Positions 1-64,000 of a stretch of DNA of 64,000 nt are shown one piece after another; the first letter of the stretch is position 1; every line of letters begins with the position of its first letter. The DNA is taken from the NCBI RefSeq assembly GCF_022654015.1, contig NZ_CP073063.1:2232001-2296000 (forward strand), in the 5' to 3' direction. The position numbers and the translations under genes are program-made. The DNA comes from Brevundimonas diminuta (GTDB lineage: Bacteria > Pseudomonadota > Alphaproteobacteria > Caulobacterales > Caulobacteraceae). The notes under the pieces were generated by a model. The model was not told the origin of the DNA and made no database searches. It was given only the letters and a program-made list of their open reading frames with translations.

Positions 1-276
1 CTGTTGCAGGCGCATCATGATGGCGTCGGCGAAGCCGCGCACGAACATGATCAGACCCAGGATCATGTACATGATCCCGATCTTCTTGTGGTCCACGGTG
101 GTGAACCACTCCTTCCAGAGATAGCCCCACAGCTTGAAATAGGTCAGGGCGCCGAACAGGGCGAGACCGCCCAACAGCACGACCGACATGGTCACGACCA
201 GGATCGGCTCGTGCAGCGGCAGAGCCTCAAGCGTGAGGCGCCCGAAGATTAGCGGAATGAGTTGATCAGCGTTCAT
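1..276 (-). CDS. cyoB: Cytochrome o ubiquinol oxidase subunit I, N-terminal part (cut by window edge)
   Basis: Only the first 92 codons lie in the window; the gene continues past the left edge. The reading runs [20 protein letters not shown], then a hydrophobic segment, then the segment around [17 protein letters not shown], which is the conserved entry to the first oxidase helices of heme-copper oxidase subunit I of the CyoB type. The protein is the integral membrane subunit that reduces oxygen with ubiquinol electrons and pumps protons. It follows cyoA after 13 bases, the usual cyoAB order, so the two are almost certainly cotranscribed. The ATG at 276-274 is the only plausible start. The binuclear-centre histidines lie outside the window. 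Confidence 0.9.
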
Positions 277-289
277 CGACTGTTTTCGC

Positions 290-1615
290 TCAGGCGTTGG
301 GGGCGGAACGGACGTCGGTCGGAACCGGCCCCGTGGCGAAGGGATTGCGGGCCAGCGTCGTCAGCGAGGCCATCGGAGTTTGGGCCGGCGACAACCCTTG
401 TCCGCTCAGGCGCTCCAGGCTGGTCGGTCCGGCGACCGTATCCAGTTCGGCGCGGCGCATGCGGTCGGCGGCGGCGGCCTCGGCCTGCAACGGGGTGCAG
501 ATCGTCATGACGTAGCTGTCGTTGGAGCCGAAGTAGGCGGGCGATTTTCCGCGGCCGGCGTATTTGTCATATACCAGCGGCATGGTGTTGCGCACCGACG
601 CCATGGACAGACCGCCCTGTTTGTCGATGGCCATCATCTCGCCCATGCACATCTTGCCCGGCTCGACGCACATGTTGAGGATCGCGTCCCACAGCATGCC
701 GTCCACGGCGCCAAAGCGCATGACGGGCACCTTCTCGCTGGGCTTTTCCAGCTCCAGATAGCGGTCGCGGTCCAGCGTCTGGCCGCCCTGGCGCACGCCG
801 GCGATCCATTGGTCGAACCCGGACTGATCCAGACCGTGGAAGGCGAAGCGCATGTGCGAGAAGCCGTCGCCGGAATAGTTGGCCGAGAAGCCTTCGTATT
901 CGCCCGGACGGTTGATGACGGCATGCAGCTTCGTCTCCATGCCCGGCATGGCGTAGATCTGGCCGGCCAGGGCGGGAATGTAGAAGCTGTTCATCACCGA
1001 GGACGAGGTGATGTGGAAACGGATCGGACGGTCGACCGGCGCGGCCAGCTCATTGACCGTGGCGACGCCGTACTGCGGGTAGATGAACATCCACTTCCAG
1101 TCGAGCGCGACGACATTGACCTGCAACGGCTCGACGCTTTCCTCGACGGCCTGGCCCGGCTTGATCCGGTCGATAGGACGGTAGGGGTCCAGCAGGTGGG
1201 TGCCGGCCCAGGTCAGGGCGCCCAGGCAGATGATGATCATCAGCGGCGCGGCCCAGATGACCAGCTCCAGCGAGGTGGAGTGATCCCAATCGGGACGGTA
1301 GTCGGCCTCTGACTCCTTGTTCGACGCCCGATACTTCCAGGCGAAGAAGACGATCAGACCCATCACCGGCACGATGATGATCAGCATCAACAGGGTCGAG
1401 ATCATCAGCAGATCGCCCTGCTGGGACGCGACGTCGCCGGCAGGGTTGAGGACGACCAGGTTGCAGGCCGACAGCAGGGCCACGACGGGCGCGAGCAAAA
1501 GTAGGCGCAGACGGCGCAAGGCGGATCCAATCGAAAAGCGTCGGGCGAGGGGGAGGCGCCGCGACGGTTGGCGTTCGTAGGCGGCGGGATACTCAAGCTC
1601 AATCAGGAACGACAT
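290..1615 (-). CDS. cyoA: Cytochrome o ubiquinol oxidase subunit II (lipoprotein)
   Basis: This is the periplasm-facing subunit II of a bo3-type quinol oxidase. The cupredoxin region reads [20 protein letters not shown] followed by [11 protein letters not shown], the form found in quinol oxidases that have lost the CuA ligands. A lipobox (LLSAC, Cys51 in this numbering) precedes two membrane helices. At 441 residues it is longer than E. coli CyoA (about 315). The extra C-terminal part includes CVEPGKMCM, which I recall from other alphaproteobacterial CyoA proteins. A lipobox Cys at residue 51 is late for a lipoprotein signal, so translation may start further in, for example at the TTG near 1519; no convincing ribosome-binding site settles this. 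The gene is divergent from the MFS gene at 1730. Confidence 0.9.
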
Positions 1616-1729
1616 TGGGCAATATGTCCTATCCTCACGAGGCCGCTTTCATCGCAAAGGGCGCCCGGTCATAATGCGGCGACCTGCCGTACGGCCGATA
1701 ATTCAGTCTCACACGGAGCGACCAAGCCC

Positions 1730-3082
1730 ATGTCCGCCTCGACGACCCCTTCGTCAGAGTCGCTGGAACGCGACGCCGCCGCCCTTCACACGGGTCATGG
1801 CAAGGTTGACGCCGGCGAGATCGCCATCGGCGTCATTATCGGCCGAACTTCCGAGTTTTTCGACTTCTTTGTTTACGCCATCGCTTCGGTGGTCGTTTTC
1901 CCGCAGTTGATCTTCCCCTATGCCGGCGCGGTGGGCGGCACCCTGCTCTCCTTCGCCGTCTTCGCCCTGGCTTTCCTGGCCCGGCCGCTGGGCACCGTCC
2001 TGTTCATCGCCATCGACCGCAAGTTCGGACGCGGCGCCAAGCTGACGACCGCCCTGCTGCTGCTGGGCACCTCCACCGTGTCGGTGGCCTTCATCCCCGG
2101 ATATGAGAGCATCGGCATGTGGGCGCCGGTGCTGCTGGCCCTGACCCGTATCGGCCAGGGCGTCGCTCTGGGCGGCACCTGGGACGGTCTGGCCTCGCTG
2201 CTGGCGCTGAACGCGCCCGAGAAGAAGCGCGGCTGGTACGCCATGATCCCGCAACTCGGCGCGCCCATCGGCCTGCTGGTGGCCTCGGCCCTGTTCGCCT
2301 TCTTCCTGAACACGCTGTCGGCCCCTGACTTCCTGGATTGGGGCTGGCGCTATCCGTTCTTCGTGGCCTTCGCCATCAACGTCGTGGCCCTGTTCGCGCG
2401 CCTGCGCATCGTGGTGACGCCAGCCTTCCAGAAGCTGTTCGAGACGCGCGAGCTGCAACCCACGCCGATCAGCCAGGCCCTGCGCGACGAAGGCCCCAAG
2501 ATCGCTATCGGCGCCTTCGCGCCGCTCGCCAGCTTCGCCATGTTCCACATGGTCACCGTCTTCCCCCTGTCGTGGGTGTTTCTGTTCACCAAGGAAACTC
2601 CGGTCCGATTCCTGCTGATCGAGATGGTGGGCGCCGTCTTCGGCCTGCTGGCCATCCTCGCATCGGGCATTCTGGCCGACCGCTACGGCCGCCGGACCTT
2701 GCTGGCGATCACGGCCGCCGGCATCGCCGCCTTCTCCGGCTTTGCGCCGCAACTGCTGAACGGCGGCCCGGTCGGCGAGCTGACCTTTATGATCTCCGGC
2801 TTCATCCTGCTGGGCCTATCGTTCGGCCAGGCCTCTGGCCCGGTGGCCTCCAGCTTCAGCCTGACGAACCGCTACACTTCGTCCGCGCTGACCTCGGACT
2901 TGGCCTGGCTGTTCGGCGCGGGCTTTGCGCCCCTCGCGGCCCTGTGGATCTCCAGCCAGTTCGGCCTGATCGCCGCCGGCGCCTATCTGCTGTCGGGCGC
3001 GATCTGCACGCTGCTGGCCCTGTGGCTGAACCGCGAACTGGCCCGCAGCTCCTCCGACAAGGACCGCGCCAAGACGGCCTGA
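1730..3082 (+). CDS. MFS transporter, metabolite:H+ symporter (MHS/ProP-like) type
   Basis: This is a 450-residue inner-membrane transporter with about 12 hydrophobic segments. The first helix contains EFFDFFVYA. The loop after helix 2 has RPLGTVLFIAIDRKFGRGAK, a variant of the MFS signature between helices 2 and 3, and ADRYGRR is the matching central-loop signature. This arrangement is typical of the MHS family (ProP, KgtP, ShiA), which import small organic acids or osmolytes with protons. The ATG at 1730 was chosen because GGAG lies at 1715-1718; an upstream in-frame extension to 1568 overlaps cyoA and has no family support. The substrate cannot be read from sequence. A strong hairpin terminator follows at 3106. 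Confidence 0.85.
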   Translation: MSASTTPSSESLERDAAALHTGHGKVDAGEIAIGVIIGRTSEFFDFFVYAIASVVVFPQLIFPYAGAVGGTLLSFAVFALAFLARPLGTVLFIAIDRKFGRGAKLTTALLLLGTSTVSVAFIPGYESIGMWAPVLLALTRIGQGVALGGTWDGLASLLALNAPEKKRGWYAMIPQLGAPIGLLVASALFAFFLNTLSAPDFLDWGWRYPFFVAFAINVVALFARLRIVVTPAFQKLFETRELQPTPISQALRDEGPKIAIGAFAPLASFAMFHMVTVFPLSWVFLFTKETPVRFLLIEMVGAVFGLLAILASGILADRYGRRTLLAITAAGIAAFSGFAPQLLNGGPVGELTFMISGFILLGLSFGQASGPVASSFSLTNRYTSSALTSDLAWLFGAGFAPLAALWISSQFGLIAAGAYLLSGAICTLLALWLNRELARSSSDKDRAKTA

Positions 3083-3105
3083 TCTTTCAGGTCACGCACA
3101 AACAG

Positions 3106-3140
3106 ACACGGCCCGCAGTCGCCTGCGGGCCGTGTTGCGT
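3106..3140. terminator. Rho-independent terminator, probably bidirectional
   Basis: A perfect 13-bp stem (ACACGGCCCGCAG, 3106-3118) pairs with 3123-3135 around a TCGC loop. A short T-containing tract follows on both strands. It sits between two convergent genes, the MFS transporter ending at 3082 and the hydrolase ending at 3175, so it can serve both. Confidence 0.75.
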
Positions 3141-3174
3141 TTGGAGCAGATCGTTGTGAGCCGCAGCGGCAGCT

Positions 3175-4527
3175 TCAGTTGGCGCGGCTGTCCGTCGACG
3201 GCTTGAAGGTGGTGTCGAAATGACAGCCGTCCTCGTAGCGTGAAGCCGCCACCTGACACAGCGTGGCAACGTCAGCGGGCGTCGGCTTCACGCCCTCGTC
3301 CAGCCAGCGCATCATCGCCTGGAAAAGACCGACGTACTCTGGCGGCGATAGGCGGCTATGTTCGGACTCGTCTGTGAACGTCTGGACCAATAAGTCCGAT
3401 CGTCCCGCCGCGGCGACCGTTTCCCTGTAAAGCGCGTCGTTGGAGACAAAGGCCGTAGCATCATTCTTGGCGTGAATTGTCAGCGTCGGCGCCACGATCA
3501 GACCGCTGAGATCCGCGTCGTAGGCCAAGCGCGCCACACCCATCGGATCAGCCGCGAACCGCTGAACGCCAGCGTTCAACGCCTCGTCGTCGTGCGAACC
3601 CTGATAGACCGTATGGCTGTTGTCGAAGGGGTTCAGCCCGTCAAGACGGCGCAAAACCATGTCGCGGAACAGGAAGGTCGCCCAGGCCAGATGCGGAACC
3701 AACTGTTCCTCGTTCACGCCCGTCACGGCCAGGATATCCGCCAGATTGCGCTTCTGCTCAGCCGACCTCTCGGCAAGCGGCAGGCCCACGCCCGTGCAGG
3801 TTTTGACCCGCTCGGCCAGCTGCGCCCGGTTCAGATCGCTGTCTAGCGGCAGCCCCTGCCACAGCGGATACTGAGTCTCGTTCGGGAGTGGATGGTTGTT
3901 GCAGTAGAACTGATAGACCGCTCTCAAATCTGCGCGAAAGCGGTAGGTGCGGGTTCCGCCGCCAATTACGCCGTTGGTCAAGACGACGCCATCCCACACC
4001 ACCTGTCCCTCGGCATCGCGTGCGTAGAGCTCAGCCGTCTTGGCCGCGACATTTCCGCCCCAGGACTGGCCATGCACCAGAGTTCGACGTGGCTTGCCGA
4101 AGGCGTTCCAGAAAATCTGGCGCAGATCGTCCGTATCTTCCGCGGCCATCCGTACGCCATAGCCGCCACGGCGATAGGTCGAGCCCGCCCAGGCGAAGCC
4201 TTCCTTCACCGTCATGGAGAAACGCTCCATGTCTTCCAGCGGATCGTTCAGTTCTGGTGCGCTGGTGCGGGGTCCGCCATGCGCGTGAACGATCAGGGCG
4301 CCGTTCCAGTCCTTAGGGACGGCGATCCAATAATAGCCGCCTTTGACCGCCCTGCCCGACCAGCACCGCGTCTGTTGCGGCACGAAGTCCGGGCAATCGG
4401 CTGGTGCAGGCGCAGAATCGACAGCCGCCGCGACGGCCGTCTGCGTTTCCTGCGCCTGCGTCATCGGCGCGATGCCGGCCCAGGCGACGACCAGCGCCCC
4501 CAGAGATCGAACGAGACGGTCGGTCAT
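3175..4527 (-). CDS. Secreted alpha/beta hydrolase
   Basis: This 450-residue protein has an N-terminal signal peptide (hydrophobic run, then TQAQ near residue 26). An oxyanion-type HAHGG sits near residue 81 and the nucleophile elbow GQSWGG (Ser155) near 153-158. Candidate acid and base residues lie in IHAKNDATAF and DESEHSRL. This is an alpha/beta-hydrolase fold esterase or peptidase acting in the periplasm or outside the cell. It begins 14 bases after the TonB-dependent receptor ends and must be cotranscribed with it, which suggests it cleaves the receptor's ligand or a precursor. Its substrate is unknown. Carboxylesterase and tripeptidyl-aminopeptidase-like members share these motifs, so the bond cleaved is left open. 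Confidence 0.75.
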   Translation of the reverse strand: MTDRLVRSLGALVVAWAGIAPMTQAQETQTAVAAAVDSAPAPADCPDFVPQQTRCWSGRAVKGGYYWIAVPKDWNGALIVHAHGGPRTSAPELNDPLEDMERFSMTVKEGFAWAGSTYRRGGYGVRMAAEDTDDLRQIFWNAFGKPRRTLVHGQSWGGNVAAKTAELYARDAEGQVVWDGVVLTNGVIGGGTRTYRFRADLRAVYQFYCNNHPLPNETQYPLWQGLPLDSDLNRAQLAERVKTCTGVGLPLAERSAEQKRNLADILAVTGVNEEQLVPHLAWATFLFRDMVLRRLDGLNPFDNSHTVYQGSHDDEALNAGVQRFAADPMGVARLAYDADLSGLIVAPTLTIHAKNDATAFVSNDALYRETVAAAGRSDLLVQTFTDESEHSRLSPPEYVGLFQAMMRWLDEGVKPTPADVATLCQVAASRYEDGCHFDTTFKPSTDSRAN

Positions 4528-4541
4528 CGCATCTCTCCCTC

Positions 4542-7500
4542 TTAGAACGTCTTGGAGATGTTGGCGTACCAGTAGCGGCCGTAGGGATTGTAGAGCGCAC
4601 CCAGATAGCCCGACGAAGTCAACGGCGGCTGCTCGTCAGTGATGTTGCGCGCCCCCAGTCGAACCGTTGTGCCGGACGCAAAGCCGGCGTTGTCGCCGAA
4701 CTCATACTGACCATACAGATTGCCAGTGATCTGGCTATCGACCTGCCAGGGATCGCCTTGGGCGCTGAGGAAGCCGGTTTCGGTGACGGCGCTGTTGTAT
4801 TGGGTGAATGCGCCCACCTGCCATGGCCCTTGCGACCAGGTGAACGAGCCCGTCACCCGCCATTCCGGCCGGCCGTTGCGAGCCAACAGGGTCTGAGAGA
4901 TCGGCAGCGGCGTGTTCGCATTGATCTGGCCGGCTTCACGCGCTGCGAACAGCGACTCGACCAAGGGGCCGGGAGAACGATCGAACTTCGTCAGGTGCGC
5001 CGCATTCACGCTGGCGCGGAAGTTGCCCCACGGCGTGCCGCGCAGCCGCCACTGAAGACCGATGTCGAGCCCCTCCACCGTCTGTGGCAGCAGATTGATG
5101 AACTGATCTTCGACCGAAACGATCTGTCCGACAGGGCTAATCCCGCTGCCTTGGAAGAAGGCGATGTCGTCGGCCGTCACCGCCGCACGGTTGACGTTGT
5201 CGTTCCGCGTGCCGTTCAAGATGTTCAGATAGTCCAGCACGACGTTCGACTGCGCGCCCAGCAGACCGACGATCTTCTCCTGCTCGATCTTCCAGCGGTC
5301 CAGCGTGAAGGTGAACCGGCCGAACTGCTCGGGAATGAACCAGGGCTGCAAAACCAGGCCGATGGACTGATTGGTGCTTTCCTCGGGCTGAAGCTCGGGA
5401 TTGCCCGACACCAGCAGCGAGGCGCTGGCGGGTTGCGAACATTGGTTGAAGTTGGTGATCCGACCCAGGCGCAGATCGGCCTCACAGCGGATGTAATCGT
5501 TATTGGTCGACAGACGCCCGTATTGCGCCGCGTTGGTCTGTTCCAGGTTCGGGGCGCGGAAACCCTCGGAATACGAGCCCCGGACGCGCACGCCTTCGAC
5601 CAGGTCCCAGGCCATGGCGATCTTGGGCTTGGCCACATCGCCGAAGTCGGAATAGTGCTCGTATCGGCCGGCCAGTTGGAAATCGAGACTGCGAACCATC
5701 GGAATGTTCATCTCGGGCGAAACGACAGGCACAGCGAACTCGACATAGGCCGAATAGACCTCGCGCTTGCCGTAGGTATCGGGGTTTGAGCTGACCGCCG
5801 CAATGTTGGACTGGCTGATCTCGCCCGACACGCTGTCGCGGAAGACGTTGGTGCCGTCCAGATCGGCGTCGCGGTCGTCACGCTGAATTTCCCGACGCGC
5901 CTCGACGCCCAGGGCCATACCGACAGGTCCGGCCGGTAACGCGAAGACATCCGCACGACTGAGCTTGAAGTCCCACAGCGCCAGCGTTGTCTTGGAGACC
6001 CGCGTCAGGTCGGTCGTGATGGCGTCGATCGCGGCCTGAGAACTGGGCGTGCAATCGCCGAAGCTGGTATCGTTCACACAGCCGCCGCTGAACGGATTGT
6101 AGGCGTCGGGCGTCGACAGGGCGAGATTGGCCTGAAGCGCGGTCAGATTGACAGCGTTCGAGCTGTCGGTGGCCTCGGCTTCCGAATACAACAGCGCGCT
6201 TTCCCAATCGAAGCCGCGCCATTCGCCCCGCAGGCCGCCCAGGAATCGGGACTGCCAGTTGTCGACATCCACCACTTGGGCGCCCAGATCATTGAAGCGA
6301 TACCGAACCAGCTTAACGGCCGTCCCGGCTGTGGGGACGTTTGTCAGGCCAGCGAGACGATTGGGATTGCGCGTGCCGTCGGCAAAGGTGACGGGGCCAA
6401 ACGGATTCCAGTAGTTGCTGGCTGGGATCCAGAGCGGGTTCAGCAGGATGGTCGGCGGCTGAATGTTTTGGGTCGATGCCGTGTAATAGCCGAGTTCGCC
6501 AAAGGCCGTGACGCCGTTGTCGAGATCGTAGTGACCCGACACGAACAGGTTCAACCGTTCGATATCCGGCGATTGGGTGGTGCCCCGCGCCCCGTCATAG
6601 CGCAACTCGCGGCCAGCGCCGCTGTAGCTGATATTGCCGCTGGCCAGGCAAACATCACCCCCAACCGGCGCGGTGCAGCCGAAGCTGGAAGGCTGATTGT
6701 GGAAGGCGCCGGCGCCGGTCGTCAGAGCAGTCGTGCCCCGTCGGACCTGGAATGGTGTCTGGAAGTTGGCCCAGGCTGTATAGGAAGAGCGCCCATCGGT
6801 GTCGGTCGAATTCTCATAGCCCGGTACGTTGGCGAACAGGCTGCGGCGGTCGTCAGAGGCGGTATAGGGTTCGTCGCTGGCCTGCTGGGCGGTGCGGTTG
6901 ATGTAGTCGAGGAAGCCCGACAGATTGCCCCGCTCGAAATCCTTGCCTGCGAACATACCGAAGGTGAATTCTCGGCGATGCGTGCCCTCGGCGCCGCCGT
7001 ACTGGGCCTTCATCTCCAAGCCATCGAAATCCTGCTGAAGCACAGTGTTCACGACGCCCGCGACCGCATCCGCGCCATAGATGGCGGCGGCGCCGTCCAG
7101 CAGAACCTCCAACCGCTCCAGCCCTGAGACGGGAATGGCGTTGGAGTTGTAGCTGAGCACCGGCACCGTGCCGGTGTCTGACGTCCCCTGGCTGGTGGGG
7201 TGCTGAACGATCCGACGCCCGTTCAAGAGCACCAGGGTGTTACCGACCCCGAGAGAGCGCAGATTGACCGAGTTGACGTCGCCTCGCGCGGCGTTCGAGG
7301 TTTGAGGATTGTTGGCGCTGGAGAACAGCACATCGCCCATCTGGGGAATGGACCGCAGCAGATCATCACCGCTGACGGCCCCGGTCGCGATGATTTCTTC
7401 CTGCGTGACGACGGTCACCGGCAGAGCCGCCGTGGTGGAGGCGCCGCGAATCTGGGAGCCGACGACGACGATGTCCTCGACCTGCGCCGCCTCAGCCTCC

Positions 7501-7613
7501 TGCGCTGGAGTGGATTGAGGCGGGGCCTCCTGAGCCAGAGCCGCTCCCGCCGAGATCAGCAGGACAGCCGAGGCCGCGCCCGCCATCAGTGCGAACTTGG
7601 ATTGCATCTTCAT
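4542..7613 (-). CDS. TonB-dependent outer-membrane receptor
   Basis: This is a 1023-residue active transporter of the outer membrane. It has a signal peptide ending near ALAQ, a TonB-box-like EDIVVVG near residues 47-53, a plug domain with VNLRSLGVGNTLVLLNGRR and YGADAVAGVVN, a 22-strand-type barrel, and a C-terminal beta signal ending YWYANISKTF. The plug resembles the large Caulobacterales/Sphingomonadales receptors for organic ligands rather than siderophore receptors, though that cannot be settled by eye. A strong Shine-Dalgarno (AGGAGGA, about 7618-7624) fixes the start. It lies between dctA (62 bases upstream) and the hydrolase gene. Together these three could carry a dicarboxylate or its ester across both membranes. 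Confidence 0.9.
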   Translation of the reverse strand: MKMQSKFALMAGAASAVLLISAGAALAQEAPPQSTPAQEAEAAQVEDIVVVGSQIRGASTTAALPVTVVTQEEIIATGAVSGDDLLRSIPQMGDVLFSSANNPQTSNAARGDVNSVNLRSLGVGNTLVLLNGRRIVQHPTSQGTSDTGTVPVLSYNSNAIPVSGLERLEVLLDGAAAIYGADAVAGVVNTVLQQDFDGLEMKAQYGGAEGTHRREFTFGMFAGKDFERGNLSGFLDYINRTAQQASDEPYTASDDRRSLFANVPGYENSTDTDGRSSYTAWANFQTPFQVRRGTTALTTGAGAFHNQPSSFGCTAPVGGDVCLASGNISYSGAGRELRYDGARGTTQSPDIERLNLFVSGHYDLDNGVTAFGELGYYTASTQNIQPPTILLNPLWIPASNYWNPFGPVTFADGTRNPNRLAGLTNVPTAGTAVKLVRYRFNDLGAQVVDVDNWQSRFLGGLRGEWRGFDWESALLYSEAEATDSSNAVNLTALQANLALSTPDAYNPFSGGCVNDTSFGDCTPSSQAAIDAITTDLTRVSKTTLALWDFKLSRADVFALPAGPVGMALGVEARREIQRDDRDADLDGTNVFRDSVSGEISQSNIAAVSSNPDTYGKREVYSAYVEFAVPVVSPEMNIPMVRSLDFQLAGRYEHYSDFGDVAKPKIAMAWDLVEGVRVRGSYSEGFRAPNLEQTNAAQYGRLSTNNDYIRCEADLRLGRITNFNQCSQPASASLLVSGNPELQPEESTNQSIGLVLQPWFIPEQFGRFTFTLDRWKIEQEKIVGLLGAQSNVVLDYLNILNGTRNDNVNRAAVTADDIAFFQGSGISPVGQIVSVEDQFINLLPQTVEGLDIGLQWRLRGTPWGNFRASVNAAHLTKFDRSPGPLVESLFAAREAGQINANTPLPISQTLLARNGRPEWRVTGSFTWSQGPWQVGAFTQYNSAVTETGFLSAQGDPWQVDSQITGNLYGQYEFGDNAGFASGTTVRLGARNITDEQPPLTSSGYLGALYNPYGRYWYANISKTF

Positions 7614-7675
7614 GTTTCCTCCTCCCGGGCCGTCGTTATGTCGGCGATCCCGTCATTCAAAAGTCGTTCTCGCCG

Positions 7676-9031
7676 TCAGTCCTTGGCGAGAACCAGATCG
7701 TCTCCAGGCCCCGCCGCAGGGTCAGGCAGCGCCGCCACCGGCAAGGGATGTCCGTCCAGCGCGGCCTTCAGGGCGTCGCGATCCAGCGCGTTTTCCCAGC
7801 GGGCCACGACGATGGTGGCCACGGCGTTGCCGATGAAGTTGGTCAGGGCCCGGCATTCGCTCATGAAGCGATCGATGCCCAGGATCAGCGCCATGCCGGC
7901 GACTGGCACATCCGGCACGACCGACAGGGTCGCCGCCAGGGTGATGAAGCCCGCGCCCGTGATGCCCGCTGCGCCTTTTGAGCTGAGCATGGCGACCAGC
8001 AGAAGCGTGATCTGCTGCCAAATGGTGAGTTCGATGTTCAGCGCCTGAGCAATGAACAGAGCCGCCATCGTCATATAGATGTTGGTGCCGTCCAGATTGA
8101 ACGAATAGCCGGTCGGCACGACCAGGCCTACGACCGACTTGGCGGCGCCCGCGCGTTCCATCTTGGAGATCAGGCTGGGCAGGGCCGCCTCTGAACTGGA
8201 AGTGCCCAGCACCAGCAGAAGCTCTTCCTTGAGGTAACGGATCAGCTTGAGAATGTTGAAGCCGTTGGCGACGCCCACCAGACCCAGCACGCCCACGACG
8301 AAGATGATCGCGGTGACGTAGAAGGTCACGATCAAGGCGGCCAGATTGGCGATCGATGCGATGCCATAGGCGCCGATCGTAAAGGCGAAGGCCCCGAAGG
8401 CGCCGATGGGCGCAGCCTTCATCACGATAGCGACCAGCTTGAACACGGCAAGGCTGAGGGTCTCGAACAGGTCGACCACCGGCCGGGCCCGCTCTCCCAC
8501 CAACGCCAGGGCGAGGCCAAACAGGATCGACACGAACAGAACCTGCAGGATGTTGCCGGTCGAGAAGGCGCTGACCAGCGTGTCGGGAATGACGCCCATC
8601 AGGAAGCCGACGATCGTGCTCTCGTGCGCGGCCGCCGCATACTGCTCGACCGCGCCGGCGTTCAACGTCGCCGGGTCGATGTTCAAGCCATGGCCCGGAC
8701 GCACTAGATTGGCGATGATCAGGCCCACGATCAGAGCCAGAGTCGAGAAGACCAGGAAGTAGGCGAAAGCCTTGGCGGCGACGCGACCGACGCTGCCAAG
8801 ATCACGCATGCCGGCGATGCCGGTCACGATGGTCAGGAAAATCACCGGCGCGATCACCATCTTCACCAGTTTGATGAATCCGTCGCCCAGCGGCTTCAGG
8901 CTTTCGCCGAATGTCGGCCAGAAGTGCCCGATAAGTGCGCCGAGCGCGATGGCGATCAGCACCTGGAAATACAGGTGGCGATAGAACGGCCGGCGAACGA
9001 CCGGCGCGGCCTCTGACGGGACTGAGATCAC
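7676..9031 (-). CDS. dctA: C4-dicarboxylate/proton symporter DctA (GTG start)
   Basis: This is a sodium/proton:dicarboxylate symporter (DAACS family) of the inner membrane that takes up succinate, fumarate and malate. The helical-hairpin motif [11 protein letters not shown] and the binding motif [12 protein letters not shown] are both present, and the 451-residue length is close to typical DctA. The open frame reaches back to 9178, but GTG at 9031 is preceded by AGGAG with good spacing and gives the normal N-terminus just before the first helix. The dctB and dctD genes diverge immediately upstream, which identifies the substrate class better than sequence alone; a glutamate-type carrier would otherwise be possible. 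Confidence 0.9.
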
Positions 9032-9271
9032 GAAGGGCTCCTGATGTGCGGGGGGTGATCCCGCAGTCTCCTCGATGGGCGCGATCTTCGCCACGCTCCG
9101 TTGGATAGAGCTTCCAACGAGAACCCTCATCGCGAAAGCAATTGATCCAACCTCTCGATGTTTATGAAAATTCGGCACTTTCCGGAGAGTCGTGAGGATC
9201 GGTTGAGATATCTGTGCGGTTTTTCACCCAGCAGGCTGGCCCTGTCGTGCGATTATCCGCACACTGCGAAC
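9032..9271. promoter_or_regulatory. Divergent dctA / dctB control region
   Basis: This 240-base gap between the divergent starts must hold the dctA promoter and any DctD sites. An inverted repeat TGTGCGG (9213-9219) / CCGCACA (9257-9263) is visible. I found no good sigma-54 -24/-12 match on the dctA strand; the best GG-N10-GC pair, near 9077-9095, fits poorly. The boundaries are those of the gap, not of a mapped promoter. Confidence 0.4.
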
Positions 9272-11101
9272 ATGCAGGATGCACCGGTCACAGACTCGGC
9301 TCGAAAACCTTGGCGCTCCCGTTGGCTGGTAACGACAGTGTGCTGGTTCATGATCGCAGCCTTGGCGGCTTTCGGCGCAGGCGAGGTCGCTCGGCGTGAC
9401 GCTAAGATCGAACTGGCTCGGCAGACAGAGGCCGCCGCCGCCCTGCACGCGGCCGTGCTACGCAGCGAACTGGAGAAGCACCGCTCCCTACCGCTGGCGT
9501 TGGCGAGCGATCCCGACATCGCCGCCCTGCTGAGCGCCCCGCAGACTGCCAAAGGCGATGCTGTCAGCCTTAAACTAGAGACTTTGGCGCGTCAGACACG
9601 AGCGGCCGCCATCTATATCATCGACGCCAGCGGACGAACCCGCGCTGCCAGCAACTGGCGCCTGCCGACCAGTTTCGTCGGCGCCGACTATGGGTTTCGC
9701 CCCTATTTCATCAACGCCATGCGCCAGGGCCAGGCGGAATTCTTCGCCTTGGGCACCGTGTCCGGCCGACCCGGACTCTATCTGGCGCGGCGTGTTCACG
9801 GGTCGAGCGGCTCCGCCGTGGGCGTCGTCGTGGTCAAGGTCGAGTTCGCCGCTCTCGAGGCCGAATGGCGCGCGTCTGGTGAGCCGGCCTATGTTGTCGA
9901 CCCCGGCGGCGTCGTGCTGATCACCAGCGTGCCGGCATGGCGTTTCCGCACCACAGAAGCGCTGGACGAACGTCGGCGGAGGCTGACATTGACCGATCAG
10001 ACGCTTCAACCCGAGGCGTTGCGCCCCCTCCCCTTCGTAACGCCGCCCAACGATCGGCCGCGTCTGATCCAGGCTCCAGTCGACGGCCGCGAGCAGCGCT
10101 GGATGCATGCGGCGATCCCAACGGAAACGCCCGGCTGGACTCTGCACCTGCTGTCGCCGGATCGTGGATCCATTGGGACGGCCGTCGCAACCGCGCGGGC
10201 GCTTGCGGCCCTGATCGTCACCCTGCTGGCAGGCGTCATCGTCGTGCTCCTGCGTCGTCGCCATCAGGCCCTTGTCCGCGCCCGTGCCGAGGAAGAGGCG
10301 CGGCTGGAACTGGAGAGGCTGATCAACGAACGCACCCACGAGCTTCGTAACGCCAACGCCGCCCTAAATCGCCAGATCGAGGAACGCCGCCAAGCCGAGA
10401 CCGCACGCGAACTGTTGCGTGACGAGTTGGTTCAAGCCAGCAAACTCGCCGCACTGGGGCAGATCGTCGCCAGCGTGGCGCACGAGATCAATCAACCGGT
10501 CGCCGCCATCCAGACCCAGGCAGAGACCGCCGGCGTTTTGCTTGACCGCGACGATCCCGCCAAGGCGCGAGGGGCGCTGATGCGGATCAGCGACCTGACC
10601 CAGCGCATCGGCGCCATCACCGAAGGCCTGAGGGTCTTTTCTAGAAAGTCAGATCCCAAACTCGGCATCGTCCGTCTGGAGGACGCGATCCACGGCGCTC
10701 TGCTGTTAACGCGCGGCCGATTGGACGAGGGCGGCGTCGAACTGATCCGCGAAGGCGACGCAGACGTCACAGTACGCGCCGATCGCTTTCGTCTGGAACA
10801 GGTGATCGTCAATCTGGTCAAGAACGCCTCAGAAGCGCTGGAAGGCTGCGATCGGCCACGACTAACGCTGAAGGTCTCGCGCGATAAGGACCGTGTTCGA
10901 TTGAGCATTACCGACAATGGTCCAGGCGTCCCGCCCGCTGTGCGCGCCCAACTGTTCACGCCCTTTGTCACCACACGCGCAAATGGGCTCGGCCTGGGTC
11001 TGGTCATCTGTCGAGATCTGATCGCCGGGTTCGGTGGCGAGCTCGACTTGGTCGACGAGGACATCGGAGCGACCTTTGTCGCCACGTTGAGGATCGCATG
11101 A
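9272..11101 (+). CDS. dctB: C4-dicarboxylate sensor histidine kinase DctB
   Basis: This is a membrane sensor kinase of 609 residues. A helix near residues 20-40 is followed by a large periplasmic region with the PDC/Cache-type sequence IYIIDASGRTRAASNWRLP. A second helix (ALAALIVTLLAGVIVVLL) is followed by a charged coiled-coil linker, the phosphoacceptor motif SVAHEINQPVAAI, and an ATPase domain with N, G1 and G2 boxes (NLVKNASEAL, DNGPGVP, GLGLGL). This is the classic DctB architecture. The start was set at ATG 9272 because upstream codons (open to 9158) encode no family-like sequence, but the ribosome-binding site is weak. Its stop overlaps dctD by four bases. Confidence 0.9.
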   Translation: MQDAPVTDSARKPWRSRWLVTTVCWFMIAALAAFGAGEVARRDAKIELARQTEAAAALHAAVLRSELEKHRSLPLALASDPDIAALLSAPQTAKGDAVSLKLETLARQTRAAAIYIIDASGRTRAASNWRLPTSFVGADYGFRPYFINAMRQGQAEFFALGTVSGRPGLYLARRVHGSSGSAVGVVVVKVEFAALEAEWRASGEPAYVVDPGGVVLITSVPAWRFRTTEALDERRRRLTLTDQTLQPEALRPLPFVTPPNDRPRLIQAPVDGREQRWMHAAIPTETPGWTLHLLSPDRGSIGTAVATARALAALIVTLLAGVIVVLLRRRHQALVRARAEEEARLELERLINERTHELRNANAALNRQIEERRQAETARELLRDELVQASKLAALGQIVASVAHEINQPVAAIQTQAETAGVLLDRDDPAKARGALMRISDLTQRIGAITEGLRVFSRKSDPKLGIVRLEDAIHGALLLTRGRLDEGGVELIREGDADVTVRADRFRLEQVIVNLVKNASEALEGCDRPRLTLKVSRDKDRVRLSITDNGPGVPPAVRAQLFTPFVTTRANGLGLGLVICRDLIAGFGGELDLVDEDIGATFVATLRIA

Positions 11102-12432
11102 TGGAGTTTGCCCGCCCCACTGCCGTCGCCCTGATCGAGGATGACGCCGATTTCCGCCATGCCTTGGTCGAGCGCCTGATCCTAGAAGGTTATGACGTTC
11201 GCGCTTTCTCAGGGGCGGAACCCGCGCTGAGAGCGATCGACGCCGATTTTCCGGGCGTCGTGATCACCGACCTGCGGATGCCTGGCCTTGATGGCCGTCA
11301 GTTGCTCAGCCGCCTGCAAGCGTTGGACGCCGCCCTGCCGATCATCATGATCACTGGCCATGGCGACATCACCGACGCCGTCGCAGCGATGAAGGACGGC
11401 GTCTACGACTTCGTCGCTAAGCCTTTTCCGTTTGAGCGCCTTCAAGACAGCTTGAACCGCGCTCTGGAAAAACGCGGTCTGGTCCTGGAAAACCGTCGCT
11501 TGCTGGCGATGGCCTCGGACAGCGGACAGGAGTTGCCCCTGGCCGGATCGTCTCGCGCCATCACCGCCCTCCGCGCCACCATCGCTCAGATCGCCGACGC
11601 CCGAATGGACGTGCTGATCGAAGGCGAAACCGGCACAGGAAAGGAGGCCGTTGCGCGCGCCCTGCACAACGGCGGCCGGCGACGATTGGCGCCGTTCGTC
11701 GCCGTCAACTCCGGTGCCCTGCCTGACGGGCTGATCGAGAGCGAACTGTTCGGACACGAACTCGGCGCCTTCGCCGGAGCCTTGCGCCGCCGGGTCGGGC
11801 ACGTCGAACGCGCCCACAACGGCTCATTGTTTCTGGACGAGGTCGAGAGCATGCCTCTGGCCGTTCAGGTCAAGATTTTGCGTGTCCTGGAAGAACGCGA
11901 GGTCCATCCCATCGGTGCCAACGAGCCCCGCGCCTTAGATTTGCGTGTACTGGCCTCGTCAAAGATCGATCTGGGCGAGGCCGCGCGCGGGGGCGCCTTT
12001 CGCGAAGACCTCTATTACCGTTTGAACGTGGTGAGACTCCGCGTACCGCCCCTGCGCGAACGGCGAGAAGACATTCCCCTGCTGTTCGCCCACTTCCTGC
12101 GTCGCGCGGCGGACCGCCACGGCGTCGATATTCCCTCTATAAGCGACAGCGTAAGACGCCTGCTGGTCGAGGCCGACTGGCCCGGCAATATCCGCGAACT
12201 GGCGCATTTTGCGGAACGCGTCGCCTTGTCACTCGATGACAACACCCGCGCGCCCGATCACGGCCTAAGTCTTCCCGACCGCGTCAACAGGTTCGAAGGC
12301 GAACTGCTGCGCGACGCGCTCCAGTCCCATCGTGGGGACATATCCGCAGTGCTGGCCGAAATGCAGGTTCCGAGGAAGACGCTGTACGACAAGCTGCAGC
12401 GGCATGGCCTAAAGCCCGCCGATTTCCGCTGA
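11098..12432 (+). CDS. dctD: C4-dicarboxylate response regulator DctD (sigma-54 activator family)
   Basis: This 444-residue transcription activator has a receiver domain (phosphoacceptor Asp58 in VITDLRMPGLDG, Lys109), a AAA+ domain with Walker A GETGTGKE (176-183) and a Fis-type helix-turn-helix at the end (RKTLYDKLQRHGL). It should be phosphorylated by DctB and activate dctA from a sigma-54 promoter. The sigma-54 contact loop, normally GAFTGA, reads GAFAGA here (residues 223-228, bases 11764-11781). Replacing that threonine usually cripples NtrC-type activators, so the mode of activation may differ. ATGA overlap with dctB shows translational coupling. Confidence 0.9.
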   Translation: MMEFARPTAVALIEDDADFRHALVERLILEGYDVRAFSGAEPALRAIDADFPGVVITDLRMPGLDGRQLLSRLQALDAALPIIMITGHGDITDAVAAMKDGVYDFVAKPFPFERLQDSLNRALEKRGLVLENRRLLAMASDSGQELPLAGSSRAITALRATIAQIADARMDVLIEGETGTGKEAVARALHNGGRRRLAPFVAVNSGALPDGLIESELFGHELGAFAGALRRRVGHVERAHNGSLFLDEVESMPLAVQVKILRVLEEREVHPIGANEPRALDLRVLASSKIDLGEAARGGAFREDLYYRLNVVRLRVPPLRERREDIPLLFAHFLRRAADRHGVDIPSISDSVRRLLVEADWPGNIRELAHFAERVALSLDDNTRAPDHGLSLPDRVNRFEGELLRDALQSHRGDISAVLAEMQVPRKTLYDKLQRHGLKPADFR

Positions 12433-12452
12433 GAACGCCCCACCATCCTGGA

Positions 12453-13202
12453 TCAAAGCGGTCGAGTCTCCTCGTTTTTTCGCCGAGCGGAAGAAATCTC
12501 GCTGCCTGCCCATCGGTCCCACATCTGGAAATACAGGCCGTAATTGCCGTTGAAGCGTTTGTGGTGCGCGTCGTGGTGGGTGGCGGTGATTATCCAGCGC
12601 AGGGGCGCGCGTTTCAGCCAGGACGCGGGCCAGACTTCTCGGCCGGCGTGGTTCAGCACGGCGGTGGCGGTCATCAGGGTCAGCAGCGCCAGCGCCACGC
12701 CCCAGTGAATCGGGATGAAGAGGGTCAGGGCCGGCAGGAACCAGGCCGTGGCGATCGCCTCGGCCGGATCGAAGGCGAAGGAGGCGAAGGCGCTGGGGTC
12801 GCGCGACCGATGATGTTCGGCGTGGGCCCAGGGGAAGATGCGCGGGTGATGCAGCCCGCGGTGGATCCAATAGTAGAAGGCGTCGTGGGCCAGCATGTAG
12901 ACGATGAAACTGACGGGCAGCCACCACAGCGGCCAAGCATGGATATTGTCGTAGATCGCCGTCCCGCCGCGCTTCCAGAGTTCGATGACGAGTGCGGCCG
13001 GCAGGGCGTAGATCGGGCAGGCGATCAGGGACGCAATGACTTCGGCGCGGATGCGTTTCGCCGCCGGCGGCCTGTGATTCAGCTGACACCCCCGTCCCGC
13101 TCCGCCCCATAGCAAGCCATGGGTCACGACACCGACCAGCAGATAGCGCACGCCGATGATCAGGCTGAGTGCAAGGGTGGTGACGAACAGGTCCTTCAAC
13201 AT
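12453..13202 (-). CDS. crtG: Fatty acid hydroxylase/sterol desaturase family protein, candidate carotenoid 2,2'-beta-hydroxylase CrtG
   Basis: This is a 249-residue di-iron membrane hydroxylase. The histidine boxes are HDAFYYWIHRGLHH, HAEHH, a single NH and HHDAHH followed by NYGLYFQMWDR, separated by hydrophobic segments; this is the fatty acid hydroxylase superfamily. From memory, Brevundimonas carotenoid clusters carry crtG, a hydroxylase acting at carbon 2 of beta-ionone rings, next to crtZ. The gene lies 74 bases from crtZ, divergently, at the edge of the cluster. Family membership is secure. The CrtG assignment rests on position, and a sterol- or fatty-acid-specific enzyme is the alternative. 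Confidence 0.6.
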   Translation of the reverse strand: MLKDLFVTTLALSLIIGVRYLLVGVVTHGLLWGGAGRGCQLNHRPPAAKRIRAEVIASLIACPIYALPAALVIELWKRGGTAIYDNIHAWPLWWLPVSFIVYMLAHDAFYYWIHRGLHHPRIFPWAHAEHHRSRDPSAFASFAFDPAEAIATAWFLPALTLFIPIHWGVALALLTLMTATAVLNHAGREVWPASWLKRAPLRWIITATHHDAHHKRFNGNYGLYFQMWDRWAGSEISSARRKNEETRPL

Positions 13203-13276
13203 GGGCGCACAGACGGCGAAACGTCGCGCCGGGTCAAGTCGTGACGCGCGGTCCCCAAAGCGCCTATGATGCGGTC

Positions 13277-13762
13277 ATGTCTTGGCCGACGATGATCCTG
13301 CTGTTCCTCGCCACCTTCCTGGGGATGGAGGTCTTCGCCTGGGCGATGCATCGCTATGTCATGCACGGCCTTCTGTGGACCTGGCACCGCAGCCATCATG
13401 AGCCGCACGACGACGTGCTGGAAAAGAACGACCTGTTCGCGGTGGTGTTCGCCGCCCCGGCCATCATCCTCGTCGCCTTGGGTCTGCATCTGTGGCCTTG
13501 GTTGCTGCCGATCGGCCTGGGTGTCACAGCCTATGGACTGATCTATTTCTTCTTCCACGACGGGCTGGTGCATCGCCGGTTCCCGACGGGGATTGCGGGG
13601 CGATCGGGGTTCTGGACGCGGCGGATTCAGGCCCACCGGCTGCATCACGCGGTGCGGACGCGCGAGGGCTGCGTATCGTTCGGTTTTCTCTGGGTGCGCT
13701 CGGCGCGGGCGCTGAAGGCCGAACTGTCTCAGAAACGCGGCGCTTCCAGCAACGGCGCCTGA
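13277..13762 (+). CDS. crtZ: Beta-carotene 3-hydroxylase CrtZ
   Basis: This is a 161-residue membrane di-iron hydroxylase that adds 3-hydroxyl groups to beta-ionone rings, converting beta-carotene to zeaxanthin and canthaxanthin to astaxanthin. The histidine motifs HRYVMHG, HRSHHEPH, FFHDGLVHRR and HRLHHAV are the CrtZ set in the correct order. The ATG at 13277 gives the usual N-terminus with a hydrophobic helix; the open frame extends 12 codons further without family-like sequence. The last 34 bases overlap the 3' end of the convergent idi gene. With CrtW in the same cluster the expected product is astaxanthin. Confidence 0.93.
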   Translation: MSWPTMILLFLATFLGMEVFAWAMHRYVMHGLLWTWHRSHHEPHDDVLEKNDLFAVVFAAPAIILVALGLHLWPWLLPIGLGVTAYGLIYFFFHDGLVHRRFPTGIAGRSGFWTRRIQAHRLHHAVRTREGCVSFGFLWVRSARALKAELSQKRGASSNGA

Positions 13763-14772
13763 GCCAGGGCGGTAAGGTCCGCCGACCCGGTGCAGAAACA
13801 GGCCAGTCTCAGCTGAGCGGCCATCAAGTCCAGATGATCGACCACCGCCTCGGTCGAGGTCAGCGCCGCTTCGAGCACGCCCGCCGCCTGGCCGACCAGA
13901 CAGGCGCCCAGCCGGATCGCACGCGCCGCATCAAGCCCGTCGCGGATGCCGCCCGATCCGATCAGATCCAGTTCCGGCGCGGCTTGGGCGCAGTCTGCCA
14001 GGCTGCGGGCCGTCGGTACGCCCCAGCCGGCGAAGGGCGCGGCCAGCGCTTCCGCCCGACCGCCCGTCGCTCGTGCGCCTTCGATCAGGCCCCAGTTGGT
14101 GCCGCCCGCCCCGGCCACGTCCAGCGCGGCGACGCCCATATCCGCCAAACGGCGCGCCACCGCGCCCGACAGGCCGGCGCCGGTCTCCTTGACGATCAGA
14201 CGAGCCGGGAAGGCCTCCGCGACCCGTTCGATGCCTCGCGCCACGCCACGCCAGTCGCGATCGCCCTCGGGCTGAACGCCTTCTTGCAACGGATTGAGAT
14301 GCAGGATCAGGGCGTCGGCGCCGATCATTTCCATGGCCCGCCGCGCCTCGTCAACGCCATAACCCAGGGCGAACTGCACGGCGCCCAGGTTGGCCAGGAT
14401 CATCGCATCGGGGGCCCGGCGACGCAGATCCAGCCCCAGGCCCAAACCGCCCTTCGTCTCCAGCGCCACGCGCTGCGAGCCAACCGCCAGAACGACGCCT
14501 AACGCCTGGGCGGCCTCGGCCAGCCGTGCATTGATCGCCTCGGCCCGCGACGGCCCGCCGGTCATCGAACTGATCAGGAACGGCAAGGCGACCCGGCGCC
14601 CTAGAAAGCGCGTGGCCAGATCGATCGCGTCGTGATCGATATCCGGCAGGGCGTCGTGAACAAAACGGATGGCGTCCAGACCCGATGTCGTCTGGCTGAC
14701 GCCTCGCCCGGCCCGCACGTGGTCGATGTGTTCGTCCTTGCGCCGGATCAAGGCATCGGCGTCGGTGGACAT
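13729..14772 (-). CDS. fni: Isopentenyl-diphosphate delta-isomerase, type 2 (FMN-dependent)
   Basis: This 347-residue soluble enzyme interconverts isopentenyl and dimethylallyl diphosphate, balancing the substrates of CrtE. The N-terminal region RRKDEHIDH is the type 2 signature. FLISSMTGG, the KETGAGLS stretch and a glycine-rich IGSGGIRDG phosphate/FMN-binding segment complete a TIM-barrel flavoprotein. The start at 14772 follows AGGAG and removes 98 unrelated upstream codons. The gene diverges from crtE across a 109-base gap holding a clear inverted repeat, so the two are probably co-regulated. The gene is often called idi in carotenoid clusters. Its 3' end overlaps crtZ by 34 bases. Confidence 0.92.
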   Translation of the reverse strand: MSTDADALIRRKDEHIDHVRAGRGVSQTTSGLDAIRFVHDALPDIDHDAIDLATRFLGRRVALPFLISSMTGGPSRAEAINARLAEAAQALGVVLAVGSQRVALETKGGLGLGLDLRRRAPDAMILANLGAVQFALGYGVDEARRAMEMIGADALILHLNPLQEGVQPEGDRDWRGVARGIERVAEAFPARLIVKETGAGLSGAVARRLADMGVAALDVAGAGGTNWGLIEGARATGGRAEALAAPFAGWGVPTARSLADCAQAAPELDLIGSGGIRDGLDAARAIRLGACLVGQAAGVLEAALTSTEAVVDHLDLMAAQLRLACFCTGSADLTALAQAPLLEAPRF

Positions 14773-14810
14773 CGCAAACGGCTCCTGGCGGGTTGCATCC
14801 GACGCAGTCG

Positions 14811-14828
14811 TGATGCCGTATGGCATCA
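14811..14828. promoter_or_regulatory. Perfect inverted repeat in the idi-crtE divergent promoter region
   Basis: TGATGCC (14811-14817) and GGCATCA (14822-14828) form 7-base arms around a GTAT spacer, midway between the idi start (14772) and the crtE start (14882). The size and spacing fit a dimeric repressor or activator operator. No regulator gene lies in the cluster, so the binding protein is unknown. Confidence 0.5.
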
Positions 14829-14881
14829 TAAGGGTTCGGCGCGTGGTCGCAACGCGACGTCGGCGACAATGGGAGATCTGT

Positions 14882-15778
14882 ATGGCCATCGTCGGCATCC
14901 GGCGCCAACCGCATCTGGCGGGCGCATCCTGCGACCCCGACGATCTGCGTCTGCAGGTCCAGGCGCGTCTGGCCGAGGTCGCCCCGGCGCATGACGGCCT
15001 GTTGTCGACGGCGGCCCGCGAGGCCTTGCTGGGACAGGGAAAACGCTTCCGGCCGGTGCTGGCCATGCTGGCAGCGGCGCATGTCGGCGGCGAGCCGGAA
15101 GACGCCTTGGACTACGCCTGCGCGCTGGAAATGGTCCATGCCGCGTCGCTGGTTCTGGACGATCTGCCGTGCATGGACGACGCCTCCCTGCGTCGCGGCC
15201 AGCCGACCCTGCACCGTCGCCACGGCGAGGATACGGCGGTTCTGGCGGCCGTGGCTCTGTTGAACCAGGCCACGCGTCTGGTGCTGCGGACTCCGGCGCC
15301 GGCGGAAACGCGTCTGGCGGCCCTGGACCTTTTGACGCAGGCGATCGGCTTCGATGGTCTGTCCGAGGGTCAGATGCGCGATCTGCGCGACGACGCAAGG
15401 GATCGCGACGAAACCGCCCTGCGCCAGATCAACGATCTGAAAACCGGCGCCCTGGTCGTCGCCACCGTGCGCGGCGGCGGTCTGCTCGGCGGCGGCGACG
15501 TGCAGGATCTGGCGCGGCTGTCGATTTTCGGCGAGGCGATCGGCTTTGCCTTCCAGCTTTGCGACGATCTGCTGGATGTCTGTTCAACCGTCGATGCGGT
15601 CGGCAAGGACGTGGGTCAGGACGACGACACCACCACCTTCGTTGATCTGTGGGGCGAATGCCGGACTCGCGCGGCGGTGCGGCAATCCTTGGCCAAGGCG
15701 GTCGAGGCGGTCGGCCATGACAGTCCCTTGGCCCTCTACGTCCTGGACCTATTCCAGCAGGCCGAACTTGGGGTCTGA
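14882..15778 (+). CDS. crtE: Geranylgeranyl diphosphate synthase CrtE
   Basis: This is a 298-residue trans-prenyltransferase that makes the C20 precursor of carotenoids from isopentenyl and dimethylallyl diphosphates. The first aspartate-rich motif is DDLPCMDD (residues 93-100) and the second is DDLLD (228-232); GQGKRFRP is the conserved N-terminal substrate-binding stretch. The two-residue insert in the first motif and the overall length match bacterial type II GGPP synthases; farnesyl diphosphate synthase is the close alternative, excluded mainly by context. GGGAG at 14871-14875 supports ATG 14882. Its 3' end overlaps the ABC ATPase gene by 11 bases, so the transporter pair is in the crtE transcript. 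Confidence 0.93.
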   Translation: MAIVGIRRQPHLAGASCDPDDLRLQVQARLAEVAPAHDGLLSTAAREALLGQGKRFRPVLAMLAAAHVGGEPEDALDYACALEMVHAASLVLDDLPCMDDASLRRGQPTLHRRHGEDTAVLAAVALLNQATRLVLRTPAPAETRLAALDLLTQAIGFDGLSEGQMRDLRDDARDRDETALRQINDLKTGALVVATVRGGGLLGGGDVQDLARLSIFGEAIGFAFQLCDDLLDVCSTVDAVGKDVGQDDDTTTFVDLWGECRTRAAVRQSLAKAVEAVGHDSPLALYVLDLFQQAELGV

Positions 15779-16685
15779 CGTCGCGCCGGCCCTGTCGCTG
15801 AGCGGGATCGATGCGGGCTACGACGGCCGATCCGTGCTGACCGACTTCAGCCTGAGCATCGCTGCGGGTGAGGTCTATGCCCTGCTCGGGGCGAATGGTG
15901 CGGGCAAGTCCACGGTGGCGCGTGTCGCCTCGGGTCTGCTGCCCGCGCGGCGCGGGCGTGTCGTCCTGGGCGAAGGCGGCGGACCACGCGGGCGCATCGG
16001 GCTGGCGCCGCAGGACAGCGCCCTTTTCCCAGCCCTGTCGCCACGCGAGAACGTCGATGTCACGGCGCGCCTGTGCGGCGTACCCAAGCGGGATCGCGGC
16101 GCGGCGGTGAACCGCGCGCTCGACCTGACCGGGTGCGGCCCGCGCGCGGACCAGCCGGTGCGCACCCTGTCCGGCGGCTGGAAACGGCGCGCCAACCTCA
16201 GCGCCGCCCTGGTCGGGCGCCCGCGGCTGCTGATCGCCGACGAACCGACGGAAGGGGTGGATGCGGCGACCCGCGGCGTCCTGTCCGTTGCCCTGCGCGA
16301 AACCGCAAAGGCCGGCGCCGGCTGCCTTCTGATCAGTCACGACGCCGTCTTCGTCGCCGATACGGCCGACCGGATCGGTGTCCTGGCGCAGGGACGACTT
16401 CTGGCGGAAGGCGCGCCGAACGCCCTACTTCATCGCGCCTTCGGCTCAGCCCGGCTGCTCAGCATTCGCCTGACCCGACCGGCGTCGGACCCTGCTGCCC
16501 AATGGTTCGCCCAGGCGGGGCTGACCGCGTCCGAAGACGGGCTGGAGTGGCGTCGGCTCTGCGAGGACGCGTTGGCCATCGCCCAGATGCTGGCCGCCGT
16601 CGTCGATGGCGAGGATGGCGAGGTCGCCGTGCGCCGCCCCGGCCTGGACGATCTGGTCGCACAGCTGTCGCAGGCTCCGTCATGA
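15768..16685 (+). CDS. ABC transporter ATP-binding protein in the carotenoid cluster
   Basis: This 305-residue cytoplasmic ATPase has Walker A (GANGAGKST), a Q-loop region (APQDSALFP), the signature LSGGWKRRANL and Walker B (LLIADEPTEGVD). It belongs to the drug/lipid exporter type (NodI/DrrA/CcmA-like). No in-frame ATG exists near the domain start. The TTG at 15768, overlapping the end of crtE, is the likeliest start, preceded by a weak CAGG. The stop overlaps the permease start as ATGA. The pair is transcribed with crtE, so it may export or flip an isoprenoid product, but nothing in the sequence names the substrate. The signature helix with WKRR replacing the usual QRQR is a minor variation. 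Confidence 0.8.
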   Translation: MGSDVAPALSLSGIDAGYDGRSVLTDFSLSIAAGEVYALLGANGAGKSTVARVASGLLPARRGRVVLGEGGGPRGRIGLAPQDSALFPALSPRENVDVTARLCGVPKRDRGAAVNRALDLTGCGPRADQPVRTLSGGWKRRANLSAALVGRPRLLIADEPTEGVDAATRGVLSVALRETAKAGAGCLLISHDAVFVADTADRIGVLAQGRLLAEGAPNALLHRAFGSARLLSIRLTRPASDPAAQWFAQAGLTASEDGLEWRRLCEDALAIAQMLAAVVDGEDGEVAVRRPGLDDLVAQLSQAPS

Positions 16686-17749
16686 TGGCGGTGGCGGCCG
16701 CCTGGGCGAGAGGGTTTTGGCGCGACCGGGCAGGCGTGATCCTGACCCTGCTGCTGCCGCCCCTGGTCTATCTTTTGTTCGCGGCGATCTTCGGCGCGGG
16801 CGCGCGGGGCGACATAGACACCACCGTCGTCCTGCATGACGCGTCGCGCACGCCCGCGACGGCGGCGGTCCGCGAGGCGGTGTCGAAGGACATGGGCGCG
16901 CGTCTTCGCGTCGCCGAAGATCGCGAGGCCTTCGACCGCGCCGTCATCGACGGTCGCGCCGACGCGGGCATACTGATCCGTCCCTCGACGCAGGGACCGC
17001 CAAAACTGGTGATCGTTTCCGCCGCCGGCCGGGACGTGGCGGCATCGGCGCTTCAGGCGCGGCTGGAGCCGATGGCCGCCGCGCTGTCGGGTCAGGTCGC
17101 ACGACCCGCACCGCGCGTTCAGACGCTGCAGATCGGTCCCCAGGGTGATGTGCAGGCGACCTATTATGCGGGCGCGGTCAGCGTCATGTTCGTCTTCTTC
17201 GCCGCCATGCACGGGGCCATGGGCGGGCTGGACGAGCGGCGATCCGGTCTTCAGTCACGTTTGGCCCTGGCGCGCGGCGGCCTTGCGCCCATCCTGGCTG
17301 GACGCGCCGTCTGGCTGACGGCGGTGGGCGTGATGCAGTCGGCGACGGTCTTCGTCGCGGCCTGGGTCAAGCTGCCCGCCCTGGAGCCCTGGCAGATGGC
17401 GGCGGCGGCGGTCACCGCGTTAGCGGTCGGTTTCTGCGCCGCCGGCCTGGCCCTGGCCCTGACGTCGGCATGTCGGTCGCGCGAACAGGCTCAGCCGCTG
17501 ACGACCTTCGTGGTCCTGTTGCTGGCCGCTCTTGGCGGATCGATGGCGCCGCGCTTTTTGATGCCCGAGGCCTTCCGCGACCTCGGCTGGATCACGCCCC
17601 ACGCCTGGGCCATCGAGGCCTATCAGGCCGTGATCTGGCGCGGTGAGTTCACCTCGACCGTCATCGCCGCCTGGGCGGTCATGGCCGGTCTGGGCGCAGG
17701 GGGCCTTGCGGTCGCCCTGATGTTGGAGAGGCGGCGCGCGGCTCGCTGA
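16682..17749 (+). CDS. ABC-2 type transporter permease
   Basis: This is a 355-residue membrane protein. One N-terminal helix (VILTLLLPPLVYLLFAAIF) is followed by an extracytoplasmic domain of about 150 residues and then five or more helices, including a region reading ITPHAWAIEAYQAVIW. This matches the ABC-2 exporter permease layout (YhhJ/DrrB-like). It is translationally coupled to the ATPase gene just upstream and together they form a one-ATPase, one-permease exporter. It converges with crtB, leaving only three bases between the stop codons. The extracytoplasmic domain suggests release of a substrate toward the periplasm. Confidence 0.8.
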   Translation: MMAVAAAWARGFWRDRAGVILTLLLPPLVYLLFAAIFGAGARGDIDTTVVLHDASRTPATAAVREAVSKDMGARLRVAEDREAFDRAVIDGRADAGILIRPSTQGPPKLVIVSAAGRDVAASALQARLEPMAAALSGQVARPAPRVQTLQIGPQGDVQATYYAGAVSVMFVFFAAMHGAMGGLDERRSGLQSRLALARGGLAPILAGRAVWLTAVGVMQSATVFVAAWVKLPALEPWQMAAAAVTALAVGFCAAGLALALTSACRSREQAQPLTTFVVLLLAALGGSMAPRFLMPEAFRDLGWITPHAWAIEAYQAVIWRGEFTSTVIAAWAVMAGLGAGGLAVALMLERRRAAR

Positions 17750-17752
17750 TCA

Positions 17753-18685
17753 TCAGACGTGCGTCCACAACGCCGGGCGCGGCGGCGGCTCGCGCCAGGC
17801 GTCCAGCGTCTTGCACCACAGGGCGATCAGGCCACCCCGCCCCAACAGCATCAGCTTGCCCGCCTTGTCGACCGACGTCCGCCCGTCCCAGGCGCTCACG
17901 CCGGCGCGCGACACATGGCGGCCGATCGAACGATAGACGCCGCGCGCCGTGGCGATGGCCCAGGCCGAGCGCGGGTTCAGATCGCGCAAACCCCACCGGG
18001 CCGAGGCGTAGAAGGGCTCGGCCGCCGCCACTAGGCGCTGCGCGGTCCGAGCCACAGCAGCGCGGTGCTGGGGCTGATCGACCTGATCGCGCGGCACGCC
18101 CGCCTCATCCAACCAGGCGCCGGGCAGATAGACGCGCCCGCCCTTCGCGTCCTCGACCACGTCGCGGGCGATGTTCGTCAGCTGGAACGCCAGCCCCAGG
18201 TCCTGGGCGCGTCGCAGGGTAGGCGCATCGTCCACCCCCATGATCCGCGCCATCATCACCCCGACGACGCCGGCGACGTGATAGGCATAGTCCAGCGTGT
18301 CCTCCAGCGTATCGTAACGTCGGCCAACCACGTCCATCTCGAACCCCTGCAACAGGTCCATCGCCTCGTCAGCCGGAATGCCGTGACGCATGGCGACGCG
18401 CTGGAAGGCGGTGAAGACCGGGTCCGTCTGCGGCTCTCCGGCCAGGGCGGCGGCGGTGCGAAGACGCAATTCGTCTAGTCTCTCACCAGCCAGCACCGGA
18501 TCGATGCCGACCGCGCCGTGGCCCAGCACCTGGCCGTCGATCTCGTCGTCGCAATGCCGGCACCAGGAATACAGCATCCAGGCGTCGTCCCGGATCGCCG
18601 CCGGAAACAGGCGCGCGGCGGCGGCGAAGCTCTTGGACCCCTGCTCCATCGACTGGCGGCTGTGATCCAGGACGGCGTCGGTCAT
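17753..18685 (-). CDS. crtB: Phytoene synthase CrtB
   Basis: This 310-residue enzyme condenses two geranylgeranyl diphosphates to phytoene, the first committed step of carotenoid synthesis. The N-terminal SKSFAAAARLFP and the first metal-binding motif WCRHCDDEID are diagnostic of the squalene/phytoene synthase family. The second acidic motif lies in NIARDVVEDAKGGRVYLP. It is the last gene of a leftward crtY-crtI-crtB operon and overlaps crtI by four bases. No frameshift or lost motif is seen. Confidence 0.95.
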   Translation of the reverse strand: MTDAVLDHSRQSMEQGSKSFAAAARLFPAAIRDDAWMLYSWCRHCDDEIDGQVLGHGAVGIDPVLAGERLDELRLRTAAALAGEPQTDPVFTAFQRVAMRHGIPADEAMDLLQGFEMDVVGRRYDTLEDTLDYAYHVAGVVGVMMARIMGVDDAPTLRRAQDLGLAFQLTNIARDVVEDAKGGRVYLPGAWLDEAGVPRDQVDQPQHRAAVARTAQRLVAAAEPFYASARWGLRDLNPRSAWAIATARGVYRSIGRHVSRAGVSAWDGRTSVDKAGKLMLLGRGGLIALWCKTLDAWREPPPRPALWTHV

Positions 18686-20166
18686 GCCGGCTGCCTCGCG
18701 TCCTCGATCATCAGGGCGGCGGTGGCCTTGGCCGATCCGACCACGCCCGGCACGCCCGCGCCGGGATGGGTGCCGGCGCCCACGAAATAAAGGTTCGGGA
18801 TCTGGTCGTCGCGGTTATGCACCCGGAACCAGGCGCTCTGGGTCAGGATCGGCTCCAGCGAGAAGGCCGAACCCTGGTGAGCGTTCAGCTGGTCGCGGAA
18901 ATCGACCGGCGTGAAGATGCGGCAGGTATCCAGATCGGCCGTCAGGCCGGGGATGTAGCGTTCTTCCAGATAGGCCAGTATCCGGTCGCGATAGCGCGGC
19001 CCTTCGACCTCCCAGTCGATGTCCGCCGAGGCCAGGTGCGGCACGGGCGCCAGCACATAGAAGGCGTCGCAGCCTTCCGGGGCCAGTGACGGATCGGTCC
19101 GCGTCGGCGCATGCAGATACAGCGAGAAGTCGTCGGGCAGATCCGGCCCCTTGAAGATTTCGGCGATCAGTTCGCGATAGCGCGGCCCGAACAGCACCGT
19201 GTGGTGGCGCACCTCCGGGTGGACGCGTTTCAGGCCGAAATAGATGACGAACAGCGACATGGAGTGACGTCGCGACGCCAGCTTGGCGCCTTCCTTCTTA
19301 CCACGGGGCTCCTGACCCAGCAGGCGCTGATAGGTGTGAACCACGTCCGCGTTGGAGGCGACCATGTCGAAGGCCAGCGTCTCGCCGTTCACCACCACGC
19401 CGGTCGCGCGACCGTTCGCCATGATGATGCGCTCGACCGGACTGTTTAGCCGCACCTCACCGCCCAGATCCTTGAGCAGACGCACCATGGCCTGAATCAG
19501 GGCTCCGGTGCCGCCACGCGGGAACCACACGCCCCAGCGCCGCTCCAGCGCATGGATCAAGGCATAGATCGACGAGGTCGCAAACGGATTCCCGCCGACC
19601 AGCAGGGAGTGGAAGCTGAACGCCTGACGCAGATGCTCGTCCTGAATATAGCTGGCGACCTTGTCATAGACCGACCGCCAGGCCTGAAGCCGCATCAGCT
19701 CCGGCGCCGCCTTGACCATACTGGCGAAGTCCAGGAACGGCACGGCTCCCAGCTTCAGATAGCCTTCCTTCAGCAGGTCCTGCGAATAGGCCAGGAACTT
19801 GCGATAGCCTTCCTTGTCGGCCGGATTGCGCGCCACGATCTGGCGGTCCAGCTCATCTTGATCGTTGACGTAGTCGAAGACGTCGCCGTCTTCCCAGCAC
19901 AGTCGGTAGAAGGGCGCGACCGGCAGCAGTTCGACATAGTCCGACAGCTTGCGCCCGCTGGCCTCGAACAGTTCCTCCAGCGCCGACGGGTCGGTGATGA
20001 CGGTGGGACCCGCGTCAAAGGTGTAGCCCTTGTCCTTGAACACATAGGCCCGGCCGCCCTCCAGATCGCGGGCCTCGAACACCGTGGTCTGAATGCCCGC
20101 CGACTGCAGCCGTATGGCCAGCGACAAGCCTCCGAAGCCCGATCCGATTACAGCAGCCCGCATCAC
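18682..20166 (-). CDS. crtI: Phytoene desaturase CrtI
   Basis: This 494-residue FAD-dependent enzyme, peripheral to the membrane, converts phytoene to lycopene in four desaturations. The N-terminal dinucleotide-binding fold reads AAVIGSGFGGLSLAIRLQSAG. The C-terminal bacterial-type signature region reads NLYFVGAGTHPGAGVPGV, which also binds FAD. Conserved FDAGPTVITDP and SLFVIYFGL stretches support CrtI rather than another amine-oxidase-fold enzyme. The start overlaps the end of crtY and the stop overlaps the start of crtB, each by four bases, so expression of the three enzymes is coupled. Confidence 0.95.
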   Translation of the reverse strand: MMRAAVIGSGFGGLSLAIRLQSAGIQTTVFEARDLEGGRAYVFKDKGYTFDAGPTVITDPSALEELFEASGRKLSDYVELLPVAPFYRLCWEDGDVFDYVNDQDELDRQIVARNPADKEGYRKFLAYSQDLLKEGYLKLGAVPFLDFASMVKAAPELMRLQAWRSVYDKVASYIQDEHLRQAFSFHSLLVGGNPFATSSIYALIHALERRWGVWFPRGGTGALIQAMVRLLKDLGGEVRLNSPVERIIMANGRATGVVVNGETLAFDMVASNADVVHTYQRLLGQEPRGKKEGAKLASRRHSMSLFVIYFGLKRVHPEVRHHTVLFGPRYRELIAEIFKGPDLPDDFSLYLHAPTRTDPSLAPEGCDAFYVLAPVPHLASADIDWEVEGPRYRDRILAYLEERYIPGLTADLDTCRIFTPVDFRDQLNAHQGSAFSLEPILTQSAWFRVHNRDDQIPNLYFVGAGTHPGAGVPGVVGSAKATAALMIEDARQPA

Positions 20167-21329
20167 GCACGTCCTCTTTCGACCAGACAGGTCAGCGCGG
20201 CGCCGATCGGCACCGGGGGTTTTCCGCTCAGGATCCGCGCCTTGTCGGCAAGGGTGGATCCAGCGGCGTAGAAGCGTTCGACCAAAGGCTGGGGCAGACG
20301 ATAAAACCGCTCCAGCACCTTGTATCGTTCATCGGGCCGCGCCGCACGAAATAGCATCCGGTTCAGCAACCGATAAAAGCCTCGTCCGGCCCATACGTCA
20401 TGCGCATGGCGACGGATGTCTTCGGCGACCGTCGCCGGCTCGAAATCCCGCGCCAACCGGTCGGCCAGGCGCACGGCGTCCGGCAGGGAATAGCCGGTGG
20501 TCGGGTGAAACAGCCCGGCGCGCAGACCGCTGAGCGCCGTCGGCCCCATCCGCGACAAATGCGCGCCAATGTCCCCATCGAGCGCCACGGGCAAGACGCC
20601 GTCCTCCTCGCGCAAGACAGTCTCGATCTCCCAGCCCTGCGCGCGGGCGTAATCCAGCACACCCTGACGGAACGCCTCGCGATCCAGCGCATCCCCGTCG
20701 GTATAGCGCGTATCCTCGATCAGCAGCGTCCGCTCATCGAACGGCAGGGTGTAGAGAAACCGATAGCCCCCGGCCTGGTCGACACAGGCGTCCATGACGA
20801 TGGGCGTTGTCAGACCGTGCGGCGCCGCCAGCCGCACCTCCAGTCCGACGAACTTCTGGAAACCCAGCGCCAGATCCGGCGTCGCGGTCGGCCCGCGCCC
20901 ATCGATCACCGCCTTGGCGCTCAAACGCCGTCCATCAGCCAGAACCGCTTCGGTCGGCGACACTGAGGCGACTGGCGCACCCAGCATGATCCGTCCGGGC
21001 AAGGCCGCCTCGACCACCGCCGCGAACCCTTCGGCCGTGACACTGCAATAAGGCGTCGACAGCGCGCGTTCGAACTGGGGAAAACGGACGCTGTATCCCG
21101 GCCAGCGATGCACCACCAAGGGCGCGATCCAGTCGCGCTGAGCCTGCGTCAGGTCGCTGTCGAAGAAGGACCAGGTGTGGACCCCGCCCAGGGTCTGCGC
21201 CGTCTCAACGATTCGCACATCCAGATCGGGCCGCAGCTGTGACAGCCGCAGCGCCAGCAGGCCATTGGCCAGGCCGCCGCCGACCAGCAGAAGGTCCGGC
21301 GCGGAAGTGTCAAAGGCGTCGACCTGCAT
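20163..21329 (-). CDS. crtY: Lycopene beta-cyclase CrtY
   Basis: This 388-residue flavoprotein closes both ends of lycopene to give beta-carotene. It opens with the dinucleotide-binding LLLVGGGLANGLLALRLSQ, carries the HTWSFFDSDL region and the PFDERTLLIEDTRY motif, all features of CrtY-type cyclases of proteobacteria, and has the FHPTTGYSLP stretch near its C-terminal third. It heads the leftward crtY-crtI-crtB operon and diverges from crtW with 80 bases between the starts, where both promoters must lie. No clear Shine-Dalgarno changes the start choice. Confidence 0.94.
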   Translation of the reverse strand: MQVDAFDTSAPDLLLVGGGLANGLLALRLSQLRPDLDVRIVETAQTLGGVHTWSFFDSDLTQAQRDWIAPLVVHRWPGYSVRFPQFERALSTPYCSVTAEGFAAVVEAALPGRIMLGAPVASVSPTEAVLADGRRLSAKAVIDGRGPTATPDLALGFQKFVGLEVRLAAPHGLTTPIVMDACVDQAGGYRFLYTLPFDERTLLIEDTRYTDGDALDREAFRQGVLDYARAQGWEIETVLREEDGVLPVALDGDIGAHLSRMGPTALSGLRAGLFHPTTGYSLPDAVRLADRLARDFEPATVAEDIRRHAHDVWAGRGFYRLLNRMLFRAARPDERYKVLERFYRLPQPLVERFYAAGSTLADKARILSGKPPVPIGAALTCLVERGRA

Positions 21330-21409
21330 TCCAGACAGGTGGCACGCGCGGACGCATGCGGCAAGCGAACAGGATGCTTACCGGGCCGCGATGCGCTAAG
21401 TGTCGCGCC

Positions 21410-22135
21410 ATGTCCGCCGTCACGCCAATGTCACGGGTCGTCCCAAACCAGGCCCTGATCGGCCTGACGCTGGCTGGCCTGATCGCGGCGGCCTGGCTGA
21501 GCCTGCATATCTACGGCGTCTATTTTCATCGCTGGACGATCTGGAGCGTCCTGACCGTTCCGCTGATCGTCGCCGTCCAGACGTGGCTGTCCGTCGGCCT
21601 GTTCATCGTCGCCCACGACGCCATGCACGGCTCTCTGGCGCCGGGCCGCCCCCGGCTGAACACCGCGATCGGCAGCCTGGCGCTGGCCCTCTACGCCGGT
21701 TTTCGGTTCGCGCCCTTGAAGACGGCCCACCACGCCCATCACGCGGCGCCCGGCACGGCGGACGATCCCGATTTTCACGCCGACGCCCCCCGCGCCTTCC
21801 TGCCCTGGTTCTACGGCTTCTTCCGCACCTATTTCGGCTGGCGAGAACTGGCCGTTCTGACGGTGCTCGTGGCCGTTGCGGTGCTCATCCTCGGCGCCCG
21901 CATACCCAATCTTCTAGTCTTCTGGGCCGCGCCCGCGCTGCTCTCGGCGCTACAGCTCTTCACCTTCGGCACCTGGCTGCCGCACCGGCATACCGACGAC
22001 GCCTTCCCCGACCACCACAACGCCCGCACCAGTCCCTTCGGCCCGGTCCTGTCCTTGCTGACCTGCTTCCACTTCGGCCGTCACCACGAACACCACCTGA
22101 CCCCCTGGAAACCCTGGTGGCGTCTGTTCAGCTAG
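21410..22135 (+). CDS. crtW: Beta-carotene ketolase CrtW
   Basis: This 241-residue membrane di-iron oxygenase adds 4-keto groups to beta-ionone rings, leading to canthaxanthin and, with CrtZ, astaxanthin. The histidine boxes HDAMHG, HHAHHA, HRHTDD and FGRHHEHHLTPWKPWW are the CrtW set. The sequence closely resembles what I remember of Brevundimonas CrtW, including SLHIYGVYFHRW and ALLSALQLFTFGTWLPHRHT. The ATG at 21410 gives the family length; a second ATG at 21428 is possible. It stands alone on the right side of the cluster, divergent from crtY. Confidence 0.95.
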   Translation: MSAVTPMSRVVPNQALIGLTLAGLIAAAWLSLHIYGVYFHRWTIWSVLTVPLIVAVQTWLSVGLFIVAHDAMHGSLAPGRPRLNTAIGSLALALYAGFRFAPLKTAHHAHHAAPGTADDPDFHADAPRAFLPWFYGFFRTYFGWRELAVLTVLVAVAVLILGARIPNLLVFWAAPALLSALQLFTFGTWLPHRHTDDAFPDHHNARTSPFGPVLSLLTCFHFGRHHEHHLTPWKPWWRLFS

Positions 22136-22233
22136 TCGTCCACGGTGGTCGTTTTCAACGGCGACATGACGCGCGGAGCCAACTGACCCTTTGCGCAGCG
22201 GGTGGCTGCTGTCGGCCCATATTCTAAGAGGAA

Positions 22234-22325
22234 TGGCGGAGACGGAGGGATTCGAACCCTCGGTACCCCTTACGGGGTACGACGATTTAGCAAACCGTTG
22301 CCTTCAGCCACTCGGCCACGTCTCC
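22234..22325 (-). tRNA. tRNA-Ser, anticodon GCU
   Basis: Read on the minus strand, the acceptor arms GGAGACG (22325-22319) and CGTCTCC (22244-22238) pair fully. The anticodon stem-loop is ACGGT-TTGCTAA-ATCGT with anticodon GCT, the T-arm contains GGTTCGAATCC, and a long class II variable arm (TACCCCGTAAGGGGTA) identifies serine. A genomic CCA follows at 22236-22234. No integrase or repeated 3' end is nearby, so I see no sign of island insertion here. Confidence 0.95.
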
Positions 22326-22464
22326 TGCGAGGGCGTCGATAGCGGAGGCTGATGCGTCGCGCAATCCGGTTCGAGAGAAAGCGTCCACGTTAACGCGACA
22401 TAGAGGCCAAAGCGGCAGTATCGCGGCCATCATTCGCCCCCCCGGATCGCTGCTGGATCACCTG

Positions 22465-23949
22465 TTGCTCGACCGTCCCGCCAATCTCGCCGCCGACACG
22501 CCGCTGAAAGGCCGGCCTTCGCGCGGGCCGTTCCGGCCGGAGATCTGGCTGAATGCGCGCGAGCGGTCGTCCGTGCGTCTGTCGGCGCATTATTTCCGGC
22601 TGATCGACGTGCTGATGGTGTGCGGGCTGGCGTTCAGCGCGATCGTGGCCATCCAGCCGACGGGACTGGGGTCGATCACGGTCGGCGACGCCGCGCCCGT
22701 GGTCGTCGGCGCCGTTTTGGTGCTCGTGCTGATGCGCGCGCTTCAGCTTTATCGATTCGGACGCGACACGCCCTGGCCTCTGCATATGGCTGGCGTTGTA
22801 GGCGTGGGCGTCGTCTCGGCCGGTATTGCGCTCGTCCTGGGTTGGCTGCTGGACCGGCCGGCGCTGGACGTCATTGCGCCCTGGGCGCTGACGACGACGG
22901 CCGCCCTGGCGCTGTTGCACGGCCTGTGGCTGGTCGTCATTGCGCGGTGGCGTCGGCTGGGTGTGCTGTCACCCAACATCGTCATCGTCGGCGCGACCCG
23001 AAACGCACGACGTCTGATCGAACAGGCGCTGGAGCGGCGTGACATGAATGTGCTGGGCGTGTTCGACGACCGGCTGGCCCGCTCGCCCGACAGCGTCGCC
23101 GGCGTGCCGGTGCTGGGGACCGCCAAGGCTCTGCTCACCCACCGGCTGACGCCCTATATCGACCGCATCGTCCTGGCTATCGATCCGGAGGCGGGCCAGC
23201 GCGTGCGCGACCTGACGCAAACCTTGAACGCCCTGCCCAATCCGCTGACGGTCCTGGTCGATTCGGAGTTGGGACGCGACGGGGTACTAAACAGGCTGGC
23301 CAATGCGCCTCTGGCGTCCCTGGACGGTCCCGTCGATCCCGACAGGCGAGCTTTCAACAAGCGGATGCAGGATTTGCTGATCGGCGCCGTTGCCTTGGTC
23401 GTCGCTGCGCCCATCATGGCCCTGGTCGCCTTGGCGGTGAAGCTGGACAGCCCAGGCCCCGTCTTCTTCCGCCAGCGCCGCCATGGCTTCAATCACGAGA
23501 CCATCGTGGTGTGGAAGTTCCGCTCGATGCGCCACGCCGCCGCTGATGCGACCGCCAGCCGCCAGGTCTGCATCGACGACGACCGCGTGACCCGCGTAGG
23601 CCGTTTCATTCGCGCCACCAGCCTGGATGAACTGCCCCAGATCTTCAACGTCCTGTCGGGCGAGATGTCCCTGGTCGGCCCCCGCCCCCACGCCATCGGC
23701 ATGAAGACCGGCGAGACCGAATCCGCCCTGCTGGTCGCCGAATACGCCCATCGCCACCGCATCAAGCCCGGCATGACCGGCTGGGCCGCCATCAAGGGTT
23801 CGCGCGGGCCCGTGGACACCGAGGCCCAGGTGCGCGAGCGCATTCAGCTCGACATCGAATATATCGAGCGCCAGTCCTTCTGGCTGGACCTGTGGGTCAT
23901 CGCCGTCACAATCCCCGTTCTGCTGGGCGACCGGGCGGCCCTGCGTTGA
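22465..23949 (+). CDS. hfsE: Undecaprenyl-phosphate sugar phosphotransferase (HfsE/PssY-like)
   Basis: This 494-residue membrane enzyme of the polyisoprenyl-phosphate hexose-1-phosphate transferase family starts a polysaccharide repeat unit by moving a sugar phosphate to undecaprenyl phosphate. Four N-terminal helices precede a Rossmann-like middle region ([19 protein letters not shown]). The catalytic domain has [46 protein letters not shown] and a terminal helix. It leads an operon with a flippase and two glycosyltransferases, the order hfsE-F-G of Caulobacter holdfast loci. Function is firm; the hfs name rests on synteny. No ATG is in frame near the N-terminus and the TTG at 22465 has no clear ribosome-binding site. 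Confidence 0.75.
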
Positions 23950-25406
23950 GCGAGAAGCGCATGTTCTGGCGCGGCGTCTGGGGCTATTTGCCGGCCCAGA
24001 TCGTCCAGGGGGTCGTCGGTTTTCTGACGATCTTCGTCTTCACGCGCCTGCTCAGCGCCGAAGACTTCGGCCATTACGCCCTGGCGTTTTCGGTGACGAC
24101 CCTGGCCCACACCGTCACCTTCACCTGGCTGGAGGCGTCGATGGCGCGGTTCTGGGCGGCCGAGCGCACGCCCGAGGGCATGGCGACCCATTTCGCCAGC
24201 CTGTACCGCACCTCCTTCACCATCATCGCCGTCTTCACCCCCATCGCGGCGCTGATCGTCTGGCTGGCGCCGCTGACGCCGGCGTTCAAGATCGCCGTCG
24301 CCTTCGGCCTGGCCGGCGCGCCCGTGCGCAACCTCGCGAAGCTGGCGCAGGAGCGGTATCGCGCTGCGGGCGAGGTGTCGAAATCCGCCGCCGTGGACAT
24401 CGGCGTGGCCATCCTGGGCTTTCTGGTCGGGGCCGGGTTCGCGCTGGCCGGCGCCGGCGCGGCCTCACCCCTGCTGGGCCTGGCCATAGCCCCCCTGTTC
24501 GCCCTGCCCTTCATCCTGCCGGGCGAGTTGCGACAGGCGACGGGCGGAACCGTGGATCGCACGCGGCTGAAAGCCTACGCCCTCTATGGCTATCCCATCG
24601 CGGCGTCTCTGACGCTGGCGCTGGTGCTGGCCTCGACGGACCGGTTTCTGCTGGCCGCCTTCATGGATGCGGCGGCGGTCGGCGCCTATCACGCCAGCTA
24701 CAGCCTGGCGAACCGGACGCTGGACGTCATCTTCATCTGGCTGGGGGCGGCGGGCGCGCCGGCCATGGTCATGGCGCTGGAGCGCGGCGGGCGCGAGGCG
24801 CTGCGTCAGACGGCTATCGAGCAGGGTTCGACCTTGATCCTGATCGGCCTGCCCGCCGCCGTCGGCCTGTCGCTGGTCGCGCGACCGCTGGCGGAGCTGA
24901 TGATCGGCCAGGATCTGCGCGCCGCCGCTGCGCTTGTGACGCCGTGGATCGCCGCCTCCTCCTTCCTGTCGGGCATGATCGCCTATTATTTCGGTTTCGG
25001 CTTCACCCTGGGCAAGAAGACCGGCCTGTTGCTGGTGACCATGGCGATCCCGGCCCTGTGCAACGTCGCGCTGAACCTGATGCTGATCGCGCGCATGGGC
25101 GTCACCGGCGCCGCCGTCTCGACCACAGCCAGCTTCGCCATCGGCCTGATCGCCTGCATCCTGCTCAGCCGCCGCGCCATCGCTCTGCCCATGCCGTGGG
25201 AGGCGCTGATCCGTTGCGGAATCGCCTCCACCGTCATGGCCGGGGTCGTCTGGATGCTGCCCCCCATCGGCGGGTTCCTGGAACTGATGCTGGACGCGAG
25301 TGTGGGCGGCCTCGTCTATGCCATCGTGGCCCTGACGCTGAACGCCGCCGGGGTGCGTGACGTGCTCATGCGCCTGATCCGCGCGCGCCGGAGCGTGACG
25401 GCATGA
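23946..25406 (+). CDS. hfsF: Polysaccharide flippase, Wzx type (HfsF-like)
   Basis: This is an integral membrane protein of about 486 residues with 12-14 predicted helices and the polysaccharide-synthesis transporter signature near its start (FTRLLSAEDFGHYALAFSV). It should flip undecaprenyl-linked repeat units made by the adjacent transferases to the periplasm. The TTG at 23946 overlaps the hfsE stop; ATG at 23961 is an alternative start, and both give the same first helix. The stop overlaps the next glycosyltransferase gene by four bases. Location in the E-F-G order supports the HfsF label; the MATE/Wzx fold alone does not specify the polymer. Confidence 0.75.
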   Translation: MSEKRMFWRGVWGYLPAQIVQGVVGFLTIFVFTRLLSAEDFGHYALAFSVTTLAHTVTFTWLEASMARFWAAERTPEGMATHFASLYRTSFTIIAVFTPIAALIVWLAPLTPAFKIAVAFGLAGAPVRNLAKLAQERYRAAGEVSKSAAVDIGVAILGFLVGAGFALAGAGAASPLLGLAIAPLFALPFILPGELRQATGGTVDRTRLKAYALYGYPIAASLTLALVLASTDRFLLAAFMDAAAVGAYHASYSLANRTLDVIFIWLGAAGAPAMVMALERGGREALRQTAIEQGSTLILIGLPAAVGLSLVARPLAELMIGQDLRAAAALVTPWIAASSFLSGMIAYYFGFGFTLGKKTGLLLVTMAIPALCNVALNLMLIARMGVTGAAVSTTASFAIGLIACILLSRRAIALPMPWEALIRCGIASTVMAGVVWMLPPIGGFLELMLDASVGGLVYAIVALTLNAAGVRDVLMRLIRARRSVTA

Positions 25407-26335
25407 GCGCCCAGATCCACGACAACGCCGCCTGGTCGCAGGCGATGCCGACGATCTCGGTCCTGATCCCCTTCCTGCGTGACGATCCGCAAGGCCTGTT
25501 GCGCCAACTGGACACCGAGGCCATCGCCCTGTCCGGCGCGGTCGAGCTGATCCTGCTCGACGACGGCACAGCCGACGCTGATCTGACGACCCGGCTTCAG
25601 GCGACCATCGACGCCCTGCATCTGCCCGCCCGCCTGATCACCCTGACGACCAACGAGGGCCGCGCAAGGGGCCGCAACCGGCTGACCACCGCCGCGCGGG
25701 GCGAGGCCTATCTGTTCCTCGACAGCGACATGCGGCCCGACACGGCGGTCTTTCTGCAAAACTGGCTGCGACTGGTCACCGACAGCGCGCCCGCCGTCGC
25801 CTTTGGCGGCTTCTCGCTGGATCAGGCGCCGACCGACGCGCGGTTCGCCGTCCACCGCGCCCTGTCCGGCGCCTCGGAGTGCCTGCCCGCGTCCCAGCGC
25901 GCCTTGACGCCCGAGAAATACGTCTACACCTCCAACCTGCTGGTGCGCCGCGACGTGTTCGCTGCCGAGGCCTTCGATCCCGGTTTCAGCGGCTGGGGCT
26001 GGGAGGACGTGGAGTGGGCCATGCGCGTCTCGCGCCGCTTTCCCGTCGTCCACATCGACAATCCCGCCACCCATATGGGCCTGGACACGGTCGAGGATCT
26101 GGCGCGAAAGTTCGATCAGGGCGCCGGCAACTTCGCCCGCGTCGTCGCCCTGCATCCCGCCATCGTCCAGACCTATCCCAGCTACAAGGCCGCGCGCGCC
26201 CTGAAACGCCTGCCCGCCCTGCCCCTGGCGCGCCGCCTGATGAAACAGGCCGCCCTGACCACGGCCCTGCCGATCAAGGCGCGCGCGTTCGCGCTCAGGC
26301 TCTACCGCGCCGCCGTCTATGCGGACGCCGTCTGA
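25403..26335 (+). CDS. Glycosyltransferase family 2 (HfsG-like)
   Basis: This 310-residue cytoplasmic glycosyltransferase has a GT-A fold. The nucleotide-binding start is TISVLIPFLRDD, the first acidic motif is LILLDDGTADADL, the metal-binding DXD-like motif is FLDSDMRPD, and an acceptor-side GWGWEDVEWAMR is typical of GT2 enzymes. It adds a sugar to the lipid-linked unit. The position after hfsE and hfsF corresponds to hfsG in Caulobacter. I cannot separate HfsG from HfsL by eye, so no symbol is given. ATGA overlap with hfsF shows coupled translation. Confidence 0.75.
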   Translation: MSAQIHDNAAWSQAMPTISVLIPFLRDDPQGLLRQLDTEAIALSGAVELILLDDGTADADLTTRLQATIDALHLPARLITLTTNEGRARGRNRLTTAARGEAYLFLDSDMRPDTAVFLQNWLRLVTDSAPAVAFGGFSLDQAPTDARFAVHRALSGASECLPASQRALTPEKYVYTSNLLVRRDVFAAEAFDPGFSGWGWEDVEWAMRVSRRFPVVHIDNPATHMGLDTVEDLARKFDQGAGNFARVVALHPAIVQTYPSYKAARALKRLPALPLARRLMKQAALTTALPIKARAFALRLYRAAVYADAV

Positions 26336-26337
26336 CC

Positions 26338-27270
26338 ATGCGCGATGTCGCCGTCATCATCCCGACCCTGCGCAGGCCGGACAGTCTGGAGCGGTCCCTG
26401 CGGTCGGTCTTCACTCAGACCGGATCGCTGCAGCGCGTCGCCGCCATCGTCGTCGCCGATAACGACCCCGACGGATCAGCCGCGCCCCTGATCGAGCACC
26501 TGCGCGCCCAGGCGCCCGTGCCCCTGATCTACGCCCACGCCCCCGTCCCCGGCGTGGCGACCGCGCGCAATGTCGGCCTGTCCGCCACCGACGCGACCCT
26601 GATCGCCTTTCTGGACGACGACGAAGCCGCCTCTCCCGGCTGGCTCGCCGCCCTGCTGAGCGCCCAAACCCAGACCGGCGCCGATGTTGTCTTCGGCCCC
26701 ATTCGCGGACGGGTGCCGGAAAACACCGGCTGGACCACCGCCTATCTGGAGCGGTTCTTTGGACGCGACGGCCCGCGCGAGACCGGACTGACCGACGACA
26801 TCCACGGCTGCGGAAACAGTCTTATGGTGCGGGCGACCGCCCTGCTCGGCGAGGCCCCGTTCGACGTCGCCATGAACGAGACGGGCGGCGAGGACGACCG
26901 GCTGTTCACCGCCCTGTCGTCGCGCGGCGGCCGGTTCGGCTGGGCCGCCGAGGCCTGGGTGGACGAGTTCGCACCGCCCCACCGCGCGACGCTGACCTAC
27001 GCTCTGACCCGCGCCTTCGCCTATGGCCAGAGCCCGATCCAGATGGCCGCCGACCGCCGCGACTGGCCGGGCGTCGTCAAATGGATGCTGGTAGGCCTAG
27101 TCCAGACCGGGATTTGGGGTGCCGCATCGCTTCTGGCCGCCGTCCTTCGCCGTCCCGACCGCGCCCACACCTACGACCGCTGCGCGCGTGGTCTCGGCAA
27201 GGTCTTCTGGACCAAAGGCTTCGAGCCGAAACTCTACGGCGCGGCAATGCTGAGGCGCCCCCCGGCCTGA
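26338..27270 (+). CDS. Glycosyltransferase family 2
   Basis: This second GT2 enzyme has 310 residues. DVAVIIPTLRRPDSLERSLRSV opens the fold, IVVADNDPDG holds the first acidic pair, and LIAFLDDDEAASPGWL supplies the DXD-type metal site. ETGGEDDRLF is the likely catalytic-base region. A hydrophobic helix near the C-terminus (MLVGLVQTGIWGAASLLAAVL) may tether it to the membrane. The ATG at 26338 lies two bases after the previous stop; the longer open frame upstream is only the preceding gene read out of frame. It is the last gene of the rightward polysaccharide operon and could correspond to another holdfast transferase such as HfsL. Confidence 0.75.
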   Translation: MRDVAVIIPTLRRPDSLERSLRSVFTQTGSLQRVAAIVVADNDPDGSAAPLIEHLRAQAPVPLIYAHAPVPGVATARNVGLSATDATLIAFLDDDEAASPGWLAALLSAQTQTGADVVFGPIRGRVPENTGWTTAYLERFFGRDGPRETGLTDDIHGCGNSLMVRATALLGEAPFDVAMNETGGEDDRLFTALSSRGGRFGWAAEAWVDEFAPPHRATLTYALTRAFAYGQSPIQMAADRRDWPGVVKWMLVGLVQTGIWGAASLLAAVLRRPDRAHTYDRCARGLGKVFWTKGFEPKLYGAAMLRRPPA

Positions 27271-27774
27271 TCAGCGGATCGGCATGTAGCGGCAGGTGAA
27301 GTCCGGATCGCCGCTCATCAGGCTGGGCTTGAGGTGGATGTACAGACGTTCAGCGCCTGCAACGTCGTCCAGCGCAAACGCCTGTTCGGCCTCATACATC
27401 TCGTCCCGATGCGCGTCCGTCCAATCGTGGGCCAGTTTGATGGCGCGCGCCTTGGCTGCCGGCAGGCCGTCGGCGACGACAAAGACATTGCGGTGCTGCT
27501 CGGCGAACCCCACCCCGTCGTAGCCGCCCAGGTTCACGTAGTAGAGCTTTTCCTTGCCCTCATAAGGCGTCGGCGACAGGCTGACCTCATAGCCGTCCGC
27601 CTGCGAAATCTCCGACCAGCAATCGATGTGCAACGTCCCTTCACGTCCCCACCACTGCGCCAGCAAGGCGTCTTTCGTCGCTTCGATCGTGGGGGCGACG
27701 AGGAAGCGCATATCGTGGACCTCGATATTCGCGCCGGGGTGTTCCCCGCCGATGTAGATCGCAAACAGTTTCAT
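27271..27774 (-). CDS. DUF1543-like protein
   Basis: This 167-residue soluble protein opens with KLFAIYIGGEHPGANIEVHDMRFLVA, which I recall as the DUF1543 pattern. It lacks a signal peptide or membrane helix, and no enzymatic motif is recognisable. It ends one base from the convergent glycosyltransferase stop and starts 11 bases after the oxidoreductase gene on the same strand, so it probably shares that transcript. The function is unknown. Confidence 0.65.
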   Translation of the reverse strand: MKLFAIYIGGEHPGANIEVHDMRFLVAPTIEATKDALLAQWWGREGTLHIDCWSEISQADGYEVSLSPTPYEGKEKLYYVNLGGYDGVGFAEQHRNVFVVADGLPAAKARAIKLAHDWTDAHRDEMYEAEQAFALDDVAGAERLYIHLKPSLMSGDPDFTCRYMPIR

Positions 27775-27785
27775 TCGTCCTCGCG

Positions 27786-29456
27786 TCAGGCCGCTGTATC
27801 GGCGTGGTCGACCGCAGGCTTTGCGGTATTCAGGATCAACGCCAGTCGCCGACCGACGATCCCGCCCATTTCGTGCGAACTGGTGATGCCTTGCGCGAAG
27901 GGATGCCGCCCCATGATGAACGGCAGGCTGAGACAGAACAGCCGATCCATCGGCAGGGGCGCATCGACCGGCCGGAACAGGTCATCGACAGCAATCCCCC
28001 GGACCACGTCGGGCGCATCGTTGGCGACCTGATCTCGAACGATACCCTGCTCCAGCAGCGACAGGAACGGAAACTGGATGCCGCTCAGGGCCGCCTGACC
28101 CGTCGCCTCGATGAAGATCGGGAAATGACGCGTTTCACCATTGATCGTGACGCGAGCCCCGCCTTCGGGACAACGCGTATCGACGTCGTGATCGTCGCCC
28201 AAGGCGATGACGTCCAGCCGCCCGGCGGCGTGCAGCGCCAGCATACGCTCGATCGATTCGTGCGGCACGCCGGCGTAGATATCGACGAAGATCGGCTTGA
28301 AGGCGCGGCTGAACCGCTCGAACTCGGCGCTGTCCAGATGCGACACGATGACGGCGACGATCTCGTGCATGCGAAGGATGCCGTCGCGCCAGGCCACGGT
28401 CACCTGTGCGGCATGGTTCGCCTGCGCCTCCTTCAGGTTCGCGGCGGCCCAAACAAACGGATCGACCGCCGCGCGGCGAGCGAAATAGGCCTCGGCGAAG
28501 GTTTCCAGCGTCGCATCATGCAGTCCCGTCTCGGCGGCGTAGTCAGGGTCCAGATGGATCAGCTCGGTTCGAAACAGGTCGAACACGGCGTCCAGCAGCC
28601 CGTCAGGGCCGCGTGCCACAGCCGCAGCGACAGCCTCGGGCGTGCAATAGGTCAGCGGGCCATGCGGCAGCGGAAAATAGAAGTCCGCCTCGGGCAGCAG
28701 CCCCTTTCGCGACATCATGGCGATGTGAAAATCCTCGGTATCCGGTGCCGGCTGATAGATCAGCCGATCGTCCCGCCGAACGAAGTCGCCGTGCGACGTG
28801 GCCAGGGCGACGGCCGCATCGATGGCCGTCAACGACGACCCCCGAATGCCGATGCGTGTCGCCGGAACATCCGCGAGGTCAGACGCAGGCCATGGGCTCA
28901 GGAAATATCCGGGCTGGGCGTCCGGCCGCGACGGCCACTGGTGACCCGTCGCCAGAACCGCGTGGTCGAATACAGCCTTGGCGACCTTCCACGACGGCGG
29001 CGACGTGAAGGTCAGCTCGATGCCGTCCTTGCGATTTGCCGCGTCGATGACCCGACATCCCGTCCGCACATCGATGAGAACGCCCTTGGCGCGGGCCTGC
29101 TGGACCAGGGTGGCGAACTGACTTTCGAAATATCGCCCCAAGGCGACACGCGGGACGAAGGTGCGCTCATCGAGAGACGCCCCATCCACGTCCAGCTCGG
29201 CCAACTCGGCGGGCGTTCGTGCCGACAGCCAGTCGGCCAGCGTGTCCTGCAATGGCGGGATTTCGATGCTGGCGATGTTGGACAGCATCGCCGGGTCGTT
29301 CCAGTCCGGGCTGTAGGGACTACCGCAGCCAGCCGTCTCGCGCGCCTCGAACACTGTGACCCGCGCCGAAACAACACCTTGGGACAGCAGGGCATGCAGG
29401 GCGTAGAGCGTCGTCGGCCCCGCTCCGACGAATGCGACGGACTTTGTCATGGCCAC
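27786..29456 (-). CDS. FAD/NAD(P)-binding oxidoreductase (YdhS-like)
   Basis: This 556-residue protein begins with a FAD-binding motif (VAFVGAGPTTLYALHALL), then carries MLSNIASIEIPP and DHAVLATGHQWPSRP, features of the FAD-NAD(P)-binding family represented by E. coli YdhS. A second dinucleotide site may lie at IGIRGSSLTAIDAAVAL. The substrate is not known for the family. It stands between the two arms of the polysaccharide locus, with no obvious link to polymer synthesis. ATG at 29456 and an in-frame ATG six bases later are equally good starts. Confidence 0.75.
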   Translation of the reverse strand: MAMTKSVAFVGAGPTTLYALHALLSQGVVSARVTVFEARETAGCGSPYSPDWNDPAMLSNIASIEIPPLQDTLADWLSARTPAELAELDVDGASLDERTFVPRVALGRYFESQFATLVQQARAKGVLIDVRTGCRVIDAANRKDGIELTFTSPPSWKVAKAVFDHAVLATGHQWPSRPDAQPGYFLSPWPASDLADVPATRIGIRGSSLTAIDAAVALATSHGDFVRRDDRLIYQPAPDTEDFHIAMMSRKGLLPEADFYFPLPHGPLTYCTPEAVAAAVARGPDGLLDAVFDLFRTELIHLDPDYAAETGLHDATLETFAEAYFARRAAVDPFVWAAANLKEAQANHAAQVTVAWRDGILRMHEIVAVIVSHLDSAEFERFSRAFKPIFVDIYAGVPHESIERMLALHAAGRLDVIALGDDHDVDTRCPEGGARVTINGETRHFPIFIEATGQAALSGIQFPFLSLLEQGIVRDQVANDAPDVVRGIAVDDLFRPVDAPLPMDRLFCLSLPFIMGRHPFAQGITSSHEMGGIVGRRLALILNTAKPAVDHADTAA

Positions 29457-29570
29457 ACAATGCGCGACGCACGCAAAGGCGCCGCATCCGCGCTCGATTT
29501 CAGCGCAACCGCTTCATCTTCTTGCCGAATGTGCGGAATCGGACGTCTGAAACGTCTACTAGGAAAGGCT

Positions 29571-30272
29571 TCAGCCCATCAGCCGCTGCAAGAACCCCGG
29601 CGCCTTGTAGGTCGAGCGGTTCATGACCACGCCGGCGATCTTTCCCCCTACAGCCTCAATCTCGTCGCGCAAGATGACCGGCGCATGGGCGGCCGTGCTT
29701 TCGGCGGCGATCACCAGAACTGTCATGTCCACAAAAGGCGCCAGGATGATCGCCATGTCGTTGCGGTCAGCGGCAGGCGCGTCGATGACGATGGTGTCGG
29801 CGTGGGGCCGCAGCGCCTCCCAATAGCGGGGCTCTCCGACCGCCTCGACCCGGTGCCCGGACCGCAGCGCTTCCATGTGGAAATGCGTGACCCACAACCG
29901 GCCGCCCAGGCAGGACCGCGCCGTCAGCAGCCGCGAATCCGGCACCGGCTTGCCGTCGCGCCCGGTCACGCGCGGCGTCACGGCGTAGAAGCTTGAGCCG
30001 TCGGGCGAGCCCTGCGCCGCCTTGCCGACCTGGCCGAAACGATCCGGCTCGGCTGACACTGTCTCCAACTGCCTCTGCTGCGCCAGATCGCCGTCAATCA
30101 GCCAGACGGGCTTGCGCGCCCGCACCGCCGCCAGCCGCGCGAACTCGCGCGCCACGGTCGAGACGCCCTCTCCGGTGACGGCGGAGGCAAACTGGATCAC
30201 GCGCGCGCGGTGCGCCGGCGCCGGTCCCAACGTCGCCCAAAGGCCCGCCATTTCTGAAGTCAGATCGACCAT
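29571..30272 (-). CDS. hfsB: Polysaccharide chain-length/tyrosine-kinase-like ATPase (HfsB-like)
   Basis: This 233-residue protein resembles the cytoplasmic CpsD/Wzc kinase domain. VIQFASAVTGEGVSTVAREFARLAA corresponds to the P-loop region with the usual GKS/T degraded to GVST, then VWLIDGDLAQQ (Walker A') and DTIVIDAPAA (Walker B). The missing P-loop lysine and the absence of a C-terminal tyrosine cluster argue for a non-kinase regulatory partner, as in Caulobacter HfsB. It is separated from the hfsA-like gene upstream by 47 bases on the same strand. The symbol is assigned from the B-A-D neighbourhood. Confidence 0.6.
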   Translation of the reverse strand: MVDLTSEMAGLWATLGPAPAHRARVIQFASAVTGEGVSTVAREFARLAAVRARKPVWLIDGDLAQQRQLETVSAEPDRFGQVGKAAQGSPDGSSFYAVTPRVTGRDGKPVPDSRLLTARSCLGGRLWVTHFHMEALRSGHRVEAVGEPRYWEALRPHADTIVIDAPAADRNDMAIILAPFVDMTVLVIAAESTAAHAPVILRDEIEAVGGKIAGVVMNRSTYKAPGFLQRLMG

Positions 30273-30319
30273 CGAATCGCCAAGGCGCTCCCTAAGCCCT
30301 CAGCCTAGCACGAGTTTCG

Positions 30320-31759
30320 CTAAGCCGCCTTGGCCGGCGCGACGGCGAGAACCGGCATGTCCAGCGTGCGGCTGACCGAGGCCGGGGTCGTGAAGCCGCG
30401 ACGCGTGAACACCCGCAACAGGCCGACGCACAGGGCCGTGAAACCCGCGAACAGGAAGACCGCCGCCAGCAGCGGGATCTTCAGGCTCTTTCCGGTCGCC
30501 GGCGGCTGGGCGCGTTCGATGACGGTGACGTTGTCGGCGCCGGCGGCGACCAGCGCGTTGTCGGCGCGGCTCTGGGTTTCGCGCTGCTGGAACTCCCGGA
30601 TGGAGGCGCTCAGCACTTCGCGATTGCCGGCCAGGGTCGTGTTCTCGGATTCCAGCGCCGTCAGCCGCGTCTGCCGCGAACGGATGTCGGCCAGCTGCCG
30701 ATCCAGCACCGCCAGACGCGCCGCCAGCGAGTCCCGCTCGGCCCGGGTGTTGATCCGCGTGGTTTCCAGCTCGGTCCAGACGGGGTTCGGTCCGGTGCGG
30801 ACCTCCTTGGCTCCGACGGCTGTGCCGGTCGCAACATAGGCTTGCAGTTGGTTGATCCGCGCTTCGATGTCCTTCACCGGCTGGGCGTCGGGCTGATAGC
30901 GTGACAACAGTTGCTCGCGCTCGGTGCGCAGTTGCAGCACCTGGTCCTGGGCCGAAATGTTCAGATCCTGCTGCAGCGCCACCTCCGCCGGGGTTCCCGC
31001 CTGCTGCGCGATCAGGGTGTTCAGCCGCTGGGCGGTCTGGTTCAGCTGGCTCTGCGTCGACATCCGGTCGGTGAAGACCGTCTGATAGGTCGCCGCCAAC
31101 GTCGCCTTGGCCGCCGTGAAGTCGCCGATGTCGTTGGACGCCAGGAAGGCCTCGTAGGCGCGGTCCGCATTGCCGAGCTCATCCTCGAAGGCGATGCGCT
31201 GGCTGGCGATGGCCGGCGTCTTGTCCTGGAAGACTTCGCGGCGGTAGATCAGATATTGCTCGATGATTGTGTTCAGGACCCGGGCCGCGCGTTCGGGATC
31301 GTCGGCCTTGTAGGTCAGATGGATGACCGCGCTGCCCGGCGCCGTGGCGACGCCCAGGCCGCCGCCGACGGCCTTCAGCGCAGCGGACCGCGCGGCCTGC
31401 GGACTGCCCTTGTGCGGCTCGCCCAGGATGGCGGCCGGGCCCAGGGCATCGACCACCTTCTGGCGAACAGCGCTTGAACCCAGGATGGCGGCTTCGGAGT
31501 TGGCGACCTCGTCGCCCTGCGGCGCTTGGCCCCGCTCGGCCGTGCCGACGCGCGGTTGATAGACGTATTCCTGACCCACGCCTGCGAACACCGAGCCGGT
31601 GGCGGTGTAGCTCTTCTTCAGCGTCATGGCGGCGGCGAACCCCAGCCCCAGGATCACCACGAAGACGACGATCATCAGCAGCAATTCGCGGAACAACAGG
31701 CCGATCACGTCCAGAACGCCGTAGCGCGGCCTTGTGGTGACGTGGGCGGTGGAGCGCAT
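30320..31759 (-). CDS. hfsA: Polysaccharide co-polymerase/chain-length determinant, GumC/Wzc type (HfsA-like)
   Basis: This inner-membrane protein of about 479 residues has an N-terminal helix (LLLMIVVFVVILGLGFAAAM), a long periplasmic coiled-coil region with RAERDSLAARLAVLDRQLADI, and a second helix near the C-terminus (IPLLAAVFLFAGFTALCVGLL). This is the Wzz/GumC architecture that controls polymer length and bridges to the outer-membrane export channel. It lacks the fused kinase domain, which is the separate protein encoded next to it. ATG at 31759 gives a normal N-terminus; GTG at 31798 is an alternative. It diverges from the OPX gene by 121 bases. Confidence 0.7.
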   Translation of the reverse strand: MRSTAHVTTRPRYGVLDVIGLLFRELLLMIVVFVVILGLGFAAAMTLKKSYTATGSVFAGVGQEYVYQPRVGTAERGQAPQGDEVANSEAAILGSSAVRQKVVDALGPAAILGEPHKGSPQAARSAALKAVGGGLGVATAPGSAVIHLTYKADDPERAARVLNTIIEQYLIYRREVFQDKTPAIASQRIAFEDELGNADRAYEAFLASNDIGDFTAAKATLAATYQTVFTDRMSTQSQLNQTAQRLNTLIAQQAGTPAEVALQQDLNISAQDQVLQLRTEREQLLSRYQPDAQPVKDIEARINQLQAYVATGTAVGAKEVRTGPNPVWTELETTRINTRAERDSLAARLAVLDRQLADIRSRQTRLTALESENTTLAGNREVLSASIREFQQRETQSRADNALVAAGADNVTVIERAQPPATGKSLKIPLLAAVFLFAGFTALCVGLLRVFTRRGFTTPASVSRTLDMPVLAVAPAKAA

Positions 31760-31814
31760 CGGGCGGGCCGAATCCCTTGAAAGGCGTGTTGTCTTCACCC
31801 TTCGCCCACCGGCG

Positions 31815-31830
31815 TTAACTGATGGTTACC
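31815..31830 (+). promoter_or_regulatory. Possible CtrA binding site between hfsA-like and hfsD-like genes
   Basis: TTAA (31815-31818), seven bases, then TTACC (31826-31830) differs by one base from the Caulobacter CtrA consensus TTAA-N7-TTAAC. It overlaps a short inverted repeat GGTTA-CCCA-TAACC (31824-31837). CtrA is the cell-cycle regulator of polar genes in this order, so a site here would be sensible, but single near-matches also occur by chance. Confidence 0.35.
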
Positions 31831-31880
31831 CATAACCGGCGAGGTTGGCTCAAATCCCTCGTCGAGGCCGACCGATTCCC

Positions 31881-32630
31881 ATGCTGACCGATCGCCGCCT
31901 GTTTCTGCTGACCCTGGGTTCAGCCTCCATCGCCGCCTCGCTGGCGGCCTGCGGCGGGGCCGGCGGCGTTCGCGATCCCCGGCGCGTCGATCGGTCGCCC
32001 TACGACGACCTCGCCGGCCTGGCCTTCGCCCCCTGGACGGATCAGGAACCGGAATATCTGCTGTATCCTGGCGACGAAATCGAGGTGGCGACGCCGACGG
32101 CCTCGGAGTTGACCCGGACCCTCAAGGTCAGTCCCGATGGTCGTATCGCCCTGCCCCTGATCGGATCGGTCATGGCGGCGGATCGCACCCTGCCCCAGCT
32201 TCAGCAGGTCGTCTCTGCGGCCTATGCGACCCAGTTGGTGCGCCCTGTTGTCGAGGTCACCCTGCGTCAGGCCGGGCCGATCCGCGTCTGGGTCGACGGC
32301 GAGGTGCGCAACCCGGGGGTCTTCGAAATGATCGGCGATCTGGACGCCTATCAGGCGGTGATCCAGGCCGGCGGCTTCGCCCCGACGTCGCGTCAGGACA
32401 GCGTGGCCCTGATCCGTCGAGGGCCCGGCGGATCACGCATGATGCGGGTGGTGGACCTGCGTCCCCGTCGCGGCGAGGTCGTGGCCTTGCGGCGCGGCGA
32501 CATCGTCTTCGTACCGCGTTCGACACTGGGCGAGCTGGCGGCCTTCTTCACCCAGGTGCGCGCCGCGCTGCCGATCGGCTTCAGCTATTCGATCAACGGA
32601 TCGAACGGCAACGGCTACGCCCAGTTCTGA
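31881..32630 (+). CDS. hfsD: Polysaccharide export lipoprotein, OPX family (HfsD-like)
   Basis: This 249-residue outer-membrane polysaccharide export protein has a lipoprotein signal ending SLAACGG. A polysaccharide-export domain (YLLYPGDEIEVATPTASELT through VVEVTLRQA) is followed by a SLBB-type domain (RVWVDGEVRNPGVFEM). It would oligomerise into the export channel for the polymer built by the neighbouring enzymes. The start at ATG 31881 gives a normal signal peptide; a longer frame to 31845 does not. Placement beside hfsA/hfsB-like genes supports HfsD, the holdfast OPX protein, over a generic Wza. Confidence 0.75.
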   Translation: MLTDRRLFLLTLGSASIAASLAACGGAGGVRDPRRVDRSPYDDLAGLAFAPWTDQEPEYLLYPGDEIEVATPTASELTRTLKVSPDGRIALPLIGSVMAADRTLPQLQQVVSAAYATQLVRPVVEVTLRQAGPIRVWVDGEVRNPGVFEMIGDLDAYQAVIQAGGFAPTSRQDSVALIRRGPGGSRMMRVVDLRPRRGEVVALRRGDIVFVPRSTLGELAAFFTQVRAALPIGFSYSINGSNGNGYAQF

Positions 32631-32639
32631 GCCAGCCGC

Positions 32640-32945
32640 TTAGGCGACCAGCTGAACCACGCCCTGGTCGATGTAGCGCCGCGCGGCCTTCTGGGCTTCG
32701 GCGATCTCCTCGCGTTCCATCTCCAGGCTCATCTCGCGGCGGTAGACGCGCGCCTCGATCGAACCCTTCATGGCCGCCAGGTTGAAGATCATGTGGGCCG
32801 ACACCCGGTCCATCGGGCAACCGCCCGATCCGGCCGAGTACATCATGCCCAATTTGAACAAGTCGTCGCCGGACATGTCCGGGGTCGGCAGGGGCAGACC
32901 GTCGTCGTGGGCCTGCAGGTCGTGCGCCATTTCTTGCGCGTTCAT
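32640..32945 (-). CDS. Small Sel1-repeat-like protein
   Basis: This is a 101-residue soluble protein. DDLFKLGMMYSAGSGGCPMDRVSAHMIFNLAAMKGSIEAR has the helix-turn-helix pattern of a Sel1-like repeat, and a charged helix follows. AGGAG lies eight bases before ATG 32945; the GTG just upstream is also possible. It converges with the OPX gene (nine bases apart), so it is a separate transcript. Sel1 repeats mediate protein contacts; no partner is evident. Confidence 0.65.
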   Translation of the reverse strand: MNAQEMAHDLQAHDDGLPLPTPDMSGDDLFKLGMMYSAGSGGCPMDRVSAHMIFNLAAMKGSIEARVYRREMSLEMEREEIAEAQKAARRYIDQGVVQLVA

Positions 32946-33259
32946 CACCGTATCTCCTCAACGGGCGCCCTTCTGGACCCGCCTCTGAGACGCCATCAAA
33001 TACCGGTGGTTTGAAGTTAAAGTTAACGGCGAGAGGCCTTCCACGCACTTTTCAGTAAAGCAGAAATGAATACTTCCGACGCGATTCAGATCTCGGAAAT
33101 CTCTGATAAATCTCTCGTTTACGCCTCGCAGGCGCGGCCTACGCGCGCTGCAAACCTGACGGGATCGTTCAGCGGGCATTCAGGCGCGAAATCCGACCTT
33201 GCTCATCATTAACGGGTCGGATCGGCACATCCGTCGGCGGCCCAGAATGGAGCACGAAG
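32946..33259. other. Gene-free, relatively AT-rich intergenic region
   Basis: No convincing gene is seen here. The stretch is clearly richer in A and T than its surroundings (for example around 32993-33030 and 33055-33125). It contains GTTAAAGTTAACGG near 33017-33030 and CATTAACGGG near 33207. It must hold the divergent promoters of the small Sel1-like gene and the first RcnB-like gene. GGAGCACGAAG before 33260 is the ribosome-binding site of the latter. Confidence 0.6.
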
Positions 33260-33844
33260 ATGAACCGCCTCACCAAGGCCGCCGTCGTCGCCCTCGCCCT
33301 GTCGACCACGGCCGTGCCGATGCTCGTCCAGGCCCAGGACCGCGACCGCCGCGAGTATCGTCAGGATCGTCGTGACGACCGCCGCGACTTCCGTCAGGAA
33401 CGCCGTGAAGATCGCCGCGACTGGCGCGACGGTCGCTATGACAGCCGCCAGGACTATCGCCGGGACCGCCGCGACGACCGTCGTGACTATCGCGACGAAC
33501 GCCGGGACGACCGTCGCGATTGGCGCAACGACCGCTGGGACCGCAATAACAGCAACTGGTGGCGCGGGCGCTCGGACTTCCGTGGCTACAACGGTCCGCG
33601 CGCAGGCTACTGGTACGCCCCCAGCTATGGCTACTATCGGGTCGAGCCGCGCTACAGCAACTATCGCTGGCGCACCGGCGGTTATCTGCCCTACCAGTAT
33701 CGCAACTACTATGTCCGCGACCCCTATGTTTACGGTCTTCGCGAAGCGCCGCGCGGCTATCGCTACGTCCACGCCGGCAACGATATCCTGTTGATCGCTG
33801 TGGCCAGCGGCCTGATCGCCAGCGTCCTCTCGGGCGTCTATTAA
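33260..33844 (+). CDS. RcnB-like periplasmic protein, Arg/Asp-rich
   Basis: This 194-residue protein has a clear signal peptide (to about LVQAQ, residue 26) and a long stretch of alternating Arg and Asp with Tyr (DRREYRQDRRDDRRDF and similar, residues 28-95). A conserved C-terminal domain contains WYAPSYGYYRVEP, GGYLPYQYRNYYV and ending APRGYRYVHAGNDILLIA. This C-terminal pattern is the RcnB family, periplasmic proteins linked to nickel/cobalt homeostasis in E. coli; a metal role is not shown here. GGAGCACGAAG precedes the ATG, and a terminator follows at 33868. Confidence 0.75.
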   Translation: MNRLTKAAVVALALSTTAVPMLVQAQDRDRREYRQDRRDDRRDFRQERREDRRDWRDGRYDSRQDYRRDRRDDRRDYRDERRDDRRDWRNDRWDRNNSNWWRGRSDFRGYNGPRAGYWYAPSYGYYRVEPRYSNYRWRTGGYLPYQYRNYYVRDPYVYGLREAPRGYRYVHAGNDILLIAVASGLIASVLSGVY

Positions 33845-33867
33845 GCCTCGCCATAACCGGACGATCG

Positions 33868-33904
33868 AACCCCGCAGGTCTTGCCTGCGGGGTTCTGCTT
33901 TTTC
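33868..33904 (+). terminator. Rho-independent terminator
   Basis: AACCCCGCAGG (33868-33878) pairs perfectly with 33884-33894 around a five-base loop, followed by CTGCTTTTTC. It closes the first RcnB-like transcript, so the two RcnB-like genes are separate units. Confidence 0.85.
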
Positions 33905-34006
33905 GGACAGTCCCTTGATTGCGAACGGTGTTCAGCCTGGGTTCATCGCCACGGATCGATGATCGTCTCAAGCCGCCGGAGACCCGGCGTGCAGGAACGA
34001 AAGACC

Positions 34007-35056
34007 ATGAAACGCCTCCTGATGGCTTTCACCGCCATCGCCGCCGTCGCCGGCCCGCTTGCAGCTCCGATGCAGGCCCTCGCCCAAGAACAGGAACAGG
34101 CTCAACAGGGTCAGGCTCAGCAGGAACGACCGCAGCGCGAAGGGCGGGCCCGCGGCATGAACCGGCCCGAGCGTCCGCAGATGGGTCGTGAAGACGGACC
34201 GCGCGAGCCTCGCCCCGAACGTCCCAGCCGCCCCGCAAACGATACGCCCCGTGCCGAGCGCCCGTCGGGTGGCGAACGGCCCAATGCGGCCGGCCAGCGT
34301 CCGGATCGTCCCGAAGGCGGTTGGAACCGGCCCGATCGTCCGAACACCGGCGGCCAGCGTCCGGATCGTCCCGTAGGCGGTTGGAACCGTCCCGATCGTC
34401 CGAACACCGGCGGCCAACGCCCAGACCGGCCCGAAGGCGGCTGGAACCGTCCTGATCGTCCGAACACCGGCGGCCAACGTCCAGACCGACCCGAAGGCGG
34501 TTGGAACCGACCCGATCGCCCGAACACCGGCGGCCAACGTCCAGACCGCCCCGAAGGCGGCTGGAACCGACCCGACCGGCCCGACCGCCCAAATACGGGC
34601 GGCCAACGTCCAGACCGTCCCGGTAACGGCTGGAACCGTCCCGACCGTCCGGGCTCGGGCTGGAACAACGGTCGTGACCGCGACCGTCAGCACCGTGAGT
34701 TCCGCCAGCGCTTCAACGGCGATCAGTGGCGGCGCGACTTCTATCGCAACCACCGCTCGGACTGGTGGCGCAACGATCGGCGCTTCAGGGGATACAACGG
34801 CGTGCGCGTCGGCTTCTACTTCGCGCCGGGCTGGGGCTACTACAGCGTGCCACGCTCCTACTGGGGCCGGTCGTGGTCGGTCGGCCAGTACCTGCCGGAA
34901 GCCTTCTGGCGCTATCAGTTGAACGACTGGCGCACCTACGGCCTGGGCTATCCGCCGGAGGGCACACGCTGGGTCTCGGTCGACAACACCCTGTATCTGA
35001 TCGACGAATACGACGGCTACATCATCGACGTCATCCGCGACGCCTGGCGCTGGTAA
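34007..35056 (+). CDS. RcnB-like secreted protein with Pro/Arg/Asp-rich tandem repeats
   Basis: This 349-residue protein begins with a signal peptide (MKRLLMAFTAIAAVAGPLAA through QALAQ), then a Gln/Arg-rich stretch. Residues 95-218 repeat a 20-residue unit (GQRPDRPEGGWNRPDRPNTG). The C-terminal domain of about 120 residues (WRRDFYRNHRSDWWRNDRRF, YFAPGWGYYSVP, EGTRWVSVDNTLYLID) matches the end of the RcnB-like protein encoded just upstream. The repeat region is proline-rich and probably extended, perhaps spanning the periplasm or binding envelope components. AGGA before ATG 34007 supports the start. It is flanked by terminators on both sides. Confidence 0.75.
   Translation: MKRLLMAFTAIAAVAGPLAAPMQALAQEQEQAQQGQAQQERPQREGRARGMNRPERPQMGREDGPREPRPERPSRPANDTPRAERPSGGERPNAAGQRPDRPEGGWNRPDRPNTGGQRPDRPVGGWNRPDRPNTGGQRPDRPEGGWNRPDRPNTGGQRPDRPEGGWNRPDRPNTGGQRPDRPEGGWNRPDRPDRPNTGGQRPDRPGNGWNRPDRPGSGWNNGRDRDRQHREFRQRFNGDQWRRDFYRNHRSDWWRNDRRFRGYNGVRVGFYFAPGWGYYSVPRSYWGRSWSVGQYLPEAFWRYQLNDWRTYGLGYPPEGTRWVSVDNTLYLIDEYDGYIIDVIRDAWRW
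34291..34660 (+). repeat. 60-bp coding tandem repeat
   Basis: Four near-perfect 60-base units start at 34291, 34351, 34411 and 34471. A fifth starts at 34531 with a nine-base insertion, and a diverged sixth starts at about 34600. They encode the 20-residue Pro/Arg/Asp/Trp repeat of the second RcnB-like protein. Unit differences are mostly synonymous third-position changes (cgg/cga, cgt/cgc), suggesting selection on the protein. Confidence 0.9.
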
Positions 35057-35060
35057 GAAC

Positions 35061-35094
35061 AAAGGCCCGGAGAGCAATCTCCGGGCCTTTATCG
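35061..35094 (+). terminator. Rho-independent terminator
   Basis: AAAGGCCCGGAGA (35061-35073) pairs with 35078-35090 over a GCAA loop, running into TTTAT. It lies four bases after the stop of the repeat-containing RcnB-like gene. Confidence 0.85.
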
Positions 35095-35100
35095 TGCAGT

Positions 35101-35170
35101 TTGTCGCTCAAGCAGCGAGGACCGCGTCGCGAGCGTTAGCGACAAGCCGGGGTTTGGGGGCCGCAGCCCC
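35101..35170. repeat. Palindromic intergenic element downstream of gatB
   Basis: TTGTCGCT (35101-35108) and AGCGACAA (35138-35145) form inverted arms. Further on GGGGC-CGCA-GCCCC (35157-35170) forms a hairpin ending six bases before the gatB stop. The G/C-rich hairpins and the phrase GCGAGCGTTAGCGACAAGCC resemble dispersed intergenic repeats of this order. It may also end the gat transcript, though no T tract follows on the minus strand. Confidence 0.45.
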
Positions 35171-35175
35171 AAGCA

Positions 35176-36669
<1,494 letters not shown>

Positions 36670-36671
36670 GC

Positions 36672-38150
36672 TCACCACCACTTGCCCGGCTTGGCCGTGA
36701 AGCCCGCCGCCCGTTCCAACGCGGCGCCGACCTGGAAGACCGTCGCCTCGTCCAGCGCCTTGCCGATGACCTGCAGCCCCAGCGGCAGGCCGCCGGCGTC
36801 CACGCCCGCCGGGACCGAAATGCCCGGCAGGCCGGCCAGATTGGTCGTCACCGTGAAGACGTCGTTCAGATACATGGTCAGCGGGTCGATCTGCTTGTCG
36901 CCCAGCGCGAACGCAGCCGACGGCGTCGACGGCGTCAGGATGGCGTCCACCTGGCCCCAGACGTTGTCGAAGTCCTCGGCGATGCGGCGACGCACCTTCA
37001 GCGCCTTGACGTAGTAGGCGTCGTAGAAGCCGGCCGACAGCACATAGGCGCCGATGGTCAGGCGACGTTGGACCTCCTTGCCGAAGCCCTCGGCGCGCGA
37101 GGTCGCATACAGGTCGTCCAGCGACTTGAAGTCCTCCGCCCGATGCCCGAACCGCATCCCGTCGTAGCGGGCCAGGTTCGACGAGGCCTCGGCCGGCGCC
37201 ACGATATAGTAGGTCGGCAGGGCGTAGTTGGTGTGCGGCAGGCTGATCTCGACGATCTCGCAGCCGGCGTCCTTCAGCCAGGCCACGCCCTGATCCCACA
37301 GGGCCTGAATCTCGGCCGGCATCCCGTCCACGACATATTCGCGCGGCACGCCGATGCGCAGACCCTTGACCGATTGGCCGACCGATTGGGTCCAGTCGGG
37401 CGTCGGGATGTCCAGGCTGGTCGAATCCTTGGCGTCGAACGAGCACATGGATTGCAGCAGCAAGGCCGCGTCCTCGACCGTCTTGGTGATCGGCCCGGCC
37501 TGGTCCAGCGATGAGGCGAAGGCCACCATGCCGAAGCGGCTGGCGCGGCCATAGGTGGGCTTGATCCCGACCGTGCCGGTGAAGGCGGCGGGCTGGCGGA
37601 TCGAACCGCCGGTGTCCGATGCGGTGGCGGCCAGGCACAGGTCGGCCGCCACGGCCGAGGCCGAACCGCCCGACGAACCGCCCGGCGTCAGCTCGGCGTT
37701 CGAGCCGGTTGATTTCCACGGGTTCTTCACCGGACCAAAGGCCGAGGTCTCGTTGGACGAGCCCATGGCGAACTCGTCCATGTTCAGCTTGCCCAGCATG
37801 ACTGCCCCGTCGCGCCACAGGTTGGCGGTGACGGTCGATTCATAGGGGGGCGTGAAGCCGCGCAGCATGTTGGACCCGGCCGTCGTCTGCACGCCCTCGG
37901 TGCAGAACAGGTCCTTGATCCCCAACGGCGCGCCTTCCAGCGCCCCGGCCTGGCCGGAGGCGATACGGGCGTCCGACGCGCGCGCCATGTCCATGGCCTT
38001 GTCCGCCGTCACCTCGACATAGGCGTTCAGGGTCGGATTGGCGGCCTCGATCGTGGTCAGAAAGGCCTGGGTGATTTCGGCCGAGGTGAAGTCCTTGGCC
38101 TTTAGTCCGTCGACGGCGCCCTTCAGGGTCAGTTTGGTCAGGTCGCTCAT
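36672..38150 (-). CDS. gatA: Asp-tRNA(Asn)/Glu-tRNA(Gln) amidotransferase subunit A
   Basis: This 492-residue catalytic subunit of GatCAB hydrolyses glutamine and channels ammonia to GatB. It carries the amidase-signature triad: Lys in PLGIKDLFC, the cis-Ser in [11 protein letters not shown] and the nucleophile Ser in [17 protein letters not shown] 38150 follows the gatC stop by two bases and matches the family N-terminus ([17 protein letters not shown]). The presence of gatCAB implies that the organism makes Gln-tRNA or Asn-tRNA, or both, by the indirect route. Confidence 0.95.
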
Positions 38151-38152
38151 GA

Positions 38153-38440
38153 CTATTCGACCACCTTGGGCACGACGAAGAAGCCGTCCGCCGACTTGGG
38201 CGCATTCGACAGGACCGCATCGACCTTCGCGCCATCGGTGACGACGTCGTCGCGCAGGCGTAGCGGCTGGGCGACGTTCGAGGTCATCGGCTCCACGCCT
38301 TCGACATCCACCTGATCCAACTGCTCGATCCAGGCCAGGATGCCGTTCAGCTCCTGCGCCAGCGGCTCCAGCCGGTCCTCGGGGGTCTTGATGCGGGCGA
38401 GATGCGCAACCTTGCGCACCGTCGCAGCGTCGATGGCCAT
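38153..38440 (-). CDS. gatC: Asp-tRNA(Asn)/Glu-tRNA(Gln) amidotransferase subunit C
   Basis: This 95-residue subunit wraps around and stabilises Gat[29 protein letters not shown] is the typical N-terminal helix pair and VEPMTSNV the linker. GGAGG six bases before ATG 38440 fixes the start and removes five extra codons. First gene of the gatCAB operon. Confidence 0.93.
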
Positions 38441-38535
38441 GCGGCCCTCCAACACACAAAATGAAAACGAAGCGGTCGGATTAGCCGCACGCTTTGGGAT
38501 TCACAAGGATCAGCCACCCGTCGTCAGGCGTGATC

Positions 38536-39081
38536 TCACTGCGACGTGCTGACGGACACCGCGTCGGGCGGGGTCTCGCCGCTCGGGGGGAAGTCGATCT
38601 GAACCGTCCGCTCCACCTTCAGGATGTCGCCGTTCGGCCCCGCCGTGTCCTGACGCACCGACAGGACCACGCGACCGGCCCTTGCCTCAACGACCTTCCA
38701 TTCGGCGTAGTCGCCTAAAGGATAGGCGCGCCAGCCCTCTGCCGGGCCGCCAAACAGGGCGAAATAGGTCACCAGGCCATTCACCGCCGGATCGCCGCCC
38801 GACAGGCTGAAGACCTTGGCGCTCTGGTCCGGCAGAGCCAGCAACTGCGACACGTCGGCCGCCGTGCCGATCTCTTCGCGTGCAGCAGCCGCGCGCCGTT
38901 CGGCAGGCCCGACCGGCTTGGTGGTCGGGGGCGTGACCGCGCGTGTGATGGCGGCCGGCGTCGGCGCGGCTGCCGCAGTCTGGGTATCCTGTGCGGTCGG
39001 GGTCCTGGCCGGCGTATCGGACTGTCCGCAACCACTCAGCACAAGCCCGAAAGCCGTCATCGCTGCTGTCGCTATGCGCAT
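38536..39081 (-). CDS. Hypothetical lipoprotein
   Basis: This 181-residue protein has a lipoprotein signal (TAFGLVLSGCG; Cys near residue 18). An Ala/Pro/Thr-rich low-complexity linker (residues 22-60) precedes a globular domain of about 115 residues with WKVVEARAGRVVLSVRQD and VERTVQIDFPP, predicted as beta-rich. I do not recognise the family. It has its own start at ATG 39081 with GGAAGG nearby, lies 95 bases upstream of gatC on the same strand, and diverges from ruvX. Confidence 0.6.
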   Translation of the reverse strand: MRIATAAMTAFGLVLSGCGQSDTPARTPTAQDTQTAAAAPTPAAITRAVTPPTTKPVGPAERRAAAAREEIGTAADVSQLLALPDQSAKVFSLSGGDPAVNGLVTYFALFGGPAEGWRAYPLGDYAEWKVVEARAGRVVLSVRQDTAGPNGDILKVERTVQIDFPPSGETPPDAVSVSTSQ

Positions 39082-39154
39082 ATCATCGTCCTTCCTGTCC
39101 ATCATCGTCACCATCGCCTTTGACTTCGGCCCGCGCCAGTCCTAACCGCAGGCC

Positions 39155-39634
39155 GTGCCCGTCCTCGACCTCCTCGACCTGCCCGCCGCCTGCCCGCCCG
39201 ACACGCCGTGGATGGGGCTGGATTTGGGCGAAAAAACTATCGGCGTCGCCGTGTCGGATTCCACCCGCCTGATCGCCTCGCCCCTGGAGCTGGTCCGCAA
39301 GTCAAAGTTCACGCTTGAAGCCGAACACCTGTTCAAACTGATGGCGCATCGCAAGGTTTCGGCCCTGGTCATCGGCCTGCCCGCCAACATGGACGGCACG
39401 GAAGGCCCGCGCGCCCAGTCGTGCCGCGCCTTCGCCCGCAATCTGGAGCGGCTGCGGCCCGTCAACATCGCCTTCTGGGACGAGCGGCTGTCCACCAGCG
39501 CCGTCGAGCGTTTCCTGATCGAGGATCTGGACCTGAACCGCAAACGCCGCGCCCAGGTCGTGGACCGCACCGCCGCCGCCTGGATTCTGCAAGGGGCGCT
39601 TGATCGGGTTCGGGATCAGGCGACCTGGGTTTGA
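39155..39634 (+). CDS. ruvX: YqgF/RuvX family nuclease (pre-16S rRNA processing / Holliday-junction resolvase-like)
   Basis: This 159-residue RNase H-fold protein starts with WMGLDLGEKTIGVAVSD (first catalytic Asp) and has ALVIGLPANMDGTEG, the catalytic ERLST-type segment FWDERLSTSAV and a final acidic RAQVVDRTAAAWILQ. YqgF is proposed to process 16S rRNA 5' ends; a resolvase role was suggested earlier. The start is GTG 39155 after GCAGG. The stop overlaps the next gene's TTG start. Confidence 0.88.
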   Translation: MPVLDLLDLPAACPPDTPWMGLDLGEKTIGVAVSDSTRLIASPLELVRKSKFTLEAEHLFKLMAHRKVSALVIGLPANMDGTEGPRAQSCRAFARNLERLRPVNIAFWDERLSTSAVERFLIEDLDLNRKRRAQVVDRTAAAWILQGALDRVRDQATWV

Positions 39635-40554
39635 CGGCCCTGATCGCCGGCGTCCTGCCGGTCTTTCTGATGATCGCCCTGGGCTACGGCTTGCGAAAGT
39701 CCGGCTTCCTGCCCGACGAGGCGTGGCGGCCGATCGAGAAGCTGTCGATCAACATCTTCTACCCCAGCTTCCTGATCCCCGCGATCTGGCACGCCGACCT
39801 CGCCGGCGGCGGCGCGACCGTGGCGGGCGCGGCGGCGGTCGGGGCGACCCTGATCGTGGCGGCGGCGACCCTGGCGGCCAAGCCCCTGATCACACTGGAC
39901 GGCCCGGCCTACACCAGCGTCTTTCAGGGCGTGATCCGCTGGAACAGCTTCGTCTTCGTGCCGGTGATCCAGTCGGTCTATGGCTCGGAAGGCACGGCGC
40001 TGGCCGCGGTCGCCATCGCCTTCATCATTCCCGTCACCAACATCGCCTGCGTCGCCGTGCTGGCGAAATGGGGTTCGCTGCGCCGCGAGCCGTCGGTGGT
40101 CGGGCTGATCAAGTCGATGCTGGCCAATCCGATTCTGCTGGCCTGCCTGATCGGCCTGGCGCTGAACCTGTTGCGCGTCCCGCTGATCCCGGGCCTGTCG
40201 GATGCGATGGACCTGCTGGGCGCCGCCGCCCTGCCGCTGGGCCTGATCGTCGCCGGGGCGGGTCTGTCCTTCGCCGAGGTCAAACGCCGCCGCACCACCA
40301 TCGCCGCTGTCAGCCTGGTCAAGCTGGGCGTCATGCCGCCGCTGATGTGGTTCATCGCCTGGGCCCTGGGCGGCGACAGTCTGGCGCAGGGCATCGCCCT
40401 GATCTGCGGCGCGGCTCCCGGATCGGCCGCCTCCTACATCCTGGCGCGTCAGATGGGCGGCGACGCCCCCCTGATCGCCGGCGTCATCGCCCTGACCACC
40501 GTGGGCAGCGCCGTGGTCATTCCCATTCTGCTGGCCCTGTTCCACTTCACCTGA
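39631..40554 (+). CDS. AEC (auxin efflux carrier) family transporter
   Basis: This 307-residue membrane protein has ten hydrophobic segments arranged as two repeats. IALGYGLRKSGFLPDEAWRPIEKLSINIFYPS is the typical N-terminal region, and the CGAAPGSAASYILARQMGGD near the end is the conserved AEC crossover with its proline/serine residues. Bacterial members carry malonate, malate or related anions; the substrate here is unknown. The TTG start at 39631 overlaps the ruvX stop, indicating coupling, although a functional link is not obvious. Confidence 0.8.
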   Translation: MTALIAGVLPVFLMIALGYGLRKSGFLPDEAWRPIEKLSINIFYPSFLIPAIWHADLAGGGATVAGAAAVGATLIVAAATLAAKPLITLDGPAYTSVFQGVIRWNSFVFVPVIQSVYGSEGTALAAVAIAFIIPVTNIACVAVLAKWGSLRREPSVVGLIKSMLANPILLACLIGLALNLLRVPLIPGLSDAMDLLGAAALPLGLIVAGAGLSFAEVKRRRTTIAAVSLVKLGVMPPLMWFIAWALGGDSLAQGIALICGAAPGSAASYILARQMGGDAPLIAGVIALTTVGSAVVIPILLALFHFT

Positions 40555-40593
40555 CTGGCGTTCAGACCGAGTCGCGCCTATAGCCGCGTCTCG

Positions 40594-41577
40594 ATGACCC
40601 AGCCCGCTCAAGTCACCGATCAGACCATCCGCGACCGGCTGGTTCCGTTCCCAAAACCGCACTTCCTGGCCGCATCGGACCTCGATCCGTATGTGACGCC
40701 GCAGTTGCTGGACCTGGGCGACGCCTTCGTCGACTTCAATCGCCAGTCGTCCAAGGCCCTGGACCTGCTGCACGGCCGCACGGTCGTGAACCTGTTCTTC
40801 GAGAACTCAACCCGCACCAGTTCCTCTTTCGAAATCGCCGCCAAGCGGTTGGGCGCCGACGTCGTGACCATGCCGGTCGCCGCCTCTTCGGTGAAGAAGG
40901 GCGAAACCCTAATCGACACGGCGGTCACCCTGAACGCCATGAAGCCCGACATCCTGGTCATCCGCCACTCGGCCTCGGGCGCGGCCGAACTGTTGAGCCA
41001 GAAGGTGGGCTGCGCCGTCGTCAACGCCGGGGACGGCCGCCACGAACACCCGACCCAAGCCCTGCTTGATTTGCTGTCCATGCGCCGCGCTTTCGGCGAT
41101 GTGACCAGCCTGACCGTCGCCATCTGCGGCGACATCACCCACAGCCGCGTGGCGCGGTCGAACGTCGCCCTGCTGCAGATGATGGGCGCGCGGGTCCGCC
41201 TGATCGGCCCGCCGACTTTGGTGCCCGGCGACGCCGATCGCTGGGGCTGCGAAGTCTTCCATGACATGCGTGAGGGTCTGAAGGGCTGCGACGTGGTCAT
41301 GATGCTGCGGCTTCAACTGGAGCGGATGGCCGGCGCCCTGGTCCCCTCGACCCGTGAATATTTCCGCTTCTGGGGCCTGGATCGCGAGAAGCTGGCCTGG
41401 GCCAATCCGGGCGCGCGGGTCATGCACCCCGGCCCGATGAACCGTGGCGTCGAAATCGATTCCGACGTGGCTGACGACCTGGATGTCTCTCTGATCCAGG
41501 ATCAGGTCGAGATGGGCGTCGCCGCCCGCATGGCCGTGCTGGCCTCCCTCTCCGCCCGTTGGGGAGACGCCCGATGA
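40594..41577 (+). CDS. pyrB: Aspartate carbamoyltransferase catalytic subunit
   Basis: This 327-residue enzyme makes carbamoyl-aspartate in pyrimidine synthesis. The carbamoyl-phosphate motif [13 protein letters not shown] is intact, with [15 protein letters not shown] and [10 protein letters not shown] supporting ATCase rather than ornithine carbamoyltransferase, and [12 protein letters not shown] the C-terminal site. No pyrI regulatory-subunit gene follows; instead a dihydroorotase homologue overlaps its stop as ATGA. This matches class A ATCases that assemble with a non-catalytic PyrC'. Confidence 0.95.
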
Positions 41578-42848
41578 CCACCGTCGCCATCATCAACGCC
41601 CGTTTGCTGGACCCCGCGTCCGACTATGACGGCCCAGGCGGCCTGTTGATCCAGGACGGCCGCATCAGCCGCGTCATCCATGGCCCGACGCCGGACCTGG
41701 CGGCGGATCAGATCATCGACGCCGACGGCTTCTGCCTCGCGCCCGGCCTGATCGACATCCGGGTCAAGACCGGCGAACCCGGCGCCGAGCCGAAGGAGAC
41801 GCTGAAGTCCGCCAGCCTGGCCGCCGCCGCCGGGGGCGTGACGACCATCGTCGTCCAGCCCGACACCGACCCCGCCGTCGACGACCCCGCCATGATCGAT
41901 TTCATCCAGCGGCGCGGCGCGGCGCTGAACCTCGTCAACGTCCGCGCCGCCGGCGCCGCGACCAAGGCTCTGGACGGTCAGCGCATGGCCGAGATCGGCC
42001 TGATGGACGAGGCCGGCGCCCTGTATTTCACCGACGGCGACAAAGTCATCGTCAACAGCCGCACCTTGCAACGGGTGATGAGCTACGCCGCCGCCTTTAA
42101 CGCCCTGATCGCCTGCCGCCCGGCCGATCCCTGGCTGACGGAAGGCGCGGTCGCCGCCTCCGGCGAACTGGCCACGCGCCTGGGCCTTTCCGGCAGCCCC
42201 GCCATCGCCGAGCGGATCGGGCTGGAGCGCGATCTGGCCCTGGTCGAACAGACCGGCGCGCGGTTCCTGGTGGATCAGATTTCGACCGAGGGCGCGCTGG
42301 ACACCCTGGCCCGCGCCCGCGCGAAGGGGCTGGAGGTCGCCGTCAGCGTCTCGATCAACCACCTGTGCTTCAACGAGGTGGACATCGGCGATTATCGCAC
42401 CTTCTACCGGCTGGACCCGCCGCTGCGCTCCGAAGCCGACCGCCAGGCCCTGATCGAGGCCGTGCGGGAGGGCCTGATCGACGTCATCACCTCCGCCCAC
42501 GCTCCCGCCCCGGCCGAGGACAAGCGCCGCCCGTTCGCCGAGGCCGCGCCCGGCGCGATCGGCCTGGAGACCCTGCTGCCCGCCGCCCTGACCCTGCATC
42601 ACGAAGATGGTCTGGACCTGCTCGACGTGTTGCGTCCGCTGACCCAGGGCCCCGCCGCCCTGCTCGGCCTCGACGCCGGCGTCCTGGCCGAGGGCGCCCC
42701 TGCTGACATCATCCTGTTCGACGCCGGCGCCCCCGTCATCATCGACGCGGACGCCCTTCACTCCAAGTCCAAGAACTCGCCCTTCGACGGCCGCCGGCTT
42801 CAGGGCAAGCTGATCGGAACCTGGGTGAACGGTCGCAAGGTCTTCTGA
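41574..42848 (+). CDS. pyrC': Non-catalytic dihydroorotase homologue (PyrC'), likely structural partner of PyrB
   Basis: This 424-residue protein has the dihydroorotase amidohydrolase fold ([52 protein letters not shown]). The zinc ligands are gone. The normal HxH is R63-V-K65, the normal TDHAP is SAHAP (A308), and the histidines expected in the ICAH and CHVST blocks are IACR and VDQIST. It therefore cannot be an active metal-dependent dihydroorotase. In Pseudomonas such a PyrC' holds PyrB together in the active dodecamer. The coupled start on pyrB supports that here. A working pyrC must be elsewhere in the genome. Confidence 0.85.
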
Positions 42849-42856
42849 AGATCAGC

Positions 42857-43789
42857 TCAGCGCGGCCGCGCGCACGTCGCGGCCTTGGCCACCTCGGCGC
42901 CCAGCACCGACTTGACGGCCAGCGGCGTGTCGGTGGCGATGACGGTCACGCCCTGGCGCACCAGATCGCGGTATTCCGAAACGTCGCCATCGGCGGCGTA
43001 GCGGTCGTCGCGGCGCATGCCCTCGGCGCCCAATGTGCCGAACTGAACCTCGACCCCGGCCTCACGCAGGGCGCGCCACAGCGCCGGACGCTCCTCGCGC
43101 GTGCCGGTCCAGGCCAGGATCTGCGCCGGGTTCAGCCCGCTCAGGTTATCCACGCCGCTTAACCCGGCCGAGATCATCATCTCCGGCGCCATAGCCGCCA
43201 CCGCCCGCGCATCGGCGTCATTATAGGTGATCAGGATCACCCGGTTTCCGGCCCGCGACTGGCGCACCTGATCGATCACGGCTCGCGCCAGATCGACCGT
43301 GGTTTCGCCGTCGGCAGGCTTCAGGTCGATGCTGGCGATGGCGCCCACGCGTCCGGCGGCGTCCAGCGCCTCGCCCAGCGTCGGCGGCGCGGCGCGCGTC
43401 AAGGCGCCGTTCGACGCCTTCAGCCGCGCCTGTTTCACCTGGGCCAGCGTCAGGTCCGCGACCCGCCCGCGCCCCGTGGTCGTCCGGTCCATGGTGTCGT
43501 CATGCATCAGAACCAGCTGACGGTCCTTGGTCAGGACCGCGTCCAGCTCCAGGATCGCATTGGGGATCGCCCGGCCTGTCGCCTCGATGGCGGCGATGGA
43601 GTTCTCTGGCTGGTCCAGCGCCGAAACCGCCCGGTGCGCCGAAATCGCCACGCCGCCGTCCCGCACGCAGTCGAAATAGGCCGCCATCGCCGGACCCGAG
43701 GGCGGCGCAGACGCCACCGGCGGAGCGCCCACGCAACCTGTCGTCGAAAGCAGCAGCAGGGTCGCGGCGGCGGCGGAAATACGGGTCAT
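42857..43789 (-). CDS. Glycerophosphodiester phosphodiesterase family lipoprotein
   Basis: This 310-residue envelope protein has a lipobox (STTGCVG) after a short signal. The GDPD motifs follow: [20 protein letters not shown] (catalytic His and Glu), [26 protein letters not shown] (metal-binding Glu/Asp and second His) and SIDLKPA. It probably hydrolyses glycerophosphodiesters from phospholipids outside the cytoplasm. ATG 43789, after GGAG, replaces a longer frame to 43819. It converges with pyrC' (eight bases apart) and diverges from plsY, another phospholipid gene. Confidence 0.8.
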
Positions 43790-43917
43790 GGATCGGCTCC
43801 GGAAAGACGCGCGGACCAAACGCTGCGCCGATCATCGGGTCAAGAGGTCGGATCGCCCTTGCTCCCGACCGCCCCGCGACGCATTTTGCCGCAACGACAC
43901 GCGGGGAGCGAATCAAC

Positions 43918-44556
43918 GTGCAGGATCTAGTGGCCCCAGCTTTCGGGACCTTGGCGCTGGTGGCGCTGGGCGGCTATCTGCTCGGCTCGGTTCCGTTCGG
44001 CGTGGTGATCACGCGTGCAGCCGGCGCCGGCGACGTGCGCAATATCGGCTCGGGCAATATCGGCGCGACCAATGTCCTTCGCACCGGCCGCAAGGATCTT
44101 GCCCTGGCCACCCTGCTTCTGGACGCCGGCAAGGGCGCGGTCGCCCTGCTGATCGCCCGTCATCTATTCGGCAGCGAACTGGCCGGCGCCATCGCCGGCG
44201 GCGCGGCCTTCCTGGGCCACCTCTTTCCCGTCTGGCTGGGCTTCAAGGGCGGCAAGGGCGTCGCCACCTTCTATGGCCTGCTGCTGGCCGCCGCCTGGCC
44301 GCTGGGCCTGATGGCGGGGGCGGTCTGGCTGCTCTGCGCCTTCCTGTTCCGCTATTCGTCGCTGGCGGCGCTCATTTCATCGGCGACCGCGCCGCTGCTG
44401 GCCCTTCTGCCGCTCGCTGTCGTCGGCCTGCCGGTCAGCCTGCCCATCCTCACCCTGACCGTCTTCGCCGCTATCCTGATCTGGGTTCGACATCACCAGA
44501 ACATCGCCCGGCTGCTTAAGGGCGAGGAACCGCGCATCGGGGCCAAGAAGGCGTGA
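43918..44556 (+). CDS. plsY: Glycerol-3-phosphate acyltransferase PlsY
   Basis: This 212-residue inner-membrane enzyme transfers the acyl group from acyl-phosphate to glycerol-3-phosphate, starting phospholipid synthesis. Its three conserved cytosolic motifs are present: [12 protein letters not shown] with [23 protein letters not shown], and the terminal [16 protein letters not shown] 43918 is the start, with GGGGAG a few bases upstream. Its stop overlaps the GTG of dprA. Confidence 0.93.
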
Positions 44557-45626
44557 GCCTGGACCCGGCCGAACGCCTCGCCCGGCTGCGGCTCGCCCGC
44601 ACCGACCGCATCGGCCCCGTCGCCTTCACCCAACTGATCGGCCGCTACGGCTCGGCCCTCAGTGCGCTGGACACCCTGCCCGATCTGGTGCGCAAGTTCG
44701 GCGCCGCCTCCGTTCCGCCGCCCGTCGAGACGGTCGAACGCGAAATCGCCGCCGGCGACGCCATCGGAGCCCGCCTGCTGGTGCTGGGCGATCCCGAATA
44801 TCCCGAGATGCTCGCCGCGCTCGATCCGCCGCCGCCGATTTTGTGGACGCGCGGTCGCGTCGATCTGCTGAACCAGCCCAGCGTCGCCATCGTCGGCGCC
44901 CGCATCGCCTCGGCGGGCGGCCAGCGGATCGCACGCGGTCTGGCGCAGCAACTCGGTCAGGCCGGCCATATCGTCGTCTCGGGCATGGCGCGCGGCATCG
45001 ACGCCGCCGCCCACGAAGGCGCCCTGGCGACCGGGACCGTCGCGGTCCTGGGGGGCGGGGTGAACGACATCTATCCGTCCGAACACGCCGACCTCTACGC
45101 CCGCCTGACGGAACAAGGCTGCGTCGTCTCCGAAAGCCCGGTCGGCGCTCGCGCCCAGGCGCGCGATTTCCCGCGCCGCAACCGCATCATCTCGGGCCTG
45201 TCGCGCGGGGTTGTGGTCGTTGAAGCCGAGGTCCGGTCCGGTTCCCTGATCACCGCTCGTCTCGCCGCCGAACAGGGCCGCGATGTCTTCGCCGTGCCCG
45301 GATCGCCGCTGGATCCCCGCGCGCGCGGTCCGAACGAACTGCTGCGTCAGGGCGCCATCCTGTGCGAGGGGATCGAGGACATCGACCGCGCCTTCAACAC
45401 CCTGCGCACCCTTCGCGAGCCGCCTGCCGATCCGTTGCGATTCGACGGCGACCTCGACGACGCCTTACTCGACCGCGTCGCCGCCCTGCTGTCGCCAACC
45501 CCGACGCCGCGCGACGAGATCGCCCGCGCCCTGAACGCCCCGGTGTCCCAGGTCGCCGCCGCCCTGCTGGAGCTCAGCCTGACCGGCCGCGCCGACCTGC
45601 TGGCCGGAGGTCTCGCTTCGCTCTAG
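44553..45626 (+). CDS. dprA: DNA-processing protein DprA
   Basis: This 357-residue cytoplasmic protein loads RecA on incoming single-stranded DNA during transformation. It has the Rossmann-like core [59 protein letters not shown] and [23 protein letters not shown] helical N-terminal region (SAM-like) and a C-terminal winged-helix segment ([25 protein letters not shown]) complete the long form. The GTG start overlaps plsY. Its TAG stop shares bases with the stop of a small convergent gene. Confidence 0.92.
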
Positions 45627-45760
45627 GCCGGCGGATGACCCGCCACGGCCGCCGCCTGTTCCAGCAAGACGGCCAGCCGCACGTCGCCTTCTTCCCGCGC
45701 CAGCCGCGCCATTTCCAGCGCCATGGTGCCGATGTATTCCCTTACAGCAAAAAGCTTCAT
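45623..45760 (-). CDS. Small hypothetical protein (45 aa)
   Basis: MKLFAVREYIGTMALEMARLA and a following acidic helix give a predicted two-helix protein of 45 residues. GTGAGG lies before ATG 45760, and an AT-rich promoter-like stretch (45780-45880) lies upstream. Its stop overlaps the dprA stop on the other strand. I know no function; comparable short proteins near topA exist in related genomes only from vague memory. A real gene is likelier than not. Confidence 0.45.
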   Translation of the reverse strand: MKLFAVREYIGTMALEMARLAREEGDVRLAVLLEQAAAVAGHPPA

Positions 45761-45961
45761 GTCGGCCTCACCGTGAACGTCGTGGTTAGGTTGCGTCTTA
45801 CCCAATGTCGCACCTCCTCTGAGAGACGGATCAATCTCAGCGAGAAAGTAGCACAACTATTTAGCATCGAAAGCACTATCTAGAGATGTAAGACGGCAGG
45901 TGCGATTGACTCACGGCTCCGCTCCAACCACGTTCGCGCCCCTTCCCGAGACCGGACCGTT

Positions 45962-48586
45962 ATGAACCTCGTCATCGTCGAGAGCCCCGCAAAGGCCAAG
46001 ACCATCAATAAGTATTTGGGCTCGGACTATGAGGTCCTGGCCTCGTACGGCCACGTGCGCGATCTGCCGTCCAAGGATGGCTCGGTCCTGCCCGACGACG
46101 ACTTCTCCATGCATTGGGAAGCCGACGCCAAGGGCGCCAAACGCCTGTCCGAAATCGCCGAGGCAGCCAAGCGCGCCGACCGCGTCATCCTGGCGACCGA
46201 CCCCGACCGCGAAGGGGAGGCCATCAGCTGGCACGTGCTGGAAGTGCTGAACAAGAAGAAGGCGCTGAAGGACACCCACGTCGAACGCGTCACCTTCAAC
46301 GCCATCACCAAGTCCGCCGTGCTCGACGCCATGGCCAATCCGCGTCAGATCGACATGGAGCTGGTCGAAGCCTATCTGGCCCGCCGCGCGCTGGACTACC
46401 TCGTCGGCTTCACCCTCTCGCCAGTCCTGTGGCGCAAGCTGCCGGGCGCCCGCTCGGCCGGCCGCGTCCAATCCGTGGCGCTGCGCATCGTCGTCGATCG
46501 CGAGATGGAGATCGAGAAGTTCAAGGCTCAGGAATACTGGTCTATCGAGGCCGACCTGAACGCCGACAGCCCGCCCTTCACCGCTCGCCTGGTCAAGCAC
46601 GCCGGCAAGCGCATCCAGCGTCTGGACATCAAGGACGAGGCGACGGCTTCCGCCGCCCGCGCGGCCATCGCCGCCGGCGACTTCACCATCAATGCGGTCG
46701 AAAAGAAGCCCGTTCGCCGCAATCCGGCCCCGCCCTTCACCACCTCGACCCTGCAGCAGGAAGCGGCGCGCAAGCTCGGCTTCTCGGCCCAGCGCACCAT
46801 GCAGGCGGCGCAGAAACTGTATGAAGGCGTCGACGAGACCGGCGGCCTGATCACCTATATGCGGACCGACGGCGTCCAGACCACGCCGGAGGGCATCGCC
46901 CAGGCGCGCGAGGTCATCAGCCAAGCGTTCGGCCCGGCCTTCGTCCCGCAAGAACCGCGCTACTACAAGACCAAGGCCAAGAATGCTCAGGAAGCGCACG
47001 AAGCGATCCGGCCGACCAACATCGCCCGCCATCCCGACAGCCTGCGCCTCGAATCCGATCTTCAGCGCCTCTATGAACTGATCTGGAAACGGATGGTCGC
47101 CTCGCAGATGGAGGCGGCCCGGATGGACCGCACCACCGTCGACATCGAGACCGCCGACGGCCAGACGGGTCTGCGCGCCACCGGCCAGGTCGTCACCTTC
47201 GACGGCTTCCTCGCCGTCTATGAGGAAGGCCGCGACGAAAAGCAGAAGGGCGCCGAAGACGACGAGAGCGACGACACCAGCCGCCTGCCGTCTCTGAAGG
47301 AAGGCGCCAAGGCCAAGGTCGACGCCATCCGCACCGACCAGCATTTCACCGAACCGCCCCCGCGCTATTCGGAAGCCACCCTGGTCAAGAAGCTGGAAGA
47401 GCTGGGCATCGGCCGACCCTCGACCTACGCCTCGACCCTGTCGACCCTGCGCGACCGCGAATACGTCCGCGTCGACAAGAACCGCTTCTATCCCGAGGAC
47501 AAGGGACGGCTGGTCACGGCCTTCCTGGAGCAGTTCTTCAGGAAGTGGGTCGAATACGACTTCACCGCCGCGCTGGAGACCCAGCTCGACGAGGTCTCGG
47601 CCGGTCAGCTGGACTGGAAGGTGCTGCTGCGCAACTTCTGGCAGGACTTCCACGCCGCGACCCAAGCCGCCGGCGAACTGCGCACCACCGCCATTCTGGA
47701 CGCCCTGAACGAAAGCTTGGGCGCCCACATCTTCCCGGACAAGGGCGACGGGACTGATCCGCGCGAGTGCCCCCTGTGCCACCAGGGTCAGCTTAGCCTG
47801 AAGACCAGCCGCTTCGGCGCCTTCATCGGCTGCGATCGCTATCCCGAGTGCAAATACACCCGTCCCGTCGCCAGTCCGTCGGCTGAGGACGGCTCGGCCG
47901 AGAGCGGTGATCGCGAACTGGGCGTCGATCCGGAGACGGGCCAGCCGGTCCAGCTGAAGATCGGCCGCTTCGGCCCCTATGTCGAAATCACGCCGCCCGA
48001 GGGCGACAAGCCCAAACGCTCGTCCCTGCCCAAGGGCTGGTCGCCGGCCTCCCTGACTCTGGACCAGGCCCTGCGCCTGCTGGCCCTGCCGCGCGAGGTC
48101 GGGGTCCACCCCGAGGACGGCAAGATGATCACGGCGGGCCTGGGCCGTTACGGACCCTTCGTCCTGCACGCCGGCACCTACGCCAATGTGTCTGACATCG
48201 ACGAGGTGTTCGAAGTCGGCCTGAACCGCGCCGTCGCCCTGCTGGCGGAAAAGCGCGCCGGTCGTCCCGGCCGCGGCGCGGCTGCGGCTCCGCTCAAGGA
48301 CCTGGGCGCCCACCCGGAAACGGGCGAGCCGATCCACGTCATGGCCGGCCGCTTCGGCCCTTACGTCAAGTCCGGCAAGATCAACGCCACCCTGCCGAAG
48401 GGCACGGCGCCCGAAGACCTGACCCTGGAAGACGCCCTGCCTCTTCTGGCCGCCAAGGCCGGCGCCGCGCCCAAGAAGAAGGCGCCCGCCAAGAAGGCCG
48501 CCGCTCCGAAAAAGGCCGCCGCCAAGAAACCAGCCGCCAAGAAGGCTCCGGCGAAGAAGGCCGCCAAGTCCAAGACCGAAGACTGA
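45962..48586 (+). CDS. topA: DNA topoisomerase I
   Basis: This 874-residue type IA topoisomerase removes negative supercoils. The TOPRIM domain opens NLVIVESPAKAKTINKYLG with acidic ILATDPDREGEAISWH, the active-site tyrosine lies in TYMRTDGVQTT, and GIGRPSTYASTLSTL is the conserved domain II stretch. One zinc-type ribbon (CPLCHQGQL ... GCDRYPECKYTR) is followed by three repeated GRFGPYV-type C-terminal modules. The tail is Lys/Ala-rich (APKKKAPAKKAAAPKKAAAK), typical of actinobacterial and alphaproteobacterial TopA and likely to aid DNA binding. Confidence 0.95.
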   Translation: MNLVIVESPAKAKTINKYLGSDYEVLASYGHVRDLPSKDGSVLPDDDFSMHWEADAKGAKRLSEIAEAAKRADRVILATDPDREGEAISWHVLEVLNKKKALKDTHVERVTFNAITKSAVLDAMANPRQIDMELVEAYLARRALDYLVGFTLSPVLWRKLPGARSAGRVQSVALRIVVDREMEIEKFKAQEYWSIEADLNADSPPFTARLVKHAGKRIQRLDIKDEATASAARAAIAAGDFTINAVEKKPVRRNPAPPFTTSTLQQEAARKLGFSAQRTMQAAQKLYEGVDETGGLITYMRTDGVQTTPEGIAQAREVISQAFGPAFVPQEPRYYKTKAKNAQEAHEAIRPTNIARHPDSLRLESDLQRLYELIWKRMVASQMEAARMDRTTVDIETADGQTGLRATGQVVTFDGFLAVYEEGRDEKQKGAEDDESDDTSRLPSLKEGAKAKVDAIRTDQHFTEPPPRYSEATLVKKLEELGIGRPSTYASTLSTLRDREYVRVDKNRFYPEDKGRLVTAFLEQFFRKWVEYDFTAALETQLDEVSAGQLDWKVLLRNFWQDFHAATQAAGELRTTAILDALNESLGAHIFPDKGDGTDPRECPLCHQGQLSLKTSRFGAFIGCDRYPECKYTRPVASPSAEDGSAESGDRELGVDPETGQPVQLKIGRFGPYVEITPPEGDKPKRSSLPKGWSPASLTLDQALRLLALPREVGVHPEDGKMITAGLGRYGPFVLHAGTYANVSDIDEVFEVGLNRAVALLAEKRAGRPGRGAAAAPLKDLGAHPETGEPIHVMAGRFGPYVKSGKINATLPKGTAPEDLTLEDALPLLAAKAGAAPKKKAPAKKAAAPKKAAAKKPAAKKAPAKKAAKSKTED

Positions 48587-48587
48587 T

Positions 48588-48734
48588 CCCCCTCCCGTTG
48601 GGAGAGGGCTTGAGCGCCCGAGAGCGTCAGCGATCGGCCTGCGCGCGAAAGGGTGAGGGTCGCGGTGTTGCGAACTGGCCCACCGCCCGACCCTCACCCG
48701 GCCCTTCGGGCCACCCTCTCCCAACGGGAGAGGG
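48588..48734. repeat. REP-like palindromic element between topA and mutL
   Basis: The outer arms CCCCCTCCCGTTGGGAGAGGG (48588-48608, itself near-palindromic, quoted without its last base in families) and the palindrome at 48714-48734 (CCCTCTCCC-AAC-GGGAGAGGG) mirror each other. Inside, GGTGAGGGTCG near 48651 pairs with CGACCCTCACC near 48688-48698, and GGCCCTTCGGGCC forms another hairpin. The arrangement fits dispersed intergenic palindromes (REP/BIME type). It may terminate topA transcription. Confidence 0.7.
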
Positions 48735-48785
48735 AAAGGATCGTGCATGGCGCGAATCCCCCCCGCGCCCTATCTTCACCTGCTC

Positions 48786-50675
48786 ATGCCCATCCGCCGC
48801 CTTTCCCCCGAAACCGTCAACCGCATCGCCGCCGGCGAGGTGGTCGAGCGGCCGGCCAGCGCCATCAAGGAACTGGTCGAGAACGCCCTGGACGCCGGCG
48901 GCCGCAACATCGAGATCCAGGCCGACGGCGGCGGCCTGTCGCGCATCCTGATCGCCGACGACGGCAAGGGCATTCCGCGCGAGGAACTGCCGCTGGCCAT
49001 CGAGCGCCACGCCACCTCCAAGCTTGAGCCGGACGACGCCGGCGACGTCGACCTGCTGCGCATCCACACCCTGGGCTTCCGGGGCGAGGCCCTGCCTTCG
49101 ATTGGCTCGGTCGCCCGCCTGTCGATCACCACCCGATCCCGCGACGAAACCGACGCCTGGGCCATCACGGTCGAGGGCGGCGAGACCCGTCCCCTGGCCC
49201 CCGCCCCCTTCCCCGGCCCGCACGGCGCGCGGGTCGAGGTGCGCGACCTCTTCTACGCCACCCCCGCCCGGCTCAAGTTCATGAAGTCCGAGCGGTCCGA
49301 GGCCATGGCCATCTCAGAGGAGATCAAGCGCCAGGCCATGGCGCACGAGGCCGTCGCCTTCACCCTGTCGCTGGACGGCAAGGTCACCCTGCGCCTGCCC
49401 GCCGAACACCCCGGCGACGAAGGCCGGCTGAAGCGGCTGTCCGCCCTGCTGGGCCGCGACTTCGAGGCCAACGCCCTGTTGATCGATCAGGAACGCGACG
49501 GCGTGCGCCTGTCGGGCTATGCGGGCCTGCCCACCTATTCGCGCGGCAATGCGGCGCATCAGTATCTGTTCGTCAACGGCCGCCCGGTGAAGGACCGGCT
49601 GCTGCAAGGCGCCCTGCGCGGGGCCTACGCCGACTTTCTGGCGCGCGACCGGCATCCGGCCGCCGTCCTGTTTCTCGACATCGATCCGCTCTATGTCGAC
49701 GTCAACGTCCACCCCGCCAAGGCCGAGGTCCGGTTCCGCGATCCGGCCCTGGTGCGCGGCCTGATCGTCGGCGCCCTGCGGCACGCGCTCCACGCCGCCG
49801 GCCATCGCGCCTCGACAACCGTCGCGGCCGACGCCCTGTCGGGTTTTCAGCCCCACACCGGTGTCGCATCCGGCCCCGCCTACAGCCCCAGCGCCCCGTC
49901 GGCGCAAGGCTTCAGCGGCTGGACCGGCTGGTCCCAGCCCGCTGCGGCCGCGCAAGTTCTCCCCGGCCTCAACGAACGCAGCGCCCGCGTCGAACCCAGC
50001 TGGGACGGCCCCGCATGGCCGTCGCCATCCGCCGATGCCTCCCCGATCAGTCACGAGCCACGATTCACCGCTCACGCTCCGGCCGACCCCCTTGACTACC
50101 CCCTGGGCGCCGCGCGGGGGCAGCTCCACGCCAACTACATCGTCGCCCAGACCCGCGACGGCCTGGTCATCGTCGATCAGCACGCGGCGCATGAGCGGCT
50201 GGTCTATGAACGGATGAAGGCCCAGATGGCCGAGGGGTCCGTGACCCGCCAGGCCCTGCTGACGCCCGAGGTGGTCGATCTGGACCCCGCCGAGGCCGAG
50301 CGCGTCGCCGGGCGGGCCGAGGAACTGGCCGAGATGGGCCTGATCGTCGAGGCCTTCGGCGCCGGCGCCGTCCTGGTGCGCGAGACCCCGGCCATGCTGG
50401 GCGATACGGATGTTCAGGGCCTGATCCGCGACATCGCCGACGACCTGTCCGAACACGGCCAGGCCCTGTCGCTCAAGGAACGTCTCGCCGCCATCTGCGG
50501 AACCATGGCCTGCCACGGCAGCGTCCGCTCAGGCCGCGTCCTCTCGGCGCCGGAGATGAACGCCCTGCTCCGCCAGATGGAAGCCACCCCCCACTCCGGC
50601 CAATGCAACCACGGCCGCCCGACCTATGTGGAGCTGAAGCTGCACGATCTGGAGAAGCTGTTCGGGAGACGGTGA
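48786..50675 (+). CDS. mutL: DNA mismatch repair protein MutL
   Basis: This 629-residue GHKL ATPase couples MutS to downstream repair. [34 protein letters not shown] carries the N and first ATP motifs, IADDGKGIP and the [16 protein letters not shown] lid follow, and the C-terminal dimerisation region has [15 protein letters not shown] and [12 protein letters not shown] DQHAxHE-type metal motif suggests an endonuclease-competent MutL. ATG 48786 matches the conserved N-terminus; ATG 48747, preceded by AAAGGA, would add 13 residues from the repeat edge. A Pro/Ser-rich linker sits at about residues 345-440. Confidence 0.94.
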
Positions 50676-50771
50676 GGAAATTCGACACATTTTTAAGCTC
50701 GATCAGGAATCCACTTGACGCGAGATACCATTTTCGGGAATTCCCTTGCACAGCGAAGCAGAGGAGCACTC

Positions 50772-51443
50772 GTGTCAGTCTTCCAATCTCAACTTGAAGA
50801 CGCCTTTCCCGCATCGACTGATGCGGCTGTCATTCTAGGAGTTAAACAGGGCGTCCTTCTGGCAAACGCTGCACTTGAGAATGAACTGTTTCTCGCGACG
50901 CCTGTGGGACGTGATTTGCGCGGCCATCTCAGACGTGCGGCGGTCCTTTTCCGCATCCATGAACTCTGCAAAAATGGAGATCTCCCTTTCAATTCGTCGA
51001 TTGACCGAATGCCTCGGGGGGGCGGCCATTGGGTCGAACTTCATTCTGGCAATTTCCGTGCTCACATTTGCCGAGCCGATGGACCAGCCGCCTTCCCTGA
51101 GGACACTCCCACTCGACAAGATCAGCGACATTCAAACCAGTTGGACTTGTTTGCTGACAACGTTGTTCTGTTGCCAGGCACGGAAAATCTAGCGAACTGC
51201 TACGCTTGGTTGACCTTCGGCGTTGAAGGCTCCTCTTTGGGTCACGTTTGTTGGGCAATGCCAAAAGCGACGCGCGATGAATGGTTGGCTCGGATCAATG
51301 TAATCGAGCGGGCGGCACGCAACTCGGCAACAGCAAAAGAGCCGGAAGCCCCTACCAAGGCTATGCGCCTTCGTTTCCGCGAGCACATTGAGGAATCGCT
51401 TCAGAAAAGCGAGGACAGCGATAACGCTAAGAAGACTGAGTGA
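50772..51443 (+). CDS. Unrecognised protein, first gene of an AT-rich cassette with an XRE-ImmA gene
   Basis: This 223-residue protein is not recognised. It starts SVFQSQLEDAFPASTDAAVILG, with GGGHWVELHSGNFRAHICRA and NLANCYAWLTFGVEGSSLGHVCWAMP as mid-region blocks, and ends in a charged, probably helical tail (RLRFREHIEESLQKSEDSDNAKK). No signal peptide or membrane helix is seen. GTG 50772 is chosen because GAGGAG lies six bases before it; TTG 50715 is in frame but weaker. Base composition is visibly more AT-rich than mutL before it. The stop overlaps or abuts the XRE-ImmA gene start (GTGA at 51440-51443), so the two are translated together and probably act together. Confidence 0.7.
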   Translation: MSVFQSQLEDAFPASTDAAVILGVKQGVLLANAALENELFLATPVGRDLRGHLRRAAVLFRIHELCKNGDLPFNSSIDRMPRGGGHWVELHSGNFRAHICRADGPAAFPEDTPTRQDQRHSNQLDLFADNVVLLPGTENLANCYAWLTFGVEGSSLGHVCWAMPKATRDEWLARINVIERAARNSATAKEPEAPTKAMRLRFREHIEESLQKSEDSDNAKKTE

Positions 51444-51448
51444 TTTTC

Positions 51449-52585
51449 ATGAGTGTCGGTGCTGGGACCGAAAGGCAGACAGCCAAGCCTATCCCGGAGC
51501 GTATCCGAGAGGCGCGGGAAGCGCGCGGCTATAGCGCAGAGATTTTCGCTGAACGGTTGGGCGTCACGCGCCAAGCTGTCGCTCAATATGAAACAGGCCA
51601 AGCCTCTCCAAGCGGAGAGGTTATGAGAAAGATTGTGGTTGAGACTGCCCAACCTGTGGCATTCTTTACCACAATGCCCTCGCGTGCCGGAGAACCTAAG
51701 TCACCCTTCTTCCGCAGCCTGAAGCGAATGGAGCAGCAGCAGCGCAAGCGTATCATTCGTCGCCTGCAATGGGCTGGCGACATTACAACTATGATAAGCC
51801 GGTTCATAGACTTGCCACAGCTTAGCTTACCGACCGTATGGTTCGACGCTGATCGAGACGACGTTGAAGAAATCGAAGCTGCTGCCGAAGCCCTTAGAGA
51901 TCATTGGAATTTGGGAAGAGGCCCCATCCGCGATCTTGCAGAAGTTCTCGAACGACATGGCGTGATTTTAGTTCGAGAACGCGTTGACTGCTTAGATATG
52001 GATGCCGTTAGTTGCTGGATCGGGGGCCGAGCCTTTATTCTCCTATCAGCCGAAGTCACAAGCGGGCCAAGAGACAAGTTCAATCTCGCACACGAGCTTG
52101 GACACTTGGTTATGCACTCTGATGTCGAGATCAACTCTGACAATCTAGATCGAATCGAGCGACAAGCTAACCGGTTCGCGAGTGCATTCCTCATGCCATC
52201 AGAGTCGTTTAGCCGAGAGGTACTTGGAACTTCGATTGACTATTTCTTAGCTCTCAAAGAGCGCTGGGGAGTATCTATCGTCGCAATGGCTTATCGATGC
52301 CGCGACCTGAACATCCTCTCAGAAAATCAGTTCTCGTACATATTTAGGCAGATGAACGCCCGAAAGATTAGAAAAGTAGAACCTCTTGACGATTATTTCC
52401 CCGTAGCCAAACCCAACGTCTTGCAACAGGGAATTGAGATGCTTGTTGAGCATGGCGTTTTCACGAGAGAGCAGATTGAAAGCTCTCTCTCCATGAACAT
52501 GGCGGATGTAGAGTCTTTATCCGGCGTGAATTCGGGATATTTGGACCGACGGATTGTAAAATTACAATTCGCCAACCAAAACTGA
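51449..52585 (+). CDS. XRE-type helix-turn-helix fused to an ImmA/IrrE (M78) metallopeptidase domain
   Basis: This is a 378-residue protein in two parts. An N-terminal XRE helix-turn-helix (residues 13-66; RIREAREARGYSAEIFAERLGVTR, AQYETGQASPS) is followed by a middle linker. The metallopeptidase domain has the zinc motif HELGH (215-219) and the third-ligand region ERQANRFASAFLMP (Glu near 238). ImmA and IrrE-like peptidases cleave repressors to trigger stress or prophage genes, and such fusions occur in mobile and defence modules. Here it is coupled to an unrecognised upstream gene. ATG 51449 is used; GTG 51440 overlapping the upstream stop is also possible. AT-rich codon use points to transfer. 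The stop shares a base with the next gene's ATG. Confidence 0.85.
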   Translation: MSVGAGTERQTAKPIPERIREAREARGYSAEIFAERLGVTRQAVAQYETGQASPSGEVMRKIVVETAQPVAFFTTMPSRAGEPKSPFFRSLKRMEQQQRKRIIRRLQWAGDITTMISRFIDLPQLSLPTVWFDADRDDVEEIEAAAEALRDHWNLGRGPIRDLAEVLERHGVILVRERVDCLDMDAVSCWIGGRAFILLSAEVTSGPRDKFNLAHELGHLVMHSDVEINSDNLDRIERQANRFASAFLMPSESFSREVLGTSIDYFLALKERWGVSIVAMAYRCRDLNILSENQFSYIFRQMNARKIRKVEPLDDYFPVAKPNVLQQGIEMLVEHGVFTREQIESSLSMNMADVESLSGVNSGYLDRRIVKLQFANQN

Positions 52586-53055
52586 TGAGCAGCCACCGGG
52601 GACCGCCCTCCATCCTCTTCGTCTGCCTCGGCAACATCTGTCGCTCTCCCCTCGCCGAGGCCGCCCTGCGCGCCGAGGCTGAGCGGCTCCGGCTCGACCT
52701 GATCGTCGATTCCGCCGGGACCGGGGACTGGCATGCGGGCGAGGCGCCGGACCCGCGGGCGCAGGCGACGGCGCGACGTCATGGGGTCGAGATTTCGGGG
52801 TTGAAGGCGCGGCAGGTGACGCAGGCGGACTTTCGCCGCTTCACCCACGTCATCGCCCTGGACCACGACAATCTGAAAAACCTGCGCCGCCTGCGTCCCG
52901 CCGATGCGACCGCCGAGCTCAGCCTGCTGCTCGACCACGTCCCCCGCCGCGAGGGTCAGGCCGTCGCCGACCCCTATTTTGGCGACGACGACGGTTTCGA
53001 AATCACCTGGGCCGAGGTGACGGCGGCGGCGAAAGCTTTGGTCGCCAAGCTGTAA
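52585..53055 (+). CDS. Low-molecular-weight protein tyrosine phosphatase
   Basis: This 156-residue cytoplasmic phosphatase has the P-loop CLGNICRSP (Cys14, Arg20) and the general-acid motif ADPYFGD. The rest follows the LMW-PTP fold (DSAGTGDWHAGEAPDPRA). GC content and codon use return to the chromosomal norm, unlike the gene before it. ATG 52585 shares a base with the stop of the XRE-ImmA gene. In other bacteria these enzymes act on tyrosine kinases of capsule systems or on arsenate; neither is implied here. Confidence 0.9.
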   Translation: MSSHRGPPSILFVCLGNICRSPLAEAALRAEAERLRLDLIVDSAGTGDWHAGEAPDPRAQATARRHGVEISGLKARQVTQADFRRFTHVIALDHDNLKNLRRLRPADATAELSLLLDHVPRREGQAVADPYFGDDDGFEITWAEVTAAAKALVAKL

Positions 53056-53089
53056 CCCCCACCCGTTGAGAGACGGGCAGCGTCGCCAA

Positions 53090-53665
53090 TCACTCGGCTG
53101 TCGGCGAAACCTTCAGGAACAGCACCCTGGCTGCGCCATAGTCACGCGCGTCCAGCCGCTGATAGCCGGGGGTGTCGATCTCCGGCTCGTCGGAACCGCG
53201 CTCGAACACCACCAGGGCGCCGGGCTTGAGCCAGCTTCCCTCGATCAGCCGCGCCAGCGTTTGTTCCCCCAACCCCTTGGCATAGGGCGGGTCCAGAAAC
53301 GCCAGGTCGAACGCCTCGGCGATCGGGCCGGGCCGCACGCCCAGGTCCGTCGCGCTTCGGCGATGCACCCGCGTGCATCCCATCAGCCCATAGGCGTCGG
53401 CGTTCTCACGGATCGCGCCGCGCGCCCCGTCGTCCGTCTCGACGAACAGGCAGAAGCCCGCGCCCCGGCTGACCGCCTCGAACCCCAGGGCGCCCGAACC
53501 GGCGTACAGGTCGATGACCCGCAAGCCTTGCAGGCTCTCGCCCCAGGCGGCGTGTTCCAGCACGTTGAACACGGCCTGGCGCGCGCGGTCCGAGGTCGGA
53601 CGCGTGCCCTGCCCCTCCGGCGCGACGATGGCCCGGCCCTTCAGACTTCCGGCGACGATCCGCAT
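53090..53665 (-). CDS. rsmD: 16S rRNA (guanine(966)-N(2))-methyltransferase RsmD
   Basis: This 191-residue SAM-dependent methyltransferase starts MRIVAGSLKGRAIVAPEGQG and TRPTSDRARQAVFN, the RsmD signature. It has the SAM-binding VIDLYAGSGALGFEAVSRG and the catalytic DPPY in FDLAFLDPPYAKGL. It methylates G966 of 16S rRNA in the small subunit. ATG 53665 overlaps by one base the stop of the upstream TMEM175-like gene; the open frame further upstream is that gene out of frame. Confidence 0.93.
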   Translation of the reverse strand: MRIVAGSLKGRAIVAPEGQGTRPTSDRARQAVFNVLEHAAWGESLQGLRVIDLYAGSGALGFEAVSRGAGFCLFVETDDGARGAIRENADAYGLMGCTRVHRRSATDLGVRPGPIAEAFDLAFLDPPYAKGLGEQTLARLIEGSWLKPGALVVFERGSDEPEIDTPGYQRLDARDYGAARVLFLKVSPTAE

Positions 53666-54306
53666 CAGGCCGTTCCGCCAAAACGGCGTCCGACCCAGAC
53701 CCGGCCGGCGATCAACAGACCCAGCGCCAGCGCCGTCATGGCCGCCAGCAGCCCCACGCCCCGCGCCATCAGAAAGAAGCTCAGCGCGCAGGCCAGCCCG
53801 GGCATCAGGGCATGGGTCACGACCACCGTGGCGCGCACCGCCCAATGCGGCCGCGGCCGGATCGCATCGGTCACGAAGGCGGCCCAGCCATAGGCGCCGG
53901 CATGCATCACGCCGACCAGCGCCACCAGGCTCAAATAGATCCAGGCCCCCTCGCCGTTGCGCGGCTGTTCGTAGAGCAGGGTCGTGGCGAACGGCATCAG
54001 CACCACCCCCGCCAGGGCCAGCATGTTGAACAGCATCACCCCGTTGCTGAACCCGGTCATGCGGGCGAACACTCGCCGGTGCGTGTTCCAGAACACGCCG
54101 ATGATGGCGAAGCTCAGCGCGAAGGCCGTGAACATCGGCCACCGCTCGGCCCACAGGCTGGCCCACTGTCCGTTCCAGCCTTCGGGCACATGCAGTTCGA
54201 TGGCCAGCAGGGTGATGGCGATGGCGAACACCCCGTCCGAGAACAGCAGCAGCCGGTCCAGGCTGTGATCCTTTTGCGGAACAACGTCCGCCGTCTGGTC
54301 GGTCAT
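53665..54306 (-). CDS. TMEM175-family potassium channel-like protein (DUF1211)
   Basis: This 213-residue membrane protein has about six helices. The N-terminal helix holds LLLFSDGVFAIAITLLAIEL, the FSDGVFAIAxT motif that lines the pore of bacterial TMEM175-type channels. Bacterial members conduct potassium and assemble as tetramers of one such unit. ATG 54306 is used; a longer frame to 54702 overlaps the next gene. Same strand as rsmD and the pseudouridine synthase, so probably cotranscribed, without an evident functional link. Confidence 0.85.
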   Translation of the reverse strand: MTDQTADVVPQKDHSLDRLLLFSDGVFAIAITLLAIELHVPEGWNGQWASLWAERWPMFTAFALSFAIIGVFWNTHRRVFARMTGFSNGVMLFNMLALAGVVLMPFATTLLYEQPRNGEGAWIYLSLVALVGVMHAGAYGWAAFVTDAIRPRPHWAVRATVVVTHALMPGLACALSFFLMARGVGLLAAMTALALGLLIAGRVWVGRRFGGTA

Positions 54307-54328
54307 GTCCCCCTCGCTCGCTAAGGCC

Positions 54329-55843
54329 TCAGCGCGGCGAACGGGGCTTGCCGCCGGGTCCGCGTCCGCTCGTTCCCGATGGACCGGCCGGCTTGCCGCC
54401 GCCGCCCGTGCGAGGCTTGAAGTCGCGGCCGCCGCTCGGCTTTCCGCCAGGACCACCTGCGCGAGGGCCGGAACCGGCGCGTCCCGTCGGCTTGCCGCCG
54501 GGCTTGCCGCGCCGATCGTCGATGAACTGGTCGTCGCGCGGCTTGAAGGCGCGCTTGGGCCGATCTCCATCCTCACGCGCCGGGCGGTCCCCGGCCGGGG
54601 CCGTGCGCTCGCGCGGCTTGAAGCTCTTGGAGTGCTCGAACTTGGGCGCGGCCTTGGCCCAGCCTTCCTTCTTGGGCGGACGCTCGCGGCGCTCGACCGC
54701 ATCCGCCTGGGCCGTCTCGGCGGCGCGGACGCGGCTGGGTTTGCGCGACGGGTCCGACATGGCCGAACCCGACCGGCCCTTGACGATGGGCGTCGACACC
54801 CGACGGCCGGGGATGGGCGCGGGCGTCTCGACCGTATTGCCGGTCGGCAGGTTCTCGGGCCGGATGTAGTCGGCCAGCAGCTCGCGGATCACGCGCGGCC
54901 CGACCTCTTCCACCGACCCGACCGGCAGCACGTCCAGGCGGAACGGGCCGTAAGCCAGGCGGATCAGCCGGTTGACCGTCAGGCCGACGGACTCCAGCAC
55001 CTTTCTGACTTCGCGGTTCTTGCCCTCGGTGATCGAGACCGAGATCCACAGGTTCGCCGGCGCCTTGCCGTCCTCCGACTTGGACTCCTTGGCCTTGTCC
55101 AGCTTGGCCTCGATGGGACCATAGGACACGCCGTCCACGACCACGCCGTCCTTCAGCGCGTCCAGCTGTTCCTGGGTGATCTTGCCCCGCGCCCGCGCCC
55201 GGTATTGACGCACAAGCGAGGTCGAGGGCAGCTCCAGCGCCCGGCTCAGCTCGCCGTCGTTGGTAAGCAGCAGCAGGCCTTCGGTCGCTAGGTCGAGCCG
55301 TCCGACCGAGATCACGCGCGGCAGACCGGCCGGCAGGGCGTCGAACACCGTCGGGCGACCCGTCGGATCGCTATGGCTGGTCAACAGACCCGCCGGCTTG
55401 TGATAGCGCCAGACGCGCGTCGCCTGGGTCGAACCAATGGGCTTGCCGTCCACCGTGATCACGTCGTCGCGCGTCACCAGCGTCGCTGGCGTATCCAGGA
55501 TGCGGCCGTTGACCGCCACCTTGCCCAGACCGATCAGCCGCTCGACCTCGCGGCGCGAGGCGATGCCGGCGCGGGCCATGGTCTTGGCGATTCGCTCGGC
55601 GCGCAGGGGCGTTTCCGGCGTCTTGGACTTGCCGTCCTTGCCGCCGGCACGGTCGCTGCGGGGCCGATCAGGCTTGTCGCCGAAACGCTTGGCGCCGTCT
55701 TCGCGAGGGCCGCGCGGCTTGTCGCCGAATGATCTCGTCCCGTCGCCGCTCTTGCGGGGACCGGAGGATTTAAAGGGCCGGGGCGACCGTTCGTCTTGAC
55801 GGGCGCGGGGCTTCTTGTCGTTGTCGTCTGTATGGCGGACCAT
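54329..55843 (-). CDS. 23S rRNA pseudouridine synthase, RluB type, with long charged tails
   Basis: This 504-residue protein has an S4 RNA-binding domain (RIAKTMARAGIASRREVERLIGLGKVAVNG, residues about 83-130). The RsuA/RluB catalytic domain has ISVGRLDLATEGLLLLTNDG (Asp184), TEGKNREVRKVLE and RLIRLAYGPF. Residues 1-80 and the last 150 are rich in Lys, Arg, Gly and Pro (GDKPRGPREDGAKRFGDKP and similar) and look disordered and RNA-binding. RluB modifies helix 89 of 23S rRNA; RluE or RsuA are the alternatives. ATG 55843 makes its start overlap that of divergent tadA by 12 bases. Confidence 0.85.
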   Translation of the reverse strand: MVRHTDDNDKKPRARQDERSPRPFKSSGPRKSGDGTRSFGDKPRGPREDGAKRFGDKPDRPRSDRAGGKDGKSKTPETPLRAERIAKTMARAGIASRREVERLIGLGKVAVNGRILDTPATLVTRDDVITVDGKPIGSTQATRVWRYHKPAGLLTSHSDPTGRPTVFDALPAGLPRVISVGRLDLATEGLLLLTNDGELSRALELPSTSLVRQYRARARGKITQEQLDALKDGVVVDGVSYGPIEAKLDKAKESKSEDGKAPANLWISVSITEGKNREVRKVLESVGLTVNRLIRLAYGPFRLDVLPVGSVEEVGPRVIRELLADYIRPENLPTGNTVETPAPIPGRRVSTPIVKGRSGSAMSDPSRKPSRVRAAETAQADAVERRERPPKKEGWAKAAPKFEHSKSFKPRERTAPAGDRPAREDGDRPKRAFKPRDDQFIDDRRGKPGGKPTGRAGSGPRAGGPGGKPSGGRDFKPRTGGGGKPAGPSGTSGRGPGGKPRSPR

Positions 55844-56314
55844 GATGAGCGGTTCATGCGCATGGCGCTGGACCAAGCGCAAGCGGCGGCGGACGCAGGA
55901 GAGGTGCCCGTGGGCGCAATTCTTGTCGATCCTGCTTCAGGTGAGGTAATTTCGACCGGCGCCAACGGTCCGATTGCGGCCCACGACCCCACCGCCCACG
56001 CCGAGATCGTCGCCATGCGGCGCGCGGCGACGGCGCTGGACAACTATCGCCTGACCGGCCTGACCCTCTATGTGACGCTAGAGCCCTGCGCCATGTGCGC
56101 CGGCGCCATCAGCCATGCCCGCATCGGCCGCGTCGTGTGGGCCGCCGACGATGCCAAAGGCGGCGCTGTCATCCACGGTCCACGCCTGTTCGAACAACCA
56201 ACCTGCCACTGGCGCCCGACGACGGACTCAGGCCTTCTGGCAGACGAGGCGTCGTCGCTGCTCAAATCCTTCTTCCGTCAAAGACGGGGAACGGCGACAG
56301 GCGGCGCACGTTAG
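55832..56314 (+). CDS. tadA: tRNA-specific adenosine deaminase TadA
   Basis: This 160-residue zinc deaminase converts A34 to inosine in tRNA-Arg(ACG). The active site motifs are THAEIV-type PTAHAEIVAM and LEPCAMCAGAISHARI, with zinc-binding His and two Cys and a catalytic Glu. MRMALDQAQAAADAGEVPVGAILV is the normal TadA N-terminal region. ATG 55832 gives the normal length; ATG 55856 would remove the 5' overlap with the divergent pseudouridine-synthase gene and is a fair alternative. Confidence 0.92.
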   Translation: MADHDERFMRMALDQAQAAADAGEVPVGAILVDPASGEVISTGANGPIAAHDPTAHAEIVAMRRAATALDNYRLTGLTLYVTLEPCAMCAGAISHARIGRVVWAADDAKGGAVIHGPRLFEQPTCHWRPTTDSGLLADEASSLLKSFFRQRRGTATGGAR

Positions 56315-56364
56315 AACGCCGCGAAAAGCTGCGCCGTTGGGCGGGGCCGTGGAGGGAAAAGACC

Positions 56365-56790
56365 TTGTTCAAGCCGGATCTGCCGCAGTCGATCGTGTTC
56401 AGCGGCCTCGCCGCCCTGGCCCTCCTCACCGCCTGCGGCGCCGATCCCGACAAGGCGCCGCGCACTGGCGACGAGGTCAAGGAACGCGCCATCGAGGCCC
56501 AGACCGCCCGCCAGCGCACCGGCGCGGAAATCCAGGACCGCACCCTGAACCGCGTCGTGCACACCGTCTATCTTTGCGACAACGGCGAGCGCCTGTCGGT
56601 CGATTTCGACAACCCGCGCCAGATGGCCACCATCCGCAACTCTTCCGGCGAGGCCATCGACCTGTATCAGGAGCGCGCCGCCGACGGCATCTGGTACCGC
56701 GCCTCCAACGTCGAACTGCGCGGCAAAGGCGTCCTCGCCACCTGGTCGGTCGAAGGCCGCCAGCCGACGGAATGCCGGGCGGTGGACTAA
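56365..56790 (+). CDS. MliC-like lipoprotein (lysozyme-inhibitor fold)
   Basis: This 141-residue lipoprotein has a signal with lipobox LLTACG and then a charged helix. Its C-terminal domain of about 75 residues begins YLCDNGERLSVDFDNPRQMA and ends PTEC, with two cysteines placed as in MliC, the membrane-bound inhibitor of c-type lysozyme. The similarity is by pattern only; it may have another ligand. No ATG is suitable; TTG 56365, nine bases after GGAGG, is the likely start. Its stop overlaps the convergent GNAT gene stop by four bases. Confidence 0.65.
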   Translation: MFKPDLPQSIVFSGLAALALLTACGADPDKAPRTGDEVKERAIEAQTARQRTGAEIQDRTLNRVVHTVYLCDNGERLSVDFDNPRQMATIRNSSGEAIDLYQERAADGIWYRASNVELRGKGVLATWSVEGRQPTECRAVD

Positions 56791-57374
56791 GCGAACGCCG
56801 CTAAGCGCCGGTCCAGCGTCTGGCGCACCTCGGGCCAGTCGTCGTCGATGACAGCGAACATGGCGGTGTCGCGGGCCCGGCCGGTCCAGGTGATCTTGTG
56901 CTTCCTTAGCACGCCTTCGGCCTTGGCGCCCAGCTTCAGGATGGCGGCCTGGCTGTGGGCGTTGACGGCGTCGGTGATGATTTCGACCCGAACCGCGCCC
57001 GCATCGAAGGCATGACCGAGTAACAGCCGCTTGCAGGCCGGGTTGATCGCCCCGCCCCGCGCCTCGGGCCGATAGAAGGTCGAGCCGATCTCGCAGCGGC
57101 GATAGGCGGGGTTGATCTCGTACAGGCTGGTCGTCCCGACCACCGCCCCGTTCGAGCGCCGCCGCACCGCATAGGCGATCCGCGTCTGCGCCTGCATCGC
57201 CGCCAGCGCGGCATTCCACCAGACCTCGAAATGATCGCCATAGGCCGGCGCGACCATGATGTCCCAGGCCTCAGGATCGCAATCCAGCGCGGCCTTGACC
57301 TCGGCTTTCAGTCCTTCCTCGAACGGCTCCAGCCGCACGAAGCGGTCCTCCAGCGGGACCCCGGCGATCCGCAT
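56787..57374 (-). CDS. GNAT family N-acetyltransferase (RimJ/RimL-like)
   Basis: This 195-residue protein resembles RimJ/RimL-type acetyltransferases. VRLEPFEEGLKAEVKAAL starts it, IAYAVRRRSNGAVVGTTSLYEI forms the central strands, EARGGAINPACKRLLLGHAF is the acetyl-CoA pyrophosphate-binding segment, and VEIITDAVNAHSQAAILKLGAKAEGVLRKH is the conserved C-terminal part. Its target may be a protein N-terminus or a small amine. ATG 57374 overlaps the aroB stop by one base; GTG 57377 is also possible. It is the last gene of aroK-aroB-GNAT. Confidence 0.8.
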   Translation of the reverse strand: MRIAGVPLEDRFVRLEPFEEGLKAEVKAALDCDPEAWDIMVAPAYGDHFEVWWNAALAAMQAQTRIAYAVRRRSNGAVVGTTSLYEINPAYRRCEIGSTFYRPEARGGAINPACKRLLLGHAFDAGAVRVEIITDAVNAHSQAAILKLGAKAEGVLRKHKITWTGRARDTAMFAVIDDDWPEVRQTLDRRLAAFA

Positions 57375-58480
57375 CACGCGGTCGCGCCTTCCTCGATCAG
57401 GAAGGCCTGTACCTTGGCCGCATCCACGCCCTTGGCGACAAAGGCCTGGCCGATGCCGCGCGCCAGGATCAGGGTCAGCGCCCCGCCCTCGGCCTTCTTG
57501 TCGCCCGCCATCAGGGCAAGCAGACGGTCGGCCGCGAACGATCCCGCCTGATCCAGCCGCGTCGGCAGCCCAGCCGCCGCGACCACCGTTTCGACCCGTT
57601 CGACATCGGCGGCCGAAGACAGTCCTTCGCGCGCCGAATAGCGGAAGGCCATGCAGCAGCCCAAGGCGACCGCCTCGCCGTGCGCCAGCGCCCCTTCGTC
57701 GAAGCCGACCTCGGTCTCGATCGCATGGCCGAAAGTGTGGCCCAGATTCAGCAGGGCGCGCCGCCCCGCCTCCTTCTCGTCCTCGCCGACCACCGCGCTC
57801 TTGATCTCGACCGAGCGGATCACCGCCCGTTCCAGCGCCGCCGGATCGCCCTTGGCGCCCGCAGCCCCCTCGCCTGCCAGCCAGTCGAAGAACGACGCGT
57901 CGCAGATCAGTCCGTGCTTCAGCACCTCGGCCCAGCCGGACCTCACCTGGCGTTCCGGAAGCGTCGCCAGCACGTCGATGTCCGCCAGCACCAGACGCGG
58001 CTGATGAAAGGCGCCGACCAGGTTCTTGCCGCGCGGCGTATCGATGGCCGTCTTGCCGCCGACGGAGGAATCGACCTGGGCCAGCAGGGTCGTCGGGATC
58101 TGCACGAAGTCGATGCCGCGCATGAACAGCGCCGCCGCCAGGCCAGCCAGATCGCCCACGACCCCGCCGCCCAGGGCGATGACCACATCCTTGCGGTCCA
58201 GCCCGATCTCCAGCAGCCGGTCCAGCACGCGCTCCAGCTCGGCGAAGGACTTGGAGCCCTCGCCTGCCGGCACCGCCACGATCTCGCTGGTCACGCCCGC
58301 CGCCGTCAGCGACGCGGTCAGGGTCTGGGCGTGGATGCCCGCAACCGTCTCGTCGGTGACGATGACCGTCCGCCCCTTGGCCAACGGTGCGATGTGTGCG
58401 CCGGCCTGCGCCAGCAGCCCGCGCCCCACCACGACGTCATAGGCGGCAAAGGCCCCGCCGCTGACCGGAATGATCGTCAT
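57374..58480 (-). CDS. aroB: 3-dehydroquinate synthase
   Basis: This 368-residue NAD- and metal-dependent enzyme makes 3-dehydroquinate, the second step of the shikimate pathway. [23 protein letters not shown] is the NAD-binding block, [20 protein letters not shown] the substrate site, and [12 protein letters not shown] with GEAVALGC hold zinc ligands. The ATG overlaps the aroK stop by four bases, the common aroK-aroB pairing. Confidence 0.95.
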
Positions 58481-59043
58481 TGCGGGGTCTCCGTGCGTCG
58501 TCTCTGGCGCCAGTGTCGGCGCAGGTTCTTGTGAATGGCGTCCACCGCCTGGCCGTGCGAGCCCTGCCCGACGTCCACGGTCACATCGGCCTCGCCGTAG
58601 ATGGGATAGCGGGCTTCGGCCAGGCCGGTCAGCACCTCCAGCGGGTCCTTGCCGCGCAACAGGGGCCGGGTGTCGCGGCGCGCCACCCGTTCCGCGATGA
58701 CCGCCAGATCGGCCCTCAGCCAGACCGTGTCGGCCTTGGCCTTCAGCAGCGCCCGCGTCTCCGGGTTCATCATCGCCCCGCCGCCGGTCGCCAGCACGAT
58801 GGGCGGCCCCTCCAGCAGGCGGCGGATCACCCGCGCCTCGCCCGCGCGGAACTCAGCCTCGCCCAGGGCGGCGAAGATTTCCGAAACCGTCATTCCGGCC
58901 GCCGCCTCGATCTCTACATCCCCGTCCGCAAACGGCAGTCGCAGCCGATTGGCCAGCCGACGACCGACCGACGATTTGCCCACCCCCATCAGGCCGACCA
59001 GGGCTATGGTGCGGGTCGGACCCGGATTCGCGCGCCGCCTCAT
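58477..59043 (-). CDS. aroK: Shikimate kinase
   Basis: This 188-residue kinase phosphorylates shikimate in aromatic amino acid synthesis. The P-loop is [17 protein letters not shown], the shikimate-binding region [21 protein letters not shown] and [13 protein letters not shown], the second glycine motif [10 protein letters not shown] and the lid region [11 protein letters not shown] 59043 after GGAG is the start; 60 upstream codons are unrelated. First gene of aroK-aroB, divergent from xerD. Confidence 0.95.
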
Positions 59044-59168
59044 CCGGCGGCTCCGGCGGAACGGTCGGTCGAGAGGAAGGCGAAGGCGGCGGCGCGGGCA
59101 GGCATGATCCAGAAAACCTCTACACCAAGCCTGACCCTGCGCCAGTCGTTCAGGCCGAGGATCGCCGC

Positions 59169-60071
59169 ATGACGCCCCAGATCGAGGCCTTTCTGGAGAT
59201 GATGGCGGTCGAACGCGACGCATCGCCCCATACGTTGTCCGCCTATGGCCGCGATCTGGCGGACGCGGAGATGGCGCTGTCGGACGCCGGCGGGCTGATG
59301 AAGGCCGACGCCGAGGCCGTCGAGACCTGGTTCGCGGACCTGTCGCGGCGCGGCCTGTCCGCAGCCACCGCCGCCCGTCGTCGCTCCTCCGCGCGCCAGT
59401 TCTACCGCTTCGCCCTGGCCGAGGGTTGGCGCACCGACGATCCCTCGCGCCGCCTCGACGCGCCCAAACAGGGGCGGCCCCTGCCCAAGGTCTTGAGCCG
59501 CGTCGAGATCGACGCCCTGCTGGCCGCCTCGGCCGCCCGCGATGCGGCGGCGGGCCTGCGCCTGGTCGCCCTGGTCGAGATGGCCTACGCGTCCGGCCTG
59601 CGCGTGTCCGAACTGCTGGGGCTCAAAGTCGAGGCCGTTCGGCGCGACCCCGCCTATCTGATCGTGCGCGGCAAGGGCGGCAAGGAACGGCTCGCCCCCC
59701 TCAATGCCGCCGCCCGCGAAGCGATCAAGGCCTGGCTCATCGCGCGTGACGCCAAGCGAAAGCCTGATGCGCCCGACAGTCCCTGGCTCTTCCCCTCCTC
59801 CGGCCGCACCGGCCACCTGACCCCGCGCCGCTTCGCCCAGCTGCTGGACGAGGCCGCGATCACGGCCGGCATCGACCCCGCCCGCGTCAGCCCCCACGTC
59901 CTGCGCCACGCCTTCGCCACCCACCTGCTGGAAGGCGGCGCGGACCTGCGCGTCGTCCAGACCCTGCTGGGCCACGTCGATATCGCCACGACCCAGATCT
60001 ACACCCACGTCGCCACCGATCGCCTGGCCCAGGTCGTCCACCAAAACCACCCCTTGGCGCGCGACGACTGA
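59169..60071 (+). CDS. xerD: Tyrosine recombinase XerD-type
   Basis: This 300-residue recombinase resolves chromosome dimers at dif with XerC. The N-terminal SAM-like core-binding domain begins FLEMMAVERDASPHTLSAYGRDL. The catalytic residues are Arg in ASGLRVSELLGL, Lys in GKGGKERLAPL, HxxR in SPHVLRHAFATH, His in LLGHVDI and the nucleophile Tyr in TTQIYTHV. No attachment site, excisionase or phage genes accompany it, so it reads as the housekeeping enzyme rather than an integrase. XerC is the alternative name; its position upstream of accA favours XerD in this order, from memory. Confidence 0.85.
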   Translation: MTPQIEAFLEMMAVERDASPHTLSAYGRDLADAEMALSDAGGLMKADAEAVETWFADLSRRGLSAATAARRRSSARQFYRFALAEGWRTDDPSRRLDAPKQGRPLPKVLSRVEIDALLAASAARDAAAGLRLVALVEMAYASGLRVSELLGLKVEAVRRDPAYLIVRGKGGKERLAPLNAAAREAIKAWLIARDAKRKPDAPDSPWLFPSSGRTGHLTPRRFAQLLDEAAITAGIDPARVSPHVLRHAFATHLLEGGADLRVVQTLLGHVDIATTQIYTHVATDRLAQVVHQNHPLARDD

Positions 60072-60161
60072 ACCCCCGCTTGCCCGGCGGCGTTGACCTC
60101 TCTAGGTTCGCGCGCCTTCCCCAAGGGCGCTTTCGCCCGTTTACAGTTCCCGGACGCCTTG

Positions 60162-61109
60162 ATGGCCACGCACTATCTCGACTTCGAAAAGCCGATCGCC
60201 GATCTGGAAGCCAAGATCGAGGAGCTGTCGCTGCTGGCCGACACCTCGGGCGACATCGACCATGAGATCGAGGGCCTGCGCAAAAAGGCCGAACAGCTGC
60301 GCAAGAAGACCTACGCCGGCCTCGACCCCTGGATGAAGACCCAGGTCGCGCGTCATCCGCAGCGCCCACACTTCATCGATTACGTCCAGAGCCTGTTCAC
60401 CGACTGGAACGAGCTGCACGGTGACCGTCAGTTCGGCGACGACCAGGCCATCCTGGGCGGTCTGGCCCGGTTCCGCGGCCGGCCCGTCGTCATCATGGGC
60501 CACGAAAAGGGTCACGACACCGCGACCCGCATCACCCACAACTTCGGCATGGCGCGGCCCGAGGGCTATCGCAAGGCTGTGCGCCTGATGGATATGGCCG
60601 AGCAGTTCGGCCTGCCGGTCCTCAGCTTCATCGACACCGCCGGTGCCTATCCAGGCCTGGGCGCCGAGGAGCGCGGCCAGGCCGAGGCCATCGCCCGCTC
60701 GACCGAGCGCTGCCTGACCCTGGGCGTGCCCTCCATCGCCACCATTACGGGCGAAGGCGGTTCGGGCGGCGCCATCGCCATCGCCGCGGCCAGCCGTGTG
60801 CTGATGCTGGAGCACTCGATCTATTCGGTCATCTCGCCCGAGGGCGCCGCCGGCATCCTGTGGCGCGACGGCGCGCGGGCCAAGGACGCGGCCATGGCGA
60901 TGAAGATCACCGGGCCGGACCTGATGCAGCTGAAGATCGTCGACCGCCTGATCGACGAGCCTGTCGGCGGCGCCCATACCGATCGCGACACGGCCATGGC
61001 CAATGTCGGCGACGTGCTGGCCGAAGAGCTGAAGGGCTTCGACGGCCTGACGCCGCAGCAGATCAAGAAGCGTCGCGCGGATCGATTCTACGCCATCGGC
61101 GCCCTCTGA
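60162..61109 (+). CDS. accA: Acetyl-CoA carboxylase carboxyltransferase subunit alpha
   Basis: This 315-residue subunit, with AccD, transfers carboxyl from biotin to acetyl-CoA to give malonyl-CoA for fatty acid synthesis. HYLDFEKPIADLEAKIEEL opens the protein; LDPWMKTQVARHPQRPHFIDYV, FIDTAGAYPGLGAEERGQAEAIA and GEGGSGGAIAIAAASRVLMLEHSIYSVISPEG are diagnostic. ATG 60162 is the start; the open frame begins earlier, at 60093, without similarity. Confidence 0.95.
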   Translation: MATHYLDFEKPIADLEAKIEELSLLADTSGDIDHEIEGLRKKAEQLRKKTYAGLDPWMKTQVARHPQRPHFIDYVQSLFTDWNELHGDRQFGDDQAILGGLARFRGRPVVIMGHEKGHDTATRITHNFGMARPEGYRKAVRLMDMAEQFGLPVLSFIDTAGAYPGLGAEERGQAEAIARSTERCLTLGVPSIATITGEGGSGGAIAIAAASRVLMLEHSIYSVISPEGAAGILWRDGARAKDAAMAMKITGPDLMQLKIVDRLIDEPVGGAHTDRDTAMANVGDVLAEELKGFDGLTPQQIKKRRADRFYAIGAL

Positions 61110-61244
61110 CGCCCGGTCGCTCTGGCCGACCAGCGTTAACGCAGCATCCACCCTCGTCTGCCAAGCTCGGCGCTTCGTTCAGGGGCATCGGGGTTTGCGA
61201 CCGGCCATGAGTTCAGCGGCGGCAAAGACCGGGGCCTTCGCGCC

Positions 61245-61796
61245 ATGAGCGGCGGCGAGTCCTTGCGTGAAAGCGCCGTCTTCAACCTGGCCGGGGCGAT
61301 CACGATGATCGTCGATGATTCGCCTTTCTCCCTGACCCTGACGTCTAACGCCCTGACCGGTTTCGGCATCCGGCCGACCTATGCGTGCGGCACGGGCATG
61401 GAAGCCAAGAAGCTGCTGACCGACAAGCCCGTCGATCTGCTGGTCGTCGATACCGACATGCCCGACATCGACGGGTTCGAACTGGTGCGCTGGCTGCGTC
61501 GCTCCGGCCCCAATCCCAACGCCTTCACCCCCGTCATCATGACCGCCAGCCACATTCGTCGCGGGCGCGTCGCCGAGGCGCGGGACTGCGGCGCCAACTT
61601 CGTCGTCACCAAGCCCTTCAGCCCGGCCCTTCTGCTGGAGCGCATCCTTTGGGTGGCGCGCGACAGCCGGCCCTTCTTGGAGGTCGGCGACTACCTGGGG
61701 CCGGATCGCCGGTTCCGGCACACCGGCTATGAAGGCGTGGAACGTCGCGCCGACATGATCCGCAAGGCGAAGGGGATGGAGAGTCTGGCCCTATGA
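61245..61796 (+). CDS. Receiver-domain protein (CheY-like) with a short C-terminal extension
   Basis: This 183-residue protein has a receiver domain: the acidic pair in MIVDDSPF, phosphoacceptor Asp69 in VVDTDMPDIDG, Thr/Ser in IMTASH and Lys in VTKPFSP. A C-terminal tail (GPDRRFRHTGYEGVERRADMIRK) is basic and has no known output domain. It could act like a CheY or as a phosphorelay step. ATG 61245 follows no strong ribosome-binding site. Its stop overlaps the next gene's ATG, pairing it with an unrecognised 159-residue protein. Confidence 0.8.
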   Translation: MSGGESLRESAVFNLAGAITMIVDDSPFSLTLTSNALTGFGIRPTYACGTGMEAKKLLTDKPVDLLVVDTDMPDIDGFELVRWLRRSGPNPNAFTPVIMTASHIRRGRVAEARDCGANFVVTKPFSPALLLERILWVARDSRPFLEVGDYLGPDRRFRHTGYEGVERRADMIRKAKGMESLAL

Positions 61797-62272
61797 CCGT
61801 CATCACCCACACTCAGCGCAAGTCGCGTCTGGCAGAGATGCTGGATCGCCCCGGCGGCGTCAGCGTCGGGGTCGCCCTGGCCCAGGCCCGCGCCAATCTG
61901 GACGGACTTCAGGAACAGGCCCGCGCCATCATCGGCGACAATATCGCGGCTCTGCTGGCCAAGCCCGATCCAAACCTGATCGAGCCGATGCGGCTGGATC
62001 AGGCCTATTCCGCCTCCAGCCAGATCATCGATGCGGCCAGCCCGTTCGAGATGGACGACCTGTGCACGGCGGCCAAGGGCCTGTGCGACCTGCTGGACGC
62101 CGCGCCGCGTCAGGGCGGTTTCGACTGGCGCATCGCCACGGTCCACGCCCAGGCGATGAAGCTGTTGCTGGCGCTGCCGCCGCAAGAGCAGGCCGCGCGG
62201 ACCGCCATCCTGACGAACCTGCATGAGGTTCTGAGAAAGAAGCTGCCGACCCCCGATCAGTCGGCCATCTGA
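61793..62272 (+). CDS. Unrecognised protein paired with the receiver-domain gene
   Basis: This 159-residue protein is mainly helical by composition (VALAQARANLDGLQEQARAIIGDNIAALL, EMDDLCTAAKGLCDLLDAAP, DWRIATVHAQAMKLLLALPP). There is no signal peptide, membrane segment or motif I recognise. It overlaps the receiver gene by four bases, so it is probably its partner or target; a helical scaffold resembling a phosphotransfer protein would fit, but I see no clear His-containing phosphotransfer motif. Its last 16 bases overlap the convergent ABC exporter gene. Confidence 0.7.
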   Translation: MTVITHTQRKSRLAEMLDRPGGVSVGVALAQARANLDGLQEQARAIIGDNIAALLAKPDPNLIEPMRLDQAYSASSQIIDAASPFEMDDLCTAAKGLCDLLDAAPRQGGFDWRIATVHAQAMKLLLALPPQEQAARTAILTNLHEVLRKKLPTPDQSAI

Positions 62273-64000
62273 GGCGTCTTGCCGCCACGCGTCTGTTTGC
62301 GCCACAGCGCCGCATATTCCCCGCCCTGTCGGGCCACCAGTTCGTGGTGCCCGCCGCGTTCGACGATCCGCCCGGCCTTCAGCACCAGAATCTGGTCCGC
62401 ATCCGCAACGGTCGACAGCCGGTGTGCGACCACCAGGGTCGTGCGGCCGGTCCTGGCCTTGCGCAGCGTCTTCTGGATCGCGGCCTCGGTGCGGCTGTCC
62501 AGCGCGCTGGTCGCCTCGTCCAGGATCAGGATGCACGGATCGGCCAGCAGAGCGCGGGCGATGCCCACCCGCTGACGTTCGCCGCCCGACAGTTTCAGCC
62601 CCCGTTCGCCGACCTTGGTCTGCATCCCATCCGGCAAGCCGCGAATGAAGTCGGCCAGTTCCGCCGCCTCGGCCGCCGCCCACACCTGCGCCTCATCCGC
62701 CTCGGGCCGGGCGAAGGCGATATTGGCGGCCAGGGTATCGTTGAACAGCGCCACATCCTGAGGCACCAGCGCCACCGCCGAACGCAGCGAGGCCTGGGTC
62801 ACTTCGCGCGCATCATGGCCGTCGATCAGCACGCGCCCCTCCTGTGGATCAAGCAGACGCAGCGCCAGTTTGACGATGGTGGACTTGCCCGCGCCGGAGG
62901 GCCCGACCAGCGCCGTCGTCGTGCCCGGCGCGGCGTAAAAGCTGACGTCCTCCAGCCCATTGGCCCGCGCGTCGTGGCGGAACCCGACGCCCTCGAACGC
63001 CACCGACGCCCCGCGCGCATCAACCGGCCGCGGCAGGGCGACGGCGTTCGGCGCATCGGCGACCTGCGGCGTCTGTCGCGTCACCTTCAGCATCTCCTCC
63101 ATGTCGATGAAGGACTGACGGATTTCCCGATAGGCGAAGCCCAGGATGTTCAGCGGCGCGTAAAGCGAGATCATGATCAGCACCGCGGCCGTCACGTCGC
63201 CCGGCCCCATCCGACCGGCCGCCGCCTCGAACCCGGCCATCACCGCCATGACGCCCAGGCCCAGGTTCATCACCAGGGCCTGCATCCCGTTCAGCATGTT
63301 CAGCGAACTGTTGGCCTTCAGCGACGCCTCGGCATAGTCACCCAGCGCCCGGTCATAGGTCTGGGCCGCGCGCGTCTCGGCCCCGAACGACTTGACCGTC
63401 TCATAGTTCAGCAAGGCGTCGACCGAGACGCCGGCGGCCTCGGAATCGGCCGCATTCATGATCCGGCGATGCTCCAGCCGCCAGTTGGACATGGCGAAGG
63501 TGGCGGTGGTGTAGATGACGACCACGACCACCGCGACGGCGGCGAAACGCCAGTCGTATTTGGCCCCCAGCACCCCGGCCGCCAGCACCAGCTCCACCCC
63601 CGTCGGAACCAGGTTGAAGGCCAGGATGCGCAGCAGGAAGTCCACCGCGCGCGATCCCCGGTCCATCGTCCGCGACAGGGCGCCCGAGCGTTTGGTCTGA
63701 TGGAAGTCCAGCGACAGGCTCAGCGCATGGGCGAAGGCCTCGGCCGCCGTCGCGCGCTGGGCGGCGGCGCGCACCGGCGCGAAGACGACGTCGGAGACCA
63801 GGGGCGACGCCGCCGACAGGAACCGCACGATCGTCCACCCGATGGCAAAGGCGGCGAATCCCCAGCCGACGGCCGCCGCCGCACCCTGCCCCGCCGCCAG
63901 CCGATTGACCGCCGCGCCCAGCACCAGCGGCGCCAGAACGCCCAGCCCCTTGCCCGCCAGCGTCAGCAGGATGGCCGAAATCAGCCGCAGTTTCAGGTGC
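62257..64000 (-). CDS. ABC exporter, Atm1/HMT1 type (cut by right window edge)
   Basis: The 5' end lies beyond the window; about 580 residues are present. Membrane helices (VLGAAVNRLAAG, ILLTLAGKGLGVLAPLV and others) precede RSGALSRTMDRGSRAVDFLLR and FNILGFAYREIRQSFIDMEEML, which match Atm1-type exporters of glutathione-linked or iron-sulfur-related compounds. The ATPase domain follows: Walker A GPSGAGKST, signature LSGGERQRVGIARALL, Walker B CILILDEATSALD and the H-loop VVAHRL. It is a half-transporter working as a homodimer in the inner membrane. The in-frame GTG at 63924 is internal, since the reading frame continues to base 63999. Confidence 0.88.
   Translation of the reverse strand, partial: HLKLRLISAILLTLAGKGLGVLAPLVLGAAVNRLAAGQGAAAAVGWGFAAFAIGWTIVRFLSAASPLVSDVVFAPVRAAAQRATAAEAFAHALSLSLDFHQTKRSGALSRTMDRGSRAVDFLLRILAFNLVPTGVELVLAAGVLGAKYDWRFAAVAVVVVVIYTTATFAMSNWRLEHRRIMNAADSEAAGVSVDALLNYETVKSFGAETRAAQTYDRALGDYAEASLKANSSLNMLNGMQALVMNLGLGVMAVMAGFEAAAGRMGPGDVTAAVLIMISLYAPLNILGFAYREIRQSFIDMEEMLKVTRQTPQVADAPNAVALPRPVDARGASVAFEGVGFRHDARANGLEDVSFYAAPGTTTALVGPSGAGKSTIVKLALRLLDPQEGRVLIDGHDAREVTQASLRSAVALVPQDVALFNDTLAANIAFARPEADEAQVWAAAEAAELADFIRGLPDGMQTKVGERGLKLSGGERQRVGIARALLADPCILILDEATSALDSRTEAAIQKTLRKARTGRTTLVVAHRLSTVADADQILVLKAGRIVERGGHHELVARQGGEYAALWRKQTRGGKTPQMAD

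What the first reader, a model, noticed from the sequence alone, without database searches (positions are those of the whole stretch)
50676..52585. AT-rich two-gene cassette with an XRE-ImmA fusion between mutL and a phosphatase gene
Seen: two overlapping genes, with codon use clearly more AT-rich than everything on either side, fit exactly between the mutL stop and the ATG of the phosphatase gene. Known: ImmA/IrrE metallopeptidases with XRE domains control mobile elements, and some toxin-antitoxin-type defence modules (RosmerTA is one I recall) combine XRE and ImmA components. Inferred: this is a transferred regulatory or defence module, with an upstream partner that I cannot place.
Basis: partly seen in the sequence, partly recalled or inferred. 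Interest (0 to 1): 0.75.

Follow-up and report, generated by a model that had tools for sequence, protein, structure and literature searches.

The report
RosmerTA module with clamp-binding toxin
Two foreign-looking genes between mutL and a phosphatase gene form a known kind of bacterial anti-phage toxin-antitoxin pair, and its toxin, like a number of its relatives, carries a short motif that should let it grab the DNA-replication sliding clamp.

Summary
50676-52585 is a two-gene, low-GC cassette (GC3 0.53 versus 0.85-0.89 in flanking genes) exactly between mutL and a low-molecular-weight phosphatase gene. It is RosmerTA: upstream gene = toxin RmrT (PADLOC E 6e-20), downstream XRE-M78/ImmA gene = antitoxin RmrA (E 1.5e-117).

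Two results go beyond that. (1) RmrT contains QLDLF, the consensus beta-clamp-binding pentapeptide, in a low-confidence loop. The family keeps Qxx[LM][FL] or its hexamer in 131 of 148 members (44 meet the strict published form); where position 5 loses F/L, position 6 gains F/L/I (19 of 21 versus 12 of 127). In test sets fetched afterwards, toxins next to RmrA carry the strict motif at residues 110-155 in 8 of 15 (genomes) and 11 of 53 (viral contigs), against 7 of 408 control ORFs. One Rosmer toxin, pneumococcal RipA, was recently shown to act on the clamp. I infer that RmrT blocks replication by capturing DnaN. (2) The mutL-phosphatase junction is a genus-wide cassette hotspot: 38 of 67 genomes are filled, nearly all with different genes, 13 of 28 inserts examined being defence-like. 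Binding, toxicity and defence are untested here.

The parts
48747..50675 (+). mutL, left flank of the cassette
   Evidence: Pfam MutL_C 9.7e-50, DNA_mis_repair 1.9e-37; homology to relatives ends at 50675-50680 in 5 of 5 alignments
50676..52605 (.). inserted low-GC segment without counterpart in the relatives aligned; its right edge reaches about 20 nt into the annotated phosphatase ORF
   Evidence: the codon just before the conserved start of the phosphatase is ATG in 35 of 67 genomes, CCG in the window
50715..50743 (+). promoter-like block: TTGACG (50715-50720), 17 bp, GAATTC (50738-50743)
   Evidence: the TTGAC, GAGAT and CGGGAAT parts are kept upstream of the homologous pair in L004 and L184, less so in L005; read by eye, consensus recalled
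50772..51443 (+). rmrT, toxin gene of RosmerTA (223 aa)
   Evidence: PADLOC RmrT PDLC03933 E 6.1e-20, also PDLC03940 and PDLC03938; 114 homologues
51138..51152 (+). codons for QLDLF (RmrT residues 123-127), predicted beta-clamp-binding motif
   Evidence: consensus from PMC11139829
51440..52585 (+). rmrA, antitoxin gene: XRE helix-turn-helix plus M78/ImmA peptidase domain (381 aa)
   Evidence: PADLOC RmrA PDLC03947 E 1.5e-117; HTH_3 3e-12 at residues 22-65, Peptidase_M78 1.7e-24 at residues 171-287
52091..52105 (+). HELGH zinc-site codons of RmrA (residues 218-222)
   Evidence: invariant in the 7-sequence RmrA alignment
52585..53055 (+). low-molecular-weight phosphatase gene, right flank; start codon overlaps the rmrA stop
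   Evidence: Pfam LMWPc 2.8e-35

Best explanation
The cassette is a complete RosmerTA toxin-antitoxin module carried in a core-gene hotspot. RmrA (XRE repressor domain plus M78/ImmA peptidase domain) represses the operon and neutralises RmrT. When RmrA is lost or inactivated, presumably during phage infection, RmrT binds the replication sliding clamp DnaN through its exposed QLDLF motif, in the hydrophobic pocket used by polymerases and MutL, and stops DNA replication, so that an infected cell does not yield phage. Shown: gene identities, low-GC insertion, family-wide conservation of the motif, its recurrence at the same place in other Rosmer toxins. Inferred: clamp binding, toxicity, neutralisation, trigger and defence.
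For: RosmerTA identity. The motif equals the QLDLF consensus, reported as the strongest clamp-binding pentapeptide (PMC11139829 passages). 118 pentameric plus 13 hexameric forms among 148 sequences including the window; compensatory 5-mer/6-mer switch, 19 of 21 versus 12 of 127, Fisher 5.8e-14, and 7 of 7 versus 7 of 49, p 1.5e-5 among 56 sequences below 70% identity. Q123, L126 and F127 are conserved while residues 128-130 and 135-142 vary; the model leaves residues 111-140 at pLDDT 61-64. Test written down beforehand: strict motif at residues 110-155 in 8 of 15 genome toxins (0.21 expected from shuffles) and 11 of 53 viral toxins (0.94 expected); controls 1 of 51 RmrA and 7 of 408 other ORFs. 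Pneumococcal RipA, a Rosmer toxin, has suppressors in the DnaN pocket (PMC12795458). The genome's own DnaN (one match) has DGHRL and MPLRV (pocket signatures recalled).
Against: No binding or toxicity data. Only 44 of 148 family members meet the strict published form (36 pentamers, 8 hexamers): position 2 is often G, P, N or F, and 17 fit neither relaxed form. Many Rosmer toxins lack the strict motif (15 of 19 in the discovery set, 7 of 15, 42 of 53), and Gordonia phage Kita RmrT depolarises membranes instead (PMC10440598 passages). RmrT has other invariant residues (D48, R54, R55, H86, H158, W146, W161), so it may have a second activity. Shuffle and Fisher tests treat related sequences as independent; I reduced only to below 70% identity.
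Confidence: 0.62

Rival explanations
1. RmrT is a RosmerTA toxin whose killing activity is enzymatic (a degenerate PD-(D/E)XK-type nuclease or other hydrolase); the QLDLF segment only tethers it to the clamp at replicating DNA.
Confidence: 0.2
2. RosmerTA toxin acting elsewhere (membrane, translation); the conserved Q..LF segment is an internal structural or RmrA-binding element that resembles a clamp motif.
For: Kita RmrT acts on membranes (PMC10440598); the segment lies next to the conserved PEDTPTRQDQR element, so it could be an antitoxin contact.
Against: 5-mer/6-mer switching follows the published clamp consensus; DnaN suppressors of RipA. No transmembrane prediction was run.
Confidence: 0.15
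3. Not a defence module but a mobile-element-type regulator pair (ImmR/ImmA-like) left by an island.
For: ImmA-type proteases regulate mobile elements (PMC10440598 passage); in L004 the homologous pair lies beside an integrase-like gene (reading by eye).
Against: PADLOC RmrA and RmrT both hit; only these two genes fill the window cassette; 13 of 28 inserts examined at this junction are defence-like.
Confidence: 0.03

Closest known systems
RosmerTA (RmrT/RmrA), PADLOC-DB and PMC10440598
   Same: two adjacent genes, toxin then XRE-M78 antitoxin; both hit the PADLOC models
   Different: the Gordonia phage Kita toxin described there is membrane-depolarising; for this toxin family a clamp-binding motif is found. 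The two toxins were not compared by sequence
RipAB (Spr1630/Spr1629) of Streptococcus pneumoniae, PMC12795458
   Same: Rosmer toxin with XRE-ImmA antitoxin; that toxin acts on DnaN, with suppressors in the hydrophobic pocket
   Different: RmrA scores 200.6 bits against the NF052239 cut-off of 335, so it is not placed in the RipB family; the RipA sequence was not at hand and not compared
SocAB of Caulobacter crescentus (as described in PMC9690074 and PMC12795458)
   Same: works alike if the inference holds: a toxin that occupies the clamp pocket by a clamp-binding motif
   Different: SocA is a Panacea-domain antitoxin (Pfam name); RmrA has no Panacea match. Toxin homology was not tested; PMC12795458 reports none between SocB and RipA
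Core defense hotspots of Pseudomonas aeruginosa, PMC10250203
   Same: defence genes of many kinds exchanged between fixed core genes
   Different: the mutL-phosphatase inserts are small (27 of 38 are 1.0-2.5 kb, range 0.46-7.5 kb), against medians of 26 and 6 kb

Membership tests
RosmerTA | antitoxin with XRE helix-turn-helix and M78/ImmA peptidase domain, RmrA model | tested here: met
   PDLC03947 1.5e-117; HTH_3 3e-12; Peptidase_M78 1.7e-24; HELGH present
RosmerTA | adjacent partner matching an RmrT model | tested here: met
   PDLC03933 6.1e-20 over residues 5-212, genes overlap by 4 nt
RosmerTA | toxin toxic alone, neutralised by antitoxin | not testable with these tools
   needs expression assay
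RosmerTA | protects against phage | not testable with these tools
   needs phage challenge
RipB family (NF052239 equivalog) | score above the curated cut-off of 335 bits | tested here: not met
   200.6 bits
Clamp-targeting toxin (RipA/SocB-like action) | clamp-binding motif Q(aliphatic)x[L/M][F/L] or its hexamer | tested here: met
   QLDLF at residues 123-127; strict form in 44 of 148 family members, relaxed form in 131 of 148
Clamp-targeting toxin (RipA/SocB-like action) | binds DnaN / suppressed by dnaN mutations | not testable with these tools
   no complex prediction or assay available
SocAB | Panacea-domain antitoxin | tested here: not met
   no Panacea match in RmrA at E 1 or better
PD-(D/E)XK nuclease | alpha-beta-beta-beta-alpha-beta nuclease fold | tested here: inconclusive
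PD-(D/E)XK nuclease | catalytic D...(D/E)xK | tested here: not met
   no lysine among invariant or nearly invariant residues

The most novel reading that the evidence does not exclude
Most Rosmer-fold toxins, in bacteria and phages, are sliding-clamp hijackers: a motif loop at about residue 110-155 plugs the DnaN pocket, and RipA is one proven case of a wider rule. The mutL-phosphatase junction is a single-cassette defence port of the genus.
Probability: 0.55. Interest if true: 0.85.

Novelty: new member of a known kind. Interest (0 to 1): 0.66.

Why it matters
For most RosmerTA toxins I found no stated cellular target in the passages read. A short motif that predicts the target and can be removed by a few codon changes makes the question testable across the family, and links RosmerTA to RipA and SocB. 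If phages that use the host clamp are stopped this way, the clamp pocket is a shared target of defence toxins and of antibiotics under study. The junction also gives a simple place to look for new small defence cassettes: 15 of the 28 inserts examined had no PADLOC match at E 1e-7 or better.

Tried and rejected
Looked for RmrT outside chromosomes: tblastn found none in 50,697 phage records (E 0.01) and 1 in 72,556 plasmid records. Viral contigs with the single RmrA protein gave no relative; with the alignment A2 it gave 80 loci, the best of 347. PDB sequence search with the RmrT alignment: no match at E 10. Foldseek against PDB and viral models: no match at E 1e-3, so the PD-(D/E)XK resemblance stays a lead. 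The alignment search A1 over 385 class genomes found only the window's own copy, so the family is rare in that sample. A perfect palindrome GGGAATTCCC upstream of rmrT is not kept in L004 and was dropped as an operator.

I first asked whether the motif was general among 31 neighbour ORFs of RmrA and found 5 with 2.07 expected; that set mixed upstream and downstream ORFs. The relaxed pattern was then loosened after seeing 19 toxins, so that set is discovery, not test: strict 4 of 19 (0.28 expected), relaxed 11 of 19 (1.25 expected) at residues 110-155. From I had carried forward 15 upstream partners (plus 4 from phage or plasmid records) and left out upstream ORFs of L015, L026 and L032. The test plan was noted before the new sets were fetched; it said ORFs of 150-300 aa, the scripts used 150-320, which in the genome set admitted one extra (L205, 309 aa, no motif). 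L205 and L206 do not look like toxins but were kept in the 15. L188 (same genome as L004) was not used. In the genome test 4 of 19 loci, and in the viral test 10 of 80, had no usable upstream ORF or RmrA and were dropped; 70 viral toxins were reduced to 53 below 70% identity. The 408 control ORFs are open reading frames, some perhaps not genes.

topA-mutL was a poor control junction: it is short (49-326 bp) in 11 of 23 near relatives but topA was not in the fetched stretch of the rest; I used alignments of five relatives with the window instead, two of them reaching from about 22 kb on, one from 17 kb, one from 35 kb and one over the whole window.

Full report
Observation. Two + strand genes fill the space between mutL (48747-50675) and a low-molecular-weight phosphatase gene (52585-53055). 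The first runs 50772-51443 from a GTG behind AGAGGAG; the second runs 51440-52585. They overlap by 4 nt, and the second overlaps the phosphatase ATG by 1 nt. GC3 is 0.53 in both, against 0.87, 0.89 and 0.85 in topA, mutL and the phosphatase; the eight 500-base windows (step 250) of the 64 kb with GC below 0.58 all start at 50501-52251. A search of the whole genome with RmrA found this copy and one weak 35% match to its helix-turn-helix end.

Identity. PADLOC assigns the first protein to RmrT (PDLC03933, 6.1e-20) and the second to RmrA (PDLC03947, 1.5e-117). RmrA has an XRE helix-turn-helix and an M78 peptidase domain with HELGH. The module is RosmerTA. It falls below the curated cut-off of the pneumococcal RipB family (200.6 against 335 bits). 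Named relatives of the pair: a Caulobacter MAG (L004, 87% toxin identity; 78.7% nucleotide identity over 1851 bp), Stakelama flava (L005, 63%) and a Sphingobium plasmid (L184, 55%). In L004 the pair lies beside an integrase-like gene downstream of a guaA-like gene (names by reading, no search). The toxin was found in none of 60 other genomes from the genus and order, in 1 of 385 genomes of the class (the window's own) and, by its PADLOC model, in 2 of 398 of the phylum (own, and a genome whose contig length equals that of L004).

The clamp-binding motif. RmrT residues 123-127 read QLDLF. A review (passages read) gives the clamp-binding motif as Q(aliphatic)x[L/M][F/L] or Q(aliphatic)x[L/M]x[F/L], with QLDLF the strongest peptide. 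Across 148 sequences (window plus 147 homologues) the site is Qxx[LM][FL] in 118 and the hexamer in 13; 16 are other and one lacked the anchor used. The strict published form, with an aliphatic second residue, is met by 44 (36 pentamers, 8 hexamers). When position 5 is not F or L, position 6 is F, L or I in 19 of 21; otherwise in 12 of 127. This is what selection on a clamp motif would give. The columns Q123, L126 and F127 are strongly conserved while residues 128-130 and 135-142 vary, and the AlphaFold model (mean pLDDT 84.1) leaves residues 111-140 at 61-64.

Generality. Toxins next to RmrA in distant loci showed similar motifs at a similar position (QISMEF in L013, QLSLF in L181, QYDLF in L017, EISLF in L180, among others). 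I then wrote down a test and fetched new loci. In 15 upstream partners from 19 new genome loci, the strict published motif occurs at residues 110-155 in 8 (0.21 expected from shuffles) and nowhere else (0.82 expected); the relaxed form in 8 (0.80 expected), and elsewhere in 4 (3.04 expected). In 53 non-redundant viral partners (70 toxins from 80 loci) the strict form occurs in 11 (0.94 expected) and the relaxed form in 30 (3.88 expected), with the rest of the proteins near background (5 versus 3.30; 17 versus 14.89). RmrA proteins gave 1 of 51 in that stretch, and other ORFs of 155-320 aa gave 7 of 408 strict and 24 of 408 relaxed. Several toxins without a match show shorter remnants such as DLF (by eye). 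So the motif is a recurrent feature of Rosmer toxins, not of all of them.

Link to known work. Pneumococcal RipA, the toxin of a Rosmer system, is suppressed by substitutions in the DnaN hydrophobic pocket and interacts with DnaN in two assays (PMC12795458: abstract, sections 8, 14, 15 and passages read). The word 'motif' does not occur in its main text. A search with RosmerTA, RmrT, DnaN and sliding clamp (20 of 203 papers listed) and one with toxin-antitoxin, sliding clamp, phage defense and clamp-binding motif (12 of 23 listed) showed no title or abstract start that reports such a motif in Rosmer toxins; unlisted papers were not seen and the library holds open-licence papers only. SocB of Caulobacter captures the clamp by a clamp-binding motif (PMC9690074 passages). 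RosmerTA of Gordonia phage Kita protects E. coli against some phages and its toxin depolarises membranes (PMC10440598 passages), so RmrA partners differ in action.

The junction. mutL was found in 122 of 131 genomes of the genus. I counted 94 loci including the window; 28 of the 122 are not in this count. The phosphatase follows mutL in 67: 26 with at most 200 bp between, 3 with 301-371 bp, 38 with 463-7479 bp; in 27 it was not found in the stretch fetched. Among the 23 relatives with mutL at least 90% identical, 22 have the phosphatase downstream and 19 have an insert of 463 bp or more. Only two pairs of the 38 inserts share a cassette along most of their length (L074/L159 and L089/L090); partial matches link a few others, leaving 32 groups by single linkage. 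26 of 38 inserts have GC of 0.60 or less; mean 0.56 against 0.72 for mutL. In alignments of the window with five relatives this junction holds non-homologous DNA in 5 of 5; no other junction does, the next being phosphatase-rsmD with extra DNA in 4 of 5. I scanned proteins of 28 of the 38 inserts against PADLOC, not always every ORF: 13 of 28 match at E 1e-7 or better, namely RosmerTA, a PD-Lambda-5 protein, DRT2, AbiL, AbiU, PDC-S20, PDC-M03, PDC-M53, a GmrSD-HEPN pair, a kinase, a caspase-like protein, an AAA protein and a Panacea protein. Inserts L072, L085 and L077 carry ordinary regulatory or metabolic genes at GC 0.62-0.65. No integrase family was matched by the insert proteins scanned against Pfam. 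Replacement by recombination in the flanking genes is my inference; PMC10250203 raises the same idea for its hotspots (abstract and passages). A search for 'defense hotspot' with mutL listed 1 paper, a P. aeruginosa genome survey (listing only), and one for Brevundimonas, defense systems, hotspot and phage listed 1 paper, on soil phages (listing only).

Verdict. A new member of a known kind (RosmerTA), whose toxin carries a well supported but untested clamp-binding motif that recurs among Rosmer toxins, sitting in a cassette hotspot that I did not find described in the searches named.

Noticed in passing
window 52585-52607: The insertion replaced the phosphatase start: in 35 of 67 genomes an ATG stands just before the conserved CCC-TCC; the window has CCG there and begins six codons earlier at an ATG that overlaps the rmrA stop, so the phosphatase may now be translationally coupled to rmrA.
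   Followed up: partly
window 53056-53110 and relatives: The phosphatase-rsmD junction is also variable: 47 of 58 genomes have 400 bp or more there, 10 have 60 bp or less. Contents were not examined.
   Followed up: no
window 22234-22325: A tRNA-Ser gene marks an edge of synteny: alignments to G825 and G797 start here and G884 has 1.8 kb inserted here; a likely integration site.
   Followed up: no
window 27252-34393: 27252-29573 is replaced by 16.5 kb in G825, and 27252-34393 by 21.3 kb in G884; some ORFs look like polysaccharide chain-length and export genes by eye.
   Followed up: no
window 42841-42857: Three of five relatives carry 1.0-1.26 kb extra DNA at this point.
   Followed up: no
L004:7927-8994 and L017 downstream of RmrA: A similar gene of 355-359 aa follows rmrTA in two genomes (by eye); it may be a third component or a neighbouring defence gene, absent from the window.
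   Followed up: no
L065:7040-8217: A Panacea-domain protein (below the Pfam cut-off) paired with a proteasome-like protein at the same junction in G797; an unusual candidate TA pair.
   Followed up: no
L202, L203, L028, L031 downstream of RmrA: These RmrA genes have no upstream toxin in the scripts' terms but a 166-167 aa gene downstream; in L028 and L031 its start resembles a PIN domain by eye.
   Followed up: no
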